Shown here one piece after another: positions 1 through 64,000 of a DNA stretch of 64,000 nucleotides. The DNA is from an uncultured Holophagaceae bacterium (lineage in GTDB: Bacteria > Acidobacteriota > Holophagae > Holophagales > Holophagaceae). Under the pieces are notes generated by a model, which did no database searches, was not told the DNA's origin, and saw nothing but the letters and a program-made list of their open reading frames with translations. Position 1 is the stretch's first letter. Each line of letters starts with the position of its first letter. The position numbers and the translations under genes were made by a program. The stretch covers positions 186,001 through 250,000 of the forward strand of contig CAIZZF010000008.1 in the NCBI GenBank assembly GCA_903937385.1. Reading direction: 5' to 3'.

Positions 1-213
1 CTCGCGGGTCTCGGGCGCCTTCCAGCTCAGGGGCTGGTGGACGGGCAGGCCCAGTTCTAGGGCGGCCAGCTTGACCGGGGGGGCCTCCAGGTGGCGGCCC
101 CGGCCCGCGGGCCGGTCCGGATTGCAGAACACCGCCTCGATGCCTTCGTCAGCCAGCGCCCGGAGGGCCGGAACGGCCGCCCGGGGAGTGCCGAGGAACG
201 CGATGCGCGTCAT
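1..213 (-). CDS. fmt: Methionyl-tRNA formyltransferase, N-terminal part (cut by window edge)
   Basis: The first 71 codons, read from an ATG at 213, give the start of methionyl-tRNA formyltransferase, which formylates initiator Met-tRNA in the cytoplasm using 10-formyl-tetrahydrofolate. The N-terminal Rossmann strand MTRIAFLGTP and the PDRPAGRG motif followed by PPVKLAA are characteristic of Fmt. The remaining three quarters lie beyond position 1, so the catalytic Asn-His-Asp residues cannot be seen. Only 10 bp separate this start from the stop of def upstream, giving the classic def-fmt pair in which formyl groups are added and later removed. Confidence 0.9.
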   Translation of the reverse strand, partial: MTRIAFLGTPRAAVPALRALADEGIEAVFCNPDRPAGRGRHLEAPPVKLAALELGLPVHQPLSWKAPETRE

Positions 214-223
214 GGCGAGGCTC

Positions 224-727
224 CTATCCCTTGGTCTGCTTCTGGTATTTCCGCTGCAGGAACTGGCGTTTCACCGGTCCGTAATACTCGACGAAGAGCC
301 GGCCCCGCAGGTGGTCGATCTCATGGCAGAAGGCCCGGGCCATCAGGTCCTCGCCCGTCAGCTCCTGCCAGCCGCCGGCCCGGGTCCGGTTCCGGATGGT
401 CACCTTCTGGGGGCGCTCCAGCTCCTCGCGGATGCCGGGGATGGAGAGGCAGCCCTCAGGGCCGCTCTGGACCCCCTCTTCCCGGATGATCTCGGGGTTG
501 ATGAGGATGATCCGCTGCTCCGGGTCCTCGCCGCAGGAGCAGTCGATGACGGCCAGGTTGAGGTTCACGCCGACCTGGGGCGCGGCCAGGCCCACCCCTT
601 CCTCGAACAGCGAGGTCTCGAACATATCGGCCACGAGCTGCTCCAGCTCGGGGGTCCAGTCCCCAATGTCCTGGCTGTTCAGTTTGAGCCGGGGATCCCC
701 CCAGGTGAGCACGGGCAAGACAGCCAT
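224..727 (-). CDS. def: Peptide deformylase
   Basis: A 167-residue peptide deformylase that removes the N-formyl group from nascent proteins. All three family motifs are present: GVGLAAPQ at about residues 44-51, EGCLS with metal ligand Cys93, and HEIDH at 135-139 (metal ligands His135 and His139, catalytic Glu136). The length is normal. The ATG at 727 has a good ribosome-binding site (GGAGAGG). It is the first gene of a def-fmt operon and is transcribed divergently from the foldase gene at 805, so the 77 bp between them should hold both promoters. Confidence 0.97.
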   Translation of the reverse strand: MAVLPVLTWGDPRLKLNSQDIGDWTPELEQLVADMFETSLFEEGVGLAAPQVGVNLNLAVIDCSCGEDPEQRIILINPEIIREEGVQSGPEGCLSIPGIREELERPQKVTIRNRTRAGGWQELTGEDLMARAFCHEIDHLRGRLFVEYYGPVKRQFLQRKYQKQTKG

Positions 728-804
728 TCAACCTCTCCAGCATTCCAGTGTAAACCAGGGAGCCTCTCGCGGTAATCTGTGAGGTCCGCCTTTCGGAGCC
801 CCGC

Positions 805-2709
805 ATGCTGCGTTCCTTCCGCCAAGTCTTCAAATCGAACCGTACGCCCATGGCGGCGGTCATGATCGTCGTGCTCCTGGGGCTTGTGGCCTACCTGGCG
901 CCCTCGGGCCGGGTGGACACGCCCGACACGGTGGTGGCCCGGGTCTTCGGCCGCGAGGTGCTGCTGCGAGACATGGCCGAGCACATGCAGGAGCTCTACC
1001 AGCGCTACGGCAAGCAGGCCAGCCCCGAGGCCCTCCGCCCCTTCGTGCAGTCCCAGGCCCTGCGGGACCTGATCAACCAGAAGCTCATGGAGGAGCTGGC
1101 CGAGCGGCACCACGTGGTGGTCACCGACGACGAGGTCGGCGCCCGCCTGCGGGCCTTCCTGCGCCAATACCCCATGCTGCTGGACGCCAAGGGCAACCTG
1201 AAGACCACCGCCGAGCTCAAGCAGATCTTCCAGGACACGGGCTTCAATCCCGCCACCCAGGAGCGCGCCCTGCGTGAGGAGCTCCTGCGCACCAAGCTGG
1301 TCCAGCAGGCCGCCCTCCAGATCCCCGTGGACGAGCCCTGGCTGGCCCAGGAAAACCGCCTCAAGAACGAGAAGGTGGCCTTCCAGCAGGCCACCCTGGC
1401 CGTGCTCCCCGCCACCGTGGCCGACCCCGGCGACACCATCCTGGAACCTTTCTGCAAGGCTGGCGGCGAGCGCTTCCTGCAGCCGCCCCGTCGCATCATC
1501 CAGTTTGTGGCTGTGGACCGCGCCGCCTTCGGCAAGGACCTGCAGGCCGATGACGCCGCCCTGAAGGCCGCCTACCAGGCCCGCAAGGCCGACTCCACTG
1601 AGTTCAAGGCCCGCCACATCCTGTTCAAGGCCGAGGGTGAGGCCCAGGTGGCGGAAGCCACCGCCAAGGCCCAGCTGCTCCGCGCCCGCCTCGTGAAGGG
1701 CCAGGACTTCGCCAAGGCCGCCGAGGAGCTGAGCGAAGACCCCAGCGCCAAGGGCAACGGCGGCGACCTCGGCTGGTTCAACGCAGCCAAGATGGTGAAG
1801 CCCTTCACGGACGCCGCCGCCGCCCTGAAGCCGGGCGAGATCAGCCAGCCCGTGCGCACCAACTTCGGCATCCACCTCATCAAGCTGGAAGGGCGCCGCG
1901 AGAAGTCCTTCGAGGACCTGAAGGCCCAGCTGGCCAAGGAGCTCACCGACACGCGCTTCAGCAGCCGCGCCCAGGAGCGCCTCGAGCAGATCCGCAAGCG
2001 CGCCAACGGTGGCGACCTCGCCGCCGCCGCCAAGAGCCTCGGCAGTCCCGCCCAGATCAGCCTGCCCTTCAGCAATGAGCCCACCGCCCAGGTCGAGGGC
2101 CTGCCCGAGCTGGCCCAGATCCTGGGTGAGGTCTTCCGCCTGAAAGTCGGCGAGGTCTCCAAGCCCCTGCCCTTCGCCGACCGCCACCTGCTCTTCCGGG
2201 TGCAGGAGCAGCTGCCGGAAGCCGTCCCGCCCTTCAAGGAGATCCGCGCCAAGGTGCTGGCCGCCTACCGCCTGGAAGAGTCCCGCAAGCAGGCCCTGAC
2301 CCGGGCCCAGCAGGCGCTGAAAGCCAATGGCCTCCAGGCTGTGGGTCCCGTCACAGACCAGGCCGCGGCCCCTCTGGCTGGCCTGCGCGACCTGGTCGCC
2401 CACCCCGGCATCCGCAAGGCCCTGCTGGATACGCCCATCGGCCAGACGACGCCCCTGCTCTGGGCCCAGGATGGCAAGCTCTGGGCGGCCCGCGTGACCT
2501 TCCGCGAGCCGGCACCCGCCCTCACCTTCGAAGCAAGGCGCAAGCTCATCCAGGAGATCCAGGGCGCCGAAGCCCAGAAGCTGCTCTCCGCCGAGCTGCA
2601 GGCCATGGACCAGCAGGGCCGCCTGCGCCCGGGCCTCAGCAGCCTGTGGGGTCACTTCGGGGGCATCTACATCAACACCGACGCCACGCAGATGCCGGTG
2701 GAGGAGTAG
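805..2709 (+). CDS. Membrane-anchored peptidyl-prolyl isomerase (PpiD/SurA type)
   Basis: A 634-residue protein with one N-terminal membrane segment at about residues 16-33 and a long extracytoplasmic part, so it probably works as a periplasmic folding helper for exported proteins. A SurA_N-like helical region covers roughly residues 35-220. A parvulin (PpiC) domain follows at about 265-365, with KARHILF at its start and the family signature GGDLGWF followed by FGIHLIKLE. Domain order and length match PpiD (about 620 residues in E. coli). The ATG at 805 has CGGAG just upstream. It is monocistronic and convergent with the ABC gene downstream. Confidence 0.88.
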   Translation: MLRSFRQVFKSNRTPMAAVMIVVLLGLVAYLAPSGRVDTPDTVVARVFGREVLLRDMAEHMQELYQRYGKQASPEALRPFVQSQALRDLINQKLMEELAERHHVVVTDDEVGARLRAFLRQYPMLLDAKGNLKTTAELKQIFQDTGFNPATQERALREELLRTKLVQQAALQIPVDEPWLAQENRLKNEKVAFQQATLAVLPATVADPGDTILEPFCKAGGERFLQPPRRIIQFVAVDRAAFGKDLQADDAALKAAYQARKADSTEFKARHILFKAEGEAQVAEATAKAQLLRARLVKGQDFAKAAEELSEDPSAKGNGGDLGWFNAAKMVKPFTDAAAALKPGEISQPVRTNFGIHLIKLEGRREKSFEDLKAQLAKELTDTRFSSRAQERLEQIRKRANGGDLAAAAKSLGSPAQISLPFSNEPTAQVEGLPELAQILGEVFRLKVGEVSKPLPFADRHLLFRVQEQLPEAVPPFKEIRAKVLAAYRLEESRKQALTRAQQALKANGLQAVGPVTDQAAAPLAGLRDLVAHPGIRKALLDTPIGQTTPLLWAQDGKLWAARVTFREPAPALTFEARRKLIQEIQGAEAQKLLSAELQAMDQQGRLRPGLSSLWGHFGGIYINTDATQMPVEE

Positions 2710-2724
2710 CTCTTGTTAGCTAGC

Positions 2725-2848
2725 GGCTGTCAGCTGTCGGCTTGCAGCGAGTTCCCGACAGCTGGTTGGATCTGCCTAAAAACGATCGGCGCCTCATGCT
2801 TTGCTGATAGCTGACAGCCGAGAGCCCTCAGCCGCAGGCTGAGGCTCT
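2725..2848. repeat. Cluster of intergenic palindromes between convergent genes
   Basis: Three inverted repeats sit between two convergent genes. GGCTGTCAGCT at 2725-2735 pairs with AGCTGACAGCC at 2809-2819. AGCTGTCGG at 2732-2740 pairs with CCGACAGCT at 2755-2763. A hairpin at 2821-2848 (AGAGCC-CTCAGCC, GCA loop, GGCTGAGGCTCT, with one bulged C) covers the last codons and stop of the ABC gene. No long T run follows. The cluster may act as a bidirectional terminator or be a dispersed palindromic repeat; the motif CTAGCGGCT also occurs near 5810 and 6764. Confidence 0.55.
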
Positions 2849-3505
2849 CCCCAGCCGCAGGACCCGGTCGCACAGGATGTCCACAAAGGCCTCGTCATGA
2901 CTGGCCAGGAGCAGGGCGGTGCCCTGCGCTTTCAGCTCTTGCAGCAGGCCCAGGAGGGCGACTGCCAGGGTCGGGTCCAGGGCCGAGAAGGGCTCGTCCA
3001 GCACCAGCAGCCGCGGCTGCAGCATGAGGGCCCGGCCGAGGCAGAGGCGCTGGGCCAGCCCACCGGACCAGGCCGCCGGGCGCTGCGCCAGAGCGGCTTC
3101 CGGAAACCTCACCTGCGCGGCCATGCGCGCCGCGGCCTGACGCTGCTCGTCGGCGGTGCCGCGCCGCCAGATGGCCAGGGGTTCCTGGAGGATCTCCCAG
3201 CCGGTGCGGTGGGGCGGCAGGCTGCCCGCAGCGTCCTGGAAGACCGCCTGCAGCAGGGGACGGCGGGGGCGGCGCTGGCGCTCCGGCAGGGGCGACCAGG
3301 GGTCGCCCATCAGGCCAATGCGGCCTTCCGTGGGCTCCCGCAGGCCCAACACCAGCTCCAGCAGGGTGGTCTTCCCAGCCCCGCTGGGCCCCACCAGCCC
3401 CAGGGCCTCACCTGGGGCCACCTGGAAGCTCAGGTCTCGCAGGATCCAGCGCCCGATCCGAAGAAGGCCCAGGCCCTCGACAGTCAGAACGGAGGCTGGT
3501 GTCAG
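2828..3505 (-). CDS. ABC transporter ATP-binding protein, peptide/nickel type, orphan
   Basis: An ABC ATPase with Walker [10 protein letters not shown], signature motif WSGGLAQRL (a variant of LSGGQ), Walker [13 protein letters not shown] and the H-loop ASHD. The Q-loop region ([23 protein letters not shown]) resembles the OppF/DppF/NikE branch. The usual first strands ([21 protein letters not shown]) are encoded upstream of the first GTG at 3421. The real start is therefore probably the CTG at 3505, whose CTGA overlaps the serS stop; a GTG start at 3421 would remove strand 1. No permease or binding-protein gene is next to it, so its partners must be elsewhere or it is a remnant. Function is assigned by family only. 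Confidence 0.75.
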
Positions 3506-4767
3506 CGGATCACCTCGGCGCCAACGTAGGGCTGCAGTGCCTTGGGCACGCGGATGCTGCCGTCCGGCTGCTGGTAGTTCTCCAGGACGGCCACCCAGGT
3601 GCGGCCCACGGCCAGGCCACTGCCATTGAGGGTGTGGGCGAAGGCGGGCTTGCCCTCCTTGCCGCGCTGGCGGATGTTGGCGCGACGGGCCTGGAAGTCC
3701 CCGAACCAGCTGCAGGAGCTAATCTCGCGGTAGGTGTTCTGCGAAGGCAGCCAGACCTCGAGGTCATAGGTCTTCTGGCTGCTGAAGCCCATGTCGCCCG
3801 TGCACAGCAGCACTCGGCGGTAGGGCAGCTCCAGGGCCTCGAGGATGGCTTCGGCATCGGCGGTGAGGCGCTCCAGCTCGGCCTCGGCCTGGTCGGCGGC
3901 GGCGAAGGTGACGAGCTCCACCTTGTGGAACTGGTGCTGGCGGATGATGCCCTTGGTGTCCCGGCCGTAGCTGCCGGCCTCGCTGCGGAAGCAGGGGGTG
4001 AAGGCGCAGTGGCGCATGGGCAGGGCTTCCGCGGGCAGGATCTCATCCCGGTAGAGGTTGGTGACGGGCACCTCGGCTGTGGGGATGAGGTACAGCGCGC
4101 CGTCGCCGTGGGCCACCTTGAACAGGTCCTGCTCGAACTTCGGCAGCTGGCCCGTGCCGTACATGCTCTCGGGGTTCACCAGGTAGGGGGGGATGATCTC
4201 GGTGTAGCCCGCGCCGGTCTGGCAGTCGAGCATGAAGGTGATGAGGGCGCGCTCCAGCTTGGCACCGAGCCCCTTCAGCACAGCGAAGCGGGCGCCGCTC
4301 AGCTTGGCCGCGCGGTCCAGGTCCAGGATGCCCAGGGCCGTGCCCAGCTCCACGTGATCCTTCGGCGCGTCGATGACGGGCAGCTGCCCCCAGCGCTTGA
4401 TCTCCACGTTGGCGTGCTCGTCCCGACCCGAGGGCACGCTCGTGTGGGGCGGGTTCGGGATGCCCGCGAGGAAGTCCTTGAAAGCGGCCTCGATCTCCCG
4501 CTCGGCGGCTTCCAGCTCCTTGAGCTTGTCCCCCACCTCCCGCTGCTGGGCGATGAGGGCGTCCGCGTTCTCCTTGGCCCGCTTCAGCCGACCAACCTCT
4601 TCGCTCACGCGGTTGCGCTCGGCCTTCAGGGCCTCGGCCTCCTGCAGGGCGGCGCGGCGGCGTTGGTCCAGCTCCAGGTAGCGCGCCCGGTCCAGCGTGT
4701 AGCCCCGCTCAGCGAGGCGGACCGCCACGGCGTCGAGGTCGTTGCGCAGGAGATTGGCGTCGAGCAT
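3502..4767 (-). CDS. serS: Seryl-tRNA synthetase
   Basis: A 421-residue class II seryl-tRNA synthetase that charges tRNA-Ser with serine. The N-terminal half (to about residue 110) is the Lys/Glu/Ala-rich antiparallel coiled coil that grips the long variable arm. The catalytic core shows [15 protein letters not shown], motif 2 ([22 protein letters not shown]), YDLEVWLP and motif 3 ([19 protein letters not shown]). Length and start (ATG at 4767) are typical. Its stop overlaps the probable start of the ABC gene downstream. The asparaginase gene lies 24 bp upstream on the same strand. Confidence 0.98.
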
Positions 4768-4791
4768 CTGGGAATCCTGGAAACTTCCATT

Positions 4792-5799
4792 CTAGCTCAG
4801 CGGCCAGGCTCCGTCCGGCATGGGCTCGCCAGCCCATGCGGTGGCAAACGCAGAGCGGACGTCTTCGATCCCGCCGCCAGCACCCAGCACCAGGCCCAGC
4901 TTGGCCAGGGCAGTCCAGCGGGTGTGCAGGCCGCCGGAGATGGCGCCCAGTCCCTCGATCTTGCGGCCCATCTCGTAGGCCGAGAGGTCCACCCCCCCGT
5001 GCGGGCACTGGGAGGTCACCACCACGGGGACTCGGCGCCGGGCACAGTCCTCCACCAGGCCCCTCAGGTCCGGGCGGTCCATGGGCAGGTTGCCCGCACC
5101 GAAGGCCTGGATGAGCACGGCCTTGGCGCCCACAGGCACAGGACTCCAGGGCATGCCCGGATGGGGTGTCAGGGTGTGGATGCCCAGCTCCAGGGCCGCG
5201 CCCAGGCCTGCAGGCACCCGGCGTTCGAACTGGCCCGCCTCGGGGTGGAGGCGGATCTCGGCGCCGATCTCCGCCAGGGGGGCCAGGTTCGGGCTCTGGA
5301 AGGCCTCGAACAGACTGACGCTCAGCTTGTCCGCGGCCACGCCACGCAGCCAGTGGGTGCCGAAGCAGATGCCGGTCTCAGGGATGGCCCGGCAGGCCAG
5401 GTCCACGGCGTTGACCAGGTTGCTCCGAGCATCGCTGCGCACGAAGGCCAGGGGCCGCTGGCTGCCCGTGAGCACCACGGGCTTGCCCAGGTCCGCCAGC
5501 AGGAAGCCCAGCACCGAGGCCGTGAAGGCCATGGTGTCCGTGCCGTGGATGATGACGAAGCCGTCGAAGTCGCTGCCGGCGCTGCGCACCCGGCGGGCCA
5601 GCTCCAGGATGTCGGCGGGCTCGAGACAGGCGGAGTCCTGGTTGAAGGGCACCTCCACGGCCAGCTGCGCCAGCTGCCCCAGCTCGGGGACCTGCTCCAG
5701 CAGGTGGTCCAGGAAGGGCCCCGGCGCGAGGGCCACAGGGTCGCCGCTGGGCGCCATGCCGAGGGTGCCACCGGTGTGGAGGAGGATGATCTTTCGCAT
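4792..5799 (-). CDS. L-asparaginase (type I, AnsA-like)
   Basis: A 335-residue asparaginase/glutaminase-family amidohydrolase that hydrolyses L-asparagine to aspartate and ammonia. The first catalytic motif is HTGGTLGM near the N-terminus and the second is IIHGTDTM at about residue 85, followed by VLTGSQRPL. There is no signal peptide, so a cytoplasmic type I enzyme is likely. The start at 5799 (MRKIILLHTGG) is chosen because it begins exactly at the first beta strand; an upstream in-frame ATG at 5877 would add 26 non-family residues. No Shine-Dalgarno is visible: a perfect palindrome abuts the start codon instead. Confidence 0.9.
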   Translation of the reverse strand: MRKIILLHTGGTLGMAPSGDPVALAPGPFLDHLLEQVPELGQLAQLAVEVPFNQDSACLEPADILELARRVRSAGSDFDGFVIIHGTDTMAFTASVLGFLLADLGKPVVLTGSQRPLAFVRSDARSNLVNAVDLACRAIPETGICFGTHWLRGVAADKLSVSLFEAFQSPNLAPLAEIGAEIRLHPEAGQFERRVPAGLGAALELGIHTLTPHPGMPWSPVPVGAKAVLIQAFGAGNLPMDRPDLRGLVEDCARRRVPVVVTSQCPHGGVDLSAYEMGRKIEGLGAISGGLHTRWTALAKLGLVLGAGGGIEDVRSAFATAWAGEPMPDGAWPLS

Positions 5800-5818
5800 A
5801 GCCGCTAGTCTAGCGGCT
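5800..5818. repeat. Perfect short palindrome abutting the asparaginase start
   Basis: AGCCGCTA (5800-5807), spacer GTC, TAGCGGCT (5811-5818). The hairpin occupies the place where the ribosome-binding site of the asparaginase gene should be. It could be a dispersed palindrome or a translation-control element; the half-site CTAGCGGCT recurs at about 2719 and 6763. Confidence 0.5.
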
Positions 5819-5866
5819 GAGAGCCGGGACCTGCAGGCTTCCACCCAGGCCGGTAGACTGGAAGCG

Positions 5867-6766
5867 ATGCGCCGCATTCCCAGAGCGATTCAGCTGATCG
5901 TGGCCCGGTATCTCCGGAGGCTGCTGAGGAACCGTCTGGACGGCCAGCAGCTGCAGTCCGCCATCGAGTCGGCCCTGGCCACGCTGCCCATCCAGGAGAA
6001 GCTGCTGGTGCGGGAGGGGGCCCTGCGCTCCGAGTCCCTCAACCGCCAGCTGGCCTGGGCCATGGCCTTCGTGGCGGGAGCGGTGAACGCGGGCGGATTC
6101 CTCGCGGTGGGCCACTACACCTCGCACATGACAGGAGTGGTCTCCGCCATGGCAGACGAGGCGGCCGAAGGCGATATGACGACCGTCCTGGCCGCCCTGG
6201 CCATGATGCTCAGCTTCTTCGCCGGGGCCTTCGTGTGCACCACGCTCATCAGCTTCGGCCAGCGGCGCCGGATGCGCAGCCGCTACGCCATCACTTTGGT
6301 GCTGGAGGCGGCGCTGATGCTGGTCTTCGGCTTCATGGGAAACCGGCTCCAGGAAGAGGTCCAGTTCACGCTGCCCACGACCGTCATGCTGCTCTGCTTC
6401 ATCATGGGCCTGCACAACGCCGTGACCTCCATCATCTCCGGCGCAGCCGTCCGCACGACCCACCTGACAGGGACGGTCACGGACATCGGCATCGAGCTGA
6501 GCAAGCTCGCCTACGTGAACGTCCATCACCGCCAAGGCCGGGAGCGCATTGTCGCCAACCGTCAGAAGCTTTCGCTGCTGCTGCTGATCCTCGCCTCGTT
6601 CCTGGCCGGCGGCGTGGCAGGGGCCCTGGGGTTCAAGCACATCGGGTTCAAGGTCACGGTGCCCCTGGCCGGGTTCCTCTGCTTCCTGGCGGCCCGCCCC
6701 CTGCTCCTGGAGCTGCGGCTCCTGCTGCACCGCCTGAAGCGGCAGTGGAGCCCGGACAGTCCCTAG
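5867..6766 (+). CDS. DUF1275 (YoaK-type) membrane protein
   Basis: A 299-residue integral membrane protein. After about 60 mainly basic and helical residues, hydrophobic segments begin at WAMAFVAGAVNAGGFLAVG, then GHYTSHMTG, LSFFAGAFVC, MLLCFIMGLHNAVTSI and a last pair near the C-terminus. The motifs GxxNAxG and TSHMTG, and the later TTHLTGTVTDIG, are the conserved features of the DUF1275/YoaK family, whose function is unknown. The unusually long N-terminal extension before the first membrane segment is retained because the ATG at 5867 has a weak purine-rich site upstream and the extension looks coding. It is divergent from the asparaginase and convergent with the MerR gene (4 bp between stops). 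Confidence 0.85.
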   Translation: MRRIPRAIQLIVARYLRRLLRNRLDGQQLQSAIESALATLPIQEKLLVREGALRSESLNRQLAWAMAFVAGAVNAGGFLAVGHYTSHMTGVVSAMADEAAEGDMTTVLAALAMMLSFFAGAFVCTTLISFGQRRRMRSRYAITLVLEAALMLVFGFMGNRLQEEVQFTLPTTVMLLCFIMGLHNAVTSIISGAAVRTTHLTGTVTDIGIELSKLAYVNVHHRQGRERIVANRQKLSLLLLILASFLAGGVAGALGFKHIGFKVTVPLAGFLCFLAARPLLLELRLLLHRLKRQWSPDSP

Positions 6767-6770
6767 CGGC

Positions 6771-7619
6771 TCAGCTCAGTTCCAGCTCGAGCGTTCGGCC
6801 GACGCCTTCGACCCGGCGGGTGCGGGCGGCGCCCTTGCCGCCAATCAGCAGCTTGCAGTCCGGGGGCAGGCGGTTCTTGAGCTCCATGAGCATCCGCCGC
6901 ACCGGCTCGCCGGTGAACTGGACCGAGAGGTTCACGGCCACCCGGTCCACCTTCAGGATCTTGGCCGCCTGGGCGATGCTGTTGAGGGGCAGGTCCACGC
7001 CCAGCAGCTCGGTGCGGGCGCCGTAGGCTGCGTAGGCCAGGGCTGCCATGAGCAGACCGAGCCGGTGGCGCTCGCCAGGCAGGGTGCATAGGAGCACCTT
7101 GCCCCGGCCGGGGAGGATGTGGAACTCCTGGCGCAGCTTGCGCAGGAAGTCCTCCAGCACCTCCGAGAGCAGGTGCTCGTGATGGGCGCCAATGGCGTTG
7201 TCGGCCCAGGCGATGCCCACCCGATCGAGGAGCGGCGAGACTGCCTGGACCAGAAACAGCCGCCAGCCCAGCTGGCCCAGATACTTGTGCAGGAGCGCCC
7301 GAATCTGATCGGTGTCCATGGCCAGCACGGCCTCGAAGAGCTCATCCACCCGCTGGTTGCCGTCGGGAAGGATCATCTGCTTGAGCGAGGCATCGTCGGA
7401 GCGCACCACCAGGGCGGGCCGGTGGCCCTGGGCCACAGCCTCGGCCATGAGCTTCAGGCGGCGAAGGTCATCGAGGTGGTAGCGCCGGTGGCCCGAGGGC
7501 ATGCGCACGGGGATGGGGAAACCGTACCGGCGCTCCCAGACCCGGACCACATCTGCCGTAAGTCCCGTTTCAGCACGCACATCGCCAATGCTCAAGAGCT
7601 TGGTTTCATCTCTAGTCAT
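6771..7619 (-). CDS. MerR-type regulator with cobalamin-binding photosensor domain (CarH/LitR-like)
   Basis: A 282-residue transcription factor. Residues 9-75 form a MerR winged helix (LLSIGDVRAETGL, VVRVWERRYGFP, SGHRRYHLDDLRRL). A helical bundle with the motif Wx9EH follows (Trp138, Glu148, His149), and then a Rossmann-type B12-binding domain with ExHxxG (Glu183, His185, Gly188). In Thermus and Myxococcus CarH these two motifs bind adenosylcobalamin and make the repressor light-sensitive; His185 would be the lower cobalt ligand. All of these residues are present, so a B12-dependent photoreceptor is a good inference. No carotenoid genes are adjacent, so the target is unknown. An imperfect dyad just upstream may be its own operator. 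Confidence 0.85.
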   Translation of the reverse strand: MTRDETKLLSIGDVRAETGLTADVVRVWERRYGFPIPVRMPSGHRRYHLDDLRRLKLMAEAVAQGHRPALVVRSDDASLKQMILPDGNQRVDELFEAVLAMDTDQIRALLHKYLGQLGWRLFLVQAVSPLLDRVGIAWADNAIGAHHEHLLSEVLEDFLRKLRQEFHILPGRGKVLLCTLPGERHRLGLLMAALAYAAYGARTELLGVDLPLNSIAQAAKILKVDRVAVNLSVQFTGEPVRRMLMELKNRLPPDCKLLIGGKGAARTRRVEGVGRTLELELS

Positions 7620-7633
7620 GCATTCCCGCCTTA

Positions 7634-7660
7634 CCTAAGTCATTCAATGTAGGACTCAGG
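7634..7660. promoter_or_regulatory. Imperfect dyad upstream of the MerR/B12 regulator
   Basis: CCTAAGTC (7634-7641) and GACTCAGG (7653-7660) form 8-bp arms with one mismatch around an 11-bp AT-rich spacer. The site lies 15 bp upstream of the regulator's start codon, where a MerR-family autoregulatory operator would be expected. Binding is inferred only. Confidence 0.4.
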
Positions 7661-7702
7661 CGAAAACTGCGCTCGGGCTTTAATCTAGACTTTGTCGTCT
7701 TC

Positions 7703-8344
7703 TTAAACGACTACAACCGCTTTTACCTCGTCAAATCCCTGGTCACTGGTGCAGCTCACCACCACCGCGCACTGCCCGGGCTGACTGGGGGGGATCGGCA
7801 CCTCCCCGACGAAGCGACCACTGGGATCCGTCCGACCCGCCAGGAGCCCTGTGGCCTTCTTGAGGCTGGACACCAGCTTGACGGCTACCTCGGCGCCAGC
7901 CACGGGCGCCTGGCTCTGGCAGAGCCGCGCCTGGAACTGCACCTGGAAGGGGGTGCCGAAGATGGGCCGCAGGGGCTGGTCCAGGACCATCTCCAGGGTG
8001 TCGACATCGCCTTCCTGCTGCAGGAACTCGAGGATGGCCTGGTCCAGGGGGCGGTCATTGAAAGCCTGCTGCTCCAGCAGGTCCGGAGGGGTCAGGTCAT
8101 ATTTTCCGTTCTTGATGTCCCGAATGACCGCCCGGTGCTGCTCGTCCATGCGCTCCTGGATGACCGGCTCTGAAGTCACTGCCGCCGCCAGCAGGTCCTC
8201 GTAGGAGGACCGGTAGTTGTCCAGGATTTCACCACCCACATAGATCAGGGTCTCGATCTTGGGATTGGCGAGACCCTTGTCCTCGGTCTGGACGTGGAAC
8301 ACTCGGTTGCCATGGCGGACGTCGGTGTTGTAGCCGGTGATCAT
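7703..8344 (-). CDS. Conserved hypothetical protein with C-terminal Ig-like region
   Basis: A 213-residue soluble protein without signal peptide or membrane segment. The N-terminus (YNTDVRHGNRVFHVQTEDKG, then TLIYVGGEIL) is distinctive and looks like the conserved core of an uncharacterised bacterial family. The middle is acidic and helical. The C-terminal 75 residues alternate strands and turns (VAGAEVAVKLV, GRTDPSGRFVGEVPIP) like a carboxypeptidase-regulatory or Ig-like fold. It starts 24 bp after the stop of the response regulator gene on the same strand, so the two are probably co-transcribed. No function can be assigned. Confidence 0.7.
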   Translation of the reverse strand: MITGYNTDVRHGNRVFHVQTEDKGLANPKIETLIYVGGEILDNYRSSYEDLLAAAVTSEPVIQERMDEQHRAVIRDIKNGKYDLTPPDLLEQQAFNDRPLDQAILEFLQQEGDVDTLEMVLDQPLRPIFGTPFQVQFQARLCQSQAPVAGAEVAVKLVSSLKKATGLLAGRTDPSGRFVGEVPIPPSQPGQCAVVVSCTSDQGFDEVKAVVVV

Positions 8345-8368
8345 GGGCGCCGCCCCGTGGACAGGAAC

Positions 8369-9622
8369 TCAGGAAGGGTCATGCGCCTGGCTTTGCAATC
8401 TTCCCGCCAGTTCCGGCATGATCTCCCAGGCGATCTCCCGAAGCACCTGATCCCCCAGGCGGGCCACCACCGCCTTGGCCAGCGCGTCCATCAGCGAGGG
8501 ATCGGACTGCAGTGCCTGCAGAAAAGCCTGAACCAGCTCGGGGGATACCGCCGGGACCGGACTGGGGGCGGCAGCAGCCTGCCCCTCTGCGTCAGGCAGA
8601 ATGTCTGCAAGGGGCGCCGGCTCAGATCCGGGTTCGGCCTGCTCGGGCACCACCGGCTCGCCCAGGTCGGCCGCCAGGCTGTCGCCGAGGCCCTCGGGCA
8701 GGGACCAGTCCGCGGGCAGGCTGTCCAGGACGTCCAGGTCCGGGAAGGCGGTGAAGGACTCCTCCAGGGAGTCCTCGGCCGCCTCCGGCAACGGGGCTGC
8801 TTCGGAGACAGGCTCCGGAGCAGGCTCCAGCTCGGGCGCGAGCCCTTCGTCGGCCATGGGCCCAAGCTCCAGATCCAGCTTCAGCTCGGGTTCAGGCTCG
8901 GGTTCAGGCTCAGGTTCCAGCTCAGGTTCGGGCTCAGGTTCGGGCTCAGGCTCTCCGAGGAACGCCTCCGAGAGGTCCTGCAGGCTCTCCAGATCCAGTT
9001 CCTCCAGCTCCAGGTGGACTTCCGAGGCGGAGGTGGGATAGGTGGCCACCTCCTCCGGCACTTCGGGCACGGTGACGATCGGGGCCTCTTCAGGCCACAG
9101 ATCCTCCGCAGTGAGGATCAGGAGATCGTCCTCTATCGGGGACTCGGTCAGGGCCTCGGACCGGAACTCGGGCAGGGGGATCTCGGCCCGGCTGAGGAGG
9201 TCCCGGGCGGGTGTCGCGGGCATGGTGCTGAAGGGCGAGGGCGGGGGAATCACCGGGGTGGCCAGCAGGGCCTTCACCCGGTCGCCGAGCTCTCGCAGCT
9301 CAATGGGTTTCTTGAGGAAGCCCTGGATCGGAGCCTTGGCCAGCTTGGCCGGATCCACCGGATCCAGCACCCCAGCCATCAGGGCGATGGGCATGAGCGC
9401 CGTCTCTTCCATGGCCCGCAGGCGCTGGAGCAGGGTCCAGCCATCCATGCCCGGCATGGCCGTGTCCACCAGGGCCACATCGAACCGCTCGCCCCGCGCG
9501 ATGCGGTCCAGGGCCTCCGCTGCCGAATCCACACACACCAGCTCGATGTCCGTAGGCGCGAGCAGGGACTCCGCGATGCGGTGGATGCTGGGATTGTCGT
9601 CCACGAGGAGGAGACGGGACAT
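8369..9622 (-). CDS. Response regulator with acidic Glu-Pro repeat tail
   Basis: A 417-residue protein. Residues 1-120 are a receiver domain with acidic pocket Asp8/Asp9, phospho-acceptor Asp53 ([12 protein letters not shown]) and conserved Lys in FLKKP. No DNA-binding or enzymatic output domain follows. Instead there is a long, very acidic, Pro/Ala-rich tail containing an uninterrupted Glu-Pro/Glu-Leu repeat encoded at 8882-8955, and a final helical stretch ending [18 protein letters not shown]. The start at 9622 (MSRLLLVDD) is preferred over an in-frame ATG at 9664 because the receiver strand begins there. It probably works through protein-protein contacts, as in chemotaxis or gliding-motility regulators. 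It precedes the hypothetical gene at 7703-8344. Confidence 0.85.
8882..8955. repeat. Coding Glu-Pro microrepeat
   Basis: Six-base units related to GAGCCT/GAACCC, read on the minus strand, encode the [14 protein letters not shown] tract of the response regulator tail. Such tandem hexamers can change length by slippage without breaking the frame. Confidence 0.7.
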
Positions 9623-9700
9623 GCGGGTACCTCGGGAAGCCAGGAGGAAGAAAGAGTGCTGCACAACGCTACCAGAAATATCTATTTCCTAAGTAATCCT

Positions 9701-11041
9701 TCAGTGCAGCAGCTTCCGGAGGATCCTCAGGCGTTCCACTTCCACGAGCCGGACCAGCAGGACCCGGTCCCCCACCCAGATCCAGGCAACCCCCAGGGGC
9801 TCCCGCAGGGCCACCTCCGGGCCCTTCGGCAGCCACCCCTTCACGGAAGCGCGCAGGCCCAGGGCGGCGCGCCACTCGGGGCGGTAGGACAGGGCGAGTG
9901 CCTGCCGCTGGCGCTCCGGAGGCAGGGCGCTCTCGTTCCACCGCTGGTCCCAGGCATCGAAGGCGGCGTTCTCCCGCCAGACCCAGGCCGCGTCCCAGGC
10001 GGGCCAGGGCGGGGCGTCAGCCCCCACCGGCGTCCAGGTCGCCCGGTCCGGGGGGCTGGTCTTGCGGAGCATCCCGTCCTGGGGGAGCGGCTCTGCCAGG
10101 CCCATCCGCTCGGGAGGATGGGCCGTGAGCAGGCCTATCCCCGCGGCCTGACGGACCCACTGGCCAGCCTCCAGCGACCAGGCGGTCCAGCCCTGCAGGC
10201 CGCCATGCCAGAGGCGGTCGCCCCGGGGAAACCAGAGCCGGTCGCCGGGGTGCCAGGAGATCTCAAGGCGTGCCCCCGGCAGGTCCTGGCCATCCTCCGA
10301 CAAGGCGGCCTCCTTGGTGGCCAGCCCCCGGGGCGCGGCCGGCAGCCCCGGCTCGTTCCAGGCGGCCAGGGTAGCTTCGGCGGGTTCACCCTCCAGGGGC
10401 AGCTGGCTCAGCAGTAGGCGGGTGTCCGCCTTGCCCTCGCCCGCCTCGAAGAAGCCCAGGAGGACCGCCCGGCCGTCCCAGCTGAAGCGGCTCCAGGGGC
10501 CGGACTGGGTGGACCAGAGCACCCGGCCCTCCGGCACCTCCAGGAGGCGGGTCTCGAAGCGACCGGGGCCCATCAGCAGTGTCACCAGGAGGCGGCTGCC
10601 CTTGCCTGGGGAGAGCCGCGCGGAGCAGAGCGGCGCGTCGAAGCGGTAGTGCCGCCACTCCAGCCCCCGCCAGAGCACCACCTCGCTGTGGCCCCGGGGG
10701 CCATTGAGGGCCAGCCCCTGGTCTGCCAGGTAGGGTGAGGCCGGCTCCCAGGGCGTGCCGAAGCCGCCTTCAAAGGGCCAGGCCTCCTGCTGATCCGGGT
10801 CCTGCGCGTCCTGGAACCGCGGGGACCAGCCCTCCTCCATGCGGAGCTCGGCCAGGGACTCAAAGCCGCCCAGGCTCATGACCGCCGGTGCGGTCTCGGC
10901 TCCCACGCCCCCGGCGCTGACCGGACGCGGCGCCTGCACCACCGCGAAGAGCAGCAGCATGGCGGCGATGAAAAGAGAGGCGATGATGTAGCGTTGGGGA
11001 ATCACGGGGCGCCCGGGACGGTTGGTTCCATGATGCCCCAT
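9701..11041 (-). CDS. Hypothetical membrane-anchored protein
   Basis: A protein of up to 446 residues with one membrane segment near the N-terminus (IIASLFIAAMLLLFAVVQA) and a long Trp/Pro/Gly-rich, probably beta-rich extracytoplasmic part (repeated short strands such as HSEVVLWRGLEWRHYRF and GSRLLVTLLMG). No family is recognised. The ATG at 11041 leaves only 23 bp to the divergent CYTH gene; a GTG at 11005 just before the membrane segment is an alternative start with more promoter space. The sequence composition matches its neighbours. It ends 78 bp upstream of the response regulator gene on the same strand. Confidence 0.65.
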   Translation of the reverse strand: MGHHGTNRPGRPVIPQRYIIASLFIAAMLLLFAVVQAPRPVSAGGVGAETAPAVMSLGGFESLAELRMEEGWSPRFQDAQDPDQQEAWPFEGGFGTPWEPASPYLADQGLALNGPRGHSEVVLWRGLEWRHYRFDAPLCSARLSPGKGSRLLVTLLMGPGRFETRLLEVPEGRVLWSTQSGPWSRFSWDGRAVLLGFFEAGEGKADTRLLLSQLPLEGEPAEATLAAWNEPGLPAAPRGLATKEAALSEDGQDLPGARLEISWHPGDRLWFPRGDRLWHGGLQGWTAWSLEAGQWVRQAAGIGLLTAHPPERMGLAEPLPQDGMLRKTSPPDRATWTPVGADAPPWPAWDAAWVWRENAAFDAWDQRWNESALPPERQRQALALSYRPEWRAALGLRASVKGWLPKGPEVALREPLGVAWIWVGDRVLLVRLVEVERLRILRKLLH

Positions 11042-11064
11042 CCCATGCTGGAGGCCGGTTCCCG

Positions 11065-11610
11065 ATGAAGCAGAAATCCGCCCTGGAGACCGAGCTCAAG
11101 CTGCGCATCCCGGCCACGGCGCCCCTGGCTTCCCGGCTGGCCGCCGAGGGCTTTCGCGAGGTCTTCCCGGCCCAGCCGGAACAGAGCGTCCTCTGGGACC
11201 GCGAGGGCACCCTGCGCGCCCAGGGCTCGGCCCTGCGCACCCGGCGCTACGCAGGACAGAACCGCCTGACCTGGAAGGGGGCCAAGGTCCCCGATGCCCT
11301 GCTGAAGATCCGCCCGGAGCTGGAGACTGGCGTCGAGAGCAGCGAAGCCCTGGAGGCCATCCTCCGCGCCCTGGGCTTCGAGCCCGTCCTGCGCATGGAG
11401 AAGGTCCGCGCGGTCTGGGAGGGGGCGGGCCTGGAAGTCTGCCTGGATGAAGCGCCGTTCGGCTGCTTCGTGGAACTGGAGGGTGAGGCCGAGGCCATCC
11501 ATGCGGCCCTGGCGAGCCTGGGCCTCAGCCCGGCGTCCGCCGAGAACCGCAGCTATCCCGAGCTCTATGTCGCCCACGGCCTGGGTGGGGCGACTCCGGA
11601 GGCCCCGTGA
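11065..11610 (+). CDS. CYTH-domain protein (class IV adenylate cyclase / triphosphatase-like)
   Basis: A 181-residue CYTH (CyaB/thiamine triphosphatase) protein. The N-terminal ETELKLRI matches the ExExK signature that binds metal and triphosphate. Further along, ALRTRRY, NRLTWKGAK and the acidic strand FVELEGEAEAI supply the Arg/Lys and Glu residues that line the beta tunnel. Members act on nucleoside or inorganic triphosphates, or as class IV adenylate cyclases; the exact substrate cannot be told from sequence. Its stop overlaps the GTG of the next gene (GTGA), so the two are translationally coupled. Confidence 0.85.
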   Translation: MKQKSALETELKLRIPATAPLASRLAAEGFREVFPAQPEQSVLWDREGTLRAQGSALRTRRYAGQNRLTWKGAKVPDALLKIRPELETGVESSEALEAILRALGFEPVLRMEKVRAVWEGAGLEVCLDEAPFGCFVELEGEAEAIHAALASLGLSPASAENRSYPELYVAHGLGGATPEAP

Positions 11611-12041
11611 CCCGCGCCCCAGGCCTGCTGCCGGTCCTCGTGCCAGTCCTGCTTGCGGGCCTGCTCGCCTGCGGCTCCCGCTCGCCCGAGGCGCAGGTCC
11701 ACGCAGCCTTCGAAGCCTGCCGCGCCGCCGTGGAGGCGGGCGATGCCGCCGGGGCGACCGGGCCTTTGGACACCACCTTTCTCGGACCGGAGGGCATGAA
11801 CAAGGCCACGGCCCGTCTCTTCCTGGAGGGCACCCTCCGGCAGGAGCAGGTCGGCATCACGGTCCTGCATGACCAGATCCAGGTCCGGGGCAACGAGGCC
11901 GGACAGGATGTGGTCCTGCTCCTCACCTCCCGAGGTGGGGGCCTGCTCCCCCAGGAGGCCTCCCGCCGGGGCTTCCACCTGCGCTGGCGCCGGGTCTCGG
12001 GGAGCTGGCGCCTGCTGGAGCTGGAGGCGCAGCAGCAGTAG
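11607..12041 (+). CDS. Small lipoprotein, hypothetical
   Basis: A 144-residue predicted lipoprotein: basic start, hydrophobic stretch LLPVLVPVLLAGLLAC and a lipobox Cys at residue 22. The mature part begins with an amphipathic helix (EAQVHAAFEACRAAVEAGD) and continues with strands ending FHLRWRRVSGSWRLLEL, a pattern seen in NTF2/SnoaL-like or DUF4878-type lipoproteins. The start is a GTG overlapping the CYTH stop by 4 bp. It is convergent with the kinase gene, 8 bp between stops. Confidence 0.65.
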   Translation: MTRAPGLLPVLVPVLLAGLLACGSRSPEAQVHAAFEACRAAVEAGDAAGATGPLDTTFLGPEGMNKATARLFLEGTLRQEQVGITVLHDQIQVRGNEAGQDVVLLLTSRGGGLLPQEASRRGFHLRWRRVSGSWRLLELEAQQQ

Positions 12042-12049
12042 CAGTAGCT

Positions 12050-13318
12050 TCAGCTCTCGAAGTAGGCCATGAACTCGCCGTGGAGCTCCAGGGGCAGGCG
12101 GCACTGCGCCATCTCGTCCCGCACCATCTGCTCGCAGCGAGGCACCGCCCGCAGCTGCCCCGGTTGGATGCCGTGGTGGCGGCCATGGCGCAGGGCCTGC
12201 ATGAGGGCGTCCAGCCGCCCCAGGCGGTAGCAAGTGACCAGCAGCATGGCGCAGGTCCGGGCGCTGGTGGGATCGGTCTCCAGGGCGCGGAGCAGCTGGC
12301 GCCGGGTGGTCTCCAGGACATCCTGCCCGACTTCCGTCCGAGCGCGGGGGCCGCTGCCCGACTTGCCTGCCTCCACTCGGGCCGCGGGCCGCGGGCCGGA
12401 CGCGGTGCCGGTCCGAACCACCGGAGGCAGAGGCCGCTGGACCGGCGGGACCGGCCGGCCCGGGGTCAGCGGCGCCGCCTGGCCCTGGTTCCAGCGCCAG
12501 GCGGGATCCTTGGCCGCCCGAAGGTTGCCCGCCAGCTCTTCGGCGGACTGGAAGCGGCTGCCCGGATCCTTGGCCAGCGCCTGGTTGAGCAGGCTCTGGA
12601 CGTCCCGGCTGATGCCCTGGATGGCGGTGACGGGAAGGGGCGCCGGCTGCTCATGCAGCAACCGGTAGATCACGGAACCGGGACTCGGCCCATCGAAGGG
12701 CGGCACCCCGGCCAGGGCCTCGTAGAGGATCACGCCGATGGCGAACAGGTCGCTCCGTGCGTCCGGGCGGCCGCTCTGCAGGTATTCCGGGGCCATGTAG
12801 TTCACGGTGCCGAACACGGTGCCCTCGTCCGTGGTGTCCGAGTTGATGACCTTGGCCACCCCAAAATCCAGCAGCTTGGCCTGCAGGAGCTTGCCGTCCC
12901 ACACCACGCGGATGTTCGAGGGCTTGATGTCGCGGTGCAGGATCTGGTGCCGGTGCGCCACCGCGAGGCCATCGCAGATCTGGGCCAGCACCTCCAGGGT
13001 GTCCCGGGGCGACAGGGTCTCGGCCCGGATCAAGGTGGCCAGGTCCTCGCCCCGCACCAGCTCCATGGCCAGGTAGAGCACCCCCTGCTCCTCGCCCAGC
13101 TCGTGGACCGTCACGATGTTCGGATGGTTCAGCGCCCCGGCCGCACGGGCCTCCGTGGCGAAGCGCTCGCGGGCCTCGGGCCCCATCCCGGCGGAGGTGT
13201 GGATGACCTTGATGGCCACTTCCCGGCCGATGGTCGGATCCCAGCCCACATAGACCTCACCCATGCTCCCCTGGGCGAGGAGCCGGATGATTTCGAACTT
13301 GCCTAGGCGCGACAGCAC
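12050..13318 (-). CDS. Hanks-type serine/threonine protein kinase
   Basis: A 422-residue protein kinase. Residues 8-270 hold a full catalytic domain: glycine loop LAQGSMGEVY, ATP-binding Lys in VAIKVI, catalytic loop LHRDIKPSN, magnesium loop LDFGVAKV and MAPEYL of the activation segment. All residues needed for activity are present. A Pro/Arg-rich linker follows (about residues 285-340), then a helical C-terminal part (LLRALETDPTSARTCAMLL) that looks like one or two TPR-type helices. There is no membrane segment, unlike the PASTA-linked PknB type, so it is cytoplasmic. It starts at a GTG, 72 bp downstream of ligA on the same strand. Confidence 0.92.
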   Translation of the reverse strand: MLSRLGKFEIIRLLAQGSMGEVYVGWDPTIGREVAIKVIHTSAGMGPEARERFATEARAAGALNHPNIVTVHELGEEQGVLYLAMELVRGEDLATLIRAETLSPRDTLEVLAQICDGLAVAHRHQILHRDIKPSNIRVVWDGKLLQAKLLDFGVAKVINSDTTDEGTVFGTVNYMAPEYLQSGRPDARSDLFAIGVILYEALAGVPPFDGPSPGSVIYRLLHEQPAPLPVTAIQGISRDVQSLLNQALAKDPGSRFQSAEELAGNLRAAKDPAWRWNQGQAAPLTPGRPVPPVQRPLPPVVRTGTASGPRPAARVEAGKSGSGPRARTEVGQDVLETTRRQLLRALETDPTSARTCAMLLVTCYRLGRLDALMQALRHGRHHGIQPGQLRAVPRCEQMVRDEMAQCRLPLELHGEFMAYFES

Positions 13319-13390
13319 GGAAATATCCAGGGCGATGTCTCCCGATGATCCGCCGCGCCTCCAGCCCGAGTCCAGGGCTTTCTCGGGAGC

Positions 13391-18350
<4,960 letters not shown>

Positions 18351-18353
18351 GGC

Positions 18354-18842
18354 TCAGCGCCGGCCGGTGTCAGCGGGGGGGTGCAGCAGGCGCCAGCTCA
18401 ACCACCCCCAGAGAGGGAGGGTCAAGAGCGACCAGAGCCAGCCCCAGCCCCAGGGATGCGGACCCGCCGCGAGGCGCACGGCGCCATGCACCAGCAGCCC
18501 GTGCAGGACGCCCAGACCAGCCAGCCGGGCCAGCCAGCTCCGCAGGCCCTCCAGGGGCCAGCGTCCAGCCATCCAGCCCGCCAGCAGGACCACCGTGAGG
18601 TTCGCCCAGGCCGTGCCGCCCAGGTGCGGGTAGAGGCGCAGCGTGCCCTCCAGCACCCAGCCCGCCGCCACCGCCCACAGGGCCCCCGACAGGGCCGCCC
18701 CGGGCCGGGGGGCCAGGGCCAGCACCAGCAGGGCGTGCAGGATGGCCTGGATCACCGGGAAGGGCGCCGTCAGGGCGACCAGAGCCAGGGTGACCCCGCA
18801 GAACAGGTGCTGACGCAGGGAGGAGGGCGCGGGCAGCCTCAT
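18354..18842 (-). CDS. mreD: Rod-shape membrane protein MreD
   Basis: A 162-residue, very hydrophobic protein with five or six membrane segments (for example LVALTAPFPVIQAILHALLVLALAP and WANLTVVLLAGWMAG). Its sequence is poorly conserved, as usual for MreD. Identity rests on size, topology and position between mreC and mrdA. The ATG at 18842 overlaps the mreC stop as ATGA; a longer upstream reading frame is only the other frame of mreC. Confidence 0.88.
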   Translation of the reverse strand: MRLPAPSSLRQHLFCGVTLALVALTAPFPVIQAILHALLVLALAPRPGAALSGALWAVAAGWVLEGTLRLYPHLGGTAWANLTVVLLAGWMAGRWPLEGLRSWLARLAGLGVLHGLLVHGAVRLAAGPHPWGWGWLWSLLTLPLWGWLSWRLLHPPADTGRR

Positions 18843-19726
18843 GGCGTCCCCCGCTTCTTCGCAGGCTTCACGTCCGGCGCCAGGAGGGGGGGCTGGACCT
18901 CCACGGGCGGCTGGGGCGGCAGCAGCAGGACCGCGCTCACCCGATCCAGGGGGGCCGACAGGTTGAGGATCACCCGCAGCTCCAGGTCGCCCTGCGTGAC
19001 CTCGGCCACGTACCCCACCAGGAGTCCCCGGGGAAAGACGCGGTCCAGGCCGCTGGTCAGGACCGCCTCGCCCACCTGGACCACTTCCTGGTTGCTGACG
19101 TAGCGGATGAGGGCCCGACCGGAGCCCAGCCCCTGGAGGACTCCGGTGGCGCGGCTGCGCATGAGCATCACACCCACGGAAGCATTGGGGGCGTCCGCCG
19201 GCAGGATCTTCGACTGGGTGGCGCTGACAGACCAGAGCCGGCCCACGATGCCCTCGGGCACCAGCACGCCCTGGTCCTGCACCAGACCCCGGTCCAGTCC
19301 CTGGTCCAGGATCAGGCCGCCGAAGACTGCGGGCCGCGTGCTGAAGATCACCCGCGCGGCGCCCAGGTCCAGGGGGATGTGCTTCTTCAGGCCGAGCAGG
19401 CGCACGGCCTCGTCCGCCTCGGCCTGCCGCGGGGCTTCCCGGGTGGCCCGAAGCCGCACCTGTTCCAGCTCGGCCACCAGACGGGCCCGGTCGGCGCGCA
19501 GCTCCGTGAGCGACAGCGCCGCGTCCCGCTGGGCTAGGCGCCGCTCCGCCCACCGGGCGGCCAGCCCCTGGGAAGGCCGGGCCAAGGCCTCACTGGCGTG
19601 GCCCCAGCGCTGGCCAGAAGGCGGTCCCATCAGGACCCAGGTCCCGTGGCCCATCCAGAGGAGGACCAGGGCCAGGCGCTGCCATCCCGCGCGGCTCCAT
19701 CTCCACCTGGACGCGCGGAGGGCCAT
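18839..19726 (-). CDS. mreC: Rod-shape determining protein MreC
   Basis: A 295-residue bitopic protein with one N-terminal membrane segment (LALVLLWMGHGTWVLMG), a coiled coil at about residues 65-105 (ELRADRARLVAELEQVRL) and the periplasmic beta-barrel pair that links MreB to PBP2 and RodA. Typical MreC stretches are LDQGLDRGLVQDQGVLVPEGIVGRL, LTSGLDRVFPRGLLVGYV and the Pro-rich tail. It starts 8 bp after the mreB stop and its own stop overlaps mreD. Confidence 0.93.
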   Translation of the reverse strand: MALRASRWRWSRAGWQRLALVLLWMGHGTWVLMGPPSGQRWGHASEALARPSQGLAARWAERRLAQRDAALSLTELRADRARLVAELEQVRLRATREAPRQAEADEAVRLLGLKKHIPLDLGAARVIFSTRPAVFGGLILDQGLDRGLVQDQGVLVPEGIVGRLWSVSATQSKILPADAPNASVGVMLMRSRATGVLQGLGSGRALIRYVSNQEVVQVGEAVLTSGLDRVFPRGLLVGYVAEVTQGDLELRVILNLSAPLDRVSAVLLLPPQPPVEVQPPLLAPDVKPAKKRGTP

Positions 19727-19734
19727 AGGTACGC

Positions 19735-20778
19735 CTAGTCGAGAATCTGGATGCGACGAAGCAGCGGGATGTTCTCCAGCAGCAGGGCCGTGCCGCGCAC
19801 CACGGCGGTCTGGGGATCCTCCGCCCGGAACACCGGCAGGTGGGTCTCCTTGCGCAGCCGCTCATCCAGGCCCTGGATCAGGGAACCGCCGCCCGTCAGG
19901 CAGATGCCGCGGTCGATGAGGTCCGCTGCCAGCTGGGGCGGGGTCTCGTTCAGGGCCTTGCGGACCAGGTCCACGATGGCGTTGATGGGCTCAGCCAGGG
20001 CTTCGCGGATCTCGGCATCGTTCAGCGTGAGGGTCTTGGGCAGGCCCTCGAACTGGTCCCGGCCACTGACCTCCATGGTGCGGGCGCTCTCGGTGGGCCA
20101 GGCGGAACCCAGGGTCCACTTCACCTCTTCGGCGGAGGCCTCGGAGATGAGCACGTTGTACTTCTCGCGGATGTACTTGACCACCGCCTCGTCCATCTCG
20201 TCGCCGGCGATGAGGATGGAATCCGAAAAGACCTTGCCGTTGTAGCTGATCACGGCCACATCCGTGGTGCCGCCGCCGATGTCCACGATCATGCAGCCGC
20301 GCTTCTCGTTGATGGCGAGGCCCGCGCCGATGGCGGCCACCATGGTCTGGTCGACCAGGAAGACCTCCCCGGCCTTAGCGTCATAGCAGACCTGCTTCAC
20401 CGCGCGGCGGGCCACCTGATGGGCCCGGGGCGGCACGCTGACGACGATGCGGGTGCGGGCGATGCCGCGGCTGGGGCGTGCCCGGGCAATGAAGGCGGCC
20501 AGCATCTTCTCCGCGGCATCCACCTCGAAGATCATGCCGTCCTTCATGGGCCGGATGGTGCGGACGCCCTGGGGGGCCCGGCCCAGCAGCTGCTTGGCCT
20601 CATTGCCCACGGCCTCGACCTCATGGGTCAAGGTGTTCACCGCGACGATGGACGGTTCGTAGATGACAATGCGGCCTGCCTGCTTGGTATGGATCAGGGT
20701 CGAGGCCGTGCCCAGGTCAATGGCCAGGTCGGAATTGAACAAATTGGACCAGAACTGAGTCGAAAAAAGGCTGGCCAC
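19735..20778 (-). CDS. mreB: Rod-shape actin homologue MreB
   Basis: A 347-residue bacterial actin that forms membrane-associated filaments directing cell-wall synthesis. Recognisable parts are LAIDLGTASTLI (phosphate 1), MIVDIGGGTTDVAVI (phosphate 2), LIAGDEMDEAVVKYI and GICLTGGGSLIQGLDERL (adenosine motif). An amphipathic N-terminus (SLFSTQFWSNLF) should bind the inner membrane. The start is a GTG at 20778 with GGGAG upstream. It is the first gene of the six-gene shape operon; its promoter should lie in 20779-20850. Confidence 0.97.
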   Translation of the reverse strand: MASLFSTQFWSNLFNSDLAIDLGTASTLIHTKQAGRIVIYEPSIVAVNTLTHEVEAVGNEAKQLLGRAPQGVRTIRPMKDGMIFEVDAAEKMLAAFIARARPSRGIARTRIVVSVPPRAHQVARRAVKQVCYDAKAGEVFLVDQTMVAAIGAGLAINEKRGCMIVDIGGGTTDVAVISYNGKVFSDSILIAGDEMDEAVVKYIREKYNVLISEASAEEVKWTLGSAWPTESARTMEVSGRDQFEGLPKTLTLNDAEIREALAEPINAIVDLVRKALNETPPQLAADLIDRGICLTGGGSLIQGLDERLRKETHLPVFRAEDPQTAVVRGTALLLENIPLLRRIQILD

Positions 20779-20810
20779 AAGGGACTCCCACAGAGCCTTC
20801 TAGTGTCCCA

Positions 20811-20844
20811 CGAACAGCGGTCCCAAACCACTGCAAGCTGTTCG
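20811..20844. promoter_or_regulatory. Dyad upstream of mreB
   Basis: CGAACAGC (20811-20818) and GCTGTTCG (20837-20844) form a perfect 8-bp inverted repeat with an 18-bp spacer, between mreB and the duplicated glutaredoxin fragment. It may be an operator for mreB or a hairpin ending the fragment; no function is known. Confidence 0.35.
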
Positions 20845-20847
20845 CTA

Positions 20848-20958
20848 CGAGCATCAGGCGCGTGTCCGCGGCGGCGTCAGAGCGCGGCTGCCAGCAGCTC
20901 CTCGACCAGCAGATCCCCGCTCAGGCGCTGGGGCAACTCCTTGTGATAGCCGCGGACC
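20848..20958 (-). pseudogene. Duplicated 3' fragment of the glutaredoxin gene
   Basis: These 111 bp match 21072-21182 at all but two positions (109 of 111), with a constant offset of 224 bp. Read on the minus strand they encode the last residues of the glutaredoxin-like protein (VRGYHKELPQRL onward) and its TGA stop, plus the same 29 bp of downstream DNA. The first two thirds of the gene, including the CPDC active site, are missing, and 20959-21071 between the copies has no recognisable gene. This is a non-functional partial duplication. The near identity says it is recent or kept similar by gene conversion. Confidence 0.8.
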
Positions 20959-21071
20959 TCCCGACCATGTGGGTCGCGGAGCAGGCTGCGGGGCAGCCTG
21001 CGAAGCGGGGCCCCACAGGGAGGGAATCAGGCCCAGAAGGGAACGATCAACTCACCGGGCCCCCGCACCGG

Positions 21072-21182
21072 CGAGCATCAGGCGCGTGTCCGCGGCGGCG
21101 TCAGAGCGCGGCCGCCAGCAGCTCCTCGACCAGCAGATCCCCGCTCAGGCGCTGGGGCAACTCCTTGTGGTAGCCGCGGACC
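21072..21182 (-). repeat. Second copy of the 111-bp direct repeat (inside the intact gene)
   Basis: The parental copy of the repeat at 20848-20958, covering the 3' end of the intact glutaredoxin gene and 29 bp beyond its stop. The two differences are C to T in an Ala codon and G to A in a Tyr codon (TAC to TAT), both silent. Confidence 0.85.
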
Positions 21183-21394
21183 CAGCGCCCCCCATTCACC
21201 AGCACAAACGGAATGGCCCGCTTGCCGGTCTCGCGCTCCAGCCGCTCGGCGGCGCCCGGAACAGACTCGATGTCCACCTTGGTGTGAGGCACCCCGTACT
21301 CCGCCAGCCAGGACTCCAGGCGGCGGCAATCAGGGCACCAGGTGGCGCTGTAGACCGCCAGATCCAGGCCCGCGAGGTCGTCAATTCGGCTCAT
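21101..21394 (-). CDS. Glutaredoxin family protein
   Basis: A 97-residue thioredoxin-fold protein with redox-active CPDC at residues 20-23 (VYSATWCPDCRRLESWL) and the cis-proline strand RAIPFVLVNGG. Size and motifs fit glutaredoxin-like proteins of the NrdH/Grx type, which reduce disulfides or handle glutathione or mycothiol-type adducts; the CPDC rather than CPYC motif leaves the partner open. The ATG at 21394 has GAGAGGAAC upstream. It is divergent from the lipoprotein gene at 21450. Its 3' end is duplicated downstream. Confidence 0.85.
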   Translation of the reverse strand: MSRIDDLAGLDLAVYSATWCPDCRRLESWLAEYGVPHTKVDIESVPGAAERLERETGKRAIPFVLVNGGRWVRGYHKELPQRLSGDLLVEELLAAAL

Positions 21395-21449
21395 GGGTTC
21401 CTCTCGAATATGTCATTCTGGATCCTTTGATGCCTTTCGGGGAGACCCC

Positions 21450-22049
21450 ATGTCCAAGCTGACTTCCACCACCCTCCTGCTCGCCGGTTCGGCCCTCGTC
21501 CTGACCCTGGCCTGCAAGACCAGCCAGCCCGACACCAGCCGGGTCATCGCCAACATCGGGGGCGACAAGATCACCGAGGCGGAATTCCAGGAGGTGGTGC
21601 GGACCCTCTCGGCGGATCCCAAAGAGGCGCAGACCTTCCTGACCGATCCCGCCGCCCGGGATGAGCGGGCCCAGCTGGCCAGCCGCATCGCCATGAGCCG
21701 CGCCATCACCGCCTACGCCAAGCAGACGGGCCTGGACCAGGACCCCGCGGTCAAGCGCCAGATGGAGCAGCAGCAGGCCAACGTCTACTTCCAGGTCCTG
21801 GCCAAGAAGCGGTCCACCTCGGAGGCGCCCACCGATGAGCAGCTGCTCGCCTTCTACAAGGAACAGGTCGAGAAGATGAAGGCCCAGGGCCGCAGCCAGG
21901 GCATCCCCCCCTTCGAGGCGGTCAAGACCCAGGTGGCCGAGGGCTGGAAGCAGCAGCGGATCCAGGCCGTGAGCCTAGACATCCAGAAAGAGATCAAGGC
22001 CAAGGTGCCCGTCACCCTGGTGGACGACTACCGCCCCGCGGGCGAGTAA
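21450..22049 (+). CDS. Lipoprotein with SurA-like N-terminal domain
   Basis: A 199-residue predicted lipoprotein: signal LLLAGSALVLTLAC with the lipobox Cys at about residue 22. The mature part (VIANIGGDKITEAEFQEVVRTL, then a helical bundle ending KVPVTLVDDYRPAGE) matches the chaperone core of SurA/PrsA-type foldases, but the parvulin domain is absent. It may therefore act as a binding chaperone without isomerase activity. The ATG at 21450 follows GGGGAGA; an upstream in-frame ATG at 21393 would precede the signal peptide with unrelated residues. A strong hairpin lies just after the stop. Confidence 0.75.
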   Translation: MSKLTSTTLLLAGSALVLTLACKTSQPDTSRVIANIGGDKITEAEFQEVVRTLSADPKEAQTFLTDPAARDERAQLASRIAMSRAITAYAKQTGLDQDPAVKRQMEQQQANVYFQVLAKKRSTSEAPTDEQLLAFYKEQVEKMKAQGRSQGIPPFEAVKTQVAEGWKQQRIQAVSLDIQKEIKAKVPVTLVDDYRPAGE

Positions 22050-22073
22050 GGCACTCCACCCGCCAGAAATCCT

Positions 22074-22120
22074 CCGGAACCCAGGCGGCCTCGTCTTCGA
22101 CCAGGCCGCCTGGGTTCCGG
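22074..22120 (+). terminator. Long perfect hairpin after the SurA-like lipoprotein gene
   Basis: CCGGAACCCAGGCGGCC (22074-22090) pairs perfectly over 17 bp with GGCCGCCTGGGTTCCGG (22104-22120) around a 13-nt loop, 24 bp after the stop. There is no U tract directly after it, so it may stop transcription with help from Rho or stabilise the mRNA end. Confidence 0.65.
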
Positions 22121-22436
22121 AGAAGGCCTTCGGCCCTTGAGAGCACGATTTAATTAAGAAAAAAACGACTATTCAATTCATAGGAAAATAGATTAAATAG
22201 TCCTTTTCAAAATGAAGTTCGATATGCTTCCTGCACATCACTGATTTCAAGGGATGCCCCTTGGACTGCCTGGTGTTCTAGGCCCTTCTGATGGAGCAGC
22301 GGGAGCGCTAGTTCGGCACCACCTGGGCTGAGGCCACAGGGGGTGGGACCGGATCGCCGCAGGGAGCCCTGCAATCACTCCAGATCATCCACCAGGGATG
22401 ACTTGCTGTTGTTCTACGACTAGGACGGAATGCGCC
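22121..22436. other. Intergenic region with AT-rich core
   Basis: No gene is seen. Positions 22145-22230 are strikingly AT-rich for this chromosome (TTAATTAAG, AATAGATTAAATAG) and contain the dyad GACTATT (22167-22173) / AATAGTC (22196-22202). This is the likely promoter or regulatory region of the hybrid kinase gene at 22437, though no clear -35/-10 pair can be singled out. The remaining 200 bp resemble non-coding DNA. Confidence 0.4.
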
Positions 22437-25373
22437 ATGATCCTTGCGCTTGTCCCACCCCCTCGCGGGCTGACGCGATTCGCCTGGCCCCTGGTTCTAC
22501 TGCTGGCCTGCCTGGCGCTCACCTTCGGGAGCTGGGTCCAGGATCGTCAGGATCGCCAGGACCGGCTCCGTTCCACCTTTGAAACCCGCAGCCACGCGGC
22601 TCTGAGCCTGATCCAGGTGCGCCTAGGCTTTTCGGAGCAGGCTCTCCTTGGCACGCGCGGCCTCTTCGCGGCCAGGGGCACGGTGGGCAGCAAGGAATTC
22701 GCCGCCTACATCGCCAGCCTCCGGGTGGAGGAGACCTATCCGGGCATCCAGGGGATCGGCTTTGCCATGCTCGTCCCTGCAGCCGACAAGGCGCGCCATC
22801 TGGCGCAGGTCCGCAGCCAGGGCTTTCCCGAATACCAGATGCACCCGGAACGGAACCAGGCGGTCTACAGCACGATCCTCCACCTGGAACCCTTCAAGAA
22901 CCGCAACCTGCGGGCCTTCGGCTACGACATGCTCACAGAGCCCGTGCGCCAGGAGGCCATGGGCCGGGCCCGGGACGAGGGCCGGACCAGCATGTCCGGC
23001 CGGGTGAAGCTGGTGCAGGAGACCGACACGGAGGTCCAGCCCGGCGTGCTGGTCTATGTGCCCGTCTACGACACCAAGCAGCCCTCCCTGACCCTCGAGG
23101 ACCGGCGAAGGCATCTGGTCGGGTGGGTGTATACCCCGTTCCGCATGCACGACCTGATGAACGGACTGCTGGGTGAGGCCGAGTCGGACCTGGCCCTCCA
23201 GCTTTTCGATGGGGCCGAGCCCCGTGCCGAGACCCTGCTGTTCGACCGGGGGGCCGCCCTGGCCACTGCCAGCGGGTCCCCCCTTCGAACCCAGCACACC
23301 CTTGCCTTCGGGGGCCGCACCTGGACCCTGGTGACCCAGCCCCTGCCCTCGATGCTGGCCCACCAGGGCCGCGACCTGTCCCGGACGATCCTGGCGATCG
23401 GGGGCCTGGCGAGCCTCCTGGCGGCGGGCTTCACCTACTTCCTGATGGAACAGTTCCGCCGGCTGCGGGTCTCCAACGAAGCGCTCCATATGCGTAGCGT
23501 GGAACGCGATGAGGCCCGGGAGCAGGCCCAGGACTCCGAGCTGAGCTACCTCACCCTGTCCAACAGTGGCGAGGCCCTCATCTGGACCTCGGGCACGGAC
23601 AAGCTCTGCAACTATTTCAACCTGCCCTGGTTGGCCTTCACGGGCCGCACCCTGAGGCAGGAACTGGGCAACGGCTGGGCCGAGGGGGTCCATCCGGAGG
23701 ACCTGGCACGGTGCCTGGACATCTATGTCGGTGCCTTCGACCGGCAGGAGCCCTTCAGCATGGACTACCGGCTGCGCCATGCCTCCGGCGACTACCGCTG
23801 GATCATCGACAAGGGCACGCCCCGCTTTGACACCGGGGGCGCCTTCCTGGGCTACATCGGGCACTGCCTGGACATCTCCGACCAGCGGCGAACCCTGGAA
23901 GAGCTCCGGGAGAGCGAAGAGAAATACCGCGTCCTGGTGGAGACCTCCCAGGAGCTGATCTGGCGCTGCGACATCGAGGGACGGTTCACCTACCTGAACC
24001 CGGCCTGGGAGATGACCCACGGCTACCGGGTGGCGGACATGCTGGGGCGGAGGTTCAGCGACTTCCAGTCCGTGGCCGCGGCGGCACAGGATGCCAGGGA
24101 ATATGCGGCCCGGATGGACGGCGGCTCCTTCCGCAACTACGAGACCACGCACCTCACCCGGGACGGGCAGGAGATCTCGCTGGTGTTCAACGCCGTGCCC
24201 ACGCTGGATCCAGAGGGCACACCCACCGGCATGCAGGGCACGGCCACGGACATCACCTATCGCAAGCGGGCCGAGGAACAGGCCCGCCAGCGGGAGGCGC
24301 AGGACTCCCAGTCCCAGAAGCTGGAGAGCCTCGGCGTCCTGGCCGGCGGCGTGGCCCATGACATGAACAACGTGCTGGCCGCCATCCTGGGCCTGGCCTC
24401 GGCCACCCTCCTGAGTCAACCCAAGGGCAGCCTCGCCCACCTTGCCCTCGACGCCATCTCGAAGGCAGCGGTACGGGGGGGGAAGATGGTCAAGGCCCTG
24501 CTCAACTTCGCCCGCACGAGCCCGGTCGACACCCAGGAAGTGGACATGAACGAGCTCCTCCGCGAGGAGGTCCGCCTCCTGATCCACACCACCCTGGCCA
24601 AGGTTCAGCTGGAGCTGGATCTGGCCGCCGACCTGCGGCCCATCCAGGGGGATGCGGCCGCCCTCACCCATGCCGTCATGAACCTCTGCGTCAACGCCGT
24701 GGAGGCCATGCCGGAGAACGGCAACCTCACCCTGAGGACCCGGAATGTGGACAACCAGTGGATCGAAGTCTGCGTGGAAGACTCCGGCTGCGGCATGCCC
24801 AAAGAGACGCTGGCCAGGGCCCTGGACCCCTTCTTCACCACCAAGGGCTCCGGCAATGGCCTGGGCCTCTCCCTGGTGCACAGCAGCGTGAAGGCCCACC
24901 GGGGACAGCTGGAGCTGTTCAGCGAGCCCGGCCAGGGCACCTGCGTGAGGATGCGCTTCCCGGCCTGCGAACCATCGGCCAGGGCCGCCGAGCCCGACCC
25001 CGGGGTCGTGGTCGCAAGCCCCGGCAAGGCGCTGCGCGTGCTGATCGTGGATGACGATGAGCTGACCCAGATCGCACTCCAGGCGATGCTGACGGCCCTG
25101 GAGCACACACACACCACCGTCGCCAGCGGCGAGGAGGCCCTGGCGCTGCTTCAGACTGGCCCCGAGCTTGATCGGGTCATCCTGGACATGAACATGCCGG
25201 GCCTGGGCGGAACCGGGACCCTGCCGCGCCTGCGGACCCTGCTCCCTGACCTGCCCGTGCTGCTGGTCACGGGCCGGGCCGATCAGGCCGCCATCAACCT
25301 GGCCGCCGCCCATCCCCGCGTCACCCTGGTGGCCAAGCACTTCAGCCTGGAGGAGCTGCAGAAGTACCTCTGA
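22437..25373 (+). CDS. CHASE-PAS-PAS hybrid sensor histidine kinase
   Basis: A 978-residue hybrid kinase. Two membrane segments (WPLVLLLACLALTFGSW and TILAIGGLASLLAAGFTYFL) flank a periplasmic CHASE domain (YPGIQGIGFAMLVP, GFPEYQMHPERN). Two PAS domains follow (YLTLSNSGEALIW and YRVLVETSQELIW, each ending in a PAC-like segment). The kinase core has the phospho-acceptor His in GGVAHDMNNVLAAI, N-box NLCVNAVEAMP, and G-boxes EDSGCGMP and GNGLGLSLVH. A C-terminal receiver has phospho-acceptor Asp in VILDMNMPG. The start at 22437 places the first membrane segment near the N-terminus. CHASE domains sense small extracellular ligands; the ligand is unknown. No cognate output regulator is adjacent. 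Confidence 0.93.
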   Translation: MILALVPPPRGLTRFAWPLVLLLACLALTFGSWVQDRQDRQDRLRSTFETRSHAALSLIQVRLGFSEQALLGTRGLFAARGTVGSKEFAAYIASLRVEETYPGIQGIGFAMLVPAADKARHLAQVRSQGFPEYQMHPERNQAVYSTILHLEPFKNRNLRAFGYDMLTEPVRQEAMGRARDEGRTSMSGRVKLVQETDTEVQPGVLVYVPVYDTKQPSLTLEDRRRHLVGWVYTPFRMHDLMNGLLGEAESDLALQLFDGAEPRAETLLFDRGAALATASGSPLRTQHTLAFGGRTWTLVTQPLPSMLAHQGRDLSRTILAIGGLASLLAAGFTYFLMEQFRRLRVSNEALHMRSVERDEAREQAQDSELSYLTLSNSGEALIWTSGTDKLCNYFNLPWLAFTGRTLRQELGNGWAEGVHPEDLARCLDIYVGAFDRQEPFSMDYRLRHASGDYRWIIDKGTPRFDTGGAFLGYIGHCLDISDQRRTLEELRESEEKYRVLVETSQELIWRCDIEGRFTYLNPAWEMTHGYRVADMLGRRFSDFQSVAAAAQDAREYAARMDGGSFRNYETTHLTRDGQEISLVFNAVPTLDPEGTPTGMQGTATDITYRKRAEEQARQREAQDSQSQKLESLGVLAGGVAHDMNNVLAAILGLASATLLSQPKGSLAHLALDAISKAAVRGGKMVKALLNFARTSPVDTQEVDMNELLREEVRLLIHTTLAKVQLELDLAADLRPIQGDAAALTHAVMNLCVNAVEAMPENGNLTLRTRNVDNQWIEVCVEDSGCGMPKETLARALDPFFTTKGSGNGLGLSLVHSSVKAHRGQLELFSEPGQGTCVRMRFPACEPSARAAEPDPGVVVASPGKALRVLIVDDDELTQIALQAMLTALEHTHTTVASGEEALALLQTGPELDRVILDMNMPGLGGTGTLPRLRTLLPDLPVLLVTGRADQAAINLAAAHPRVTLVAKHFSLEELQKYL

Positions 25374-25569
25374 CGGGGTGGGCAGCAGGTCGGCACCTTT
25401 GCGTGCTTCGTGGTCTTTTCGATGTGATGGAACCTTGGGGAGACAGCCCCACAGGAGCGCGGTGGCGGCCGGCACCGCCTGGCTGAGGCCCACGCCTTGC
25501 GGCACCTGGGAATGCCCAGATACTTCTTCCAGGGCGCAGCGCCTGGCGAGCCCCCGGGGAGGCCATCTC

Positions 25570-26289
25570 ATGAGCCGTCGATGCAGCGCGTGGCGTCGCT
25601 GGCGCCTGGTCCTCCCCCTCGCAGTCGTCGCTTCCCTGTCGGCAGGCCCGCTGGACTGGGACCTCTTCGGCGGGCCCCAGGTCCAGACCGCCCTGGGCCT
25701 CTCCACGGGGAGCCCTTCCCTTGGCCGGGACCTCAATGGGCACCTGGGCCTGGGTGTGGGGGCCTTCCTGGGAGCGCGGGTCTCGAAGAACCATGCCCTC
25801 CGGCTGACCTTCGACTTCACGGGGAACGAGGTCGCCACCTGGTACTACACCTACCCCAACCAGGCCGACCGCATCGAGTACAAGGACATCTGGCGCGTCT
25901 TCCGGCTGGGCCTGGAGCACGAGGTCTCCCTGAGCCGCACCGGGAAGGTGTTCCTTGTCTACGGCGGCGGCCTGCAGGAGACCTGGGTGAACCGGACGGA
26001 GGGCTCGCTCCTGGAGGTCGCCGGCCTGAGCCTCGCCTGGTCCAGCGGCACCACCAGCGGCAGCGCCCGCTACAGCACCAAGCGCACGGCACTGGACAGC
26101 GTCCAGCCCTTCACCAGCCTCGGCTTTGGCTGGCGGCTCCGCCCCCACGGCAGCCTCGAGCTGCGCTGGCTGGCGGGGCCCTACCGGCGCTACGCAGCCA
26201 CAGGCCTGCGCACCACCGCGGAGGGCCCCTGGGAGAAGGTCATGGGTCACCGGGCGGTGCTGAGCTACGCCCTGCGGTTTGGGGACTGA
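25570..26289 (+). CDS. Predicted outer-membrane beta-barrel protein
   Basis: A 239-residue protein with a signal peptide (WRLVLPLAVVASLSAG) and a mature part of alternating amphipathic strands (HLGLGVGAFLGARV, HALRLTFDFTGNEV, KVFLVYGGGLQETWV) that ends in a strand with a terminal aromatic region (RAVLSYALRFGD), as in small outer-membrane barrels. No specific family is recognised. The ATG at 25570 has GGGGAGG upstream; the in-frame ATG at 25378 is rejected because the signal peptide begins at the inner Met. The 196 bp before it contain no other gene. Confidence 0.65.
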   Translation: MSRRCSAWRRWRLVLPLAVVASLSAGPLDWDLFGGPQVQTALGLSTGSPSLGRDLNGHLGLGVGAFLGARVSKNHALRLTFDFTGNEVATWYYTYPNQADRIEYKDIWRVFRLGLEHEVSLSRTGKVFLVYGGGLQETWVNRTEGSLLEVAGLSLAWSSGTTSGSARYSTKRTALDSVQPFTSLGFGWRLRPHGSLELRWLAGPYRRYAATGLRTTAEGPWEKVMGHRAVLSYALRFGD

Positions 26290-26365
26290 GGGTGCTTCCT
26301 TCGTCGGACGGGGGCGGGCTTCGACTCGGGGCCTCGGCGAGGTCGAGCCCGTCTCTTCCATATAG

Positions 26366-26396
26366 AAAACGGACCCCGATGGGGCCCGTTTTGTAG
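26366..26396 (-). terminator. Rho-independent terminator of tRNA-Phe
   Basis: Read on the minus strand: AAAACGGGCCCCATCGGGGTCCGTTTT, a GC-rich stem with one mismatch followed by TTTTCTAT, directly after the tRNA 3' end. Confidence 0.85.
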
Positions 26397-26397
26397 G

Positions 26398-26474
26398 TGG
26401 TGCCTGGAGACGGAGTCGAACCGCCGACACATGGATTTTCAATCCATTGCTCTACCAACTGAGCTACCCAGGCA
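26398..26474 (-). tRNA. tRNA-Phe (GAA)
   Basis: A complete tRNA on the minus strand. The acceptor stem TGCCTGG pairs with CCAGGCA and the CCA end is encoded (26398-26400). The D-arm is AGCTCAGTTGGTAGAGC, and the anticodon stem-loop ATGGA-TTGAAAA-TCCAT has anticodon GAA. The T-arm contains GGTTCGACTCC. Promoter and terminator are both recognisable, so it is a single-gene unit. Confidence 0.97.
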
Positions 26475-26483
26475 CGAAGGATC

Positions 26484-26511
26484 AGGATAGCAGGGGAGGT
26501 CGCATTTTCAA
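26484..26511 (-). promoter_or_regulatory. Sigma-70-type promoter of tRNA-Phe
   Basis: On the minus strand TTGAAA (26506-26511) and TATCCT (26484-26489) are separated by 16 bp, with the -10 box nine bases before the tRNA 5' end. Confidence 0.6.
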
Positions 26512-26581
26512 GTGTCGGATGGACCTGAATTGGTGCATCCTCAATGGTTCGACCCTTCATCTGCCGCTCCCGAGGTTCGTC

Positions 26582-27262
26582 ATGGCCCGTTCCACCAAGT
26601 CCCGCGAGATCCAGGTCCAGAAGCCGGCCCAGAGCCTGGCCCACTTCCAGACGAAGCTGGGCAGTGGCGAGGAGGAGGACGGTGGCCTGCTGAAGCCCAT
26701 CCTCATCGGCGTGGCCGCCCTCGTGACCCTGGGGCTGATCTATGGCGGCTGGGGCACCTGGCAGAACGCCTCGGCCGAGAAGCATGAGGCGGCCCTGGCG
26801 GCCCTGCAGATGGAAGTCGAGGGCGACGGCGTGACCCCCGTGCCGCCCGCGGAAGTCGAAAAGCGCATGCGCGAGCGCCTCGGCCGCCTGGAGGGTCTGG
26901 TGGCCTCGGCCCCGTCTTCGGGCAAGGCCGCCACGGCGGGCCTGCTGTCCACCTGGCGCCTGGCCCTCGACAGGAAGGCTCCGGCCACCCTCAAGGCTGA
27001 CGAGCCCTGGGGACAGATCCGGCTGGCCCAGCGCGCCATCGCCCTGGGCCTCACCCAGGACGCCCGCACCCAGCTCGAGCCCCTGCGCGCCAAGGCCACC
27101 CCAGGCGAGTCCTGGGCCGAGGCCTTCTGGACCTGCCAGCTGGACGCAGACCGCCTCGCGGGGGACCGGGCCCAGGCCCTGAAGGACCTCGCCGACTACA
27201 AGGCGCGCTTCAAGGGCCGCGGAGATGCCTCCGCCCTGGAAAACCTGGTTCAGAGCATCTGA
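26582..27262 (+). CDS. YfgM-like membrane-anchored TPR protein
   Basis: A 226-residue protein with a polar N-terminus of about 35 residues, one membrane segment (LLKPILIGVAALVTLGLIYGGW) and an Ala/Leu-rich helical extracytoplasmic part with TPR-like helix pairs (TAGLLSTWRLALDRKAP, GQIRLAQRAIALGLTQDARTQL). Topology and length match YfgM-type proteins, which accompany the translocon and periplasmic chaperones, but sequence similarity is loose. The ATG at 26582 is the first one giving this topology. It is 26 bp upstream of the phosphorylase gene and probably co-transcribed with it. Confidence 0.6.
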   Translation: MARSTKSREIQVQKPAQSLAHFQTKLGSGEEEDGGLLKPILIGVAALVTLGLIYGGWGTWQNASAEKHEAALAALQMEVEGDGVTPVPPAEVEKRMRERLGRLEGLVASAPSSGKAATAGLLSTWRLALDRKAPATLKADEPWGQIRLAQRAIALGLTQDARTQLEPLRAKATPGESWAEAFWTCQLDADRLAGDRAQALKDLADYKARFKGRGDASALENLVQSI

Positions 27263-27288
27263 GGCACACCCCAGAAAGGAGTCATCCC

Positions 27289-28590
27289 ATGCGGATGTAC
27301 GACCTGATCTACCGCAAGAAACTGGGCGGAGCCCTGTCCGCCGAAGAGATCGCCTTCTGGGTGCAGGGGGCCGCGGACGGCAGCCTCCCCGACGAGCAGA
27401 GTGCCGCCCTGCTCATGGCCATCTGCTGGCGCGGCATGACCACGGAAGAGACCCTGGCCCTCACCCTGGCCATGCGGGACTCGGGCAAGCGGCTGGACCT
27501 GTCCGCGGTGCCCGGCCTCAAGGTGGACAAGCACAGCACCGGCGGGGTGGGCGACAAGACCACCCTCATCCTGGGTCCCATCGTGGCCGCCTGCGGGGTG
27601 CCCTGCCCCATGTTCAGCGGCCGGGGCCTGGGCCACACCGGCGGCACCGTGGACAAGTTCGCCGCCATTCCCGGCCTGAAGGTCGAGCTGTCCGAGGCGG
27701 AGTTCCTCCGCAGTCTGGCCGAGACGGGCTTCGCCAACTCCGCCCAGACCGCCGACATCGCCCCGGCGGACAAGAAGCTCTACGCCCTGCGGGACGTGAC
27801 CGCCACCGTGGAGAGTATTCCCCTCATCACCGCCAGCATCATGTCCAAGAAGCTGGCCGGCGGGGCCAACGCCTTGGTGCTGGACGTCAAGTGCGGCCCC
27901 ACCGCTTTCATGAAGACCCTGGAGGACGCCACGGCCCTGGCCCAGAGCATGGTGGCCGTGGGCAAGGCCCATGGCATGCAGATGCGGGCGCTGATCACCC
28001 GCATGGACGCCCCCCTGGGCTGGGCCATCGGCAACGCCCTGGAGGTCATGGAGTGCGTGGAGATCCTCCGCGGCGAGCACGGCCACTCCGAGCTGGCCCA
28101 GATGAGCTTCCGCCTTGCGGCTGAGATGCTGGTCATGGGGGGAGCTGCCAGCACCCTGGAAGCTGCCCAGGTCCTGGTCCAGGCCAGCATCACTAATGGT
28201 ACGGCCCTGGAGATCCTCCGGCGCTTCGTGGCCCTCAACGGCGGTGACGCCCAGGCCCTGGACGACTTCAGCCGGCTGCCCCAGGCGGGTCAGGTGGTGC
28301 CGGTGTGTGCCGACCGGGCGGGCTACGTGGCCGCCATCGATGGCCGCGCCCTGGGCATCCTGGCCATGGACCTGGGCGCCGGTCGTCGGGACCGCAACGA
28401 CGTCCTGGACCTTGGCGTCGGCATCCGAGTCCTGGCCCAGGTCGGCCAGAGATTGGCGCCGGGCGATCGGCTGTTCGAGGTCTACGCCAAGACCGGAGCC
28501 ACCGTGGCCCCGGAGGCCTTCCGGGCCACCCTGGAGTGGTCCGGAGAGCCGGTGGAGCCGCAGCCCTGGCTGCTGGCGGCCCTGACCTGA
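27289..28590 (+). CDS. Thymidine / pyrimidine-nucleoside phosphorylase
   Basis: A 433-residue nucleoside phosphorylase II family enzyme that splits thymidine (and perhaps uridine) with phosphate to base plus (deoxy)ribose 1-phosphate. Family motifs are TLALTLAMRDSG, the phosphate-binding KHSTGGVGDKT, the signature SGRGLGHTGGTVDKF, and KKLAGGANALVLDVKCG. The length is that of DeoA/Pdp. The ATG at 27289 follows AAAGGAG. The C-terminal domain (GYVAAIDGRALGILAMDLGAGR) is complete. DeoA and Pdp cannot be separated by eye. Confidence 0.93.
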   Translation: MRMYDLIYRKKLGGALSAEEIAFWVQGAADGSLPDEQSAALLMAICWRGMTTEETLALTLAMRDSGKRLDLSAVPGLKVDKHSTGGVGDKTTLILGPIVAACGVPCPMFSGRGLGHTGGTVDKFAAIPGLKVELSEAEFLRSLAETGFANSAQTADIAPADKKLYALRDVTATVESIPLITASIMSKKLAGGANALVLDVKCGPTAFMKTLEDATALAQSMVAVGKAHGMQMRALITRMDAPLGWAIGNALEVMECVEILRGEHGHSELAQMSFRLAAEMLVMGGAASTLEAAQVLVQASITNGTALEILRRFVALNGGDAQALDDFSRLPQAGQVVPVCADRAGYVAAIDGRALGILAMDLGAGRRDRNDVLDLGVGIRVLAQVGQRLAPGDRLFEVYAKTGATVAPEAFRATLEWSGEPVEPQPWLLAALT

Positions 28591-29023
28591 AGTCCGGGCT
28601 CAATTCTTAACAATTTCAGGGGTCCCCTGAGGGACTAGGCACTGCCCCCTCCACCCCGGGAAGACAGCGGCATGCTCAACGATCTGTTTTTTACCCATAG
28701 ATCTATTGATCTACAGGTCAATAGACACGTTTAGCTGCTACCAAGCCCCGACATTGGCAGACCCCAGGCGCCACTTGCGTAGTCGGTGAAGTGCATGGCC
28801 TGGCCAGATGGTTCCTGGAATTCTTCAGGACTTTGTAATAATTGTTTCGCATTCTGGTAGAGTCTCCCGTGGTCTTCAAAGCGCTCTTTCTCACTGTCCT
28901 CAATCCAGATCAACGAATTCACCGCCCATCTGCGGCGTTGAATCTGTCGAACTCCTGGGTTGTTGATTCATTTTTTATTCCGTCGGGCACCCCCCTTTCC
29001 GTCCCGACTTTCTGGAGGATGCT
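28591..29023. other. Low-GC leader region before the first TonB receptor
   Basis: No confident gene. It contains a 15-bp palindrome TCAGGGG-T-CCCCTGA (28616-28630) after the phosphorylase stop and a dyad TCTATTGATC/GGTCAATAGA (28702-28725, one mismatch) in an AT-rich stretch. A small inverted repeat GTCGGG (28982-28987) / CCCGAC (29003-29008) lies just before the GGAGG of the TonB receptor gene. The composition is clearly lower in GC than the surrounding genes. Promoter and regulatory sites for the receptor are expected here; no -35/-10 pair is convincing. Confidence 0.4.
28731..28922 (-). CDS. Possible small protein, uncertain
   Basis: A 63-codon frame from a GTG encodes an acidic, hydrophilic peptide (NSLIWIEDSEKERFEDHGRL and so on) with a natural-looking composition rather than the Arg/Pro-rich look of random frames here. 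However, the DNA is locally low in GC, which makes a balanced composition expected, and no good ribosome-binding site precedes the GTG. It could be a remnant of a transferred gene. No family is recognised. Confidence 0.2.
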   Translation of the reverse strand: MNSLIWIEDSEKERFEDHGRLYQNAKQLLQSPEEFQEPSGQAMHFTDYASGAWGLPMSGLGSS

Positions 29024-31867
29024 ATGCATCTGTTGAACAATCGCCTGGGCCGCATGACGGCCCTTCTCGCCCTGGGCGGGGCAGCTCTGTACTCGCAGGG
29101 CACCCAGACTGCCAACGCCACCATTGACATCACGGACGCCTCCGGCGCCCCGATGGGCGGCGTCACGGTGCGCCTGTCCTCCCCGAGCATGCAGGGCCAG
29201 CGTGTGGGCGTGTCTAATCCTTCCGGCCGCTTTATCGCCCGCCTGCTACCTCCTGGCAAGTACACCATCGAAGTCTTCAAGGAAGGCTACCAGACCGCCA
29301 AGCTGTCTCAGACCATTGGCGTCGACCAGAACTTCCAGCCCCGCGTGGTGATGCAGAAGACTGCCAGCGCCATCGTCGAAGTCATCGCGACGGTCTCCTC
29401 TGCCATCGACAAGACTGACGTCAAGACCGCCACCAATTTCGCTGCTGACCGCGTCGACGCCCTGCCCAACGGCCGGGGCATGGATGCCATGGCTCTGCTC
29501 GCGCCTGGCGTCACCGTCGGCGTCGGCGGCCGCACCCAGGTGCGCGGCGCCCAGACCTCCGGCAACCTCTATCTCATCGATGGCCAGAACATCGGCGACA
29601 ACATGTACAACACCCTGGGCATTTCGCTCGTCAACGACACGATCGAGGAAACCCAGGTCATCACCGGCGCCATCTCCGCTGAATATGGCAACGTCGAAGG
29701 CGGCGTCATCAATGCCATCACCAAGTCTGGCAGCAACACCTTTAGCGGCATGCTTCGCTGGGATCTCACGAATCCTGCCTGGAATGCCCTGGGGCCACTC
29801 CAGGCACGCACCAGCAATGACAACATCCTGGGTGAATTCAAGACCTTCACCCTGGGTGGACCGATCATTAAGGACCGTCTCTGGTTCTTCACCTCTTACT
29901 ACAGCACCAACTCCTCCGGTGTGGGCAGTATCTCTGGCAATGCCGCCGTCGGCCCCACCGCCCGCGGGACCACCTACGCGACCACTCTGGCTGAGATCCG
30001 CCGCCTGATTAAGCTGACCTATTCCATCAACCAAGACCAAACCGTCGTGTTCACCTACGGCAACCTGAAAAACGCCCAGGGAAACCGCAACTACTCCGCC
30101 GGTGAGACCCAGGCCCTGGTTCCCCAGACCAACGTTAACGAATACTGGAGTGCCGCGTGGCGCTCCGTCTGGTCCAGTGCCTTCACCAGTGAACTGCGCA
30201 TCGGAGCCAAGAAGCAGCTGCTGACGGCTGGCTCGACGAACACAGTTGACAACCAAGTCTACGATTACACCACCGGTTTCCGTTACAACAACGGCCTATT
30301 CAGCAGCACTGACGGGGGAGACAGCCGGAAGAACACGACGATCAACTGGAAGGGTAGCCTCTTCGTTAGCGCCTCTGGTCAGCACCAGATCGACTTTGGC
30401 TGGGACCACTACAAGGGCACCCACCAGGCCCAGAACCTGCAGAGCTCCAATGGCGTGATCTTCGGGGTGGGCTATCTAAACCCCTTCGATCCAATCACCC
30501 GCACGGCTGACGGCCAGGACATCTGGGTCTACCAGGGCGCCACCGGCCAGGCAACCGAGACCACCGATGGCCTCTATGTCAACGACAAGTGGGCCATCAA
30601 CAGCCATGCTGCGGTGCAGCTTGGCCTGCGCTGGGACAAGTACAGCGCCACCAAGGATGACGGCAGCACCAGCGCCAGTGCCACGGGCTTCTCGCCCCGT
30701 CTCGGCCTGAACTATGACATCTTTGGCGACCAGAAATGGATCCTGAAGGCCTCCTATTCCCGCTACAACGCCCCCGTACTCGAGACCATCACCAACGCGG
30801 TCACGGCCCAGGGCCATCCCACCGAGACCGACTACGCCTACATCGGCCCCGCCGGCCGCCAGCCCCTGTCCGTCCTCTTCAACCGGGCGAACTACGACAT
30901 GACCCCTGCCGGCGTTGTCTACTACAACAACCCCGCGCTCAATGTCCAGCTCGACCGCAACATGAAGGCCCCGACGGTCGACGAATACCAACTGGCCGCC
31001 ATCTACTCCTTCAACAACCCTCTGATGGGTAACGGCTACGTCGGCACCACGGCCGTGTGGAAGAAGTGGAAGAACCTACTGGATTATCGCATCGGCCAGG
31101 ACGGTCAGGTCACCGATCCGACGGGTGCGAAATACTGGATCACTCGGTGGGGCAACAGCTCTGTGGCCCAGCGCAAGTACCACGACCTGGAACTCATCCT
31201 TGACACCACGAAGAACCATTTCCACCTCAATGGCAACATCACCTGGGCCCGCCTCGAAGGCAACTATGAGGGTGAAGGCACTAGCAGCCCCGGAACGGGT
31301 TCGGCGCTCGAGCGCTACACCACTGTCAACGGCGTCCAGATGTATGACGCCAGCATCACCAACCCCTATGGCGTCTTATCCGGCAGTATGCCCGTCTCCA
31401 TGCGGTGGGCCGGCGACTACACGACCGAAGGCGCCTATGGAAAGACAACTGTGGGCCTGATCTATCGCTTCAACTCTGGCTCACACTACAGCGATGTGCG
31501 CACCGTCTCCCGCACCTCCATCAACCCCCTCCTGCCGACCACCTTCGGCACCACCGCCACCCAGTATCGAGACAATCAGCGCGGCCAGTACGTGCTGCCC
31601 GGTTCCTCCTCCCTGGACCTCGCCATCACCCAGGACTTCGCCCTGTTCACCGTGGCTCAGGTCCCGGTGCGCGGCTTCTTGAAGGTGATTGCCTACAACT
31701 TCCTCAACCACCAGCAGATCCTTGGCTGGAACACCACCTCCAGTTCCCTGGCCACGGGAGCCCCGCTCTCGACCCCCTGGGTACGTCCTGCGGCTTATGG
31801 CACGGTTTCGTCATCCAACTACGGGACCCCTCGTCAGTTCTCAGTTTCCGCTGGTATCCGCTTCTAA
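29024..31867 (+). CDS. Oar-like TonB-dependent receptor with carboxypeptidase-regulatory domain
   Basis: A 947-residue outer-membrane receptor. After a signal peptide (MTALLALGGAALYSQG) there is a carboxypeptidase-regulatory-like (CnaB/transthyretin-type) domain at about residues 30-110, with GVSNPSGRFIARLLPPGKYTIEV. A plug domain follows (VDALPNGRGMDAMALLAPGV, YLIDGQNI, EYGNVEGGVINAITKSG), then a 22-strand-type barrel ending FSVSAGIRF. This is the Oar/SusC-like arrangement common in Acidobacteriota, usually taking up large or polymeric substrates with TonB energy; the substrate is unknown. Codon use is less GC-rich than in the second receptor. The ATG has GGAGG seven bases upstream and a clear terminator follows. 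Confidence 0.9.
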   Translation: MHLLNNRLGRMTALLALGGAALYSQGTQTANATIDITDASGAPMGGVTVRLSSPSMQGQRVGVSNPSGRFIARLLPPGKYTIEVFKEGYQTAKLSQTIGVDQNFQPRVVMQKTASAIVEVIATVSSAIDKTDVKTATNFAADRVDALPNGRGMDAMALLAPGVTVGVGGRTQVRGAQTSGNLYLIDGQNIGDNMYNTLGISLVNDTIEETQVITGAISAEYGNVEGGVINAITKSGSNTFSGMLRWDLTNPAWNALGPLQARTSNDNILGEFKTFTLGGPIIKDRLWFFTSYYSTNSSGVGSISGNAAVGPTARGTTYATTLAEIRRLIKLTYSINQDQTVVFTYGNLKNAQGNRNYSAGETQALVPQTNVNEYWSAAWRSVWSSAFTSELRIGAKKQLLTAGSTNTVDNQVYDYTTGFRYNNGLFSSTDGGDSRKNTTINWKGSLFVSASGQHQIDFGWDHYKGTHQAQNLQSSNGVIFGVGYLNPFDPITRTADGQDIWVYQGATGQATETTDGLYVNDKWAINSHAAVQLGLRWDKYSATKDDGSTSASATGFSPRLGLNYDIFGDQKWILKASYSRYNAPVLETITNAVTAQGHPTETDYAYIGPAGRQPLSVLFNRANYDMTPAGVVYYNNPALNVQLDRNMKAPTVDEYQLAAIYSFNNPLMGNGYVGTTAVWKKWKNLLDYRIGQDGQVTDPTGAKYWITRWGNSSVAQRKYHDLELILDTTKNHFHLNGNITWARLEGNYEGEGTSSPGTGSALERYTTVNGVQMYDASITNPYGVLSGSMPVSMRWAGDYTTEGAYGKTTVGLIYRFNSGSHYSDVRTVSRTSINPLLPTTFGTTATQYRDNQRGQYVLPGSSSLDLAITQDFALFTVAQVPVRGFLKVIAYNFLNHQQILGWNTTSSSLATGAPLSTPWVRPAAYGTVSSSNYGTPRQFSVSAGIRF

Positions 31868-31887
31868 GAGCGCACCGGTACTACCCG

Positions 31888-31917
31888 AAAGCGGGACCCG
31901 AAAGGGTCCCGCTTTTT
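31888..31917 (+). terminator. Rho-independent terminator after the first TonB receptor
   Basis: AAAGCGGGACCC, loop GAAA, GGGTCCCGCTTT followed by more T residues: a 12-bp perfect stem with U tract, 20 bp after the stop. Confidence 0.92.
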
Positions 31918-32185
31918 TCATGACTGGGGTCCTGCTCGGCGGCCAAAGGGGATGCATGTGTCGTCTAAACAGCGCCAATATTAAATTTACAACACCCGGC
32001 ACCCCGGCAAAAATGTTTTGTATCGAATGGGGAACCTGTCCTATTCTTTCGGCACTCCCGCCAGATCTTGGCCATCTTCACCACCCCATCGTGTCCTTTA
32101 AGTGTTATTACGCTGCTCAAGGCCGTTTTCGCTCGGCGCCCCCCCTTCCCCCCGCCCCTTACTACCCCTCTTCAAAGGAGTCTCC
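31918..32185 (+). promoter_or_regulatory. Leader of the second TonB receptor
   Basis: No gene is seen. A possible sigma-70-like promoter is TTGTAT (32018-32023) with TATTCT (32042-32047), spacer 18 bp. The last 60 bases are an unusually C-rich, nearly purine-free leader ending in AAAGGAG, much like the pyrimidine-rich leader before the first receptor. Confidence 0.35.
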
Positions 32186-35100
32186 ATGAGTCGAATCTTC
32201 TCCAGGCTGGGCTTTACCGCCATGGCCCTCGTCGCTGGCAGTGGCTTCGTCGCCCAGGCCCAGGACGCCACCACCGGCGCCATCGCCGGAACGGTGACGG
32301 GTCCGAACGGTGCCGTGGTCGCCGGCGCCAAGGTCATCATTGACGGTGGCCGTGGTCAGATCGTGCGCGTCACGGATGCAGCCGGCGCCTTCAGGGCCTC
32401 GGGCCTGATCCCGGGCCAGTATCGCCTGACGGTCAGCGCGGCAGGCTTTGACTCCGCCACCAAGCTCACCACCAACGCCTCCATCAATACCCTGACCCCG
32501 GTCCGCGTGACCATGACCAAGGCGGCTGGTGCGGTGGTGGAAGTCGTGGCGGCGTCCCAGGTGATGGACACCACCACCCAGACTTCAGGCACCACGTTCA
32601 GCTCTGAGACCGTCTCCAGCCTGCCCCTGGGTCGCGCCTTCTCGTCGGTCGTCAACCTGGCCCCCGGCGTCAGCAGCAGCGGCATCGACTCCAACAACCC
32701 CTCCATGGGCGGCTCCTCCGGCCTTGAGAACGCCTACGTCATCGACGGCGTGAACACCACGGGCACCGGCTACGGGGCCAATGGCAGCTACTCGATCACC
32801 TACGGCTCCATGGGCACCGGCATCAACACCGACTTCATCTCTGAAGTGCAGGTGAAGACCTTCGGCATGGACGCCGAGTTCGGTGGCTCCACCGGCGGTC
32901 GCGTGAACGCCGTGACCAAGACGGGCGACAACACGTTCAAGGGCCAGATCTTCGGCTACTTCGACGTGGACAGCCTGCAGGCCAAGAACAAGGTTCCCCC
33001 CGTCCTGGATCCCACCCGGACCATCTCCCCCAGCTTCGACGGCTCCAGCCGCACGGAGCTTGGTTTCACCGTGGCTGGCCCCCTCATCAAGGACAAGCTG
33101 TTCTACTTCGTGGGCTACAACCCCATCCGCAGCGAGGTCAAGCGCACCCAGGCCGACCCGAACCGCACCTACTACGGCCGCCAGTCCACCACCAAGAGCG
33201 AGACTGACACCTACTACATGAAGTTCAACTGGGCGATCACCTCCGCCCAGGGCCTGGAGCTGAGCATCTTCGGCGATCCCGGCAAGAACCCCACCGCTCC
33301 CCAGCTGGCCTCCCACTACCAGAACGACCCCATCACCTGGGTGGGCCTGGAATACGGCGGCAACAGCTACAGCCTGAAGTACAACGCGGTGTTCCTCACG
33401 GACATGCTGGTGGAGGCCCAGGTCTCCCAGGCCAAGTCCAAGTTCAAGGCCACCCTGGCGGCCAGCGCGAACAGCCACTACCGCGTGATCGACTCCTACA
33501 ACAGTGCGGTGGTCTATGGGGGCCCCGGCTCCCTTGAAGTCGCCGAGGACAAGAACCGGCAGATGAACCTCAAGGTCACCAAGACCTTCGGGGACTTCGA
33601 GTTCAAGGCCGGCTACGAGTCTGAGAAGCTCGAGCACTCCGGCGGCTTCTCCTACCAGGGCCTCGCGGGCCAGGTGGACTCGCACACGGCCGCGGGCGGC
33701 CTCGCCTACACCAGCGGCGCCCTCGTGTCCCGGCAGGCCTACGTGCTCAACACGGCGGCCATCGTGAACACCGGCAGTGCCCTCGTCATTCCCACGCCCC
33801 TGCTCGGCACCAACGTCCAGTACTTCTACCGGGTGAGCCGCGCCCGCTACACGCCGCCCCTCACCGTGACCGAGAGCCCCTGGCAGGCCTACTTCGTCCA
33901 GGGCAAGTACTCCTGGAACAACCGCCTCTTCGTCAAGGCCGGCTTCCGCTGGGAAGAAGAGGAAATGAAGGGCAAGCAGGAGACCTACAAGTTCAAGGCC
34001 GCCGACGCCATGGCGCCCCGCCTGTCCATCACCCTGGACCCGGCTGGCGACGGCAAGAACAAGATCTACGCCTTCTACGGCAAGTACTTCGAGAAGGTGC
34101 CCCTCGACCTGAACGTCCGCTCCCTGTCCCAGGAGATCGGCGCCAGCCGCTCGGACTGGTATAACCTCTCCGCCGACGGCAGCCGCCTCCTGAACCCGAT
34201 CCAGACTGGGGTCAGCATCATCGCCGTCAATCCCTACACCGGCGCGGTCCCCTCCTCGGTGGTGGCCGGCGTTCGCGTCCCCACCGCCACCACGTCCCAC
34301 TACGTCGGCAGCGCCGGCTTCCTCACCCCGGTCATGCCTGGCACCAAGCTGCCCTACACCAACGAGTACGTGGTCGGCTGGGACACCAAGGTGGCCGACG
34401 GCTTGACGGTCAGCAACCGCATCATCTACCGCTCCCTGGGTCGAGCCCTGGAAGACATGGGCATCGACGGTGGCAACAACCTGCCCTACTACATCGCCAA
34501 CCCCGGCGAGAACTCCGCGGGCATCACCGCTGAGGCGCTCAAGATCGATCCCACCCTGGTCGGCAGCGGCACCAAGGCCACCTGGCCCAAGCCGGTCCGC
34601 GACTACTGGGCCTATGAAGTGGACGTGAACTACACCTCCAAGCGTGTGGCCGCCTTCTTCAACCTGCGCCTCTCCCGCCTCGAAGGCAACTACGAGGGCC
34701 TGTTCCGCAATGACAATGGCCAGAGCGACCCCAACATCACCTCGCTCTATGATTTCTCGCTCGAATACCTGAAGATGCAGGAATCGGCGGACACCCGCGG
34801 CCTGACGGGCAATGAGCAGTACGCCCGTGGCCCCCTGCCCAACGATCGCGCCGTCATCGCCAATGCCGGCCTGACCTACAACTTCGACAACGGCTTCAGC
34901 AGCACCGCGCTGGTCAAGTTCCAGACCGGCACGCCCATCAGTGCCTTCTACGGTCTGCAGGACTACGACAACTCCGGTGAGCTCCCTGCCGGTGGCCGTG
35001 GCGCCATGGGTCGCACCCCCAACACCGTGGCCATCGACTACAGCGGCCAGTACCTCATGAAGTTGCACGGCACCCACAGCGTCAGCTTCCGGGTGGACAT

Positions 35101-35245
35101 CTTCAACGTCTTCAACTCCATGAAGCCCACCTCGTTCGATCAGAACCTGGACGTGTCCTACGGCGTGCCCAACGGAAACTACGGCAACGTCACCGCCTAC
35201 CAGACCGCCCGCCGGGTCCGCCTGGGCGTGAAGTACCAGTTCTAG
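32186..35245 (+). CDS. Oar-like TonB-dependent receptor
   Basis: A 1019-residue outer-membrane receptor: signal peptide (TAMALVAGSGFVAQAQ), carboxypeptidase-regulatory-like domain at about residues 28-110 (GAIAGTVTGPNGAVVAGAKV, GLIPGQYRLTVSAAGF), plug domain (SLPLGRAFSSVVNLAPGV, YVIDGVNTTG, EFGGSTGGRVNAVTKTGDNTF) and a long barrel ending RRVRLGVKYQF. It resembles the first receptor in plan but not closely in sequence, so the pair is not a recent duplication. The start at 32186 is fixed by AAAGGAG and the signal peptide. It stands alone with its own terminator; no SusD-like partner is present. Confidence 0.92.
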   Translation: MSRIFSRLGFTAMALVAGSGFVAQAQDATTGAIAGTVTGPNGAVVAGAKVIIDGGRGQIVRVTDAAGAFRASGLIPGQYRLTVSAAGFDSATKLTTNASINTLTPVRVTMTKAAGAVVEVVAASQVMDTTTQTSGTTFSSETVSSLPLGRAFSSVVNLAPGVSSSGIDSNNPSMGGSSGLENAYVIDGVNTTGTGYGANGSYSITYGSMGTGINTDFISEVQVKTFGMDAEFGGSTGGRVNAVTKTGDNTFKGQIFGYFDVDSLQAKNKVPPVLDPTRTISPSFDGSSRTELGFTVAGPLIKDKLFYFVGYNPIRSEVKRTQADPNRTYYGRQSTTKSETDTYYMKFNWAITSAQGLELSIFGDPGKNPTAPQLASHYQNDPITWVGLEYGGNSYSLKYNAVFLTDMLVEAQVSQAKSKFKATLAASANSHYRVIDSYNSAVVYGGPGSLEVAEDKNRQMNLKVTKTFGDFEFKAGYESEKLEHSGGFSYQGLAGQVDSHTAAGGLAYTSGALVSRQAYVLNTAAIVNTGSALVIPTPLLGTNVQYFYRVSRARYTPPLTVTESPWQAYFVQGKYSWNNRLFVKAGFRWEEEEMKGKQETYKFKAADAMAPRLSITLDPAGDGKNKIYAFYGKYFEKVPLDLNVRSLSQEIGASRSDWYNLSADGSRLLNPIQTGVSIIAVNPYTGAVPSSVVAGVRVPTATTSHYVGSAGFLTPVMPGTKLPYTNEYVVGWDTKVADGLTVSNRIIYRSLGRALEDMGIDGGNNLPYYIANPGENSAGITAEALKIDPTLVGSGTKATWPKPVRDYWAYEVDVNYTSKRVAAFFNLRLSRLEGNYEGLFRNDNGQSDPNITSLYDFSLEYLKMQESADTRGLTGNEQYARGPLPNDRAVIANAGLTYNFDNGFSSTALVKFQTGTPISAFYGLQDYDNSGELPAGGRGAMGRTPNTVAIDYSGQYLMKLHGTHSVSFRVDIFNVFNSMKPTSFDQNLDVSYGVPNGNYGNVTAYQTARRVRLGVKYQF

Positions 35246-35262
35246 ACCGCAGTCGCACCAGC

Positions 35263-35294
35263 AAAAAGGGAGGCCCAACGGCCTCCCTTTTTTT
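35263..35294 (+). terminator. Rho-independent terminator after the second TonB receptor
   Basis: AAAAAGGGAGGCC, loop CAAC, GGCCTCCCTTTTTTT: a perfect stem with a strong U tract. Confidence 0.93.
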
Positions 35295-35376
35295 ATGGTT
35301 CATCCGGGATTTCAGGGAAGGCACCAAGGTACGCCAAGCCCACTCCCCTGTCTATTCTCCGCACACTCAGGAAGAA

Positions 35377-35491
35377 GCAACCACTCTCGCAGAGAAAAGA
35401 CGAGGGGGGCGGAGGGGCGCTGAGGGCTGCTGGTTACCCGCTGTTCTCTGCGAACCTCAGCCCTCTCCGCATCCTCTGCGAGAGTGGTTGC
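35377..35491. repeat. Long intergenic inverted repeat
   Basis: GCAACCACTCTCGCAGAG (35377-35394) is perfectly repeated in inverted orientation at 35474-35491 (18 bp). Inside, GCGGAGGGGCGCTGAGG and CTCAGCCCTCTCCGC can continue the pairing with a few mismatches, so the whole 115 bp can fold into one long hairpin. It lies between the receptor terminator and the PduO gene in an otherwise empty 339-bp gap. The form is that of a dispersed palindromic element of the REP/MITE kind; other genome copies would be needed to confirm. Confidence 0.7.
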
Positions 35492-35584
35492 CCTTTCCCC
35501 ACGAGCTGAATGAATCCATGAAGGGTTGGCATTCCCAGAAATCCCGGAAGAACCTTTTTTATCTCGCGGCCTGCCCTGATCCGC

Positions 35585-36142
35585 TCAGTCTTTCGCCACC
35601 CACTGGATGTCGGCGACGCCGGCCACGGCGTTTTCGGCGCGGGCCAGGGCGAAGAGCCAGTCGCTGAGGCGGTTCAGGTAGGTGGTCACCGTGGGGTCGA
35701 TGGTCTCCTGCTGGGAGAGGGCCACCACCTCGCGCTCGGCGCGCCGACAGATGGTGCGCGCCAGGTGCGCGTGGGCCGAGGCGGCCGTGCCTCCGGGCAG
35801 CACGAAGGCGGTCATGGCGGGTGCCAGGGCCGTCAGCCGGTCGATATCGGCCTCCATGTCGGCCAGGGACCAGGTGGGCGTGCTCATGTGGCGTCCCAGC
35901 AGGCCCTGCTTGTCCGCCGGGGTCGCCAGGATCGCCCCGAGCACAAAGAGGTCGTGCTGGATGCGCTGGAGGCGGTCGCCATCGGCGCAGGCTCGCGTCG
36001 CATGCAGGCACAGCAGACCCATGACGCTGTTCAGCTCATCCAGGGTGCCGTAAGCCCCCAGCCGCGGGTTCGCCTTGCTGACCCGGTCTCCCCCGAACAG
36101 ACCCGAGGAGCCATCATCGCCCGTGCGTGTGTAGAGCTTCAT
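35585..36142 (-). CDS. Cob(I)alamin adenosyltransferase, PduO type
   Basis: A 185-residue ATP:cob(I)alamin adenosyltransferase that makes adenosylcobalamin, the cofactor needed by B12 mutases and by CarH-type photoreceptors. Signature stretches are the ATP-binding N-terminus YTRTGDDGSSGLFGGDRVSK, LDELNSVMGL, FVLPGGTAASAHAHLART, RRAEREVV and NRLSDWLFALAR. Length and all motifs are typical of the PduO N-terminal domain. The ATG at 36142 is the family start. It is downstream of the toxin-antitoxin pair on the same strand (56 bp) but probably independent of it. Confidence 0.95.
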   Translation of the reverse strand: MKLYTRTGDDGSSGLFGGDRVSKANPRLGAYGTLDELNSVMGLLCLHATRACADGDRLQRIQHDLFVLGAILATPADKQGLLGRHMSTPTWSLADMEADIDRLTALAPAMTAFVLPGGTAASAHAHLARTICRRAEREVVALSQQETIDPTVTTYLNRLSDWLFALARAENAVAGVADIQWVAKD

Positions 36143-36198
36143 GGGGACCTCACGACGAGAACTGCGGCAACAACGCGCACGAAGGGCGCAAAACCACT

Positions 36199-36507
36199 TT
36201 ACGACGGCTCAGGGAAGGTGTCCGGACCGATGGCTTCCTCTTGCCGGTGCACGTAGGTCACGACGAGGGCATCGCCATGATGCTCGTAGAGCAGGCGCAA
36301 GGGTTTCACCAGAAGTTCCCGGTAGAAGCCGGGGCCGAATTCCGGCACCCACCGGCCCATCTCAGGAAAGTCAGCCAGTCGCTGGAGGCTGGCATTCACC
36401 CGCCAACGCAGGGCCCGGGCCGCATCGGGATTGAAGCCGCCGATGTAGTCGAGCCGTTCGGCGAACTGCTCCACAGCGGGTTCAGCCCACCGTATGATCA
36501 GGCCCAT
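36199..36507 (-). CDS. ParE/RelE-family toxin
   Basis: A 102-residue toxin of the RelE/ParE superfamily: IIRWAEPAVEQFAERLDYIG, then the conserved core ALRWRVNASLQRLADFPEMGRWV, FYRELLVKPLRLLYEHHGDALVVTYVHR. The FPEMGR and YRELLV motifs are typical of ParE-type members (gyrase inhibitors) rather than mRNA-cleaving RelE, but this is uncertain. Its start overlaps the antitoxin stop by 10 bp, the usual type II toxin-antitoxin layout. Confidence 0.88.
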   Translation of the reverse strand: MGLIIRWAEPAVEQFAERLDYIGGFNPDAARALRWRVNASLQRLADFPEMGRWVPEFGPGFYRELLVKPLRLLYEHHGDALVVTYVHRQEEAIGPDTFPEPS

Positions 36508-36758
36508 TTCGCGGTCCGGGCCAGGGCTTCCTCGTGGGAAAGCGTCCGGCCCCCTGCCAGAGCCTGCTGCCCCCGAATGATGCCCTCCAGCAGGGCGAGC
36601 TTGCGTTCCTGCATCCGGTAGGTGGTGAGGTCCATGAGCACCGCAGCCTCCCGGCCATGCTCGGTGATGACCAGCGTCTCCTGGTCCTGCTGGAGCAGCC
36701 CGATGATTTCCGTGGCCTTGCGCTTGATGTCCGTGACCGGAACGAGCTTCGGAAGCAT
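36498..36758 (-). CDS. Phd/YefM-family antitoxin
   Basis: An 86-residue antitoxin: LVPVTDIKRKATEIIGLLQQ and LVITEHGREAAVLMDLTTYR are the Phd/YefM DNA-binding core, followed by a Gln/Lys-rich helical tail that would wrap the toxin. The start at 36758 is chosen because MLPKLVPVTD begins the family domain and GAGGTG precedes it; an in-frame ATG at 36803 lies within the AT-rich promoter. It normally represses its own operon; a palindrome just upstream is a good operator candidate. Confidence 0.9.
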   Translation of the reverse strand: MLPKLVPVTDIKRKATEIIGLLQQDQETLVITEHGREAAVLMDLTTYRMQERKLALLEGIIRGQQALAGGRTLSHEEALARTAKWA

Positions 36759-36782
36759 GGCAACACCTCGGGCACAGAGTAA

Positions 36783-36797
36783 ATTATGGCATAATTC
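36783..36797. promoter_or_regulatory. Palindromic operator candidate of the toxin-antitoxin operon
   Basis: AATTATG-G-CATAATT is a perfect 15-bp palindrome 25 bp upstream of the antitoxin start. On the minus strand it overlaps a possible -10 (CATAAT) placed 17 bp after TTAGAA, so binding by the antitoxin would block transcription. The AT-rich stretch stands out from the local GC-rich DNA. Confidence 0.5.
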
Positions 36798-36902
36798 TAT
36801 CACAATTCTAATTCTTTTCTACCACCTTCGCCGACCCTCCCGCCCTCAAGGCACGGGGTAGGATGGAGGGTCACCTCAAGCGAGAACCCTCTAGGGAGTC
36901 CC

Positions 36903-37970
36903 ATGCCTGTTTCGTGCGCCCAGCTTGCCGCCGACCTGATCCACCTGTTCCCCAGGGCCCTGGGCGACCTCCAGGTGACCCTCAGCCGGGTGACGCCGCC
37001 GGAGCGGGCGGGAGTCGGCTGTCTGGTCTTCGCGGCGGACGAGGCCATGCTCCTGCAGGCCTTGGCGGCGGGTGCCAGCGCCATTGCGCTGCCCCTGAAG
37101 CTGGAGAAGGCCATTCCCCAGGGCGCCGCCGGAGCCTTCCTGCTGGCACCGAATCTGAAGCTGGCCATGGCCCTGGTGCTGCAGCGCTACTTCGACGACT
37201 CCCGCACCAAGTTCGACCAGCCGACCCCCGTGGACCCGCGCGCCTTTGTGGCGGCCGATGTCCTCATCGGCGAGGGAGCCACCATTGCCGCTGGTGCCTT
37301 CGTGGGCCGCCGGGTCTCCATCGGGGCGCGGGCCCGGATCGGCCCCGGCTGTGTCCTCGAGGACGATGCCAAGGTGGGCGCCGACACCATCCTCCACGCC
37401 CTGGTCTTCGTAGGCCAGCGCTGCGAGGTGGGCGACCGCTGCGTGATCCACCCCCACACCACCCTGGGCAGCGACGGCTACGCCTATGCCCAGGACGAGA
37501 CCCACCGGCACCACAAGGTCCCCCAGCTCGGCATCGTGGTCGTGGAGGATGACGTCGAGATCCAGGCCAACTGCGCCATCGACCGGGCCGCCTTCGACGC
37601 CACCCGCATCGGCCAGGGCACCAAGATCGACAACCTCTGCCACATCGCCCACAACTGCCAGATCGGGAAGCACGTGCTGCTCACGGGCGGCTTCTTCGTT
37701 GCGGGCTCCAGCAGCATCGGCGACCACTGCGTCACCGGGGGCCGCACCACGGTCACAGACCATGTCCACGTCTGCGCCGGCGTGCAGCTGGGCGGCCTGA
37801 GCGCAGTCACCAAGAGCGTCACCGAGCCCGGCGTCTACAGTGGCTACCCCCTGCAGCCTCTCAAGAAGTTCCTGCGGACCACCAGCTCCCTGGCCCACCT
37901 GCCCGAAATGCGCCGGCGCCTGGCGGAGCTGGAAGCCAAGGTGCTCGCCCTGGAGCCCGCCTCGACCTGA
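36903..37970 (+). CDS. lpxD: UDP-3-O-acylglucosamine N-acyltransferase
   Basis: A 355-residue LpxD that adds the second 3-hydroxyacyl chain in lipid A synthesis, using acyl-ACP. An N-terminal uridine-binding domain (to about residue 105) leads to a left-handed beta helix of hexapeptide repeats (VLIGEGATIAAGAFVGRRVSIGARARIGPG). The catalytic region shows GSDGYAYA, DRAAFDATRIGQGTKIDNLCHIAHNCQIGKH with the conserved His, and a C-terminal helix. The ATG has GGGAG upstream. It stands alone rather than in the usual lpxD-fabZ-lpxA cluster. It confirms a lipid A-containing outer membrane. Confidence 0.95.
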   Translation: MPVSCAQLAADLIHLFPRALGDLQVTLSRVTPPERAGVGCLVFAADEAMLLQALAAGASAIALPLKLEKAIPQGAAGAFLLAPNLKLAMALVLQRYFDDSRTKFDQPTPVDPRAFVAADVLIGEGATIAAGAFVGRRVSIGARARIGPGCVLEDDAKVGADTILHALVFVGQRCEVGDRCVIHPHTTLGSDGYAYAQDETHRHHKVPQLGIVVVEDDVEIQANCAIDRAAFDATRIGQGTKIDNLCHIAHNCQIGKHVLLTGGFFVAGSSSIGDHCVTGGRTTVTDHVHVCAGVQLGGLSAVTKSVTEPGVYSGYPLQPLKKFLRTTSSLAHLPEMRRRLAELEAKVLALEPAST

Positions 37971-38021
37971 ACCGGCACGCGTGCGGGGTGCTGTTCCCTG
38001 TCTTTCGATTCTGCGGGAAGA

Positions 38022-38666
38022 CTATGCCCCGCCGCGAGCCCTGCTCCAGGCCACAGTGTCCGCCCGCCAGTCCTTCAGGGCGGCCTGGCCCTCGGCATCG
38101 AGGATGCCCCGGGTCTCGGCCTCGGCCGCCAGCACCTCGAAGGAGCTGAGCACCGAGAGGCCGATGGTGGCTTCCTTGAAGGCCGCCTCCGCCTGGGGCA
38201 GGCCATAGCTGAAGAGGGCCAGCACCGTGGGCACCTCGGCGCCCTCGGCCCGCAGGGCCTCGGCACAGCGCAGGCTGGACATGCCCGTGGAGATGAGGTC
38301 CTCGATGAGCACCACGCAGTGGTCCTTGGCCAGGGGGCCTTCGACCTGGCGGCCCATGCCGTGGTTCTTGGGCGTGGGACGCACATAGGCCATGGGCAGC
38401 TGCATGCGATCGGCCACCATGGCCGCCCAGGGCACGCCCGCCGTGGCGGCGCCCGCGATGAGCGTGGGCTGGAAGGTGGCCGCCTGGGCCACCAGCGCGG
38501 CGATGATCTGGTCGCGCACGGCCGGGAAGCCCAGCAGCTGCCGGTTGTCGCAGTAGATCGGCGACTTCAGCCCGCTCGCCCAGGTGAAGGGCTCCAGCGG
38601 CTGCAGCCGCACCGCACCCACTTCCAACAGACAACCGGCGAGATCACGCGCAGACAGGGTCATCAC
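38022..38666 (-). CDS. pyrE: Orotate phosphoribosyltransferase
   Basis: A 214-residue PyrE, which joins orotate to PRPP to make OMP in pyrimidine synthesis. The PRPP-binding loop is VVLIEDLISTGMSS, and the family features FTWASGLKSPIYCDNR, LIAGAATAGVPWAAMVA and YVRPTPKNHGMGRQVEG are all present. The length is typical. It is convergent with lpxD (51 bp between stops). The 170 bp upstream up to the inverted repeat hold no gene. Confidence 0.95.
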   Translation of the reverse strand: MMTLSARDLAGCLLEVGAVRLQPLEPFTWASGLKSPIYCDNRQLLGFPAVRDQIIAALVAQAATFQPTLIAGAATAGVPWAAMVADRMQLPMAYVRPTPKNHGMGRQVEGPLAKDHCVVLIEDLISTGMSSLRCAEALRAEGAEVPTVLALFSYGLPQAEAAFKEATIGLSVLSSFEVLAAEAETRGILDAEGQAALKDWRADTVAWSRARGGA

Positions 38667-38839
38667 AGGCCTCCTTCAAGGACAGCCACCGCACAGGGGC
38701 GGCTTAATAGAACATAGCTTCGACCCGGATGGACATCGAGGCGGGAAGGCAACAAGATCGGCCGAATGGGCGCGGAATGAGCATCGCTGCGGCCTTGCAC
38801 TGAGGGCAAGATCTCGGCGCTACTGAAAAGATTTTTTAG

Positions 38840-38956
38840 CCACCGATGAACACCGATGAACACCGATAAAGACATGATAAAAAAAGAACAAAATCTGTTT
38901 TTATAGCCTTTTTCTTTATCAGCTTTTAATCGGTGTTCATCGGTGTTCATCGGTGG
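38840..38956. repeat. 28-bp perfect inverted repeat made of 10-bp tandem units
   Basis: The arm 38840-38867 is built from CACCGATGAA repeated about 2.7 times, and the arm 38929-38956 is its exact reverse complement. The 61 bp between are very AT-rich and partly self-complementary (GATAAAAAAAG against CTTTTTCTTTATC). The whole can form a long hairpin. It fills the gap between pyrE and the GxxExxY gene (349 bp with no gene). The form suggests a dispersed palindromic element, distinct in sequence from the one at 35377-35491. Confidence 0.75.
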
Positions 38957-39015
38957 TTCAAAAAAAGCTTTTGCCTTTTCATTCTGCTTTTTCGGTGGCG
39001 CCGCGTTAGTACCGT

Positions 39016-39402
39016 TCATCGCGACAACCGCTTGATCTGGGGTTTGGGTGTCCCGAAGTTGATGAGCAGGCAGGTGGGAATCCCGGTGGCCTTGAGGTAG
39101 TTCAGGCACTGGGCCGTGTGGGCTGGCTCCAGCGTCGCACAGGCTTTCAGCTCCAGCAACAGCCTTCCCTCGACCACGATGTCCCCGATGTAATCTCCGA
39201 CGTTCTGGCCCTCGAAGTGAACCGCGACATGGACCTGCTGTTGGGCCTCCAGCCCCGCCTTTCGGAGCGCATTGACCAGCGCATTCTCGTAGACCTTTTC
39301 AAGGAAGCCTACGCCCAGCCCATTGGCGACATGGAACACACAGCCGATCACAGCCTCAGTCAGAGGGTCATGCTCGAAGGTGGGTTCCGTATCGGTGCCC
39401 AT
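39016..39402 (-). CDS. GxxExxY family protein
   Basis: A 128-residue protein of the GxxExxY family (signature GFLEKVYENAL), which is related to PD-(D/E)XK nucleases. The later strands IGDIVVEGRLLLELKA supply the D...ExK-like acidic and Lys residues, and QCLNYLKATGIPTCLLINFG is the conserved C-terminal core. Role unknown; such genes are scattered singly through many environmental genomes and often sit beside repeats, as here. It starts 4 bp before the leuS stop position on the same strand, so it lies immediately upstream of no gene and downstream of the repeat. Confidence 0.85.
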   Translation of the reverse strand: MGTDTEPTFEHDPLTEAVIGCVFHVANGLGVGFLEKVYENALVNALRKAGLEAQQQVHVAVHFEGQNVGDYIGDIVVEGRLLLELKACATLEPAHTAQCLNYLKATGIPTCLLINFGTPKPQIKRLSR

Positions 39403-39406
39403 GGGC

Positions 39407-41833
39407 TCAACCTTTGACGACGATGCTCACCAGCTTGCCGCCGGGGGGCAGGACGACCTTGATGATCTCCTTGCCGGCCAGGTAGGACTGGGCCTCGGGG
39501 CAGGCCAGGGCGGCCTCCCGGCGCTGGTCCTCGGTGGCCGTGGTGGGCACGGTGATGCGGCCGCGCACCTTGCCGTTCACCTGTACCACCACCAGCACCT
39601 CATCGGCCTGGAGGTAGGCGGCATCGGCCTCGGGCCAGGTGGCCTGCATGCAGAGCCCCTCCTTGCCGAGTTGGGACCAGAGCTGCTCGGCCACGTGCGG
39701 GGCCACGGGCGAGAGCATCCGCACGAAGGCCTCCAGGGCGTATTGCAGGACAGCCCCGCGGTGTAGTGCCTCCGCCGGCAGGTCCGCCAGGGCGTTGGAC
39801 AGCTCCATGAGCCCCGAGACCACGGTGTTGAACTGGTAGCGCCGCTCCAGGTCGTCCGTGAGGCGGGCGATGGTCTGGTTGAGCTTGATGAGCAGGGTCT
39901 TCTCCTCGGCGCTCAGCTGCTCCTTGGCAGGCAGCGGGTCGGTCGTGAGCTTGTGATCATCCACCATGCGGCCGAGGCGCTTGAGGAAGCGGGTGGCCCC
40001 CTCGATGCCCTCGAAGCCAGTCCAGTCGATCTCCTTCTCGATGGGCGCTGCGAAGATCATGAAGAGGCGCAGCGCGTCCGCGCCGTACCTTGAGATCACT
40101 TCGTCGGGGTCCACGATGTTGCCCTTGGACTTGCTCATCTTCGAGCCGTCCTTCAGCACCATGCCCTGGCAGATGAGCTTCTTGAAGGGCTCGGGGCCGC
40201 TGGCCAGGCCCAGGTCGCGCAGCACCTTGTAGAAGTAGCGGGCGTAGATCAGGTGCATGGTGGCGTGCTCGATGCCGCCCACGTAGAGGTCCACGGGACT
40301 CCAGGCGTCGCACTCGACCTTGGCGAAGGGCAGCTCCGTGTTCTTGGGATCGAGGTAGCGCAGCCAGTACCAGCTGCTGTCCACGAAGGTGTCCATGGTG
40401 TCCGTCTCGCGGCGGGCGGGCTTGCCACAGCTTGGACACGGTGTGTCCAAGAAGGAAGAACACGTCGTCAGCGGGGAGGGACCGACACCAGTAAAGGCCA
40501 CGTCTTCGGGCAGGCGGACGGGCAGGTTCTCAGGCTTCTCGGGGACGACGCCGCACGCCGGGCAGTGCACGGTCGGAATGGGCGTGCCCCAGTAGCGCTG
40601 GCGGCTGAGGCCCCAGTCCTTGAGCTTGTAGGTGGTGGTGCGCTCGGCGCGGTCGCCCAGCTTGGCAATCATGGCGGTAACGGCCTCTTCGCTCTTCATG
40701 CCCGTGAACTCGCCGCTGTTCACCAGGGTGCCCAGGTCCCAGGCGGACTCGGACTCGATGACCTTGGGAATGGCCAGGCCGTACTTCTGGGCGAACTCGA
40801 AGTCGCGCTCGTCGTGGGCGGGCACGCCCATGACCGCGCCGGTGCCGTAGTCCATGAGCACGTAGTTGGCGGCGAAGACCGGCACCTTCTCGCCGGTGAA
40901 GGGATGGATGGCCGAGACCGCCGAGCGGTGGCCCAGCTTCTCGTCGCTGGTGAGGCGCTCCTCGCGGCTCAGGGCGGCCACCTGGTCGCAGAAGGCCTTG
41001 AGGGAGGGATCGGTTGCCGCAGCCTTCTCGATGACCGGGTGCTCGGTGCTGAGGGCCATGAAGGTCACGCCGCAGAGCGTGTCCAGGCGGGTGGTGAACA
41101 CCTCCACCTGCTCGCCGCTGTCCAGGTCGAAGGCCATGCGCGCGCCTTCGGAGCGGCCGATCCAGTGCCGCTGCATGGTCTTCACGTTCTCGGGCCAGTC
41201 CAGCTCGTCCATGCAGGCCAGCAGCTCGTCGGCATACTTGGTGGTCTTGAAGAAGTACTGCTCCAGGGGCTTCTGGGTCACGGGATGGCCCGTGCGCTCG
41301 TCCTTGCCGTCCACCACCTGCTCATTGGCCAGCACGGTGCCCAGGGCCTCGCACCAGTTCACGGTGCGGTTGGCGCGGAAGACATCGCCCCGCTCCCACA
41401 TCTTCAGGAAGAGCCACTGGTTCCAGCGGTAGTAGTCGTCCTGGAAGCTGGCGACCTCGCGGTCCCAGTCGTAGCTGATGCCCATCTTCCGGATCTGGCC
41501 CTTCATCTCCTCGATGTTGGCGCGGGTCCAGATGGCCGGGTGAATGCCGTTCTTGATGGCGGCGTTCTCCGCGGGCAGGCCGAAGCTGTCCCAACCCAGG
41601 GGGTGCATGACCTCGTAGCCGCGCATGCGGCGGAAGCGCGCGGTGACGTCGCCCAGCGTGTAGTTGCGCACATGGCCCATGTGGATGCGGCCGCTGGGGT
41701 AGGGCAGCATCACCAGCATGTAGAAGGTCTTGGAGCCCGGCAGCAGCTCGCTGGCCCGCTTGGCGCGGAAGGCGCCGGTCTCGAGCCAGCGGCGCTGGAT
41801 CTCGGGTTCCTGGGTCAGGGGCTGGAACGGCAT
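39407..41833 (-). CDS. leuS: Leucyl-tRNA synthetase
   Basis: An 808-residue class I synthetase that charges tRNA-Leu. The HIGH motif is HMGH in PYPSGRIHMGHVRNY and the KMSKS loop is KMSKSKGN. The CP1 editing domain (about residues 220-415) carries the threonine-rich RLDTLCGVTFMALSTEHP and the conserved GVPAHDERDFEFA. The WCEALGTVLANEQV and C-terminal anticodon-binding and Leu-specific regions are present. The length is at the short end for bacterial LeuS but complete. The ATG at 41833 has GGAG upstream. The GxxExxY gene starts 4 bp downstream of its stop. Confidence 0.98.
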   Translation of the reverse strand: MPFQPLTQEPEIQRRWLETGAFRAKRASELLPGSKTFYMLVMLPYPSGRIHMGHVRNYTLGDVTARFRRMRGYEVMHPLGWDSFGLPAENAAIKNGIHPAIWTRANIEEMKGQIRKMGISYDWDREVASFQDDYYRWNQWLFLKMWERGDVFRANRTVNWCEALGTVLANEQVVDGKDERTGHPVTQKPLEQYFFKTTKYADELLACMDELDWPENVKTMQRHWIGRSEGARMAFDLDSGEQVEVFTTRLDTLCGVTFMALSTEHPVIEKAAATDPSLKAFCDQVAALSREERLTSDEKLGHRSAVSAIHPFTGEKVPVFAANYVLMDYGTGAVMGVPAHDERDFEFAQKYGLAIPKVIESESAWDLGTLVNSGEFTGMKSEEAVTAMIAKLGDRAERTTTYKLKDWGLSRQRYWGTPIPTVHCPACGVVPEKPENLPVRLPEDVAFTGVGPSPLTTCSSFLDTPCPSCGKPARRETDTMDTFVDSSWYWLRYLDPKNTELPFAKVECDAWSPVDLYVGGIEHATMHLIYARYFYKVLRDLGLASGPEPFKKLICQGMVLKDGSKMSKSKGNIVDPDEVISRYGADALRLFMIFAAPIEKEIDWTGFEGIEGATRFLKRLGRMVDDHKLTTDPLPAKEQLSAEEKTLLIKLNQTIARLTDDLERRYQFNTVVSGLMELSNALADLPAEALHRGAVLQYALEAFVRMLSPVAPHVAEQLWSQLGKEGLCMQATWPEADAAYLQADEVLVVVQVNGKVRGRITVPTTATEDQRREAALACPEAQSYLAGKEIIKVVLPPGGKLVSIVVKG

Positions 41834-41892
41834 GGCGAAACTCCATCGGAACCCTTGATTCTACAAGGAAATCCCGCGTTTTCCACCGCCCT

Positions 41893-42855
41893 TCAGAAGC
41901 TCCAGTGCAGGCCTACGGAAACGCTGGACCGGGGCTCGATCTGCAGGCCGTTGACCCGCTGGGCCAGGGGCAGCTGGGCGAAGGCATAGACCTGCAGGCT
42001 GCGGGTGACCTCCACGGTGAGGCCGGGGCTGAGGTAGGCCAGCGTTGCGCCACTGTTGGCCACGTCGGCATTGGTGCCAACCTCGCGCTTCTCGGCCCGC
42101 ACGTTCACTTGCAGGTGGGGGGCAATCCCGGCCAAGCCCGTGTAGCGGACGCCGAAGTTGGCGTTCAGACCGTCCCCAGGCTTGAAGCCATCCTTCTCTG
42201 CCAGGGGCTTCTGGAACAACACCTGCCCGAAGCAGCCCCAGTGCTCCCCGAGGCTACCGAAGGCGTAGACCCCGAAGAGCAGGTCCGTGGTGCCGGTGCC
42301 CAGCTGCAGGCCGCGGTCCAGGGCCTCTCCCGCCTGGGCCCCGGCGTTGAAGATCTGCTTCGTGCCGCCCGTGGGCAGCTTCACGCCGAGTTGCACGCCA
42401 AAGTAGTGGTCCTCCGTGAAGCCCTGGTAGCGGCCGAGCACCCGGACATCCCCCAGGCCGCTGGCCCGGGAGAAGGAGGGCTCCGTGTCCCCCTCGGCGG
42501 TGGTCACGTGATACCGGTTGAAGCTCGGCAGGACCAGGGCCACGCCCCAGTCCACGGTCGGGCTGTAGTCCAGGGTCAGCGTCGTGTTGCGGTTGAGGGT
42601 CTTCTCCTGGATCTCCTGGTCATTGGGGAACGCAAAGGCGCCCCGACCCACGGACTGGGTGCCCGCCCGCAGCTGATCCTGGTTGAAGTAGTCATAGCGG
42701 AGGTCGAAGCGGAGGCCGGGCTTGAGCGCGTAGCCCTGGCTGGCCCAGTCCGAGTTCAGCGTGCAGCCGCAGGCGCCGCAGGCCTGGGCTGCCGGCGCGA
42801 CGGCCAGGAAGAGGCCCAGGAGGGGCAGCAGGCTCAGGCGGGAGGGGTGGTTCAT
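41893..42855 (-). CDS. Predicted outer-membrane protein with CGACGC motif
   Basis: A 320-residue secreted protein with a signal peptide (LLPLLGLFLAVAPAAQA) followed at once by CGACGCTLNSDW, a Cys cluster that could bind metal or haem. The rest is a chain of amphipathic strands (RFDLRYDYFNQDQL, TLTLDYSPTVDWGVALVLP, YFGVQLGVKLPTGGTKQ) ending VSVGLHWSF, as expected of an outer-membrane barrel. The family is not named with confidence; similar proteins are often called transporter or MetA-pathway phenol-degradation-like. It is 86 bp downstream of the RegA-like regulator on the same strand and may be its target. Confidence 0.7.
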   Translation of the reverse strand: MNHPSRLSLLPLLGLFLAVAPAAQACGACGCTLNSDWASQGYALKPGLRFDLRYDYFNQDQLRAGTQSVGRGAFAFPNDQEIQEKTLNRNTTLTLDYSPTVDWGVALVLPSFNRYHVTTAEGDTEPSFSRASGLGDVRVLGRYQGFTEDHYFGVQLGVKLPTGGTKQIFNAGAQAGEALDRGLQLGTGTTDLLFGVYAFGSLGEHWGCFGQVLFQKPLAEKDGFKPGDGLNANFGVRYTGLAGIAPHLQVNVRAEKREVGTNADVANSGATLAYLSPGLTVEVTRSLQVYAFAQLPLAQRVNGLQIEPRSSVSVGLHWSF

Positions 42856-42941
42856 CGGGCACTCCAGAAGCGGGTCTGCCCCCAGGATGCCTGTCCGGAC
42901 AGAGGGTTACCTGCGTCACTTTGTCGCAGCGCCCAGTCCCC

Positions 42942-43478
42942 CTACTTCAGAGGCCGCCGCCGGTCGGCCTTGCGCTGCAGGCTGCGGCGGTGCATGCCCA
43001 GCCGGCGCGCGGCCTCGCTGAGGTTGCCCTCGCAGTCCGACAGCACCCGCTGCAGGTGCTCCCACTCCACCCGGGCCAGGGAGGGCGTCTCCAGGTCCAC
43101 CGCCTCGGCGCGGGGGGCCTCGGGATCGAAGGCCGCCAGGATCTCATCCACATCCGCGGGCTTGGTGAGGTAGTGCACCGCCCCCATTCGGACGGCCTCC
43201 AGGGCCGTGGCGATGCTGCCGTAGCCCGTGAGCATGAGCACCCGCGTGGTGGGGTCGATGGCCTTGAGCCAGCGCAGCAGGTCCAGGCCGGAGTCCCCGG
43301 GCATGCGGAGGTCAAGCACCGCGAACTCCGGGCTGTCCGCTTCGGCCAGCGCCACCGCCTCGGCGGCGTTCGCGGCGGTGCGGACCTCATAGCCCCGGGC
43401 GGTCAGGGCCTTGGCCAGGCGCTCCCGGTAGACGACATCGTCGTCCACCAGCACCAGGGAGGGTTGGGTCTCAGGCAT
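42942..43478 (-). CDS. RegA/PrrA-type response regulator
   Basis: A 178-residue regulator. The receiver domain has phospho-acceptor Asp56 (FAVLDLRMPGDSG) and the pattern LTKPADVDEIL with the conserved Lys. A short linker leads to a Fis-type helix-turn-helix (LSDCEGNLSEAARRLGMHRRSLQRKADR), which matches the RegA/PrrA/ActR family. These control redox-responsive genes for respiration, carbon or nitrogen metabolism. It overlaps the sensor gene stop by 8 bp, so the two are translationally coupled. Confidence 0.93.
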   Translation of the reverse strand: MPETQPSLVLVDDDVVYRERLAKALTARGYEVRTAANAAEAVALAEADSPEFAVLDLRMPGDSGLDLLRWLKAIDPTTRVLMLTGYGSIATALEAVRMGAVHYLTKPADVDEILAAFDPEAPRAEAVDLETPSLARVEWEHLQRVLSDCEGNLSEAARRLGMHRRSLQRKADRRRPLK

Positions 43479-44730
43479 GGGGCCAGTCCAGCTGCACGGT
43501 GGTGCCGCTGCCGGCAGCCGAGGCCACCCGCAGCTCGCCGCCGAGCTGCTCCGCGAAGGTGCGGGCCAGGAACAGCCCCAGGCCCATGCCGGAGCCCGCG
43601 GGCTTGGTGCTGAAGAAGGGCTCGCCCACCCGCGCCAGCACTTCGGCGCTCATGCCGCAGCCCTGGTCGAGAACCTCCACCTGCCAGCGCTCGGGCCCCC
43701 GGCGGGCGCAGACACGGACCTGCCCGGGCCGCGCCGTGGCCTCCAGGGCGTTGGCCACCACCGCGCGCAGGGCCCTCGCCAGACCGCGCCGGGGCATGGT
43801 GCCGCAGGCTTCCGGGGGCCAGTCGAAGGCCAGGCGGGCCCGATCCTCGGGCGCCACGCCCTCCAGCAGGTCGGCTTCCAGCTCCGACCAGGCCAGGTCC
43901 CGGAAGTCCTCGCCGAGGCTGGTCCCGCTGGGGTCCGCCAGCTGATCGAGAATCCGGCGGCAGCGGTCCACCTCCGAGCGGATGAGCGCCGCGTCCTGGG
44001 GGATGTCGCCGTCCACCAGACCCAGGGCGTCCGCAGCCCGCTGGAGCTCCTTCGCCGCGATGGCGATGGTGCCCAGGGGGGTGCCCAGCTCGTGAGCCAC
44101 GCCCGCGGCCAGGGTGGTGAGGGCCGCCAGCCGCGCCTGCCGGGCGGTGAGGTCCCGCAGGGCCGCCAGCTCCTCGTCCCGCTGGCGCAGGGCCTCGGTG
44201 ACCCGACCCACGAAGGCGGCGATGAGCCCGGCCGTGATGGCGAAGGCCACCCACATGCCGACCAGGTGCAGGGAGATGCCCCCCTCGTCGTGGTTCATGT
44301 GGGCCAGGGAGTGGACGTGCACGTTCCAGAAGAAGAGCAGGCCGAAGCCCGCGATGGCCAGGGCACTCAGGGCCCAGGCCCAGACGCCCCGCAGGACCAC
44401 GGCCGCCAGGGTGACGTGCACGAGGTAGATGGCCGTGAAGGGATTGGCAGGTCCCCCGCTGAGGTAGAGCAGGCCCGTGAGCAGCAGGATGTCCAGGCCC
44501 AGCACCAGGCCCGGCAGTGAGGGATGTACCGCCTCCGGCTGCCGCAGCCGCAGCTGGAGGAACAAGTTGCTGAGGGCGCCCAGGGCCACCAGGCCCAGCA
44601 GCGGCAGCGGGGAAAGCTCACCCGGCAGGAGGCGCAGGGACACCAGGATGGCGGCCGTCTGCGCGGCCACGGTGATCCAGCGCAGGCGCAGCAGCCAGGT
44701 GAGCGAGATGTCGGAGTTGGGTCGGGTCAT
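43471..44730 (-). CDS. RegB/PrrB-type redox sensor histidine kinase
   Basis: A 419-residue membrane kinase with six predicted membrane segments in residues 12-175. The quinone-sensing heptad GGPANPF lies at 92-98, in the position where RegB binds ubiquinone. The kinase core has His213 in GVAHELGTPLGTIA, and Cys257 (VDRCRRIL) is at the place of the redox-active Cys of RegB. The ATPase motifs include VVANALEATA, LDQGCGM and GSGMGLGLFLARTFAEQLGG. No Shine-Dalgarno is obvious before the ATG. It is divergent from the metalloprotease gene; the 148-bp gap is shared promoter space. Confidence 0.93.
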   Translation of the reverse strand: MTRPNSDISLTWLLRLRWITVAAQTAAILVSLRLLPGELSPLPLLGLVALGALSNLFLQLRLRQPEAVHPSLPGLVLGLDILLLTGLLYLSGGPANPFTAIYLVHVTLAAVVLRGVWAWALSALAIAGFGLLFFWNVHVHSLAHMNHDEGGISLHLVGMWVAFAITAGLIAAFVGRVTEALRQRDEELAALRDLTARQARLAALTTLAAGVAHELGTPLGTIAIAAKELQRAADALGLVDGDIPQDAALIRSEVDRCRRILDQLADPSGTSLGEDFRDLAWSELEADLLEGVAPEDRARLAFDWPPEACGTMPRRGLARALRAVVANALEATARPGQVRVCARRGPERWQVEVLDQGCGMSAEVLARVGEPFFSTKPAGSGMGLGLFLARTFAEQLGGELRVASAAGSGTTVQLDWPHA

Positions 44731-44878
44731 GGAGGGGCCATTGTCCCATCAATGACGGGGGATCCGGGGATCCCTGGGCTGCGTCAGGATGTCGCAGCCA
44801 CGGACGTCCAGACCTATAAACCCCCCGCACCATGCCTCGTATCACAGGGGTCCGTTCCCTGTAACCGGAGGTAGATCT

Positions 44879-47512
44879 ATGACCTGGCGTTCCCTGCGAC
44901 CCGTCGCCCTGGCGGCCCTTCCCCTGTGTCTGGTGGCCCAGACCCCACCCGCCGACAAGGCCCCGGCGCCTGGCGCCAAGGCTCCCGCCGCTGCCACAGC
45001 CGCCCCAGCGACCCCGGCCCCGAATGCCCTCAAGCCCTTCGCCGAGGTCATCAAGGAGGCCAAGGAGCTCCCAGGGCTCTTCCCCCTCTGGCAGAAGGAC
45101 GACAAGGTCTGGCTCGAGCTGAGTCCCGCCCAGCTGGACCAGCCCTACTTCTTCGCCGTCAGCACTACCCAGGGCATCGGCGAGCGCGGCATCTACGGCG
45201 GCATGATGGGTGACACCCACGTGGTGCAGTTCAAGCGCATCGGCAACCACCTGCAGCTGATCGCCAAGAACCTGGACTTCACCGCCAAGGAGGGTACGCC
45301 CATCGCCCGCGCCGTGCGCGAGGGCTTCTCGGACAGCCTGCTGGTCTCGGCCCCGGTGCTGAGCCAGCCCCACCCCGAGCGCAAGACCTTCCTCGTGGAG
45401 GCCAATGCCCTCTTCTTCAACGACATTCCCATGGGCGCCACCGAGCTCGAGGCGGCCTTCCGCCAGCCCTACAGCCTGGACAAGACCAACACCAGCTTCG
45501 TCACCGTGCGCGGCACCGCCGATCAGGCCGCCTTCACCGTCAGCGCCCACTACGCCCTGGCCAAGCTGATGCTGCCCCCGCCCTCCATGCCCGGCGCCAC
45601 GCCCCCGCCCTTCACGCCGCTGCCCAGCACCCTCGAGGATGTGCGCAGCCTCTTCCTGGGCTTCCACTACACCCTCTCCACCCTGCCCGAGCCCATGCGG
45701 CCCCGGCTGGCGGACGAGCGCGTGGGCCACTTCGTGACCACCCGCTGGGACTTCACCCAGGACCTCAGCCCCGATCCCAAGGTGCGGCTCGTGCACCGCT
45801 GGCGCCTGGAGAAGAAGGACCCCGCCGCGTCCCTTAGCGAGCCCCGCCAGCCCATCACCTACTGGCTCGACCGCAACATGCCGGAGAAGTACCGCAAGAC
45901 CGTGACCGCGGGCATCCTCGAGTGGAACCATGCCTTTGAGCGCCTGGGCTTCAAGGACGCGGTGCGGGTGGAGGTGCAGCCCCAGGACGCCGCCTGGGAC
46001 ACCCAGGACACGCGCCACGCCTCGGTCCGCTGGCTGGTGGGCACGGACATCGGCTTTGCCATCGGACCCAGCCATGTGGATCCGCGCACGGGCGAGATCC
46101 TCGACGCCGACATCGGCGTGGGCGACATCTGGACCCGCCAGCCCCGCCGCCAGGTGGTGGAGGAGCTGCCCCGGCTCCAGAGCCGCCACGCCGCCCACGC
46201 CTGCGCCTACGAGGCCGAGGCCGCCCAGGAGCTGTCCTTCGCCATGGACCTGCTGGAAGCGCGCGGAGACCTGGATCCCGACAGCCCCGAGGCCGACGCC
46301 TACGTGATGGCCGTGCTCAAAGACGTGATCACCCACGAGGTGGGCCACACCCTGGGCCTGCGCCACAACTTCCGGGCCTCCACCATCTACACCGAAGCCC
46401 AGCTGCAGGACGCCAGCTTCACCCGCGCCAACGGCCTCACGGGCTCCGTGATGGACTACAACGCCCTCAACATCGCCACCAAGGGCCAGGCGCAGGGCGA
46501 ATACGTGATGAGCACCCTGGGCCCCTACGACTACTGGGCCATCGAATACGCCTACAAGCCCCTGGAGCCGGCCAGCGAGAAGGCCGAGCTGGCCCGCATC
46601 GCGGCCCGCAGCCAGAAGGAGCCCCTGCTGGCCTATGGCACGGATGAGGAGGCCGGGTTCCCGGGCATGGACGGCATGGATCCCGAGGTGAACCGCCGCG
46701 ACCTGGGCGCCGATCCCCTGGGCTACTACCGGAAGCGCCTGCAGCTCAGCCGGGAGCTCTGGGACCGCCTCCAGGACAAGCAGCTGAAGGACGGCGAGAG
46801 CTACGCCATCCTGCGCCGGAACTTTGACGGCGCCCTGGGCCAGGTGGCTCTGACCTCCAACCTCGCCGCCAAATACGTGGGCGGTGTGGTCCACCTGCGC
46901 GACCATGCGGGCAGCCCCCGCGCACCCTTCACGCCGGTGCCCGCCGCCCGGCAGCGGGAGGCCCTGAAGCTGCTGGAGACCGGCCTGTTCAGTGCGGATT
47001 CCTTCCGCTTCCGGCCCGAGTTCATGGCCAAGCTGACGGTCAACCAGTTCGAGCGGGGCATGAACCCGGACTACTCCCTGAGCAGCCGCCTGCTCTCGGT
47101 CCAGCGGCAGACGCTCAACCAGCTCATGAATGTGGGCGTGGCGACCCGGATCCTCGACGCCACCGACAAGCTGACGGAGCCCAAGGCCGCCTTCCGCCTG
47201 GCGGAGCTCTTCGAGACCCTCCAGGGCGCCATCTGGAGCGAGGCCAGGACCGGCAAGGATGCCCCCACGCTGCGGCGCAACCTGCAGAAGGAACACCTCC
47301 GCAACCTGGTGGGCCTGGTCCTGCGGGCCAATCCGGCCACGCCGGAGGATGCCCGGGCCCTGGCCCGGGAGGGCCTGAAGGGCCTGGCCACGCAGCTTCG
47401 CGCCGCGGGCGCCAAGCCCGCCTTCAGCAAGGAGACCCGTGCCCACTTCGCCGAGTGCCTCGCCTCCATCGACGAGACCCTCAAGGCGATGGTCACCCGC
47501 AGCGGCCTGTAG
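44879..47512 (+). CDS. Secreted zinc-dependent metalloprotease (DUF5117/DUF4953 type)
   Basis: An 877-residue exported protein with a signal peptide (LRPVALAALPLCLVAQT) and an Ala/Pro-rich linker. An N-terminal DUF5117-like region follows (GLFPLWQKDDKVWLELSP, PYFFAVSTTQGIG). The metzincin-like zinc site HEVGHTLGLRH at residues 486-496 has all three His ligands and catalytic Glu487. The C-terminal helical DUF4953-type part completes the protein. Such proteins are frequent in Bacteroidota and Acidobacteriota and are thought to act in the periplasm; substrates are unknown. The start at 44879 is set by GGAGGT and the signal peptide. A hairpin terminator follows. Confidence 0.88.
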   Translation: MTWRSLRPVALAALPLCLVAQTPPADKAPAPGAKAPAAATAAPATPAPNALKPFAEVIKEAKELPGLFPLWQKDDKVWLELSPAQLDQPYFFAVSTTQGIGERGIYGGMMGDTHVVQFKRIGNHLQLIAKNLDFTAKEGTPIARAVREGFSDSLLVSAPVLSQPHPERKTFLVEANALFFNDIPMGATELEAAFRQPYSLDKTNTSFVTVRGTADQAAFTVSAHYALAKLMLPPPSMPGATPPPFTPLPSTLEDVRSLFLGFHYTLSTLPEPMRPRLADERVGHFVTTRWDFTQDLSPDPKVRLVHRWRLEKKDPAASLSEPRQPITYWLDRNMPEKYRKTVTAGILEWNHAFERLGFKDAVRVEVQPQDAAWDTQDTRHASVRWLVGTDIGFAIGPSHVDPRTGEILDADIGVGDIWTRQPRRQVVEELPRLQSRHAAHACAYEAEAAQELSFAMDLLEARGDLDPDSPEADAYVMAVLKDVITHEVGHTLGLRHNFRASTIYTEAQLQDASFTRANGLTGSVMDYNALNIATKGQAQGEYVMSTLGPYDYWAIEYAYKPLEPASEKAELARIAARSQKEPLLAYGTDEEAGFPGMDGMDPEVNRRDLGADPLGYYRKRLQLSRELWDRLQDKQLKDGESYAILRRNFDGALGQVALTSNLAAKYVGGVVHLRDHAGSPRAPFTPVPAARQREALKLLETGLFSADSFRFRPEFMAKLTVNQFERGMNPDYSLSSRLLSVQRQTLNQLMNVGVATRILDATDKLTEPKAAFRLAELFETLQGAIWSEARTGKDAPTLRRNLQKEHLRNLVGLVLRANPATPEDARALAREGLKGLATQLRAAGAKPAFSKETRAHFAECLASIDETLKAMVTRSGL

Positions 47513-47529
47513 GCCAATTCCCGCAGACC

Positions 47530-47564
47530 AACCCGGCCGGATCCCCCCAGGGACCGGCCGGGTT
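47530..47564 (+). terminator. Hairpin after the metalloprotease gene
   Basis: AACCCGGCCGG (47530-47540) pairs perfectly with CCGGCCGGGTT (47554-47564) around a 13-nt loop, 17 bp after the stop; only a short T run follows. Confidence 0.65.
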
Positions 47565-47710
47565 TGCCGTTCCGAGGGCGTTCCCCCACGGTGAGGCGCC
47601 GTTCGGCCATCCCAGGCTGCAGTTCCGGGGACTCAACCGGGGGGTTCGGCTCGCTGTCTAGACTGTAAAATTGGGGCGAGCCCAAGGCCTGCCCCCCGCC
47701 CGGAGAACCC

Positions 47711-49264
47711 GTGAGACCCGAGCCCCCAGACGCCCACCCCGGCCTTGGCTGCCCCCCTGGATGGCGCCGAGGCCTGGACCTGAGGGCGTCCGTCCTGCTG
47801 GCCGCCTTGGTGCTCCTGCTGGCCGCCTGCGGCTCCTCGGGAAGCTCCCCCGCCCCATCCAGCGGTGGCACCGGGGAAACAGGCAGCACAGGCACGCCCG
47901 GCGTCTTTGCGGGCAGCATCCTGCTCGGCAGTCCCACCGCCACCTCCATCAAGGCCAATGTGCTCTCGGCCACCCAGAGCGGGACGGTCTACCTGGCCTG
48001 CGGTACGGTGAAGGGCACCTATCCGCTCAAGTCCGCGGCCGTGCCGCTCACGGCCGGAATGCCGGTGGAGCTGGCGCTCACAGGCCTCGCCGCCAACACC
48101 CAGCACTACTACCGGCTCTACTACCAGCCCGCCGGGGGCTCCTACGGCGCCACGGCCGAATACGCCTTCCACACGGCCCGCCCCGCCGGCAGCACCTTCA
48201 CCTTCACGGTCCAGGCCGACAGCCACATGGACGAGAACTCCAGCCAGGACATCTACCTCCGGTCCCTGGGCAACATCGCCGCCGCCGGGGCGGACTTCCA
48301 CGTGGACCTGGGGGACACCTTCATGTGCGAGAAGCACACGGGACCCCTCAGCGCCGTGGTCCAGTCTGCGCCGGACTACGCCACGGTGGCCGCACGCTAC
48401 ACCTACGAGCGGGGGAACTTCGGCACCCTGAGCGCGGGATCCCCCCTCTTCCTGGTGAACGGCAACCATGAGGGCGAGTCCGGCTGGTTCCTCAACGGCA
48501 CCGCCAGCAACCTGGCCATCTGGACCACCCAGGCCCGCCTCCGGTACTTCGTGAACCCGGTGCCCGACGGCTTCTACAGCGGGGATGGCGTGGACGAACC
48601 CTTCGTGGGCAAGCGGGCCACCTGGTACGCCTGGACCTGGGGCGACGCCCTCTTCGTGGTGCTGGATCCCTTCTGGAACACCGCGAAGCAGCCGGGCTCC
48701 GATGGCTGGAACCTCACCCTGGGCGACCGCCAGTACGCCTGGCTCCAGCAGACCCTCACTGGCAGCCCCGCGAAGTACAAGTTCATCTTCATCCACAACC
48801 TCGTGGGCGGCCTCGACGGCCAGATGCGCGGCGGCATCGAGGCGGCGCCCTTCTTCGAGTGGGGCGGCAAGAACGCCGACGGCACCGCAGGCTACGCCCT
48901 CAAGCGGCCCACCTGGACGGACCCCATCCACACCCTGCTGGTCCGCACGGGCGTCACCGCCGTCTTCCACGGCCACGACCACCTCTATGCGAAGCAGGAC
49001 CTGGACGGCATCGTCTATCAGGAGGTGCCCCAGCCCAGCGCCGTCAACAGCCAGAGCGGCGCCACCCTCGCGGCCGCCTACCACTACACGGCGGGCACCA
49101 TCCTCAGCAGCTCCGGCCACCTGCGGGTGACCGTGGCGCCGGACAAGGTGACGGCCCAGTACATCCGCACCTGGCTGCCCGCCGCCGAGACCGCCACGCT
49201 GAAGAACGGCTCCGTGGACCACACCTGGACCGTGGCCGCGCCCCTCAAGACCCGGACCCCATGA
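47711..49264 (+). CDS. Lipoprotein metallophosphoesterase, purple acid phosphatase-like
   Basis: A 517-residue predicted lipoprotein (LLAALVLLLAAC lipobox). An N-terminal fibronectin-type-III-like domain (about residues 70-155: ILLGSPTATSIKANVLS, TQHYYRLYYQPAG) precedes a calcineurin-type phosphoesterase domain. Its metal-binding motifs are DSH in VQADSHMDE, GDT in VDLGDTF, GNHE in LVNGNHEGE, a His in FIHNLVGG and GHDH in VFHGHDHLYA. This is the plan of purple acid phosphatases and alkaline phosphatase D-like enzymes, so a cell-surface phosphomonoesterase is likely. The start is a GTG with GGAG upstream. Its stop overlaps the next gene (ATGA), a paralogue. Confidence 0.88.
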   Translation: MRPEPPDAHPGLGCPPGWRRGLDLRASVLLAALVLLLAACGSSGSSPAPSSGGTGETGSTGTPGVFAGSILLGSPTATSIKANVLSATQSGTVYLACGTVKGTYPLKSAAVPLTAGMPVELALTGLAANTQHYYRLYYQPAGGSYGATAEYAFHTARPAGSTFTFTVQADSHMDENSSQDIYLRSLGNIAAAGADFHVDLGDTFMCEKHTGPLSAVVQSAPDYATVAARYTYERGNFGTLSAGSPLFLVNGNHEGESGWFLNGTASNLAIWTTQARLRYFVNPVPDGFYSGDGVDEPFVGKRATWYAWTWGDALFVVLDPFWNTAKQPGSDGWNLTLGDRQYAWLQQTLTGSPAKYKFIFIHNLVGGLDGQMRGGIEAAPFFEWGGKNADGTAGYALKRPTWTDPIHTLLVRTGVTAVFHGHDHLYAKQDLDGIVYQEVPQPSAVNSQSGATLAAAYHYTAGTILSSSGHLRVTVAPDKVTAQYIRTWLPAAETATLKNGSVDHTWTVAAPLKTRTP

Positions 49265-50961
49265 AGGTAGCCCGCGACCTCCCTCCGCTGCTGCTGCCAG
49301 CGCTGCTTGCCGGTGTCCTGGTGATCCTGGCCTGCCAGTCCGCCGGGGGCTCCGCACCCGCCGCTGCCACGGCCAGCGCTCCGGTGGCGGCCTTCCCCGC
49401 CCCCTCGGGCAGCCCCGTGGTGGGCCTGTCCCTGGCCTTCACGGACGCCAGCACCGGCGGTCCCACCGCCTGGACCTGGAGCTTCGGAGACGGCGGCACC
49501 AGCACCCTGCAGAACCCCACCCACGCCTACCTGGTGGCGGGCACCTTCACGGTGACCCTGCGGGCCACCAACACCGCCGGGGCCACCACCGCCAGCCGCT
49601 CCCTCACGGTGGGAGCGGGCGCCGCTGGCGCTGCCTTCAGGGGCAACGTCGTGCTGGGCAGCCCCACGGCTACCTCCATCCTGGTCAACGTCTTCTCGCC
49701 GGACCAGGGCGGCACGATCTACCTGATCTACGGCACGGCATCGGGCACCACCACCCGGCAGAGCCCCGCCGCGACCCTGGTGGCCGGCACACCTTTGGAG
49801 ATCAGCCTGGACGGCCTCAGCCCGGACACCCAGTACACCTACCGCCTCTGCTACCAGGTCGGCACCGCCAGCGCCTCCGTGGGCGAGGAGTGCACCTTCC
49901 ACACGGCCCGCCCCGCAGGCAGCACCTTCACCTTCTGCCTCCAGGGCGACAGCCACCCGGAGCGGCTCAAGACCCAGTTCGATGCGGCCCTCTACCAGCG
50001 CACCCTCCAGACCGCCGCCGCAGACCGGCCGGACTTCTACCTGCTCCTGGGCGACGACTTCAGCGTGGACACGCTGGATCCCGCCACCGTCAACGCCGCC
50101 CTGGTGACGGAGCGCTACACCCTGCAGCGACCCTACCTCGGGATCGTCGGCCGCTCGGCCCCGGTGTTCCTGGTGAACGGCAACCACGAGCAGGCGGCGC
50201 GGTATCTGCTGGACGGCACGCCCAACAATGTCGCGGTGTGGGCCCAGACCGCCCGGAACCGCCACTACTCCCAGCCGGCGCCCGACAGCTTCTATTCCGG
50301 CAACACCGAGGTGGTGCCCAACATCGGCCTGCTGCGCAACACCTTCGCCTGGACCTGGGGCGAGGCGCTGTTCGTGGTGATCGATCCCTACTGGGGCTCA
50401 CCGGTCTGCGTGGACGACCCCTTCTTCGGCGGCGCCAAGCGCAGCAACCTCTGGGACATCACCCACGGGGACGCCCAGTACCAGTGGCTCAAGGCCACCC
50501 TGGAGCAGAGCCGCGCCAAGTACAAGTTCGTCTTCGCGCACCACGTGATGGGCACCCAGCGCGGCGGCATCGAGGTGGCGGGCCTCTACGAGTGGGGCGG
50601 CAGCAGTGCCAACGGCAGCTGGGGCTTCACCGCCAACCGGCCCACCTGGGCCTCCCCCATCCACCAGCTCATGGCCGCCAACAAGGTCACCATCTTCTTC
50701 CAGGGCCACGACCACATCTGGGTGCGCCAGCAGCTGGACGGCGTCACCTACCAGACGCTCTCGGAGCCGGCCGATCCCAACTACTCACTCTTCAACTCGG
50801 ACGCCTACCTCAGCGGCGACAAGCTCCCCAACACCGGCTACACCCGGGTCAGCGTGGCCCCCACCGGCGTGAAGGTGGACTACGTCCGCACCTGGCTCCC
50901 CGCCGATGAAGGCCCCGGCAAGGTCAGCGGCAGCGTGGCGTTCAGCTACACGATCCCCTAG
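49261..50961 (+). CDS. Lipoprotein with PKD domain and purple-acid-phosphatase-like domain
   Basis: A 566-residue lipoprotein (LLPALLAGVLVILAC). A PKD domain at about residues 40-118 (FTDASTGGPTAWTWSFGDGG, PTHAYLVAGTFTVTL) is followed by a fibronectin-III-like domain (VVLGSPTATSILVNVFS) and a phosphoesterase domain with LQGDSHPE, LLLGDDFS, LVNGNHEQ, FAHHVMG and FQGHDHIW. It is clearly a tandem paralogue of the gene before it, plus the PKD module, and is coupled to it by an ATGA overlap. The PKD unit is of the same type as in the arylsulfotransferase genes further right, which links the two gene groups. The 137 bp after the stop hold small dyads but no gene. Confidence 0.9.
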   Translation: MKVARDLPPLLLPALLAGVLVILACQSAGGSAPAAATASAPVAAFPAPSGSPVVGLSLAFTDASTGGPTAWTWSFGDGGTSTLQNPTHAYLVAGTFTVTLRATNTAGATTASRSLTVGAGAAGAAFRGNVVLGSPTATSILVNVFSPDQGGTIYLIYGTASGTTTRQSPAATLVAGTPLEISLDGLSPDTQYTYRLCYQVGTASASVGEECTFHTARPAGSTFTFCLQGDSHPERLKTQFDAALYQRTLQTAAADRPDFYLLLGDDFSVDTLDPATVNAALVTERYTLQRPYLGIVGRSAPVFLVNGNHEQAARYLLDGTPNNVAVWAQTARNRHYSQPAPDSFYSGNTEVVPNIGLLRNTFAWTWGEALFVVIDPYWGSPVCVDDPFFGGAKRSNLWDITHGDAQYQWLKATLEQSRAKYKFVFAHHVMGTQRGGIEVAGLYEWGGSSANGSWGFTANRPTWASPIHQLMAANKVTIFFQGHDHIWVRQQLDGVTYQTLSEPADPNYSLFNSDAYLSGDKLPNTGYTRVSVAPTGVKVDYVRTWLPADEGPGKVSGSVAFSYTIP

Positions 50962-51098
50962 CTCAAGTGCTTTTGACGGGGGTCAAAGGGATGGACGGGG
51001 ATCACTGAACTCCAGTTTGGAGCTGGGGAGCTGACCGCCGGAACTCACCCTCCCGCCGCGCGCAGACGATGAAAAGGACCACCACCCTCGGAGGTCCT

Positions 51099-51137
51099 AT
51101 GAACATGCGCCATCTCCTCGTCCCGGCCCTGCTCTAG
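51099..51137 (+). pseudogene. Interrupted gene start (12 codons)
   Basis: A strong ribosome-binding site (GGAGGT, 51090-51095) precedes ATG AAC ATG, which encodes MNMRHLLVPALL and then hits TAG. The peptide looks like the start of a signal sequence, similar in style to the neighbouring lipoproteins (LLLPALLAG). The DNA changes composition immediately after the TAG. This fits a surface-protein gene cut by insertion or deletion at about 51135; its missing 3' part is not seen in the window. Confidence 0.5.
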
Positions 51138-52754
51138 GTTTATTCGGCTTTGCATTGAAAGAAAAGGGATATGGAACACGCATTTGACGCTCGTTTTGGC
51201 CAACAGTTATGTGATTCGATCGCAAGAGAGCTTGGCTTTGTCTGCAGTTTCATGGGGATTGGCGGCGTCATTGTCGCATCCAGTGCGCGGGAAAGAATCG
51301 GGAAAGTCCATGCCATTGCCGCCCGTATCATGGCCGGTGAGATGAGCCAAAAGGCTGTCACGGCAGAGGAGGCCGCCCGCTCAAAGGACGTCAGGGAAGG
51401 CCTCAATATCGCCATTGACCTCGACGGTGTCCGGCTCGCCAATTTCGCCATTGCCGGCGCGTTGGCCAAGGTTGAACCACTGGCTCACGTCATGAGCCAA
51501 TTCGTCATTCTGGTGATGCGGGTTCAGTTCGCCGACAAGGCTCGGCTGGCCCATGTCGCAGCGCAGGTGGATCGGGCCGACCAGGCAGTCACCACGGCCT
51601 TTTCCGCTGCAGAGGGCGGCGAAGCGGCTGTCACTGCCCTGATGGATGCAACCAGCCGCATCAGCTTGTTCATCGAGCAGATTCGGAGTGTTGCGCGGAT
51701 GACCAATATGCTTTCCCTGTATGCCAGGATCGAAGCCGCGTGTGTCGGTGATGCCGGCCAGGGTTTTGCGGTCGTTGCGACTGAAGTCAAGAGCTTGTCA
51801 AACAGATCGGCCAATAGCACGGAGGAGATCACGAGGCAGGTCGGACAGGTTCAGGTGGCCGCCAAGGGGGTCATCGGCTCCTTTTCCGCCGTGTCAAAGT
51901 CGGTCGGCTTCCTGAAGTCTTCCATTGCCCAAATCGCAACGACCATGGCGACGGCAGAAACCCTTGAGAACAGCGCGGCAACGGCGATCGCATTCGATCC
52001 TGCCTTTGGTCAGGAACTGTGCGACATGGTCGCCGGACGACTTGGCTACGTTTGTTCCTTCATGGGAAAGGGTGGCCTCATTGTGGCGTCCAGCGCTCGG
52101 GAGCGGATCGGCAACATCCACGCTGTTGCCGCCAGCATCATGGCGGGGAAAATCGACGAACGCGCTGTGACGGCCGAAGAAGCCGCGACCTCGGAGGGAA
52201 TGCGGGAAGGCTACAGCGTCGGCATTGACCTTGGAGGCGTACGGATGGTTAATTTCGGGATCGGGGGGCCCCTGGCAGAAGTCACACCGCTGGCGCGGGT
52301 GATCAGCCGATTTGTAACCTCAGTGCTGGGGTCCCGGAGTGCCGATTCCATCCGGAATCACTGGGTCTCCCAGCAGATCGAGACAACCACCCAATTCGCT
52401 TCGGATGCGGAGAGGGACGCAAAGGGCGCCATCGACACGGTCGGGCTGTTGACCGAAGCGATCAGCCAGATCGGACGCATTACGGGCCAGATCCGCGACA
52501 TCGCAGAACAGACCAACCTCCTGGCGTTGAATGCCACCATCGAGGCCTCCCGTGCCGGCGCCGCTGGCAGGGGGTTCGCAGTGGTGGCGAATGAAGTGAA
52601 GACCCTCTCCAAGCAGGCGGGGGAAGCCACCTTCGACATCCATCGCCAGATCAGCATGATTGAGGGTGAAACCCGCAAGGTGCACGAAGCCATCTCGGCC
52701 GTATCCCGGTCGGTCCACGAGATCACCACCCAGGTTGCGAAGATGGCCGCGTAG
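51138..52754. mobile_element. Probable horizontally acquired segment
   Basis: From about 51138 the sequence has clearly lower GC and uses codons rare in the neighbours (for example AGA, ATT, GCA, TCA, TTT). It holds a single gene for a chemoreceptor with its own AT-rich promoter-like upstream stretch. The left edge follows directly on the interrupted gene start at 51099-51137. No transposase, integrase, terminal repeat or target duplication is visible, so the transfer mechanism is unknown. The right edge lies somewhere between 52754 and 52805. Confidence 0.45.
51171..52754 (+). CDS. Soluble chemoreceptor with two duplicated sensor-signalling units
   Basis: A 527-residue methyl-accepting chemotaxis-type protein without signal peptide or membrane segment, so cytoplasmic. 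It consists of two related halves. Residues 1-125 and about 265-390 are sensor domains with the shared pattern [25 protein letters not shown] and VTAEEAA, reminiscent of the sugar-diacid recognition domain of CdaR. Each is followed by an MCP signalling hairpin. The second is canonical ([37 protein letters not shown]); the first is shorter and altered ([34 protein letters not shown]). The ATG follows AAGGGA. No che genes are near. Composition suggests transfer, perhaps from an alphaproteobacterium. Confidence 0.85.
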
Positions 52755-52805
52755 CCGGGTCATTCGCCCCCTGGGGCTTTGGCAGCCAGATGGGCTCAGA
52801 AGGAC

Positions 52806-53534
52806 TTACTCCAGCCCCAGCCGCTCGCGGAGCTTGGGGGTGGCGCCGCGGCTGGCCTCGAGCTCCACGCCGCCGGTCATGCGCACCATGACCCGGGCGC
52901 CGCCGCCGGAGGAGCGGAGGCCCAGCACCGCTTCGGGGCGGATGAGCAGGTGGCGGTGGATGCGCAGCAGGCCCGCGTCCGGAAAGAAGGCCTCCACCTC
53001 GCCCAGGGTCTTCCACTTGGTGCGGAAGCGGTCCCCGGCAAAGGCCCACACCACCTGTTCCTCCACCTCGAAGAAGGCGGTCTTGGCCAGGTCCAGGAAG
53101 AGCATGCCGCCCCCGGCGGTGACGGGGTAGCGCGTGGCGCGGGGGCCCTTCTCGGGCTCGGTGTTCTCCTCGCGGCCCAGGTGCCGACGGATGCGCGCCA
53201 GGGCCTTCACCAGCCGGGGCGTGGTCACGGGCTTCAGCAGGAAGTCCACGGCCTCCAGGTCGAAGGCCTCCACCGCGTGCTCCGCAAAGGCCGTTACGAA
53301 GACCACGGGCACTTTCTCGGGCAGGGAGGCGCGCAGGGCGAGGCCGTCCAGACCCGGCATCTGGATGTCCAGGAAGAGCCCGTCCACCGCGGGGGCGGAC
53401 CGCATCCACTCCTCCATCTCCAGGCCGTTGCTGAAGGTCGCCACCACCTCGCAGCCGCAGTCCTCCAGCAGCCGGGCCAGGCGCTTCTGATTCAAGGGCT
53501 CATCCTCGGCGATGGCCACCCGCAGCGGAGTCAT
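52806..53534 (-). CDS. LytTR-family response regulator
   Basis: A 242-residue regulator: receiver domain with Asp56 (GLFLDIQMPGLDG), conserved Lys in DFLLKPV, and a C-terminal LytTR DNA-binding domain (FFEVEEQVVWAFAGDRFRTKWKTLGEVEAFF, LRIHRHLLIRPEAVLGL). LytTR regulators typically control surface polysaccharides, autolysins or secreted factors. Its start overlaps the sensor stop by 4 bp (ATGA). It is the last gene of the minus-strand series that begins with the arylsulfotransferase genes. Confidence 0.95.
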   Translation of the reverse strand: MTPLRVAIAEDEPLNQKRLARLLEDCGCEVVATFSNGLEMEEWMRSAPAVDGLFLDIQMPGLDGLALRASLPEKVPVVFVTAFAEHAVEAFDLEAVDFLLKPVTTPRLVKALARIRRHLGREENTEPEKGPRATRYPVTAGGGMLFLDLAKTAFFEVEEQVVWAFAGDRFRTKWKTLGEVEAFFPDAGLLRIHRHLLIRPEAVLGLRSSGGGARVMVRMTGGVELEASRGATPKLRERLGLE

Positions 53535-55012
53535 GCGCCCAGCCTATCCCGCACGCGCAGCTCGGCCAAGGTCCAGCCGTCTTCCGAGTGCAGTTCCAGG
53601 GAGGCGTCCAGCGACGGCGTGAGGGCGAGTCGCTCCCGCAGGTGGTGCAGGCCCGTGCCTTCGGCCTCGCCTGGCTTAAGGGCCTGGCCGGTGTTCGCCA
53701 CCCGGAAGATGAGATCACGAGAGCTGCGGGACACGCCGATGCGCAGCGTGCCGCCCTCTGGGTGGGCGGCGATGCCGTGCTTGATGGCGTTCTCCACCAG
53801 GGGCAGCAGCAGCAGCGGGGGCAGCTTCACGGCATCGGCCCACTCCGGCCAGTCCCACTTCAGCTGCAGGCGGGCGCCAAGGCGAATCCCCTCGATGCCC
53901 AGGTAGTGCTTGAGCAGGGCGCGTTCCTGGCTCAGCGGCAGCTCGCTGGCGCCACTCTGGCGGGTGAGCATCCGCAGCATCTCCACCAGCCCGACGATGG
54001 CCTCCTCCGCCGCATCCGGGTCCTCGTGCACCAGCTCCGCCAGCCCGCCCAGGATGTTGTAGAGGGCGTGGGGATGCAGCTGGGCCTGAAGGGCCTTGAC
54101 CTGGGCCTGCCGGGCCCGCTCGAGCAGCTCGGCCTCCGTGGACTCGGCCCGCTCCTTGTCGGCAAGGAACCAGCCCAGCACCATGGCGAAGGGCAGGTTC
54201 AGCAGGAAGAGCATGAACTCCTGGCGGTGGGCCGGAAAGGCCTTGGCGAAGAGGCCCGGGGCTGCTGCGGGCTCGCTGGCGACGGGCTCCTGGACTTCGG
54301 TGGCCGGGGCCTCCAGCACCTGCGGGACGGGCGTGGGAACCGCCGCAGCAGGCTCACGCTGCGGCTGAGCCACGGGTGGCCGCGGCTGCACCTCGCGGCG
54401 CGGAGGTGCCGTGTCCCGGGGCCGAGGAGCCTGCTCGCCCAGCGTCTGCTCCGCGTCTCGCCGCGGAGGACGCGGTCCCCGGCGTTCCCCCGGAGGCAGC
54501 AGCTCCCAGGGCACCTCGCCGGGGTTGTGGGGGGGCTTGGCCTCCTGGTCCTGGGGCCGATCTCCGCGCCGGCGGCTGCGAGCAGCCGGGTCCTGGGCTT
54601 CTTGGGGCCTCGGATCTTCGCGTTCCTGGAGGACCAGGGCGGACTTGGCCTCGGCGGCCGGGGCCGGGCGGGGTCCGCGGGCTGGCCGATCCTCCGGGAA
54701 GAGCCCGCTCATCAGCAGCAGCAGGGCCGCCAGCCAGGCGATGTTCCAGGGCAGGGCCTGGAGGCAGCCCCGCCAGAGGGGTGCGATGGGGCGCGCGTCC
54801 TGGGTCCACTGCCAGGGGATGGGGCTCAGGGCCAGGTGCCCCGCCAGCACCAGGGCCGGCACCACGAACTCGCCCACCCCCAGGCGGCCGAAGGGCTGCC
54901 CCGCGAGCAGCCGCACCAGCACCCAGACCAGTCCGAACACAATCAGTGCGCCCCAGGTGGCCGGGAGCCGGAACCGCTTGGCCGTGGAGGCCGGGAAGTC
55001 CTGGAGTCGCAT
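53531..55012 (-). CDS. LytS-type sensor histidine kinase with long Pro/Arg-rich insert
   Basis: A 493-residue kinase. Three membrane segments in the first 105 residues are followed by an unusual charged, Pro/Arg/Gln-rich stretch of about 145 residues (roughly 107-255: PRPQEAQDPAARSRRRGDRPQDQ and similar). A fourth membrane segment (FMLFLLNLPFAMVLGWFLA), a coiled coil (ELLERARQAQVKALQAQL) and a His_kinase domain (PF06580 type: HPHALYNIL with phospho-acceptor His) come next. The ATPase part shows LLPLVENAIKHGI and TGLHHLRERL. The insert's side of the membrane is uncertain. It is translationally coupled to the LytTR regulator and lies 58 bp downstream of the DUF1566 gene. Confidence 0.92.
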   Translation of the reverse strand: MRLQDFPASTAKRFRLPATWGALIVFGLVWVLVRLLAGQPFGRLGVGEFVVPALVLAGHLALSPIPWQWTQDARPIAPLWRGCLQALPWNIAWLAALLLLMSGLFPEDRPARGPRPAPAAEAKSALVLQEREDPRPQEAQDPAARSRRRGDRPQDQEAKPPHNPGEVPWELLPPGERRGPRPPRRDAEQTLGEQAPRPRDTAPPRREVQPRPPVAQPQREPAAAVPTPVPQVLEAPATEVQEPVASEPAAAPGLFAKAFPAHRQEFMLFLLNLPFAMVLGWFLADKERAESTEAELLERARQAQVKALQAQLHPHALYNILGGLAELVHEDPDAAEEAIVGLVEMLRMLTRQSGASELPLSQERALLKHYLGIEGIRLGARLQLKWDWPEWADAVKLPPLLLLPLVENAIKHGIAAHPEGGTLRIGVSRSSRDLIFRVANTGQALKPGEAEGTGLHHLRERLALTPSLDASLELHSEDGWTLAELRVRDRLGA

Positions 55013-55070
55013 GGGGGTCCTTGGCAGATAGGGCGGGGGAGGGCTCAGGAAAGGGTGACAGGCTGGCCGT

Positions 55071-56660
55071 TCAGGGCGCGTCCCGGACCAGGCGGACGAA
55101 GTTCAGGCCGCGGATGGCATCGCCCTGGGGGCCGAAGGAGTAGCCGATGGAGGTCGTGCCGTTCTTCGTGACCGAGTGGGCCGTGGCGTAGGGATAGGGA
55201 GGCCCGACCTTGGGATCACTGCGCTGACAACCGGCGCCATGTACGTCCACCCAACCACTGGAAGGCCAGCCCAGGGCTCGCCCGAAGGGGATGTAGACCG
55301 CCTGGCTACCCGCCGAGCCCGTGGTGCTGTAGCCCGCATGGGTGGTGGAGGTCCAGTAGTAGGGGAAGTCAGCATCCCCGTTCTCGTTGGTGATGCCGGT
55401 GCAGGTGAAGTAGGCCGTGTCCAGGGCGGGCTTGCCGTTGTAGTCCGGGGCATTGGCGTAGCTCACCAGGCTGTGGAGCTCCTTGGCGTTCGGCAGGCGC
55501 CAGTCCGCGTGGCCCAGGTGGCGGGCCGCGCTCCGGGCCTGGGCCCAGGCCAGAGCCGCCTGCCAGGTCACGGGGCTGCCGTTGTCGGCCTTCGTCCACA
55601 TGAGACCCGTGGCCGCATCGCGGACGGTGCCATCCCCCAGGTCCGTAAAGGCGTTGTTGCCATAGCCACCAGTACCCCGCACCAGCTGCACGAAGAAGGT
55701 CTTCTCCGCGCCGCCGGGCATGATCAGGTCGTAGCCCTTGATGCGACCATCGGCCAGGTTCAAGCCGAAGAGCTTGGGATAGCCAGTCTCTGCCGGGTTC
55801 AGGGTGAAGAGGTTGCTGGAGGCATATTGGGAGTCGATGAGCCGCTCCCCGGTGCTGGTCTGGCCGTAGGCGAAGACGAAATAGGCCGTGTCGATGAAGG
55901 GCGTCAGCACCGAGGTGTCGGTGCCGGTGTAGCTGCTGGGGTCCGTGCCCCTGAAGTTCATCAAGGAGTAGAGCTCCTTGATGGTGGGCAGGCGCCAGTC
56001 GCTGATGCCGCCGTAGGTCATGGCATTCACCGTGGCCACCCAGGCCTGGGCTCCGGACCAGGTCTTCTTGTCGGCCGAAGTGGGTGCGGCGAGGGTGGTG
56101 TTGGGTCCCCGCATCCAGCGCAAGCCCGTCACCGAGTCGAGGACAGTCTTGCCGTCGCTGGCGAGGGTGTAGGCGGGGGCGTGGTCCGCGAACTGTGCGT
56201 CCTGCCCATAGAATGCCGCCGAGGCCACGGGGGCCGCAAGCTCCCCGGTGGCGTCGTAGCACTTGGTCTGGCCGGAATCCACGATGGGATAGGTGAGGGC
56301 GGCGCTCGCACTGGTCACGGACACGGTGCGGGTGGCGGGGCCGCTGGACCCACCGGTATTCGAAGCGATGAGGCTGACCGTGTAGGTCCCCGCCGCAGTG
56401 TAGGCATGGGTGGGGTTCTGCACGGTACTGGTGGAGCCGTCCCCGAAGGTCCAGGACCAGGAGCTGGGGCTCCCGGTGGAGGCGTCCGTGAACGTGACCG
56501 TCTGGCTCGCCACGGGGGCTGAGGGTGCGACCGTGAAGGCTGCGGACGGAGCGGACACCGCGGTCTGGGAGCTGCTGGCACTCCCGCCGCTTCCACACCC
56601 CAGCCAGGCGAAGGCCCCGAGGCAGGTGAGCAGGCTCTGGAGGGTGCGGCGGGTGATCAT
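55071..56660 (-). CDS. Lipoprotein with one PKD and two DUF1566 domains
   Basis: A 529-residue lipoprotein (signal LLTCLGAFAWLGC, lipid Cys about residue 22). A PKD domain at about 37-115 (VTFTDASTGSPSSWSWTFGDGS, PTHAYTAAGTYTVSL) is followed by two DUF1566 (Lcl C-terminal-like) domains. Each has the pair TGLxW and DWRLPxxKEL: TGLRWMRGPN/DWRLPTIKELYSL at about 200-290, and TGLMWTKADN/DWRLPNAKELHSL at about 375-440. DUF1566 domains are extracellular and thought to bind or recognise substrates. The start at 56660 follows AAAGGA and the signal peptide. It lies 52 bp downstream of the double arylsulfotransferase gene and is probably in the same operon. Confidence 0.9.
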   Translation of the reverse strand: MITRRTLQSLLTCLGAFAWLGCGSGGSASSSQTAVSAPSAAFTVAPSAPVASQTVTFTDASTGSPSSWSWTFGDGSTSTVQNPTHAYTAAGTYTVSLIASNTGGSSGPATRTVSVTSASAALTYPIVDSGQTKCYDATGELAAPVASAAFYGQDAQFADHAPAYTLASDGKTVLDSVTGLRWMRGPNTTLAAPTSADKKTWSGAQAWVATVNAMTYGGISDWRLPTIKELYSLMNFRGTDPSSYTGTDTSVLTPFIDTAYFVFAYGQTSTGERLIDSQYASSNLFTLNPAETGYPKLFGLNLADGRIKGYDLIMPGGAEKTFFVQLVRGTGGYGNNAFTDLGDGTVRDAATGLMWTKADNGSPVTWQAALAWAQARSAARHLGHADWRLPNAKELHSLVSYANAPDYNGKPALDTAYFTCTGITNENGDADFPYYWTSTTHAGYSTTGSAGSQAVYIPFGRALGWPSSGWVDVHGAGCQRSDPKVGPPYPYATAHSVTKNGTTSIGYSFGPQGDAIRGLNFVRLVRDAP

Positions 56661-56712
56661 GGGTCCTTTGATTATGAGCGTGCTCGGGAGTCGCTGGAAA
56701 CAAGAGGACGGA

Positions 56713-59700
56713 TCAGTGCCCACTGAAGGCTGAGTCGCTGTAGGCATAGCGCCGGGCCCGGTGGACGGCATTGGTCATGGGGAGGCGGTCACCCAGCGCG
56801 GTCTTGGCGCCGCTGGCGGTGATGGGGTTGATGTACTCCCAGACCACCTCTCCGGTCGAGGTGACTTCCATCAGATAGCCGGTGGTGGTGGCGCAGATCA
56901 GCGTGTTGCCGTTCGGGAGGCGCTGGGCGCTGCCTCCGAACTGACTGAAGAGGGTCAGGTTGCCCACAGAACCATACTTCCACGCCACCTGCTTGGACAG
57001 GAGCTGATTGGCCTTCATGGAGTCCTTGTCAAAGGTCCAGGTCGTATAGCCGGCGCTAGGCGGGTCGATGTAAGTGGGGCCCGCGATGCCAGCGGCGTTC
57101 ATGTGGGGGTTGATCTCGAACACGTAGGACTGGGGCGTGCGCTGGTAGAGGTACTGGTTGTTGTTGAAGAGCAGCAGGTTCCCGGCCCCAGAGAGACCAC
57201 TGGCGATCCAGGTCACATCACTGCTGCCGCCGATCTGCTTGTTCCCCGAGGTGGCGGTCTCCCAGTTCGTTCCCACCGAAGGCGGATTCCCCTGGCTGTA
57301 GCGGGCCGGGTCGCCGAAGCGGTAGAGGAAGTCGCCCGCGGTGGTGGCCGCCAGGCTGATGCTGCCCGTGGGATTCCCGGAGAGGAACGTGGCGCCGTGG
57401 TCGATGAGGTAGCACTCACCCTGCCGCGAGTTGACCACAATCTGATCCAGCGTCGAGTTGAAGTCGAGGGAGTTGCAGTCCAGCCAGTTGCTGCGCACCG
57501 GCCGCCCGGGCAGGTTGAGGTTGATCTTCCCGGGATAGTCGGCGATGGTCTTGCCCCCGGCCACAGCGTTCGCCTTGCTGGCGTCGACGCTCTGGATGGC
57601 GTGGTCCCAGAAGGACCACTCCCAGACAATGGTTCCGCTCATGTCCACTTCCACGAGGGTGTCCACCTGGGCACCGTCGAAGGGAGCATCGGCCGGATCA
57701 CAGCCGGCGGCCAGACACTGGGCCGAGGTAAGGTCCTTGTTCGCCAGGTAGAGGGTGGCGTAGGCGTTCAGCTTGGGATCGAAGATGCGCGCGAAGGCCC
57801 CGTGGGGGTGGTAGGAGCTGCGGGCCTCGGTGTACTGCCAGACGGTGTTGCCGTTCCAGTCGACCTCCTTGAGGCCCGTCGGGCCACTGGCGCCCATACT
57901 CCAGTCCAGCACATTGCCGTTCGCCAGGAGCCGGGGATCAGTCCCGGTAGGCCAGGTGTGGACCACGCGACCGTCCATGTCGATCAGCCGGGAAGTCCCC
58001 GCGGCATCCAGGAACGTATAGCCGCTGTAGGCAGCGCTGGTGTCCCAGGACTGGGTGCCCGTGGAGCGCTGGAAGGCCTGATAGTCGCTGGTGCCGGCGT
58101 AGGGATTTTCGACGCTGGTGCGCCCGGCGATGGTGGCGCCCGGGGTGAGGGTGCGTCCGGCCAGAGCGGGATGGGTCGCCTTGTATCGGAAGGCACGGAA
58201 GATCGAGTTGACCATGGGGAGGCGGTCACCCAGCACCTTGTAGACAGTGGGCCCGGACAGGGGAACGATGTATTCCCAGACAGTCCCGCCGGCTGGTGTC
58301 ACTTCCAGAATGTGGCCTTCGGTGTCGGCACAGACCAGGGTGTTCCCATTGGGTAGACGCTGGGCGCTGCAGCCGATGGTGCTGAACAGGGTCTGGCTGT
58401 CCAGCGAGTAGAAGTTCCCCACGACCTGCTTGGAGACCTGCCGAGGGCTGTTGTCTGTCACCGCGGGCCGGGTGAGCGTGACATAGCCAGCGTCGGGCGG
58501 ATTCACGTACTTCCCCGTGTCAATGCCGCTGGCATCAAGGTAGGGGTTGATCTCCATCACGTAGGACTGGGCGGCGTGTTCGGAGAGGTATTCGGCATTG
58601 TTGAAGACGAGGAAGTGCCCGGCGCCGCTAAGGCCTTCCTGCATCCACTGGATGTCGTGCGCGCCCCCTAGCTGCTTGTGGCCGGTAGTGGAAAGGGTCC
58701 AGTCCTCCAGGATGGAGGGCTTGGTGCCCTGGTCGTAGCGGGCGGGGTCCCCGAAGCGGTAGAGGAAGTCCCCCGCGCTGGTGGCCGCCAGAGAGATGCT
58801 GCCAGTCGGGTTCCCCGAGAGGAAGGTGTTGCCATGGTCGATGACATAGAACTCGCCTTGCACGGAGTTGATGACGATCTGGTCGAGCGACTGGTTGTAG
58901 TCCAGTGAGTTGCAGTGCAGCCAGTCGGCCTTCAGGTTGTGCCCCGCGAGGTTGAGGTTCAGCTTGTTGGGGTAGTCGGCAATGGTCTTGCCGCTGCCGA
59001 CGTAGTTCGACTTGGTGGAGGCAACATCCTGCACGAGGTGATCGAAGAAGCACCACTCCCACACGATGGTGCCGCTGGCATCCACCTCCACGATGGCGTC
59101 CAGCTGGGCGCCTGTCGAGGGCGCTCGGGTGGGGTCCGCCCCCGCTTCGATGAGCTGGGCGTAGGTGAAGTCCTTGTTGGCGATGATCAGGGTTGTGTAG
59201 GCCTTGAGCTTGGGATTGTAGATGCGGGTGAAGTCGTGGTGGGGATGATAGGTGGCGCGGGACTCGACGTAGGACCAGACCGTCAACCCGTTCCAGTCAA
59301 CTTCCTTGAAGGTCCCGAAGCCACTGGGATCATTGGTCCCGGCATCCAGCACATTGCCATCGGCCAGCAGGTGCGGGTTGGTACCCACGGGCCAGATGTG
59401 GACGACCCTGCCCTGCATGTCGAGCAGGTAGGTCTTGCCACCCGCCCCGAAGAACGTGTAGCCCTCCTCGGCCTTGGCGGAGTCCCAATACTGCAGCTCC
59501 GTGGGTCGCTCGAGCGCGACATGGCTGGTGGTTGACGACGCACTCACGGTGAGGCTGTGGGTGATGGGGGTGCTGGCGCCCGCGGCGTTGCTGGCCATCA
59601 GCGTGACGGTGTAGGCGCCCGCTGTGGTGTAGGCGTGGGTGGGACTCTGCGCCGTGCTGGTGGAGCCGTCGCCGAAGGTCCAGGCCCAGCTGGTGGGCGT

Positions 59701-60642
59701 GCCCGTGGAGGCATCCGTGAAGGTGACCGTCTGGGCTGTCGTGGGGGATGTCGGGCTGAAGCTGAAGGCGGCGGTGGGGGCCGTGGCCGCAGCGGTCACG
59801 GTGACGCTGTGGGTGACGGGGGCCCCGGCACCCGCGACATTGCGGGCCGTCAGCGTGACAGGGTAGGTGCCAGCCGTGGTGTAGGCGTGGGCGGGGCTCT
59901 GCGCCGTGCTGGTGGAACCGTCGCCGAAGGTCCAGGACCAGCTGGTCGGCGTGCCGGCCGAGGCATCCGTGAAGGTGACCGTCTGGGCTGTCGTGGGGGA
60001 TGTCGGGCTGAAGCTGAAGGCGGCGGTGGGGGCCGTGGCAGCGGCGGTTACAGTGACGCTGTGGGTGACAGGGGTGCTGGCGCCCGCGGCGTTGCTGGCC
60101 GTCAGTGTGACGGTGTAGGTGCCTGCCGTGCTGTAGGCGTGGGTGGGACTCTGTGCGGTGCTGGTGCCGCCGTCGCCAAAGGTCCAGGCCCAGCTGGTGG
60201 GCGTGCCCACGGAGGCGTCCGCGAAGGTGACCGTCTGGGCTGTCGTGGGGGCGGTCGGGCTGAAGCTGAAGGCCGCCGTGGGAACCACCACCGCCTGGCT
60301 CACCGTGAGGCTCTTGCTCAGGGTTCCGTTACCGCCGGCATTGGTGACCGTTAGCGCCACGGTGTAGGTGCCGGCCACGGTGTAGGCGTGGGTGGGACTC
60401 TGCACGGTGCTGGTGCCACCGTCACCAAAGGTCCAGGACCAACCCGTGGGAATGCCGGTAGAGGCGTCCGTGAAGGTGACCGTCTGCGCGGTGGCCGGGA
60501 CAGCAGGACTGAAGCTGAAGGCGGCGGTGGGGGCAGCTGTTACGGAAGGGGTGGGCGAGGAGCCACCCCCACCTCCGCAGCTCAGGCTGACGAGAAAAAC
60601 GAGCACCGCACCAATCATGTGAATGAGACGAACGATACGCAT
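56713..60642 (-). CDS. Lipoprotein with four PKD domains and two arylsulfotransferase domains
   Basis: A 1309-residue surface lipoprotein (LVFLVSLSC lipobox). Four PKD domains at about 38-116, 120-200, 204-284 and 288-368 are nearly identical in the last three. They are followed by two tandem arylsulfotransferase-type beta-propeller units (375-845 and 848-1309). Arylsulfotransferases move sulfate between phenolic esters without PAPS. Aligned by spacing to E. coli AssT (His252, His356, Arg374, His436), unit 1 keeps His469, His576 and His662 but has Val594 in place of Arg. Unit 2 keeps Arg1073 but has Gly948, Asp1055 and Ser1141 in place of the three His. Unit 1 may be partly active; unit 2 looks structural. 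The ATG follows CAGGAGC, 36 bp after the previous stop. Confidence 0.88.
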   Translation of the reverse strand: MRIVRLIHMIGAVLVFLVSLSCGGGGGSSPTPSVTAAPTAAFSFSPAVPATAQTVTFTDASTGIPTGWSWTFGDGGTSTVQSPTHAYTVAGTYTVALTVTNAGGNGTLSKSLTVSQAVVVPTAAFSFSPTAPTTAQTVTFADASVGTPTSWAWTFGDGGTSTAQSPTHAYSTAGTYTVTLTASNAAGASTPVTHSVTVTAAATAPTAAFSFSPTSPTTAQTVTFTDASAGTPTSWSWTFGDGSTSTAQSPAHAYTTAGTYPVTLTARNVAGAGAPVTHSVTVTAAATAPTAAFSFSPTSPTTAQTVTFTDASTGTPTSWAWTFGDGSTSTAQSPTHAYTTAGAYTVTLMASNAAGASTPITHSLTVSASSTTSHVALERPTELQYWDSAKAEEGYTFFGAGGKTYLLDMQGRVVHIWPVGTNPHLLADGNVLDAGTNDPSGFGTFKEVDWNGLTVWSYVESRATYHPHHDFTRIYNPKLKAYTTLIIANKDFTYAQLIEAGADPTRAPSTGAQLDAIVEVDASGTIVWEWCFFDHLVQDVASTKSNYVGSGKTIADYPNKLNLNLAGHNLKADWLHCNSLDYNQSLDQIVINSVQGEFYVIDHGNTFLSGNPTGSISLAATSAGDFLYRFGDPARYDQGTKPSILEDWTLSTTGHKQLGGAHDIQWMQEGLSGAGHFLVFNNAEYLSEHAAQSYVMEINPYLDASGIDTGKYVNPPDAGYVTLTRPAVTDNSPRQVSKQVVGNFYSLDSQTLFSTIGCSAQRLPNGNTLVCADTEGHILEVTPAGGTVWEYIVPLSGPTVYKVLGDRLPMVNSIFRAFRYKATHPALAGRTLTPGATIAGRTSVENPYAGTSDYQAFQRSTGTQSWDTSAAYSGYTFLDAAGTSRLIDMDGRVVHTWPTGTDPRLLANGNVLDWSMGASGPTGLKEVDWNGNTVWQYTEARSSYHPHGAFARIFDPKLNAYATLYLANKDLTSAQCLAAGCDPADAPFDGAQVDTLVEVDMSGTIVWEWSFWDHAIQSVDASKANAVAGGKTIADYPGKINLNLPGRPVRSNWLDCNSLDFNSTLDQIVVNSRQGECYLIDHGATFLSGNPTGSISLAATTAGDFLYRFGDPARYSQGNPPSVGTNWETATSGNKQIGGSSDVTWIASGLSGAGNLLLFNNNQYLYQRTPQSYVFEINPHMNAAGIAGPTYIDPPSAGYTTWTFDKDSMKANQLLSKQVAWKYGSVGNLTLFSQFGGSAQRLPNGNTLICATTTGYLMEVTSTGEVVWEYINPITASGAKTALGDRLPMTNAVHRARRYAYSDSAFSGH
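59539..60531 (-). repeat. Four tandem PKD-coding repeats, 252-bp period
   Basis: Units of 84 codons encode PTAAFSFSP, QTVTFTDAS, WTFGDG and HAYTTAGTY in the same order four times. Units 2 to 4 (about 59539-60290) are so alike at DNA level that recent duplication or gene conversion is likely, and their number could vary between strains. Confidence 0.85.
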
Positions 60643-60678
60643 GGCAGCTCCTGCAGGAAGGAACGAGCGCCCCCTCTC

Positions 60679-63600
60679 CTACTTGACGATGTAGTCACCC
60701 ACGGTCAGGGTCCGGCCTGTGAAGGCCCCGTAGCTGGCGGGGTACTTGTAGATCCTGAACACGGAGTTGAGCGTCTCGCTGGCGTGGGTCGGGTCGGTGA
60801 TGGGGGTACCGCCCTGAGGGATCACGCCACTGGCCTGAACCGGGCAGACATACTTCCAGACGACTTCACCCAGGTAGCTGACCTCCCGCAGATCGCCCGT
60901 GCCACCCGAACAGATGATCGTGTTCCCGTTCGGCAGTCGCTGGGCCCCGGAGATGTTCTCGGAATACATGGGGTAGGCGGTGTCGCCCCAGTAGCTCCAG
61001 GTGTAATCCGCTGGCAGGTAGGGCTTGCCAGCGGCCGTGGGCGCGGTGTAGTTGCCGCTGGCGTTCACGTCAGGCTTGAACTCTTCGACAGAAGAGGCAT
61101 TGGTCAGGGAGCGATTCAGGCCGTTGTCGAAGCAGGTGATGTTGCCAGCCCCGGGGCAGTCGAACTTGATCCACTCCGTGTCGTGCTGCTGCCAGTATTT
61201 CTCCGTGGCCAGGGTCTTGGGCACGCCATACATGGCGGGATTGCCCCAGCGATAGAGCAGGTCCCCGCCCTTGCCCCGCTTGCCCCCACTGTGACCGGCG
61301 GCCTCGGCCGTGGTGACGCTGTGGTCAATGATCCACACTTCACTGTGATTCCGCATGCTGATGGCAATCTGATCGAAGCCTGGGTGGTAGTCCACCGAGT
61401 TGCCGTGATTCCAGAACATGGCTCCACCGACGCAGTCGATGAGCTCGGGATGATTAACGACAACCCCAAAGTTGGACTTGGAGCTGTCGAAGCCCTGAAT
61501 CAGGTGGTCCCAGACATGCCACTCCCACACGACGGTGCCGCCGCTGCCTTTGGCGTAGTCAGGCTTGACCTCGATCAGGCACTCGGGGAGCAGCATCTGT
61601 TGGGTGGCGACATCGGGCTGGAACTTGGTCATGTCGAAGCCTGCGGCCACGCAGTCCGCGTAGGTCTTCTTCTCCACCACCAGCATGAGGATGTTCCCGT
61701 TGGGGAGCATCTTGGCATCGTGGTGCTGCCGCTGGGTGGACGTGTTCAGGTCGTAGTACCAGAGCAGGTTGCCATCCCAGTCATATTCCTCCACCCGACC
61801 GCCTTCGCCACCCCCGGTGCCCAGGGCCCCCGTGGTGATCATGCAGGTGTGCAGGAGGTGGCCGTTCTCCAGGAGATAGATACTCTGGCCCGGCGAGTAG
61901 GCACTGTTCCACTGCTTGACGATCCGGCCCTCGTTGTTGATGAGGTAGGTCATCTTGTTCTGCTTGGGGGCGAACAGGGTGTAGCCCTCCATGGCCTTGC
62001 TGGTGTTGACCATCAGGCCCACGGTCCGCTTGGCGACAAGCGTGTTGATGATCACGCTCTGGCTGTGCGTGCTCGTGCCCGCACCGCCCGTCACGGTGAG
62101 GGTGGCGGTGTAGATGCCATCCGCGGCATAGGTGTGGGAGGGGTTCGCCCCGATGCCCGTGCCGCCATCCCCGAAGGTCCAGGCATAGGCCGTGGGGCTG
62201 CCCGTGGAGGTGCTGGTGAAGGTGGCGATCTGCCCGCTCAGTGCAGTGGTGAAGGTTGCGGTCAGTACCGACGCGGGCGTGCTTATCGTGATGGCCTTGC
62301 TGGTCGTAGAGGAAGTCCCCCCGGACGCCGTGGCCGTCAGGGTGACGGTGTAGGTCCCGGCAGTCGTATAGACATACTTTGGATGCTGAACCAGGCTGGT
62401 GCCCTTGCCGTCGCCAAAGGTCCAGGCCCAGGCGACGGGCGAGCTGGTGGAAGTGTCGGTGAAGGCCACGACGTCGCCCGGCACCACGATGCTGGGGGCG
62501 GCGCTGAAGCTGGCCGTGCCTCCCGTTGAGGTGCGATTCCCCCGCACGACCCGGAACCCCACGTTGCTGGCGTAGGCCTGGGCAGGCACCGCGAAGAACT
62601 CGTCGGCGGCCGGACAGCGGTTGGATACCCGCCCATGTCCCGTGACCACGCCCGTGGTGGTGGTGAGGCCGTTGTACCAGTTGCCCCCACGCATGCCGCG
62701 GTAGGGCTTGCCATCGGTCATGGCCTGGCCCGTGGCGGGGCCGATGGGATCCTGCGCGGGACTTGCTTCCAGTGGATTGGATGCGAAGGAGGTCTGGTAG
62801 GTATTGGCGGCATACCAGTCGTAGTGCAGCTGCCAGACATTGCCCGAGGCATCGAAGAGGCCGTAGGCGTTGGCGCCATTGTGCGTCTGGTAGGAAGTGG
62901 CGCTCCCCGGCCAGCTGAAGTCGGTCTTCTGGCGCAGCGCTCCGTTGTAGAAGCCCACCGGCGTAGTCCACGGATAGGTGGCCGGGTCGGTGAGCTGATA
63001 GGGATTCCCGGAGCTCGGCCAGTTGGCCCGGCGCGTGTCCTCGTCATCACCCCAGGGGTAGTTGGCATAGGTGGCACCGCCACCCCGCGCCGCGAACTCC
63101 CACTCGGCCTCGGTCGGAAGCCGGTAGCCGCTCTGGGTGAAATCGCAGACCAGCGTGGTGAGGTCGTAGCAGGGGGTCAGGCCCGCCTGGGCGCTCAGCC
63201 AGTTGCAGTAGCCCTCGGCCCCCAGGAGCGTGATGCCCACGACCGGATGCTGGGCCCGGCCGTCCTTGAGGGAGAAGGTCGCGGTCCCATCGAACCCGAT
63301 GCTGTAGGCCACGGAGGTCTTGCCCGTCTGGTAGGCGTAGCCGTAGAGGTAGCAGTAGACCGCCGTGCCCCCCTTAACGTAGACCACGCTGCTGCGCACC
63401 TCGATGAGCCCCTGGGCCAGGGCGCTGTTCAGGTAGTCGCAGTACTGCTGCTGGGTGGTGGGCGTCGTGGCCACAAACAGGGAGCTGATGCCCACCGGGT
63501 GAAGGGGCAGCTCGTCCGTGGGGTGAGCGGGATCGTTGCCGCCTTCGCCGCCGTGGTCCCCCATCCAGTAGACGCTGGCCGGGAGGCGGGTCTCCAGGAG

Positions 63601-64000
63601 GTTGGAGAGGGGACTGATCCAGTAGGCGCGGCTGGTCGAGGTCGATCCCGAAGCACTGATGGCGGTTAAGGTCACCGTGTAGAGGCCCGAGGTGCCGAAG
63701 CTGTGGCTCGGGTGCTGCTCCTGGCTCTGGGTCCCATCGCCGAAGTCCCAGGACCAGGAAGTGGGGGTGCCCGTGGACGCATCCCGGAAGGCAAGGGTGC
63801 TGGCGGTGCCCGTGCGGAGGGCGTTGAAGCCGGCGGCGGGCGCCGCGGCTGCCACAGTCACGGACTGGCTGGTGCTGGCGAACCCCGCGGACCGGCTGAC
63901 GGTGAGGCTCACCGTGTAGCTCCCCGCCGTGGCGTAGACATGGGTGGGGAGCTGGACGGAGCTGGTCTGGCCATCCCCGAAGTTCCAGGCCCAGAAGGTC
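60679..64000 (-). CDS. PKD-FGE-like-PKD-PKD-arylsulfotransferase fusion protein (5' end beyond window)
   Basis: The frame is open to the right edge (3322 bp, about 1106 residues seen), so signal peptide and start are missing; a GTG at 63912 lies inside a PKD domain and is not the start. Domains in order: the end of one PKD, a full PKD (DASTGTPTSWSWDFGDGT), an FGE-sulfatase/SUMF1 domain (MGDHGGEGG, LPTEAEWEFAARGG, NVWQLHYDWY, MRGGNWYNG), two PKDs and one arylsulfotransferase propeller. The FGE part lacks the two catalytic Cys expected after RGGxW. The sulfotransferase part keeps the spacing-matched set HHD, WNHGNS, SMR and QHD, so it may be active. It is the first visible gene of the surface operon. 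Confidence 0.88.
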   Translation of the reverse strand, partial: TFWAWNFGDGQTSSVQLPTHVYATAGSYTVSLTVSRSAGFASTSQSVTVAAAAPAAGFNALRTGTASTLAFRDASTGTPTSWSWDFGDGTQSQEQHPSHSFGTSGLYTVTLTAISASGSTSTSRAYWISPLSNLLETRLPASVYWMGDHGGEGGNDPAHPTDELPLHPVGISSLFVATTPTTQQQYCDYLNSALAQGLIEVRSSVVYVKGGTAVYCYLYGYAYQTGKTSVAYSIGFDGTATFSLKDGRAQHPVVGITLLGAEGYCNWLSAQAGLTPCYDLTTLVCDFTQSGYRLPTEAEWEFAARGGGATYANYPWGDDEDTRRANWPSSGNPYQLTDPATYPWTTPVGFYNGALRQKTDFSWPGSATSYQTHNGANAYGLFDASGNVWQLHYDWYAANTYQTSFASNPLEASPAQDPIGPATGQAMTDGKPYRGMRGGNWYNGLTTTTGVVTGHGRVSNRCPAADEFFAVPAQAYASNVGFRVVRGNRTSTGGTASFSAAPSIVVPGDVVAFTDTSTSSPVAWAWTFGDGKGTSLVQHPKYVYTTAGTYTVTLTATASGGTSSTTSKAITISTPASVLTATFTTALSGQIATFTSTSTGSPTAYAWTFGDGGTGIGANPSHTYAADGIYTATLTVTGGAGTSTHSQSVIINTLVAKRTVGLMVNTSKAMEGYTLFAPKQNKMTYLINNEGRIVKQWNSAYSPGQSIYLLENGHLLHTCMITTGALGTGGGEGGRVEEYDWDGNLLWYYDLNTSTQRQHHDAKMLPNGNILMLVVEKKTYADCVAAGFDMTKFQPDVATQQMLLPECLIEVKPDYAKGSGGTVVWEWHVWDHLIQGFDSSKSNFGVVVNHPELIDCVGGAMFWNHGNSVDYHPGFDQIAISMRNHSEVWIIDHSVTTAEAAGHSGGKRGKGGDLLYRWGNPAMYGVPKTLATEKYWQQHDTEWIKFDCPGAGNITCFDNGLNRSLTNASSVEEFKPDVNASGNYTAPTAAGKPYLPADYTWSYWGDTAYPMYSENISGAQRLPNGNTIICSGGTGDLREVSYLGEVVWKYVCPVQASGVIPQGGTPITDPTHASETLNSVFRIYKYPASYGAFTGRTLTVGDYIVK

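Follow-up and report, generated by a model that had tools for sequence, protein, structure and literature searches.

Chemoreceptors ordinarily form a four-helix bundle from two identical chains. Some of them carry a Diacid_rec sensor, from a Cache-clan family that is found mainly inside the cell and that has an MCP output in 30 of 1274 members according to Table 1 of PMC4822843. Among these receptors are single-copy forms encoded on Azospirillum plasmids, in which Diacid_rec is followed by MCPsignal with no further domain. Short direct repeats are known sites of RecA-independent deletion, for example in cases covered by PMC5426353, where one copy of the repeat is lost together with the intervening sequence.

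Here, we describe a locus in an uncultured Holophagaceae bacterium, located in a stretch of 64,000 nucleotides (the window) from a draft genome of 30 contigs that is 97.8% complete. The locus contains a 12-codon stub and, behind it, a chemoreceptor gene of foreign composition. It is very probable that two separate events gave rise to this arrangement: the receptor was acquired behind an intact sCache_2 gene, and a deletion between repeats followed later in the lineage of the window. The proposed deletion would resemble those of PMC5426353 in the loss of one repeat copy and the intervening sequence, and would differ from them in being a natural scar rather than a measured event, with a repeat of 12 bases of which one copy was imported. 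The receptor has the domain order of the Azospirillum forms, but the whole unit is doubled in one chain and one of its two tips is off consensus. A sensor gene lost to repeat deletion is nothing out of the ordinary; the greater interest of the locus lies in its double receptor.

The stub and its intact relatives

A preliminary description of the window had noted a ribosome-binding site, a start codon, 12 codons and a stop, and had taken them for the start of a surface-protein gene. All are present at 51090-51137 on the forward strand: GGAGGT at 51090-51095, ATG at 51099-51101, the 12 codons MNMRHLLVPALL and TAG at 51135-51137, the stub as a whole occupying 51099-51137. The same description had proposed a comparison with close relatives, and an uninterrupted gene was indeed found in four of them (G023, G003, G022 and G036), where the orthologous start opens a gene of 149-150 codons preceded by the same GGAGGT site (loci L010, L062, L063 and L064). 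Because of this orthologous start, the 12 codons are the remnant of a true gene, beyond what chance would give.

The intact gene of G023 (locus L010) has 149 codons, and its product starts MNMRTLLVPALLCLTTGLSAQ and matches sCache_2 (PF17200) at 67.7 bits against a gathering score of 25. The sensor proteins of G003, G022 and G036 are encoded at the same genomic place and are 90-95% identical to that of G023. The product of the lost gene is predicted to have been an exported single-Cache sensor protein, where the preliminary description had spoken of a surface protein. With other sCache_2 sensor proteins it shares a signal-peptide-like start and one sCache_2 domain, but it has no output domain and stands alone. 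The genome of the window encodes four stand-alone relatives of the sensor (40-52% identity) and one partial match inside a larger frame; neither an orthologue above 52% identity nor a 3′ remainder of the gene was found there. A promoter scan gave no candidate close to the stub.

Arrangement of the locus in the genus

Two native neighbours mark the site. On the 5′ side (49318-50961 in the stretch compared, forward strand) Pfam identifies a gene with PKD and calcineurin-like phosphoesterase domains, which has orthologues in G003, G013, G022, G023 and G036. On the 3′ side (52806-53534, reverse strand) it identifies a LytTR response regulator, whose orthologues are in place in G003, G022, G023, G030 and G036. 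In G022 and G036 only the intact sensor gene lies between these markers, with about 12 bases from its stop codon to the response-regulator gene and no receptor, so that the site is empty. G023 has the sensor gene, 8-9 bases and the receptor gene in one contiguous piece. The order in G003 is sensor gene, 47-base spacer, IS1595-family element, receptor, TnpB-like gene and response regulator, on two contigs whose ends overlap exactly over 141 bases. The same response-regulator gene lies downstream of the receptor in the window, G023 and G003. In G030, where the contig ends inside the receptor, no sensor orthologue was found. Since G023 and G003 have the receptor downstream of an intact sensor gene, and G022 and G036 have an empty site, the receptor would have been placed behind the intact gene, and the stub of the window would have arisen later.

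The first event, as reconstructed from this comparison, would have been the insertion of a foreign double Diacid_rec-MCP gene directly behind the native sCache_2 stop codon, between the sCache_2 gene and the convergent LytTR response-regulator gene. Flanking sequence would have come in with the gene, about 47 bases on its 5′ side and at most some 95 on its 3′ side. Set against the receptor carriers G003, G023 and G030 and against the two empty sites (G022, G036), the 3′ flank of the window (52755-52805, forward strand) is shortened and without target duplication. Duplications of this kind had been suggested as something to look for at the ends of the insert; none lies at the boundaries, and no transposon-type target duplication or terminal inverted repeats were found at the insert ends. 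The longest direct match there is 7 bases in the window (95th percentile of shuffled sequences, 8), and an 8-base match between the 5′ flank of G003 and the 3′ flank of G030 (95th percentile, 7) lies away from the boundaries.

Two further observations concern the relatives. In G003, the IS1595-family transposase gene between the sensor and receptor genes is at L009:1061-2071, and the TnpB-like gene between the receptor and the response regulator, which has a Cas12f1-like TNB domain, is at L009:3785-5650. In G022 (L062:2283-2325), the sensor gene is separated from the response regulator by 12 bases that resemble the start of the receptor 3′ flank in G023 (TAGCCAGG); this likeness could mean either that the receptor has been lost precisely or that insertion took place right at the stop codon.

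Foreign composition and origin of the receptor gene

GC content is about 0.67-0.70 before the receptor gene, 0.57-0.62 across it and about 0.70 again after 52750. The GC3 of the receptor is 0.714-0.715. Seven further chemoreceptor genes from this genome have values of 0.874-0.924, and the genes adjoining the receptor 0.88-0.95. This comparison is restricted to those seven chemoreceptors and the named neighbours; a window-wide ranking was discarded because the mechanical choice of frames took many antisense frames. The receptor lying below both groups, the shift is real, and the lower-GC, different codon style that the preliminary description had seen, with a return to local style after the gene, is borne out by GC and GC3 alike. 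It had also held that relatives of the same arrangement and composition would speak for an old, vertically inherited locus. A low GC3 is indeed common to the receptor orthologues (0.69-0.745), whereas the arrangement is not shared: in a DNA search, the full stub junction was found only in the genome of the window itself, one of 47 in the genus.

The receptor is present in 4 of the 47 genus genomes (3 of the 30 of high quality), which represent four species. A search of 60 genomes included 23 that lie outside the genus, and none of these 23 has it; the nearest named records with the receptor are Holophagaceae. Full-length homologues were found only in G073 (Nitrosomonadales, 57% identity) and G070 (Gallionellaceae, 54%), 2 of 158 genomes of one Gallionellaceae-type family, and a sample of the order gave a full-length relative in 1 of 300 genomes. 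GC3 values of 0.49 in G070 and 0.57 in G073, with identities of only 54-57%, argue that neither is the direct donor. The search for a donor group led to a family with homologues, and no direct donor was found in the genomes or plasmid records searched. Plasmids were considered as a source and rejected: 3101 records match, of which 3099 are below 60% identity, and coverage of 80% of the query is reached by a single record. Two top-ranking Azospirillum plasmid matches are single-copy receptors of 404-408 amino acids and were likewise set aside as donors. The unusual codon use of the receptor, together with the sites in Holophagaceae that lack it, argues for transfer into this family. By codon use, the restriction to 4 of the 47 genus genomes and the empty sites, the receptor is an acquired gene, as had been proposed from its composition, and the locus comparison has it gained before the deletion in the sensor gene.

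Timing of the acquisition is less clear-cut. There is a substantial possibility, a little short of an even chance, that the receptor moved between species of the genus after their split and was not gained once by the common ancestor of its carriers, a history compatible with the two events proposed here. Synonymous divergence, estimated by simple counts, is 0.158 between window and G003 for the receptor and 0.267, 0.421, 0.309 and 0.357 for four neighbouring genes, which suggests exchange within the genus after G003 split off. Between window and G023 the receptor value is 0.197, against 0.200-0.247 for the neighbours, and G022 is close yet lacks the receptor. A single gain is favoured by the insertion site and 3′ flank that the carriers have in common, and by the phosphoesterase tree, in which the three carriers included (G030 is not among them) group together to the exclusion of G022 (92/99). 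The rpoB tree leaves G022 and G003 unresolved, and rpoB and neighbour trees resolve these two poorly.

Probable deletion at a 12-base repeat

In the window, a single copy of the repeat CGGCCCTGCTCT (51124-51135, forward strand) stands between sensor-gene sequence on the left and spacer on the right, and the sequence at the junction is GTCCCGGCCCTGCTCTAGGTTTATTCG. The parents of this junction are found in relatives. A left copy within the Cache gene is exact at L010 9568 and has one mismatch at L064 1815; a right copy after the Cache stop is exact at L064 2247. This is the pattern of a deletion between short direct repeats, with the left parent in L010 and L064 and the right parent in L064. In G003, the left and right copies are 432 bases apart, and the spacer, which covers 47 bases after the sensor stop and starts GTCTCGGCCCTGCTCTACGTTTATTCC, aligns at 89% with the window (L064:2243-2289 against 51120-51166). 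According to the G003 alignment, what remains of this spacer, formerly between the Cache stop and the receptor start, is 51136-51170 (forward strand). Both copies occur together only in G003; the spacer of G023 is shorter and lacks the right repeat, and G030 breaks off inside the receptor. Because the left copy in G003 carries the mismatch, we infer an exact 12-base pair for the ancestor of the window. When queried with the window junction, G003 answers in two overlapping pieces, query positions 56-151 and 136-182, which are the two parents and overlap in the repeat. None of 300 shuffles of the spacer shared 12 bases with the sensor gene, the maximum being 10.

In the second event, confined to the lineage of the window, the copy of CGGCCCTGCTCT that spans codons 9-13 of sCache_2 would have recombined or slipped with the one in the imported spacer. 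One repeat copy and everything between the two, about 432 bases as measured in G003, would have been removed, so that the frame opened by the sCache_2 start now leads into the spacer and is closed immediately, with the upstream region and the ribosome-binding site left in place. The path was presumably one of slippage or annealing, independent of RecA, by analogy with known cases such as PMC5426353. As a likely consequence, one periplasmic sensor was lost, four stand-alone paralogues were left, and the receptor gene is now led by a 12-codon minigene, which may affect its expression.

That this minigene is instead a kept functional leader, or an upstream frame controlling translation of the receptor, is unlikely. 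In its favour, a strong ribosome-binding site and start codon survive, 33 bases separate the stop from the receptor start codon and no terminator-like site is reported between the two; yet the stub codons are the signal-peptide start of the intact gene, and since the minigene occurs in one genome only, no conservation supports such a role. It is still harder to credit an error in the draft assembly that hides an intact sensor gene: for all its 30 contigs, the junction lies far inside one of them, no orthologous copy was found elsewhere in the nearly complete genome, and assemblers work with words far longer than 12 bases. The preliminary reading that the incoming receptor itself cut the sensor gene or replaced its downstream part, suggested by a composition that changes directly after the stub and by the acquired receptor, is the least probable of all and is contradicted by G023 and G003, where the receptor stands behind an intact gene at the same site, with the window spacer matching the one after the Cache stop codon in G003 and no 3′ remainder of the gene found. 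Acquisition followed by repeat deletion makes the locus a clean stepwise example of how imported DNA can happen to carry a repeat through which an adjacent native gene is later deleted.

The double receptor

The receptor gene (51171-52754, forward strand) encodes one chain of 527 amino acids with the order Diacid_rec-MCP-Diacid_rec-MCP. Both families are matched in two stretches, Diacid_rec (PF05651) at 121.8 bits against a gathering score of 23.6 and MCPsignal (PF00015) at 142 bits against 34.6. Pfam found these two domains only, with no helix-turn-helix DNA-binding output of a CdaR-type sugar-diacid regulator. The halves are 49% identical over 253 residues. In a tree, the first halves from both phyla form one group and the second halves another (100/100), which places the doubling before the transfer. 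A search of open-licence papers gave no description of a double Diacid_rec-MCP receptor, or of any chemoreceptor with two MCP signalling domains.

Compared with PDB chains, homologues and the consensus of chemoreceptor tips, the second half keeps the conserved signalling tip and the first half departs from it. At the place of N381 of Tsr, five proteins from two phyla have Tyr or Thr in every first half (Tyr, with Thr in G070 and G073) and Asn in every second half. Two further tip residues of Tsr, E385 and R388, are named in passages of PMC8144572. The first half has Cys at the R388 place in the window and Thr in G070, and the second tips of G070 and G073 lack the glutamate equivalent to E385. 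The differing tips across the five proteins make unlike tips in one chain a lasting feature.

A structure model built from four sequences (mean pLDDT 77.2, pTM 0.60) has two long helical hairpins and two mixed domains; it supports a predicted arrangement of two sensor domains and two such hairpins, whose packing against each other the model leaves unsettled. In a structural search, no hit fell below E 0.001. Its best match, a model of the soluble Bacillus subtilis receptor YfmS (9a72), is weak (E 2.2e-03, TM 0.20/0.31), and most of the next-ranked matches are long coiled coils. YfmS resembles about one half of the receptor in overall shape and in its short signalling domain, but is a single unit of 286 residues.

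From its domains, the protein appears to be soluble and to act as a chemoreceptor for a small organic acid of the cytoplasm; PMC4822843 gives a mainly intracellular distribution for Diacid_rec within the Cache clan. Binding of CheW and CheA and control of the kinase are putative. The two Diacid_rec-MCP halves may, though this is rather doubtful, pack against each other as a four-helix bundle, a single-chain asymmetric pseudo-dimer with fixed unlike tips. If the receptor does work in this way, nature would supply a covalently fixed heterodimer suited to testing the number of signalling tips that a chemoreceptor dimer requires, an issue so far approached through engineered mixed dimers.

Neighbouring features

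Behind the phosphoesterase gene, the window has a perfect palindrome, TTTGACGGGGGTCAAA (50972-50987; TTTGAC and GTCAAA around GGGG), of which G022 has a degenerate form. The phosphoesterase gene is itself the second of two adjacent similar genes (47711-50961), the one with the PKD and calcineurin-like phosphoesterase domains, and relatives occur in only 7 of the 47 genus genomes. Further downstream, a large frame (56713-60642) shows, by eye, a repetition of PKD-like stretches as well as two similar C-terminal halves.

Follow-up and report, generated by a model that had tools for sequence, protein, structure and literature searches.

How is a protein to be understood that carries two arylsulfotransferase (ASST) repeats, one with Val in place of the active-site Arg and the other with all three catalytic His replaced? 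Such a protein is encoded in the DNA analysed here, a 64,000-nt stretch from an uncultured Holophagaceae bacterium (GCA_903937385.1, contig CAIZZF010000008.1), which we refer to as the window. In E. coli AssT, Arg374 is described as a residue that coordinates the sulfuryl group (PMC13426309), and it has been reported to be conserved in the ASSTs described (PMC13426309, PMC10932419). A sequence-only reading of the locus had interpreted the two repeats as a case of complementary loss, in which the protein would be either a pseudoenzyme serving as scaffold or an enzyme whose Arg is donated across the two propellers.

Architecture of the tandem protein and mapping of its catalytic positions

The tandem gene occupies 56713..60642 on the minus strand and its 1309-aa product consists, in this order, of a lipobox-like LVSLSC signal (a lipoprotein prediction made by eye from the sequence), four PKD domains and two ASST propeller units, namely unit 1 (aa 376-835, 58138..59517, minus strand) and unit 2 (56716..58077, minus strand). 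That there are two ASST repeats is borne out by Pfam: PF05935 matches in two stretches with 69.0 bits, compared with a curated cut-off of 24.2, and PF14269, the other Arylsulfotrans family, also lies above its curated cut-off. The two units are 58% identical. A frame or annotation artefact was ruled out, since the ORF is intact and recurs in relatives; in a family-wide comparison the tandem was found in two other Holophagaceae genomes only, at ~90% identity and with the same residues.

The catalytic positions had previously been assigned by matching spacings. Here, they were mapped by aligning the units with the sequence of E. coli AssT (L129), which was located through a back-translated PDB stretch. 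AssT His252, His356, Asn358, Arg374 and His436 land on the columns that the spacing had assumed, His252 aligning with the second His of the HHD motif. Profile matches to PDB chains confirmed positions 356, 358, 374 and 436; for the His252 position, a half-profile against the PDB chains gave no usable match. The eight residues named in the earlier reading are all correct as read from the ORF. In unit 1, the positions of AssT His252, His356, Arg374 and His436 are taken by His469 (59236..59238), His576 (58915..58917), Val594 (58861..58863) and His662 (58657..58659), and in unit 2 by Gly948 (57799..57801), Asp1055 (57478..57480), Arg1073 (57424..57426) and Ser1141 (57220..57222), all on the minus strand. 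The Asn358 equivalent is present in both units (N578 and N1057). Unit 1 therefore has four of the five AssT residues and departs from the canonical set at Arg374, and unit 2 departs from it at all three His. His436 of AssT, the counterpart of His662, is the sulfated His.

An AlphaFold2 model of unit 1, built on 141 alignment rows (pLDDT 94.3, pTM 0.94), predicts an AssT-like beta-propeller fold. Its best PDB matches are Cpz4, the caprazamycin sulfotransferase of Streptomyces (PDB 9KF4/9KF6; Z 29.5, 320 residues, 19% identity), and then AssT (3ELQ; VIA-align Z 24.5, rmsd 3.3 over 327 residues). Cpz4, the closest solved fold, differs from unit 1 in that the alignment fragments show SGR and QHD motifs, with the Arg apparently present, and in that it is not a tandem. 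Unit 1 resembles E. coli AssT (PDB 3ELQ/3ETS) in its propeller fold and in its His252, His356, Asn358 and His436 equivalents, but it has Val for Arg374, stands in tandem with a degenerate copy and is part of a PKD lipoprotein. The model of the whole tandem, with 14 alignment rows, was poor (pLDDT 48) and was not used for contacts between units; we infer the fold of unit 2 from the conservation of its core columns.

Unit 1 as a member of a widespread V-type group

Relatives were collected in one scan of genome contigs, which yielded 78 loci of 170 relatives from Verrucomicrobia, Lentisphaerae, Planctomycetes, Acidobacteria, Hydrogenedentes, Bacteroidetes and others, using patterns that cover His356 and leave out position 374. 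With the window and a small number of additional loci, they supplied 179 ASST units, of which 72 are R-type and 80 V-type, the latter with H, H, N, V, H; the other 27, here called X, depart from the V-type. Position 374 of the R-type units holds Arg in 69 cases, His in 2 and Lys in 1. Val is found there in 80 of the 80 V-type units, a number that is partly due to definition, as the residues had defined the group; independently of the group definition, none of the V or X units that have all three His carries Arg at 374. Judged by these comparisons, unit 1 belongs, as a typical member, to the V-type, a widespread, many-phylum ASST group with Val for Arg374. Because Val occupies this position throughout the group, unit 1 is not an enzyme that has recently lost its Arg.

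Could the Val simply be a tolerated defect? Among the X copies only 1 of 27 has Val at the Val594 position, and this loss in nearly all degenerate copies suggests that Val is constrained, and so functional, in live V-type units. It implies that Val594 would act as active-site residues do in a functioning protein. The earlier description of unit 1 as having lost only its Arg, that is, as a damaged enzyme, is at odds with a Val that is invariant in the V-type and disappears when copies degenerate. In the literature searched, we found no description of the V-type group, its degenerate partners or their pairing beyond a mention in passing in one MAG paper.

History of the Arg in unit 2

In a tree computed with the catalytic columns removed, the first units and the second units of the tandems fall into separate clades of 14 each, both with a support of 99. 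A second group of X units, from Verrucomicrobia and relatives, adjoins V-type genes of the same organisms and joins the clade of those V-type genes (support 100), not the tandem second units. A topology with all X units outside V was rejected (p-AU 0.011), and one with the unit 2 group outside all other V and X units was not (p-AU 0.25). The tree favours independent origins of the X copies, with their union into one clade being borderline and not firmly rejected (p-AU 0.059). Parsimony on this tree reconstructs position 374 as V in the ancestor of the V/X group and as E in that of the unit 2 group, so that Arg1073 would be secondary and not retained. Across relatives the residue is Glu, Arg or Ala, and the Arg is most likely derived, probably through a secondary gain, contrary to the implication that unit 2 had kept it.

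This history bears directly on the proposal that unit 1 borrows Arg1073 and thereby regains an active site like that of AssT. Such an arrangement would account for the combination of Val in unit 1 and Arg in unit 2 at the aligned position, which is seen in the tandem protein and eight relatives. However, V-type units are mostly single-propeller proteins without a second unit, and these have the same Val with nothing at hand to lend an Arg. Moreover, although unit 2 has Arg at 374 in 9 of 15 fused tandems, it has Glu in the remaining 6, and in a distant member of the phylum, whose units are encoded by two distinct genes (H/H/V/H and H/E/A/N), the residue is Ala. The ancestral states given by parsimony, V and E, also speak against a loan, and the site of AssT is contained in one propeller. 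Donation across the propellers, and with it the idea of complementary loss, is in our opinion extremely improbable.

Erosion and selection in the degenerate copies

Wherever the contig permits the check, the 27 X copies have a V-type unit in the same ORF or adjoining. In the second units of the tandems, the 112 columns that are near-invariant in the V-type have a mean retention of 0.88, but the H469, H576, V594 and F815 columns are retained in none of them and the D573, H662 and I756 columns in 7%. Ranked by erosion in unit-2-type copies, the four catalytic columns come within the first six or seven of the 112, for which our own combinatorics, taking the columns as independent and equal, give a chance of ~1e-6. 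None of the Verrucomicrobia-type X units retains V594 or H662. At positions 356 and 374 of the second units, the residue pair is D/R in nine cases, R/E in three and like-charged in none, which tentatively suggests a structural salt bridge, although few independent events underlie these counts.

Is unit 2 then merely decaying and without function? It has indeed evolved somewhat faster than unit 1: among 13 tandems the mean pairwise identity is 0.74 for unit 1 and 0.71 for unit 2, unit 2 is the less identical of the two in 70 of 78 pairs, and the dN/dS values between the window and locus L051 are 0.065 (unit 1), 0.116 (unit 2) and 0.057 (R-type unit). Nevertheless, the dN/dS of unit 2 still ranges within 0.12-0.17, the fold core is almost fully retained and second units occur across phyla, all of which makes plain decay very unlikely. 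Unit 2 is probably a maintained pseudoenzyme, predicted to be inactive. The pseudoenzyme proposal of the sequence-only reading is accordingly upheld for unit 2, where three of four catalytic residues are gone from a conserved fold core under selection. As far as sequences can tell, these degenerate second copies offer a clear case of a pseudoenzyme kept beside a probably active relative across phyla. A separate kind of departure was seen in the tandem at L114:6360-9722, whose first unit has lost the His252 equivalent only (Asp).

The R-type partner and the gene neighbourhood

Only 36 nt upstream of the tandem gene lies a partner gene (60679..64000, minus strand), which continues past the window (L050) and encodes ~1502 aa in all. 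Its product is a predicted lipoprotein with many PKD domains, which lie on both sides of an FGE-like domain, and an R-type ASST unit (60697-62022). The earlier statement that this third ASST domain keeps all four catalytic residues proved right: the unit carries H/H/N/R/H at 61722-61183, and so shares with E. coli AssT both the His252, His356, Asn358 and His436 equivalents and Arg374. In the FGE-like stretch, MRGGNWYNGLTTTTG, the Cys pair expected at the active site of a formylglycine-generating enzyme was not seen when the sequence was read by eye. The DsbA/DsbL and DsbI genes that adjoin E. coli AssT were not seen at the window locus. Downstream of the tandem gene, a further minus-strand gene (55071..56660, likely start 56660) encodes a PKD and Lcl_C lipoprotein, and two metallophosphoesterase-like genes are found on the plus strand (47711-49261 and 49261-50961); the second matches Pfam Metallophos, and for the first, Pfam gives nothing at 1e-4, whereas a profile built from the second gene together with its relatives matches it strongly.

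The association with canonical ASSTs extends beyond the window. Among the 43 full loci, those with at least 5 kb on either side of the V-type unit, an R-type ASST and an FGE-like domain were each found near the V-type unit in 39, a metallophosphoesterase in 31 and Lcl_C in 25; no close R-type was found in the genome for L099 and L117. Pfam assignments for 85 neighbours included Metallophos 29, FGE-sulfatase 16, Sulfatase 14, PBP 10 and Lcl_C 9. Fusions into one ORF also occur, of V with R in seven loci (L055, L057, L061, L069, L086, L088, L101) and of X with R in three (L063, L066, L121). The V and R fusion ORFs are very long, and five of the seven also hold a degenerate unit, which in L086 comes first. 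Linkage and fusion are evidence that the V, X and R proteins work together, and not evidence for what they do.

Taking together the residue mapping, the predicted unit 1 fold, the tree, the selection results and the gene linkage and fusions, we consider it reasonably probable that the tandem protein is a secreted lipoprotein in which a non-canonical, probably active ASST-like transferase is joined to a maintained pseudoenzyme, and that it acts with an R-type ASST. Spaced by PKD domains and presumably located at the surface, the protein would hold two ASST-fold propellers. Unit 1 would most likely carry out a His-dependent group transfer through His662, with a donor or an acceptor that differs from those of canonical ASSTs. 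One point against this is that Arg374 is described as coordinating the sulfuryl group in AssT, so that an enzyme with Val there may be altogether unable to transfer such groups. Unit 2 would descend from a duplicated V-type unit, have given up catalysis and been kept for binding or scaffolding, and both units would work with the canonical R-type ASST whose gene lies immediately upstream.

The same neighbourhood could be taken to mean that V-type proteins are receptors for sulfate esters or glycans, with both units non-catalytic and the R-type partner doing the chemistry. The lack of Arg374 in all V-type units, the almost constant presence of an adjoining R-type and the FGE-like, Lcl_C and PKD neighbours, domains often used for binding, would all fit such a role. 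Yet the presumed nucleophile His662 and the two other His are kept in the 80 V-type units and lost in the second copies, which is the pattern of catalytic constraint, and we regard pure binding as rather unlikely. Less probable still is that the His trio, together with Asp573, binds a metal or works on phosphate esters. Asp573 is present in 100% of V-type units, is replaced by Phe in the R-type and is eroded in X, and metallophosphoesterases, sulfatases and phosphodiesterases are common neighbours; however, V-type units retain Asn358 as sulfotransferases do. Returning to the transferase that we favour for unit 1, a broader version of it, in which the V-type is a new group of enzymes with changed chemistry, working outside the cell as part of an assembly that also contains a canonical ASST and a pseudoenzyme, and in which such pseudoenzyme partners evolved from the V-type more than once, is offered as a tentative possibility that we would not bet on. 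A large group with Val fixed at 374, all His kept and linkage or fusion to canonical ASSTs makes the role of Arg374 testable.

Along the window, the order is the metallophosphoesterase genes on the plus strand, then chemoreceptor and two-component genes, and then the Lcl_C, tandem and R-type partner genes on the minus strand. Locus L051 retains the R-type and tandem genes, kinase- and regulator-sized genes, a chemoreceptor-sized gene and a metallophosphoesterase. The interval between the ASST genes and the phosphoesterases (51171-55012) codes for a chemoreceptor-like protein, in which Diacid_rec and MCP-signal each match in two stretches, for a LytTR response regulator and for a His_kinase protein. 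Adjoining the phosphoesterases on their other side, a Met-zincin protein (DUF4953/DUF5117) is encoded at 44789-47512 on the plus strand.
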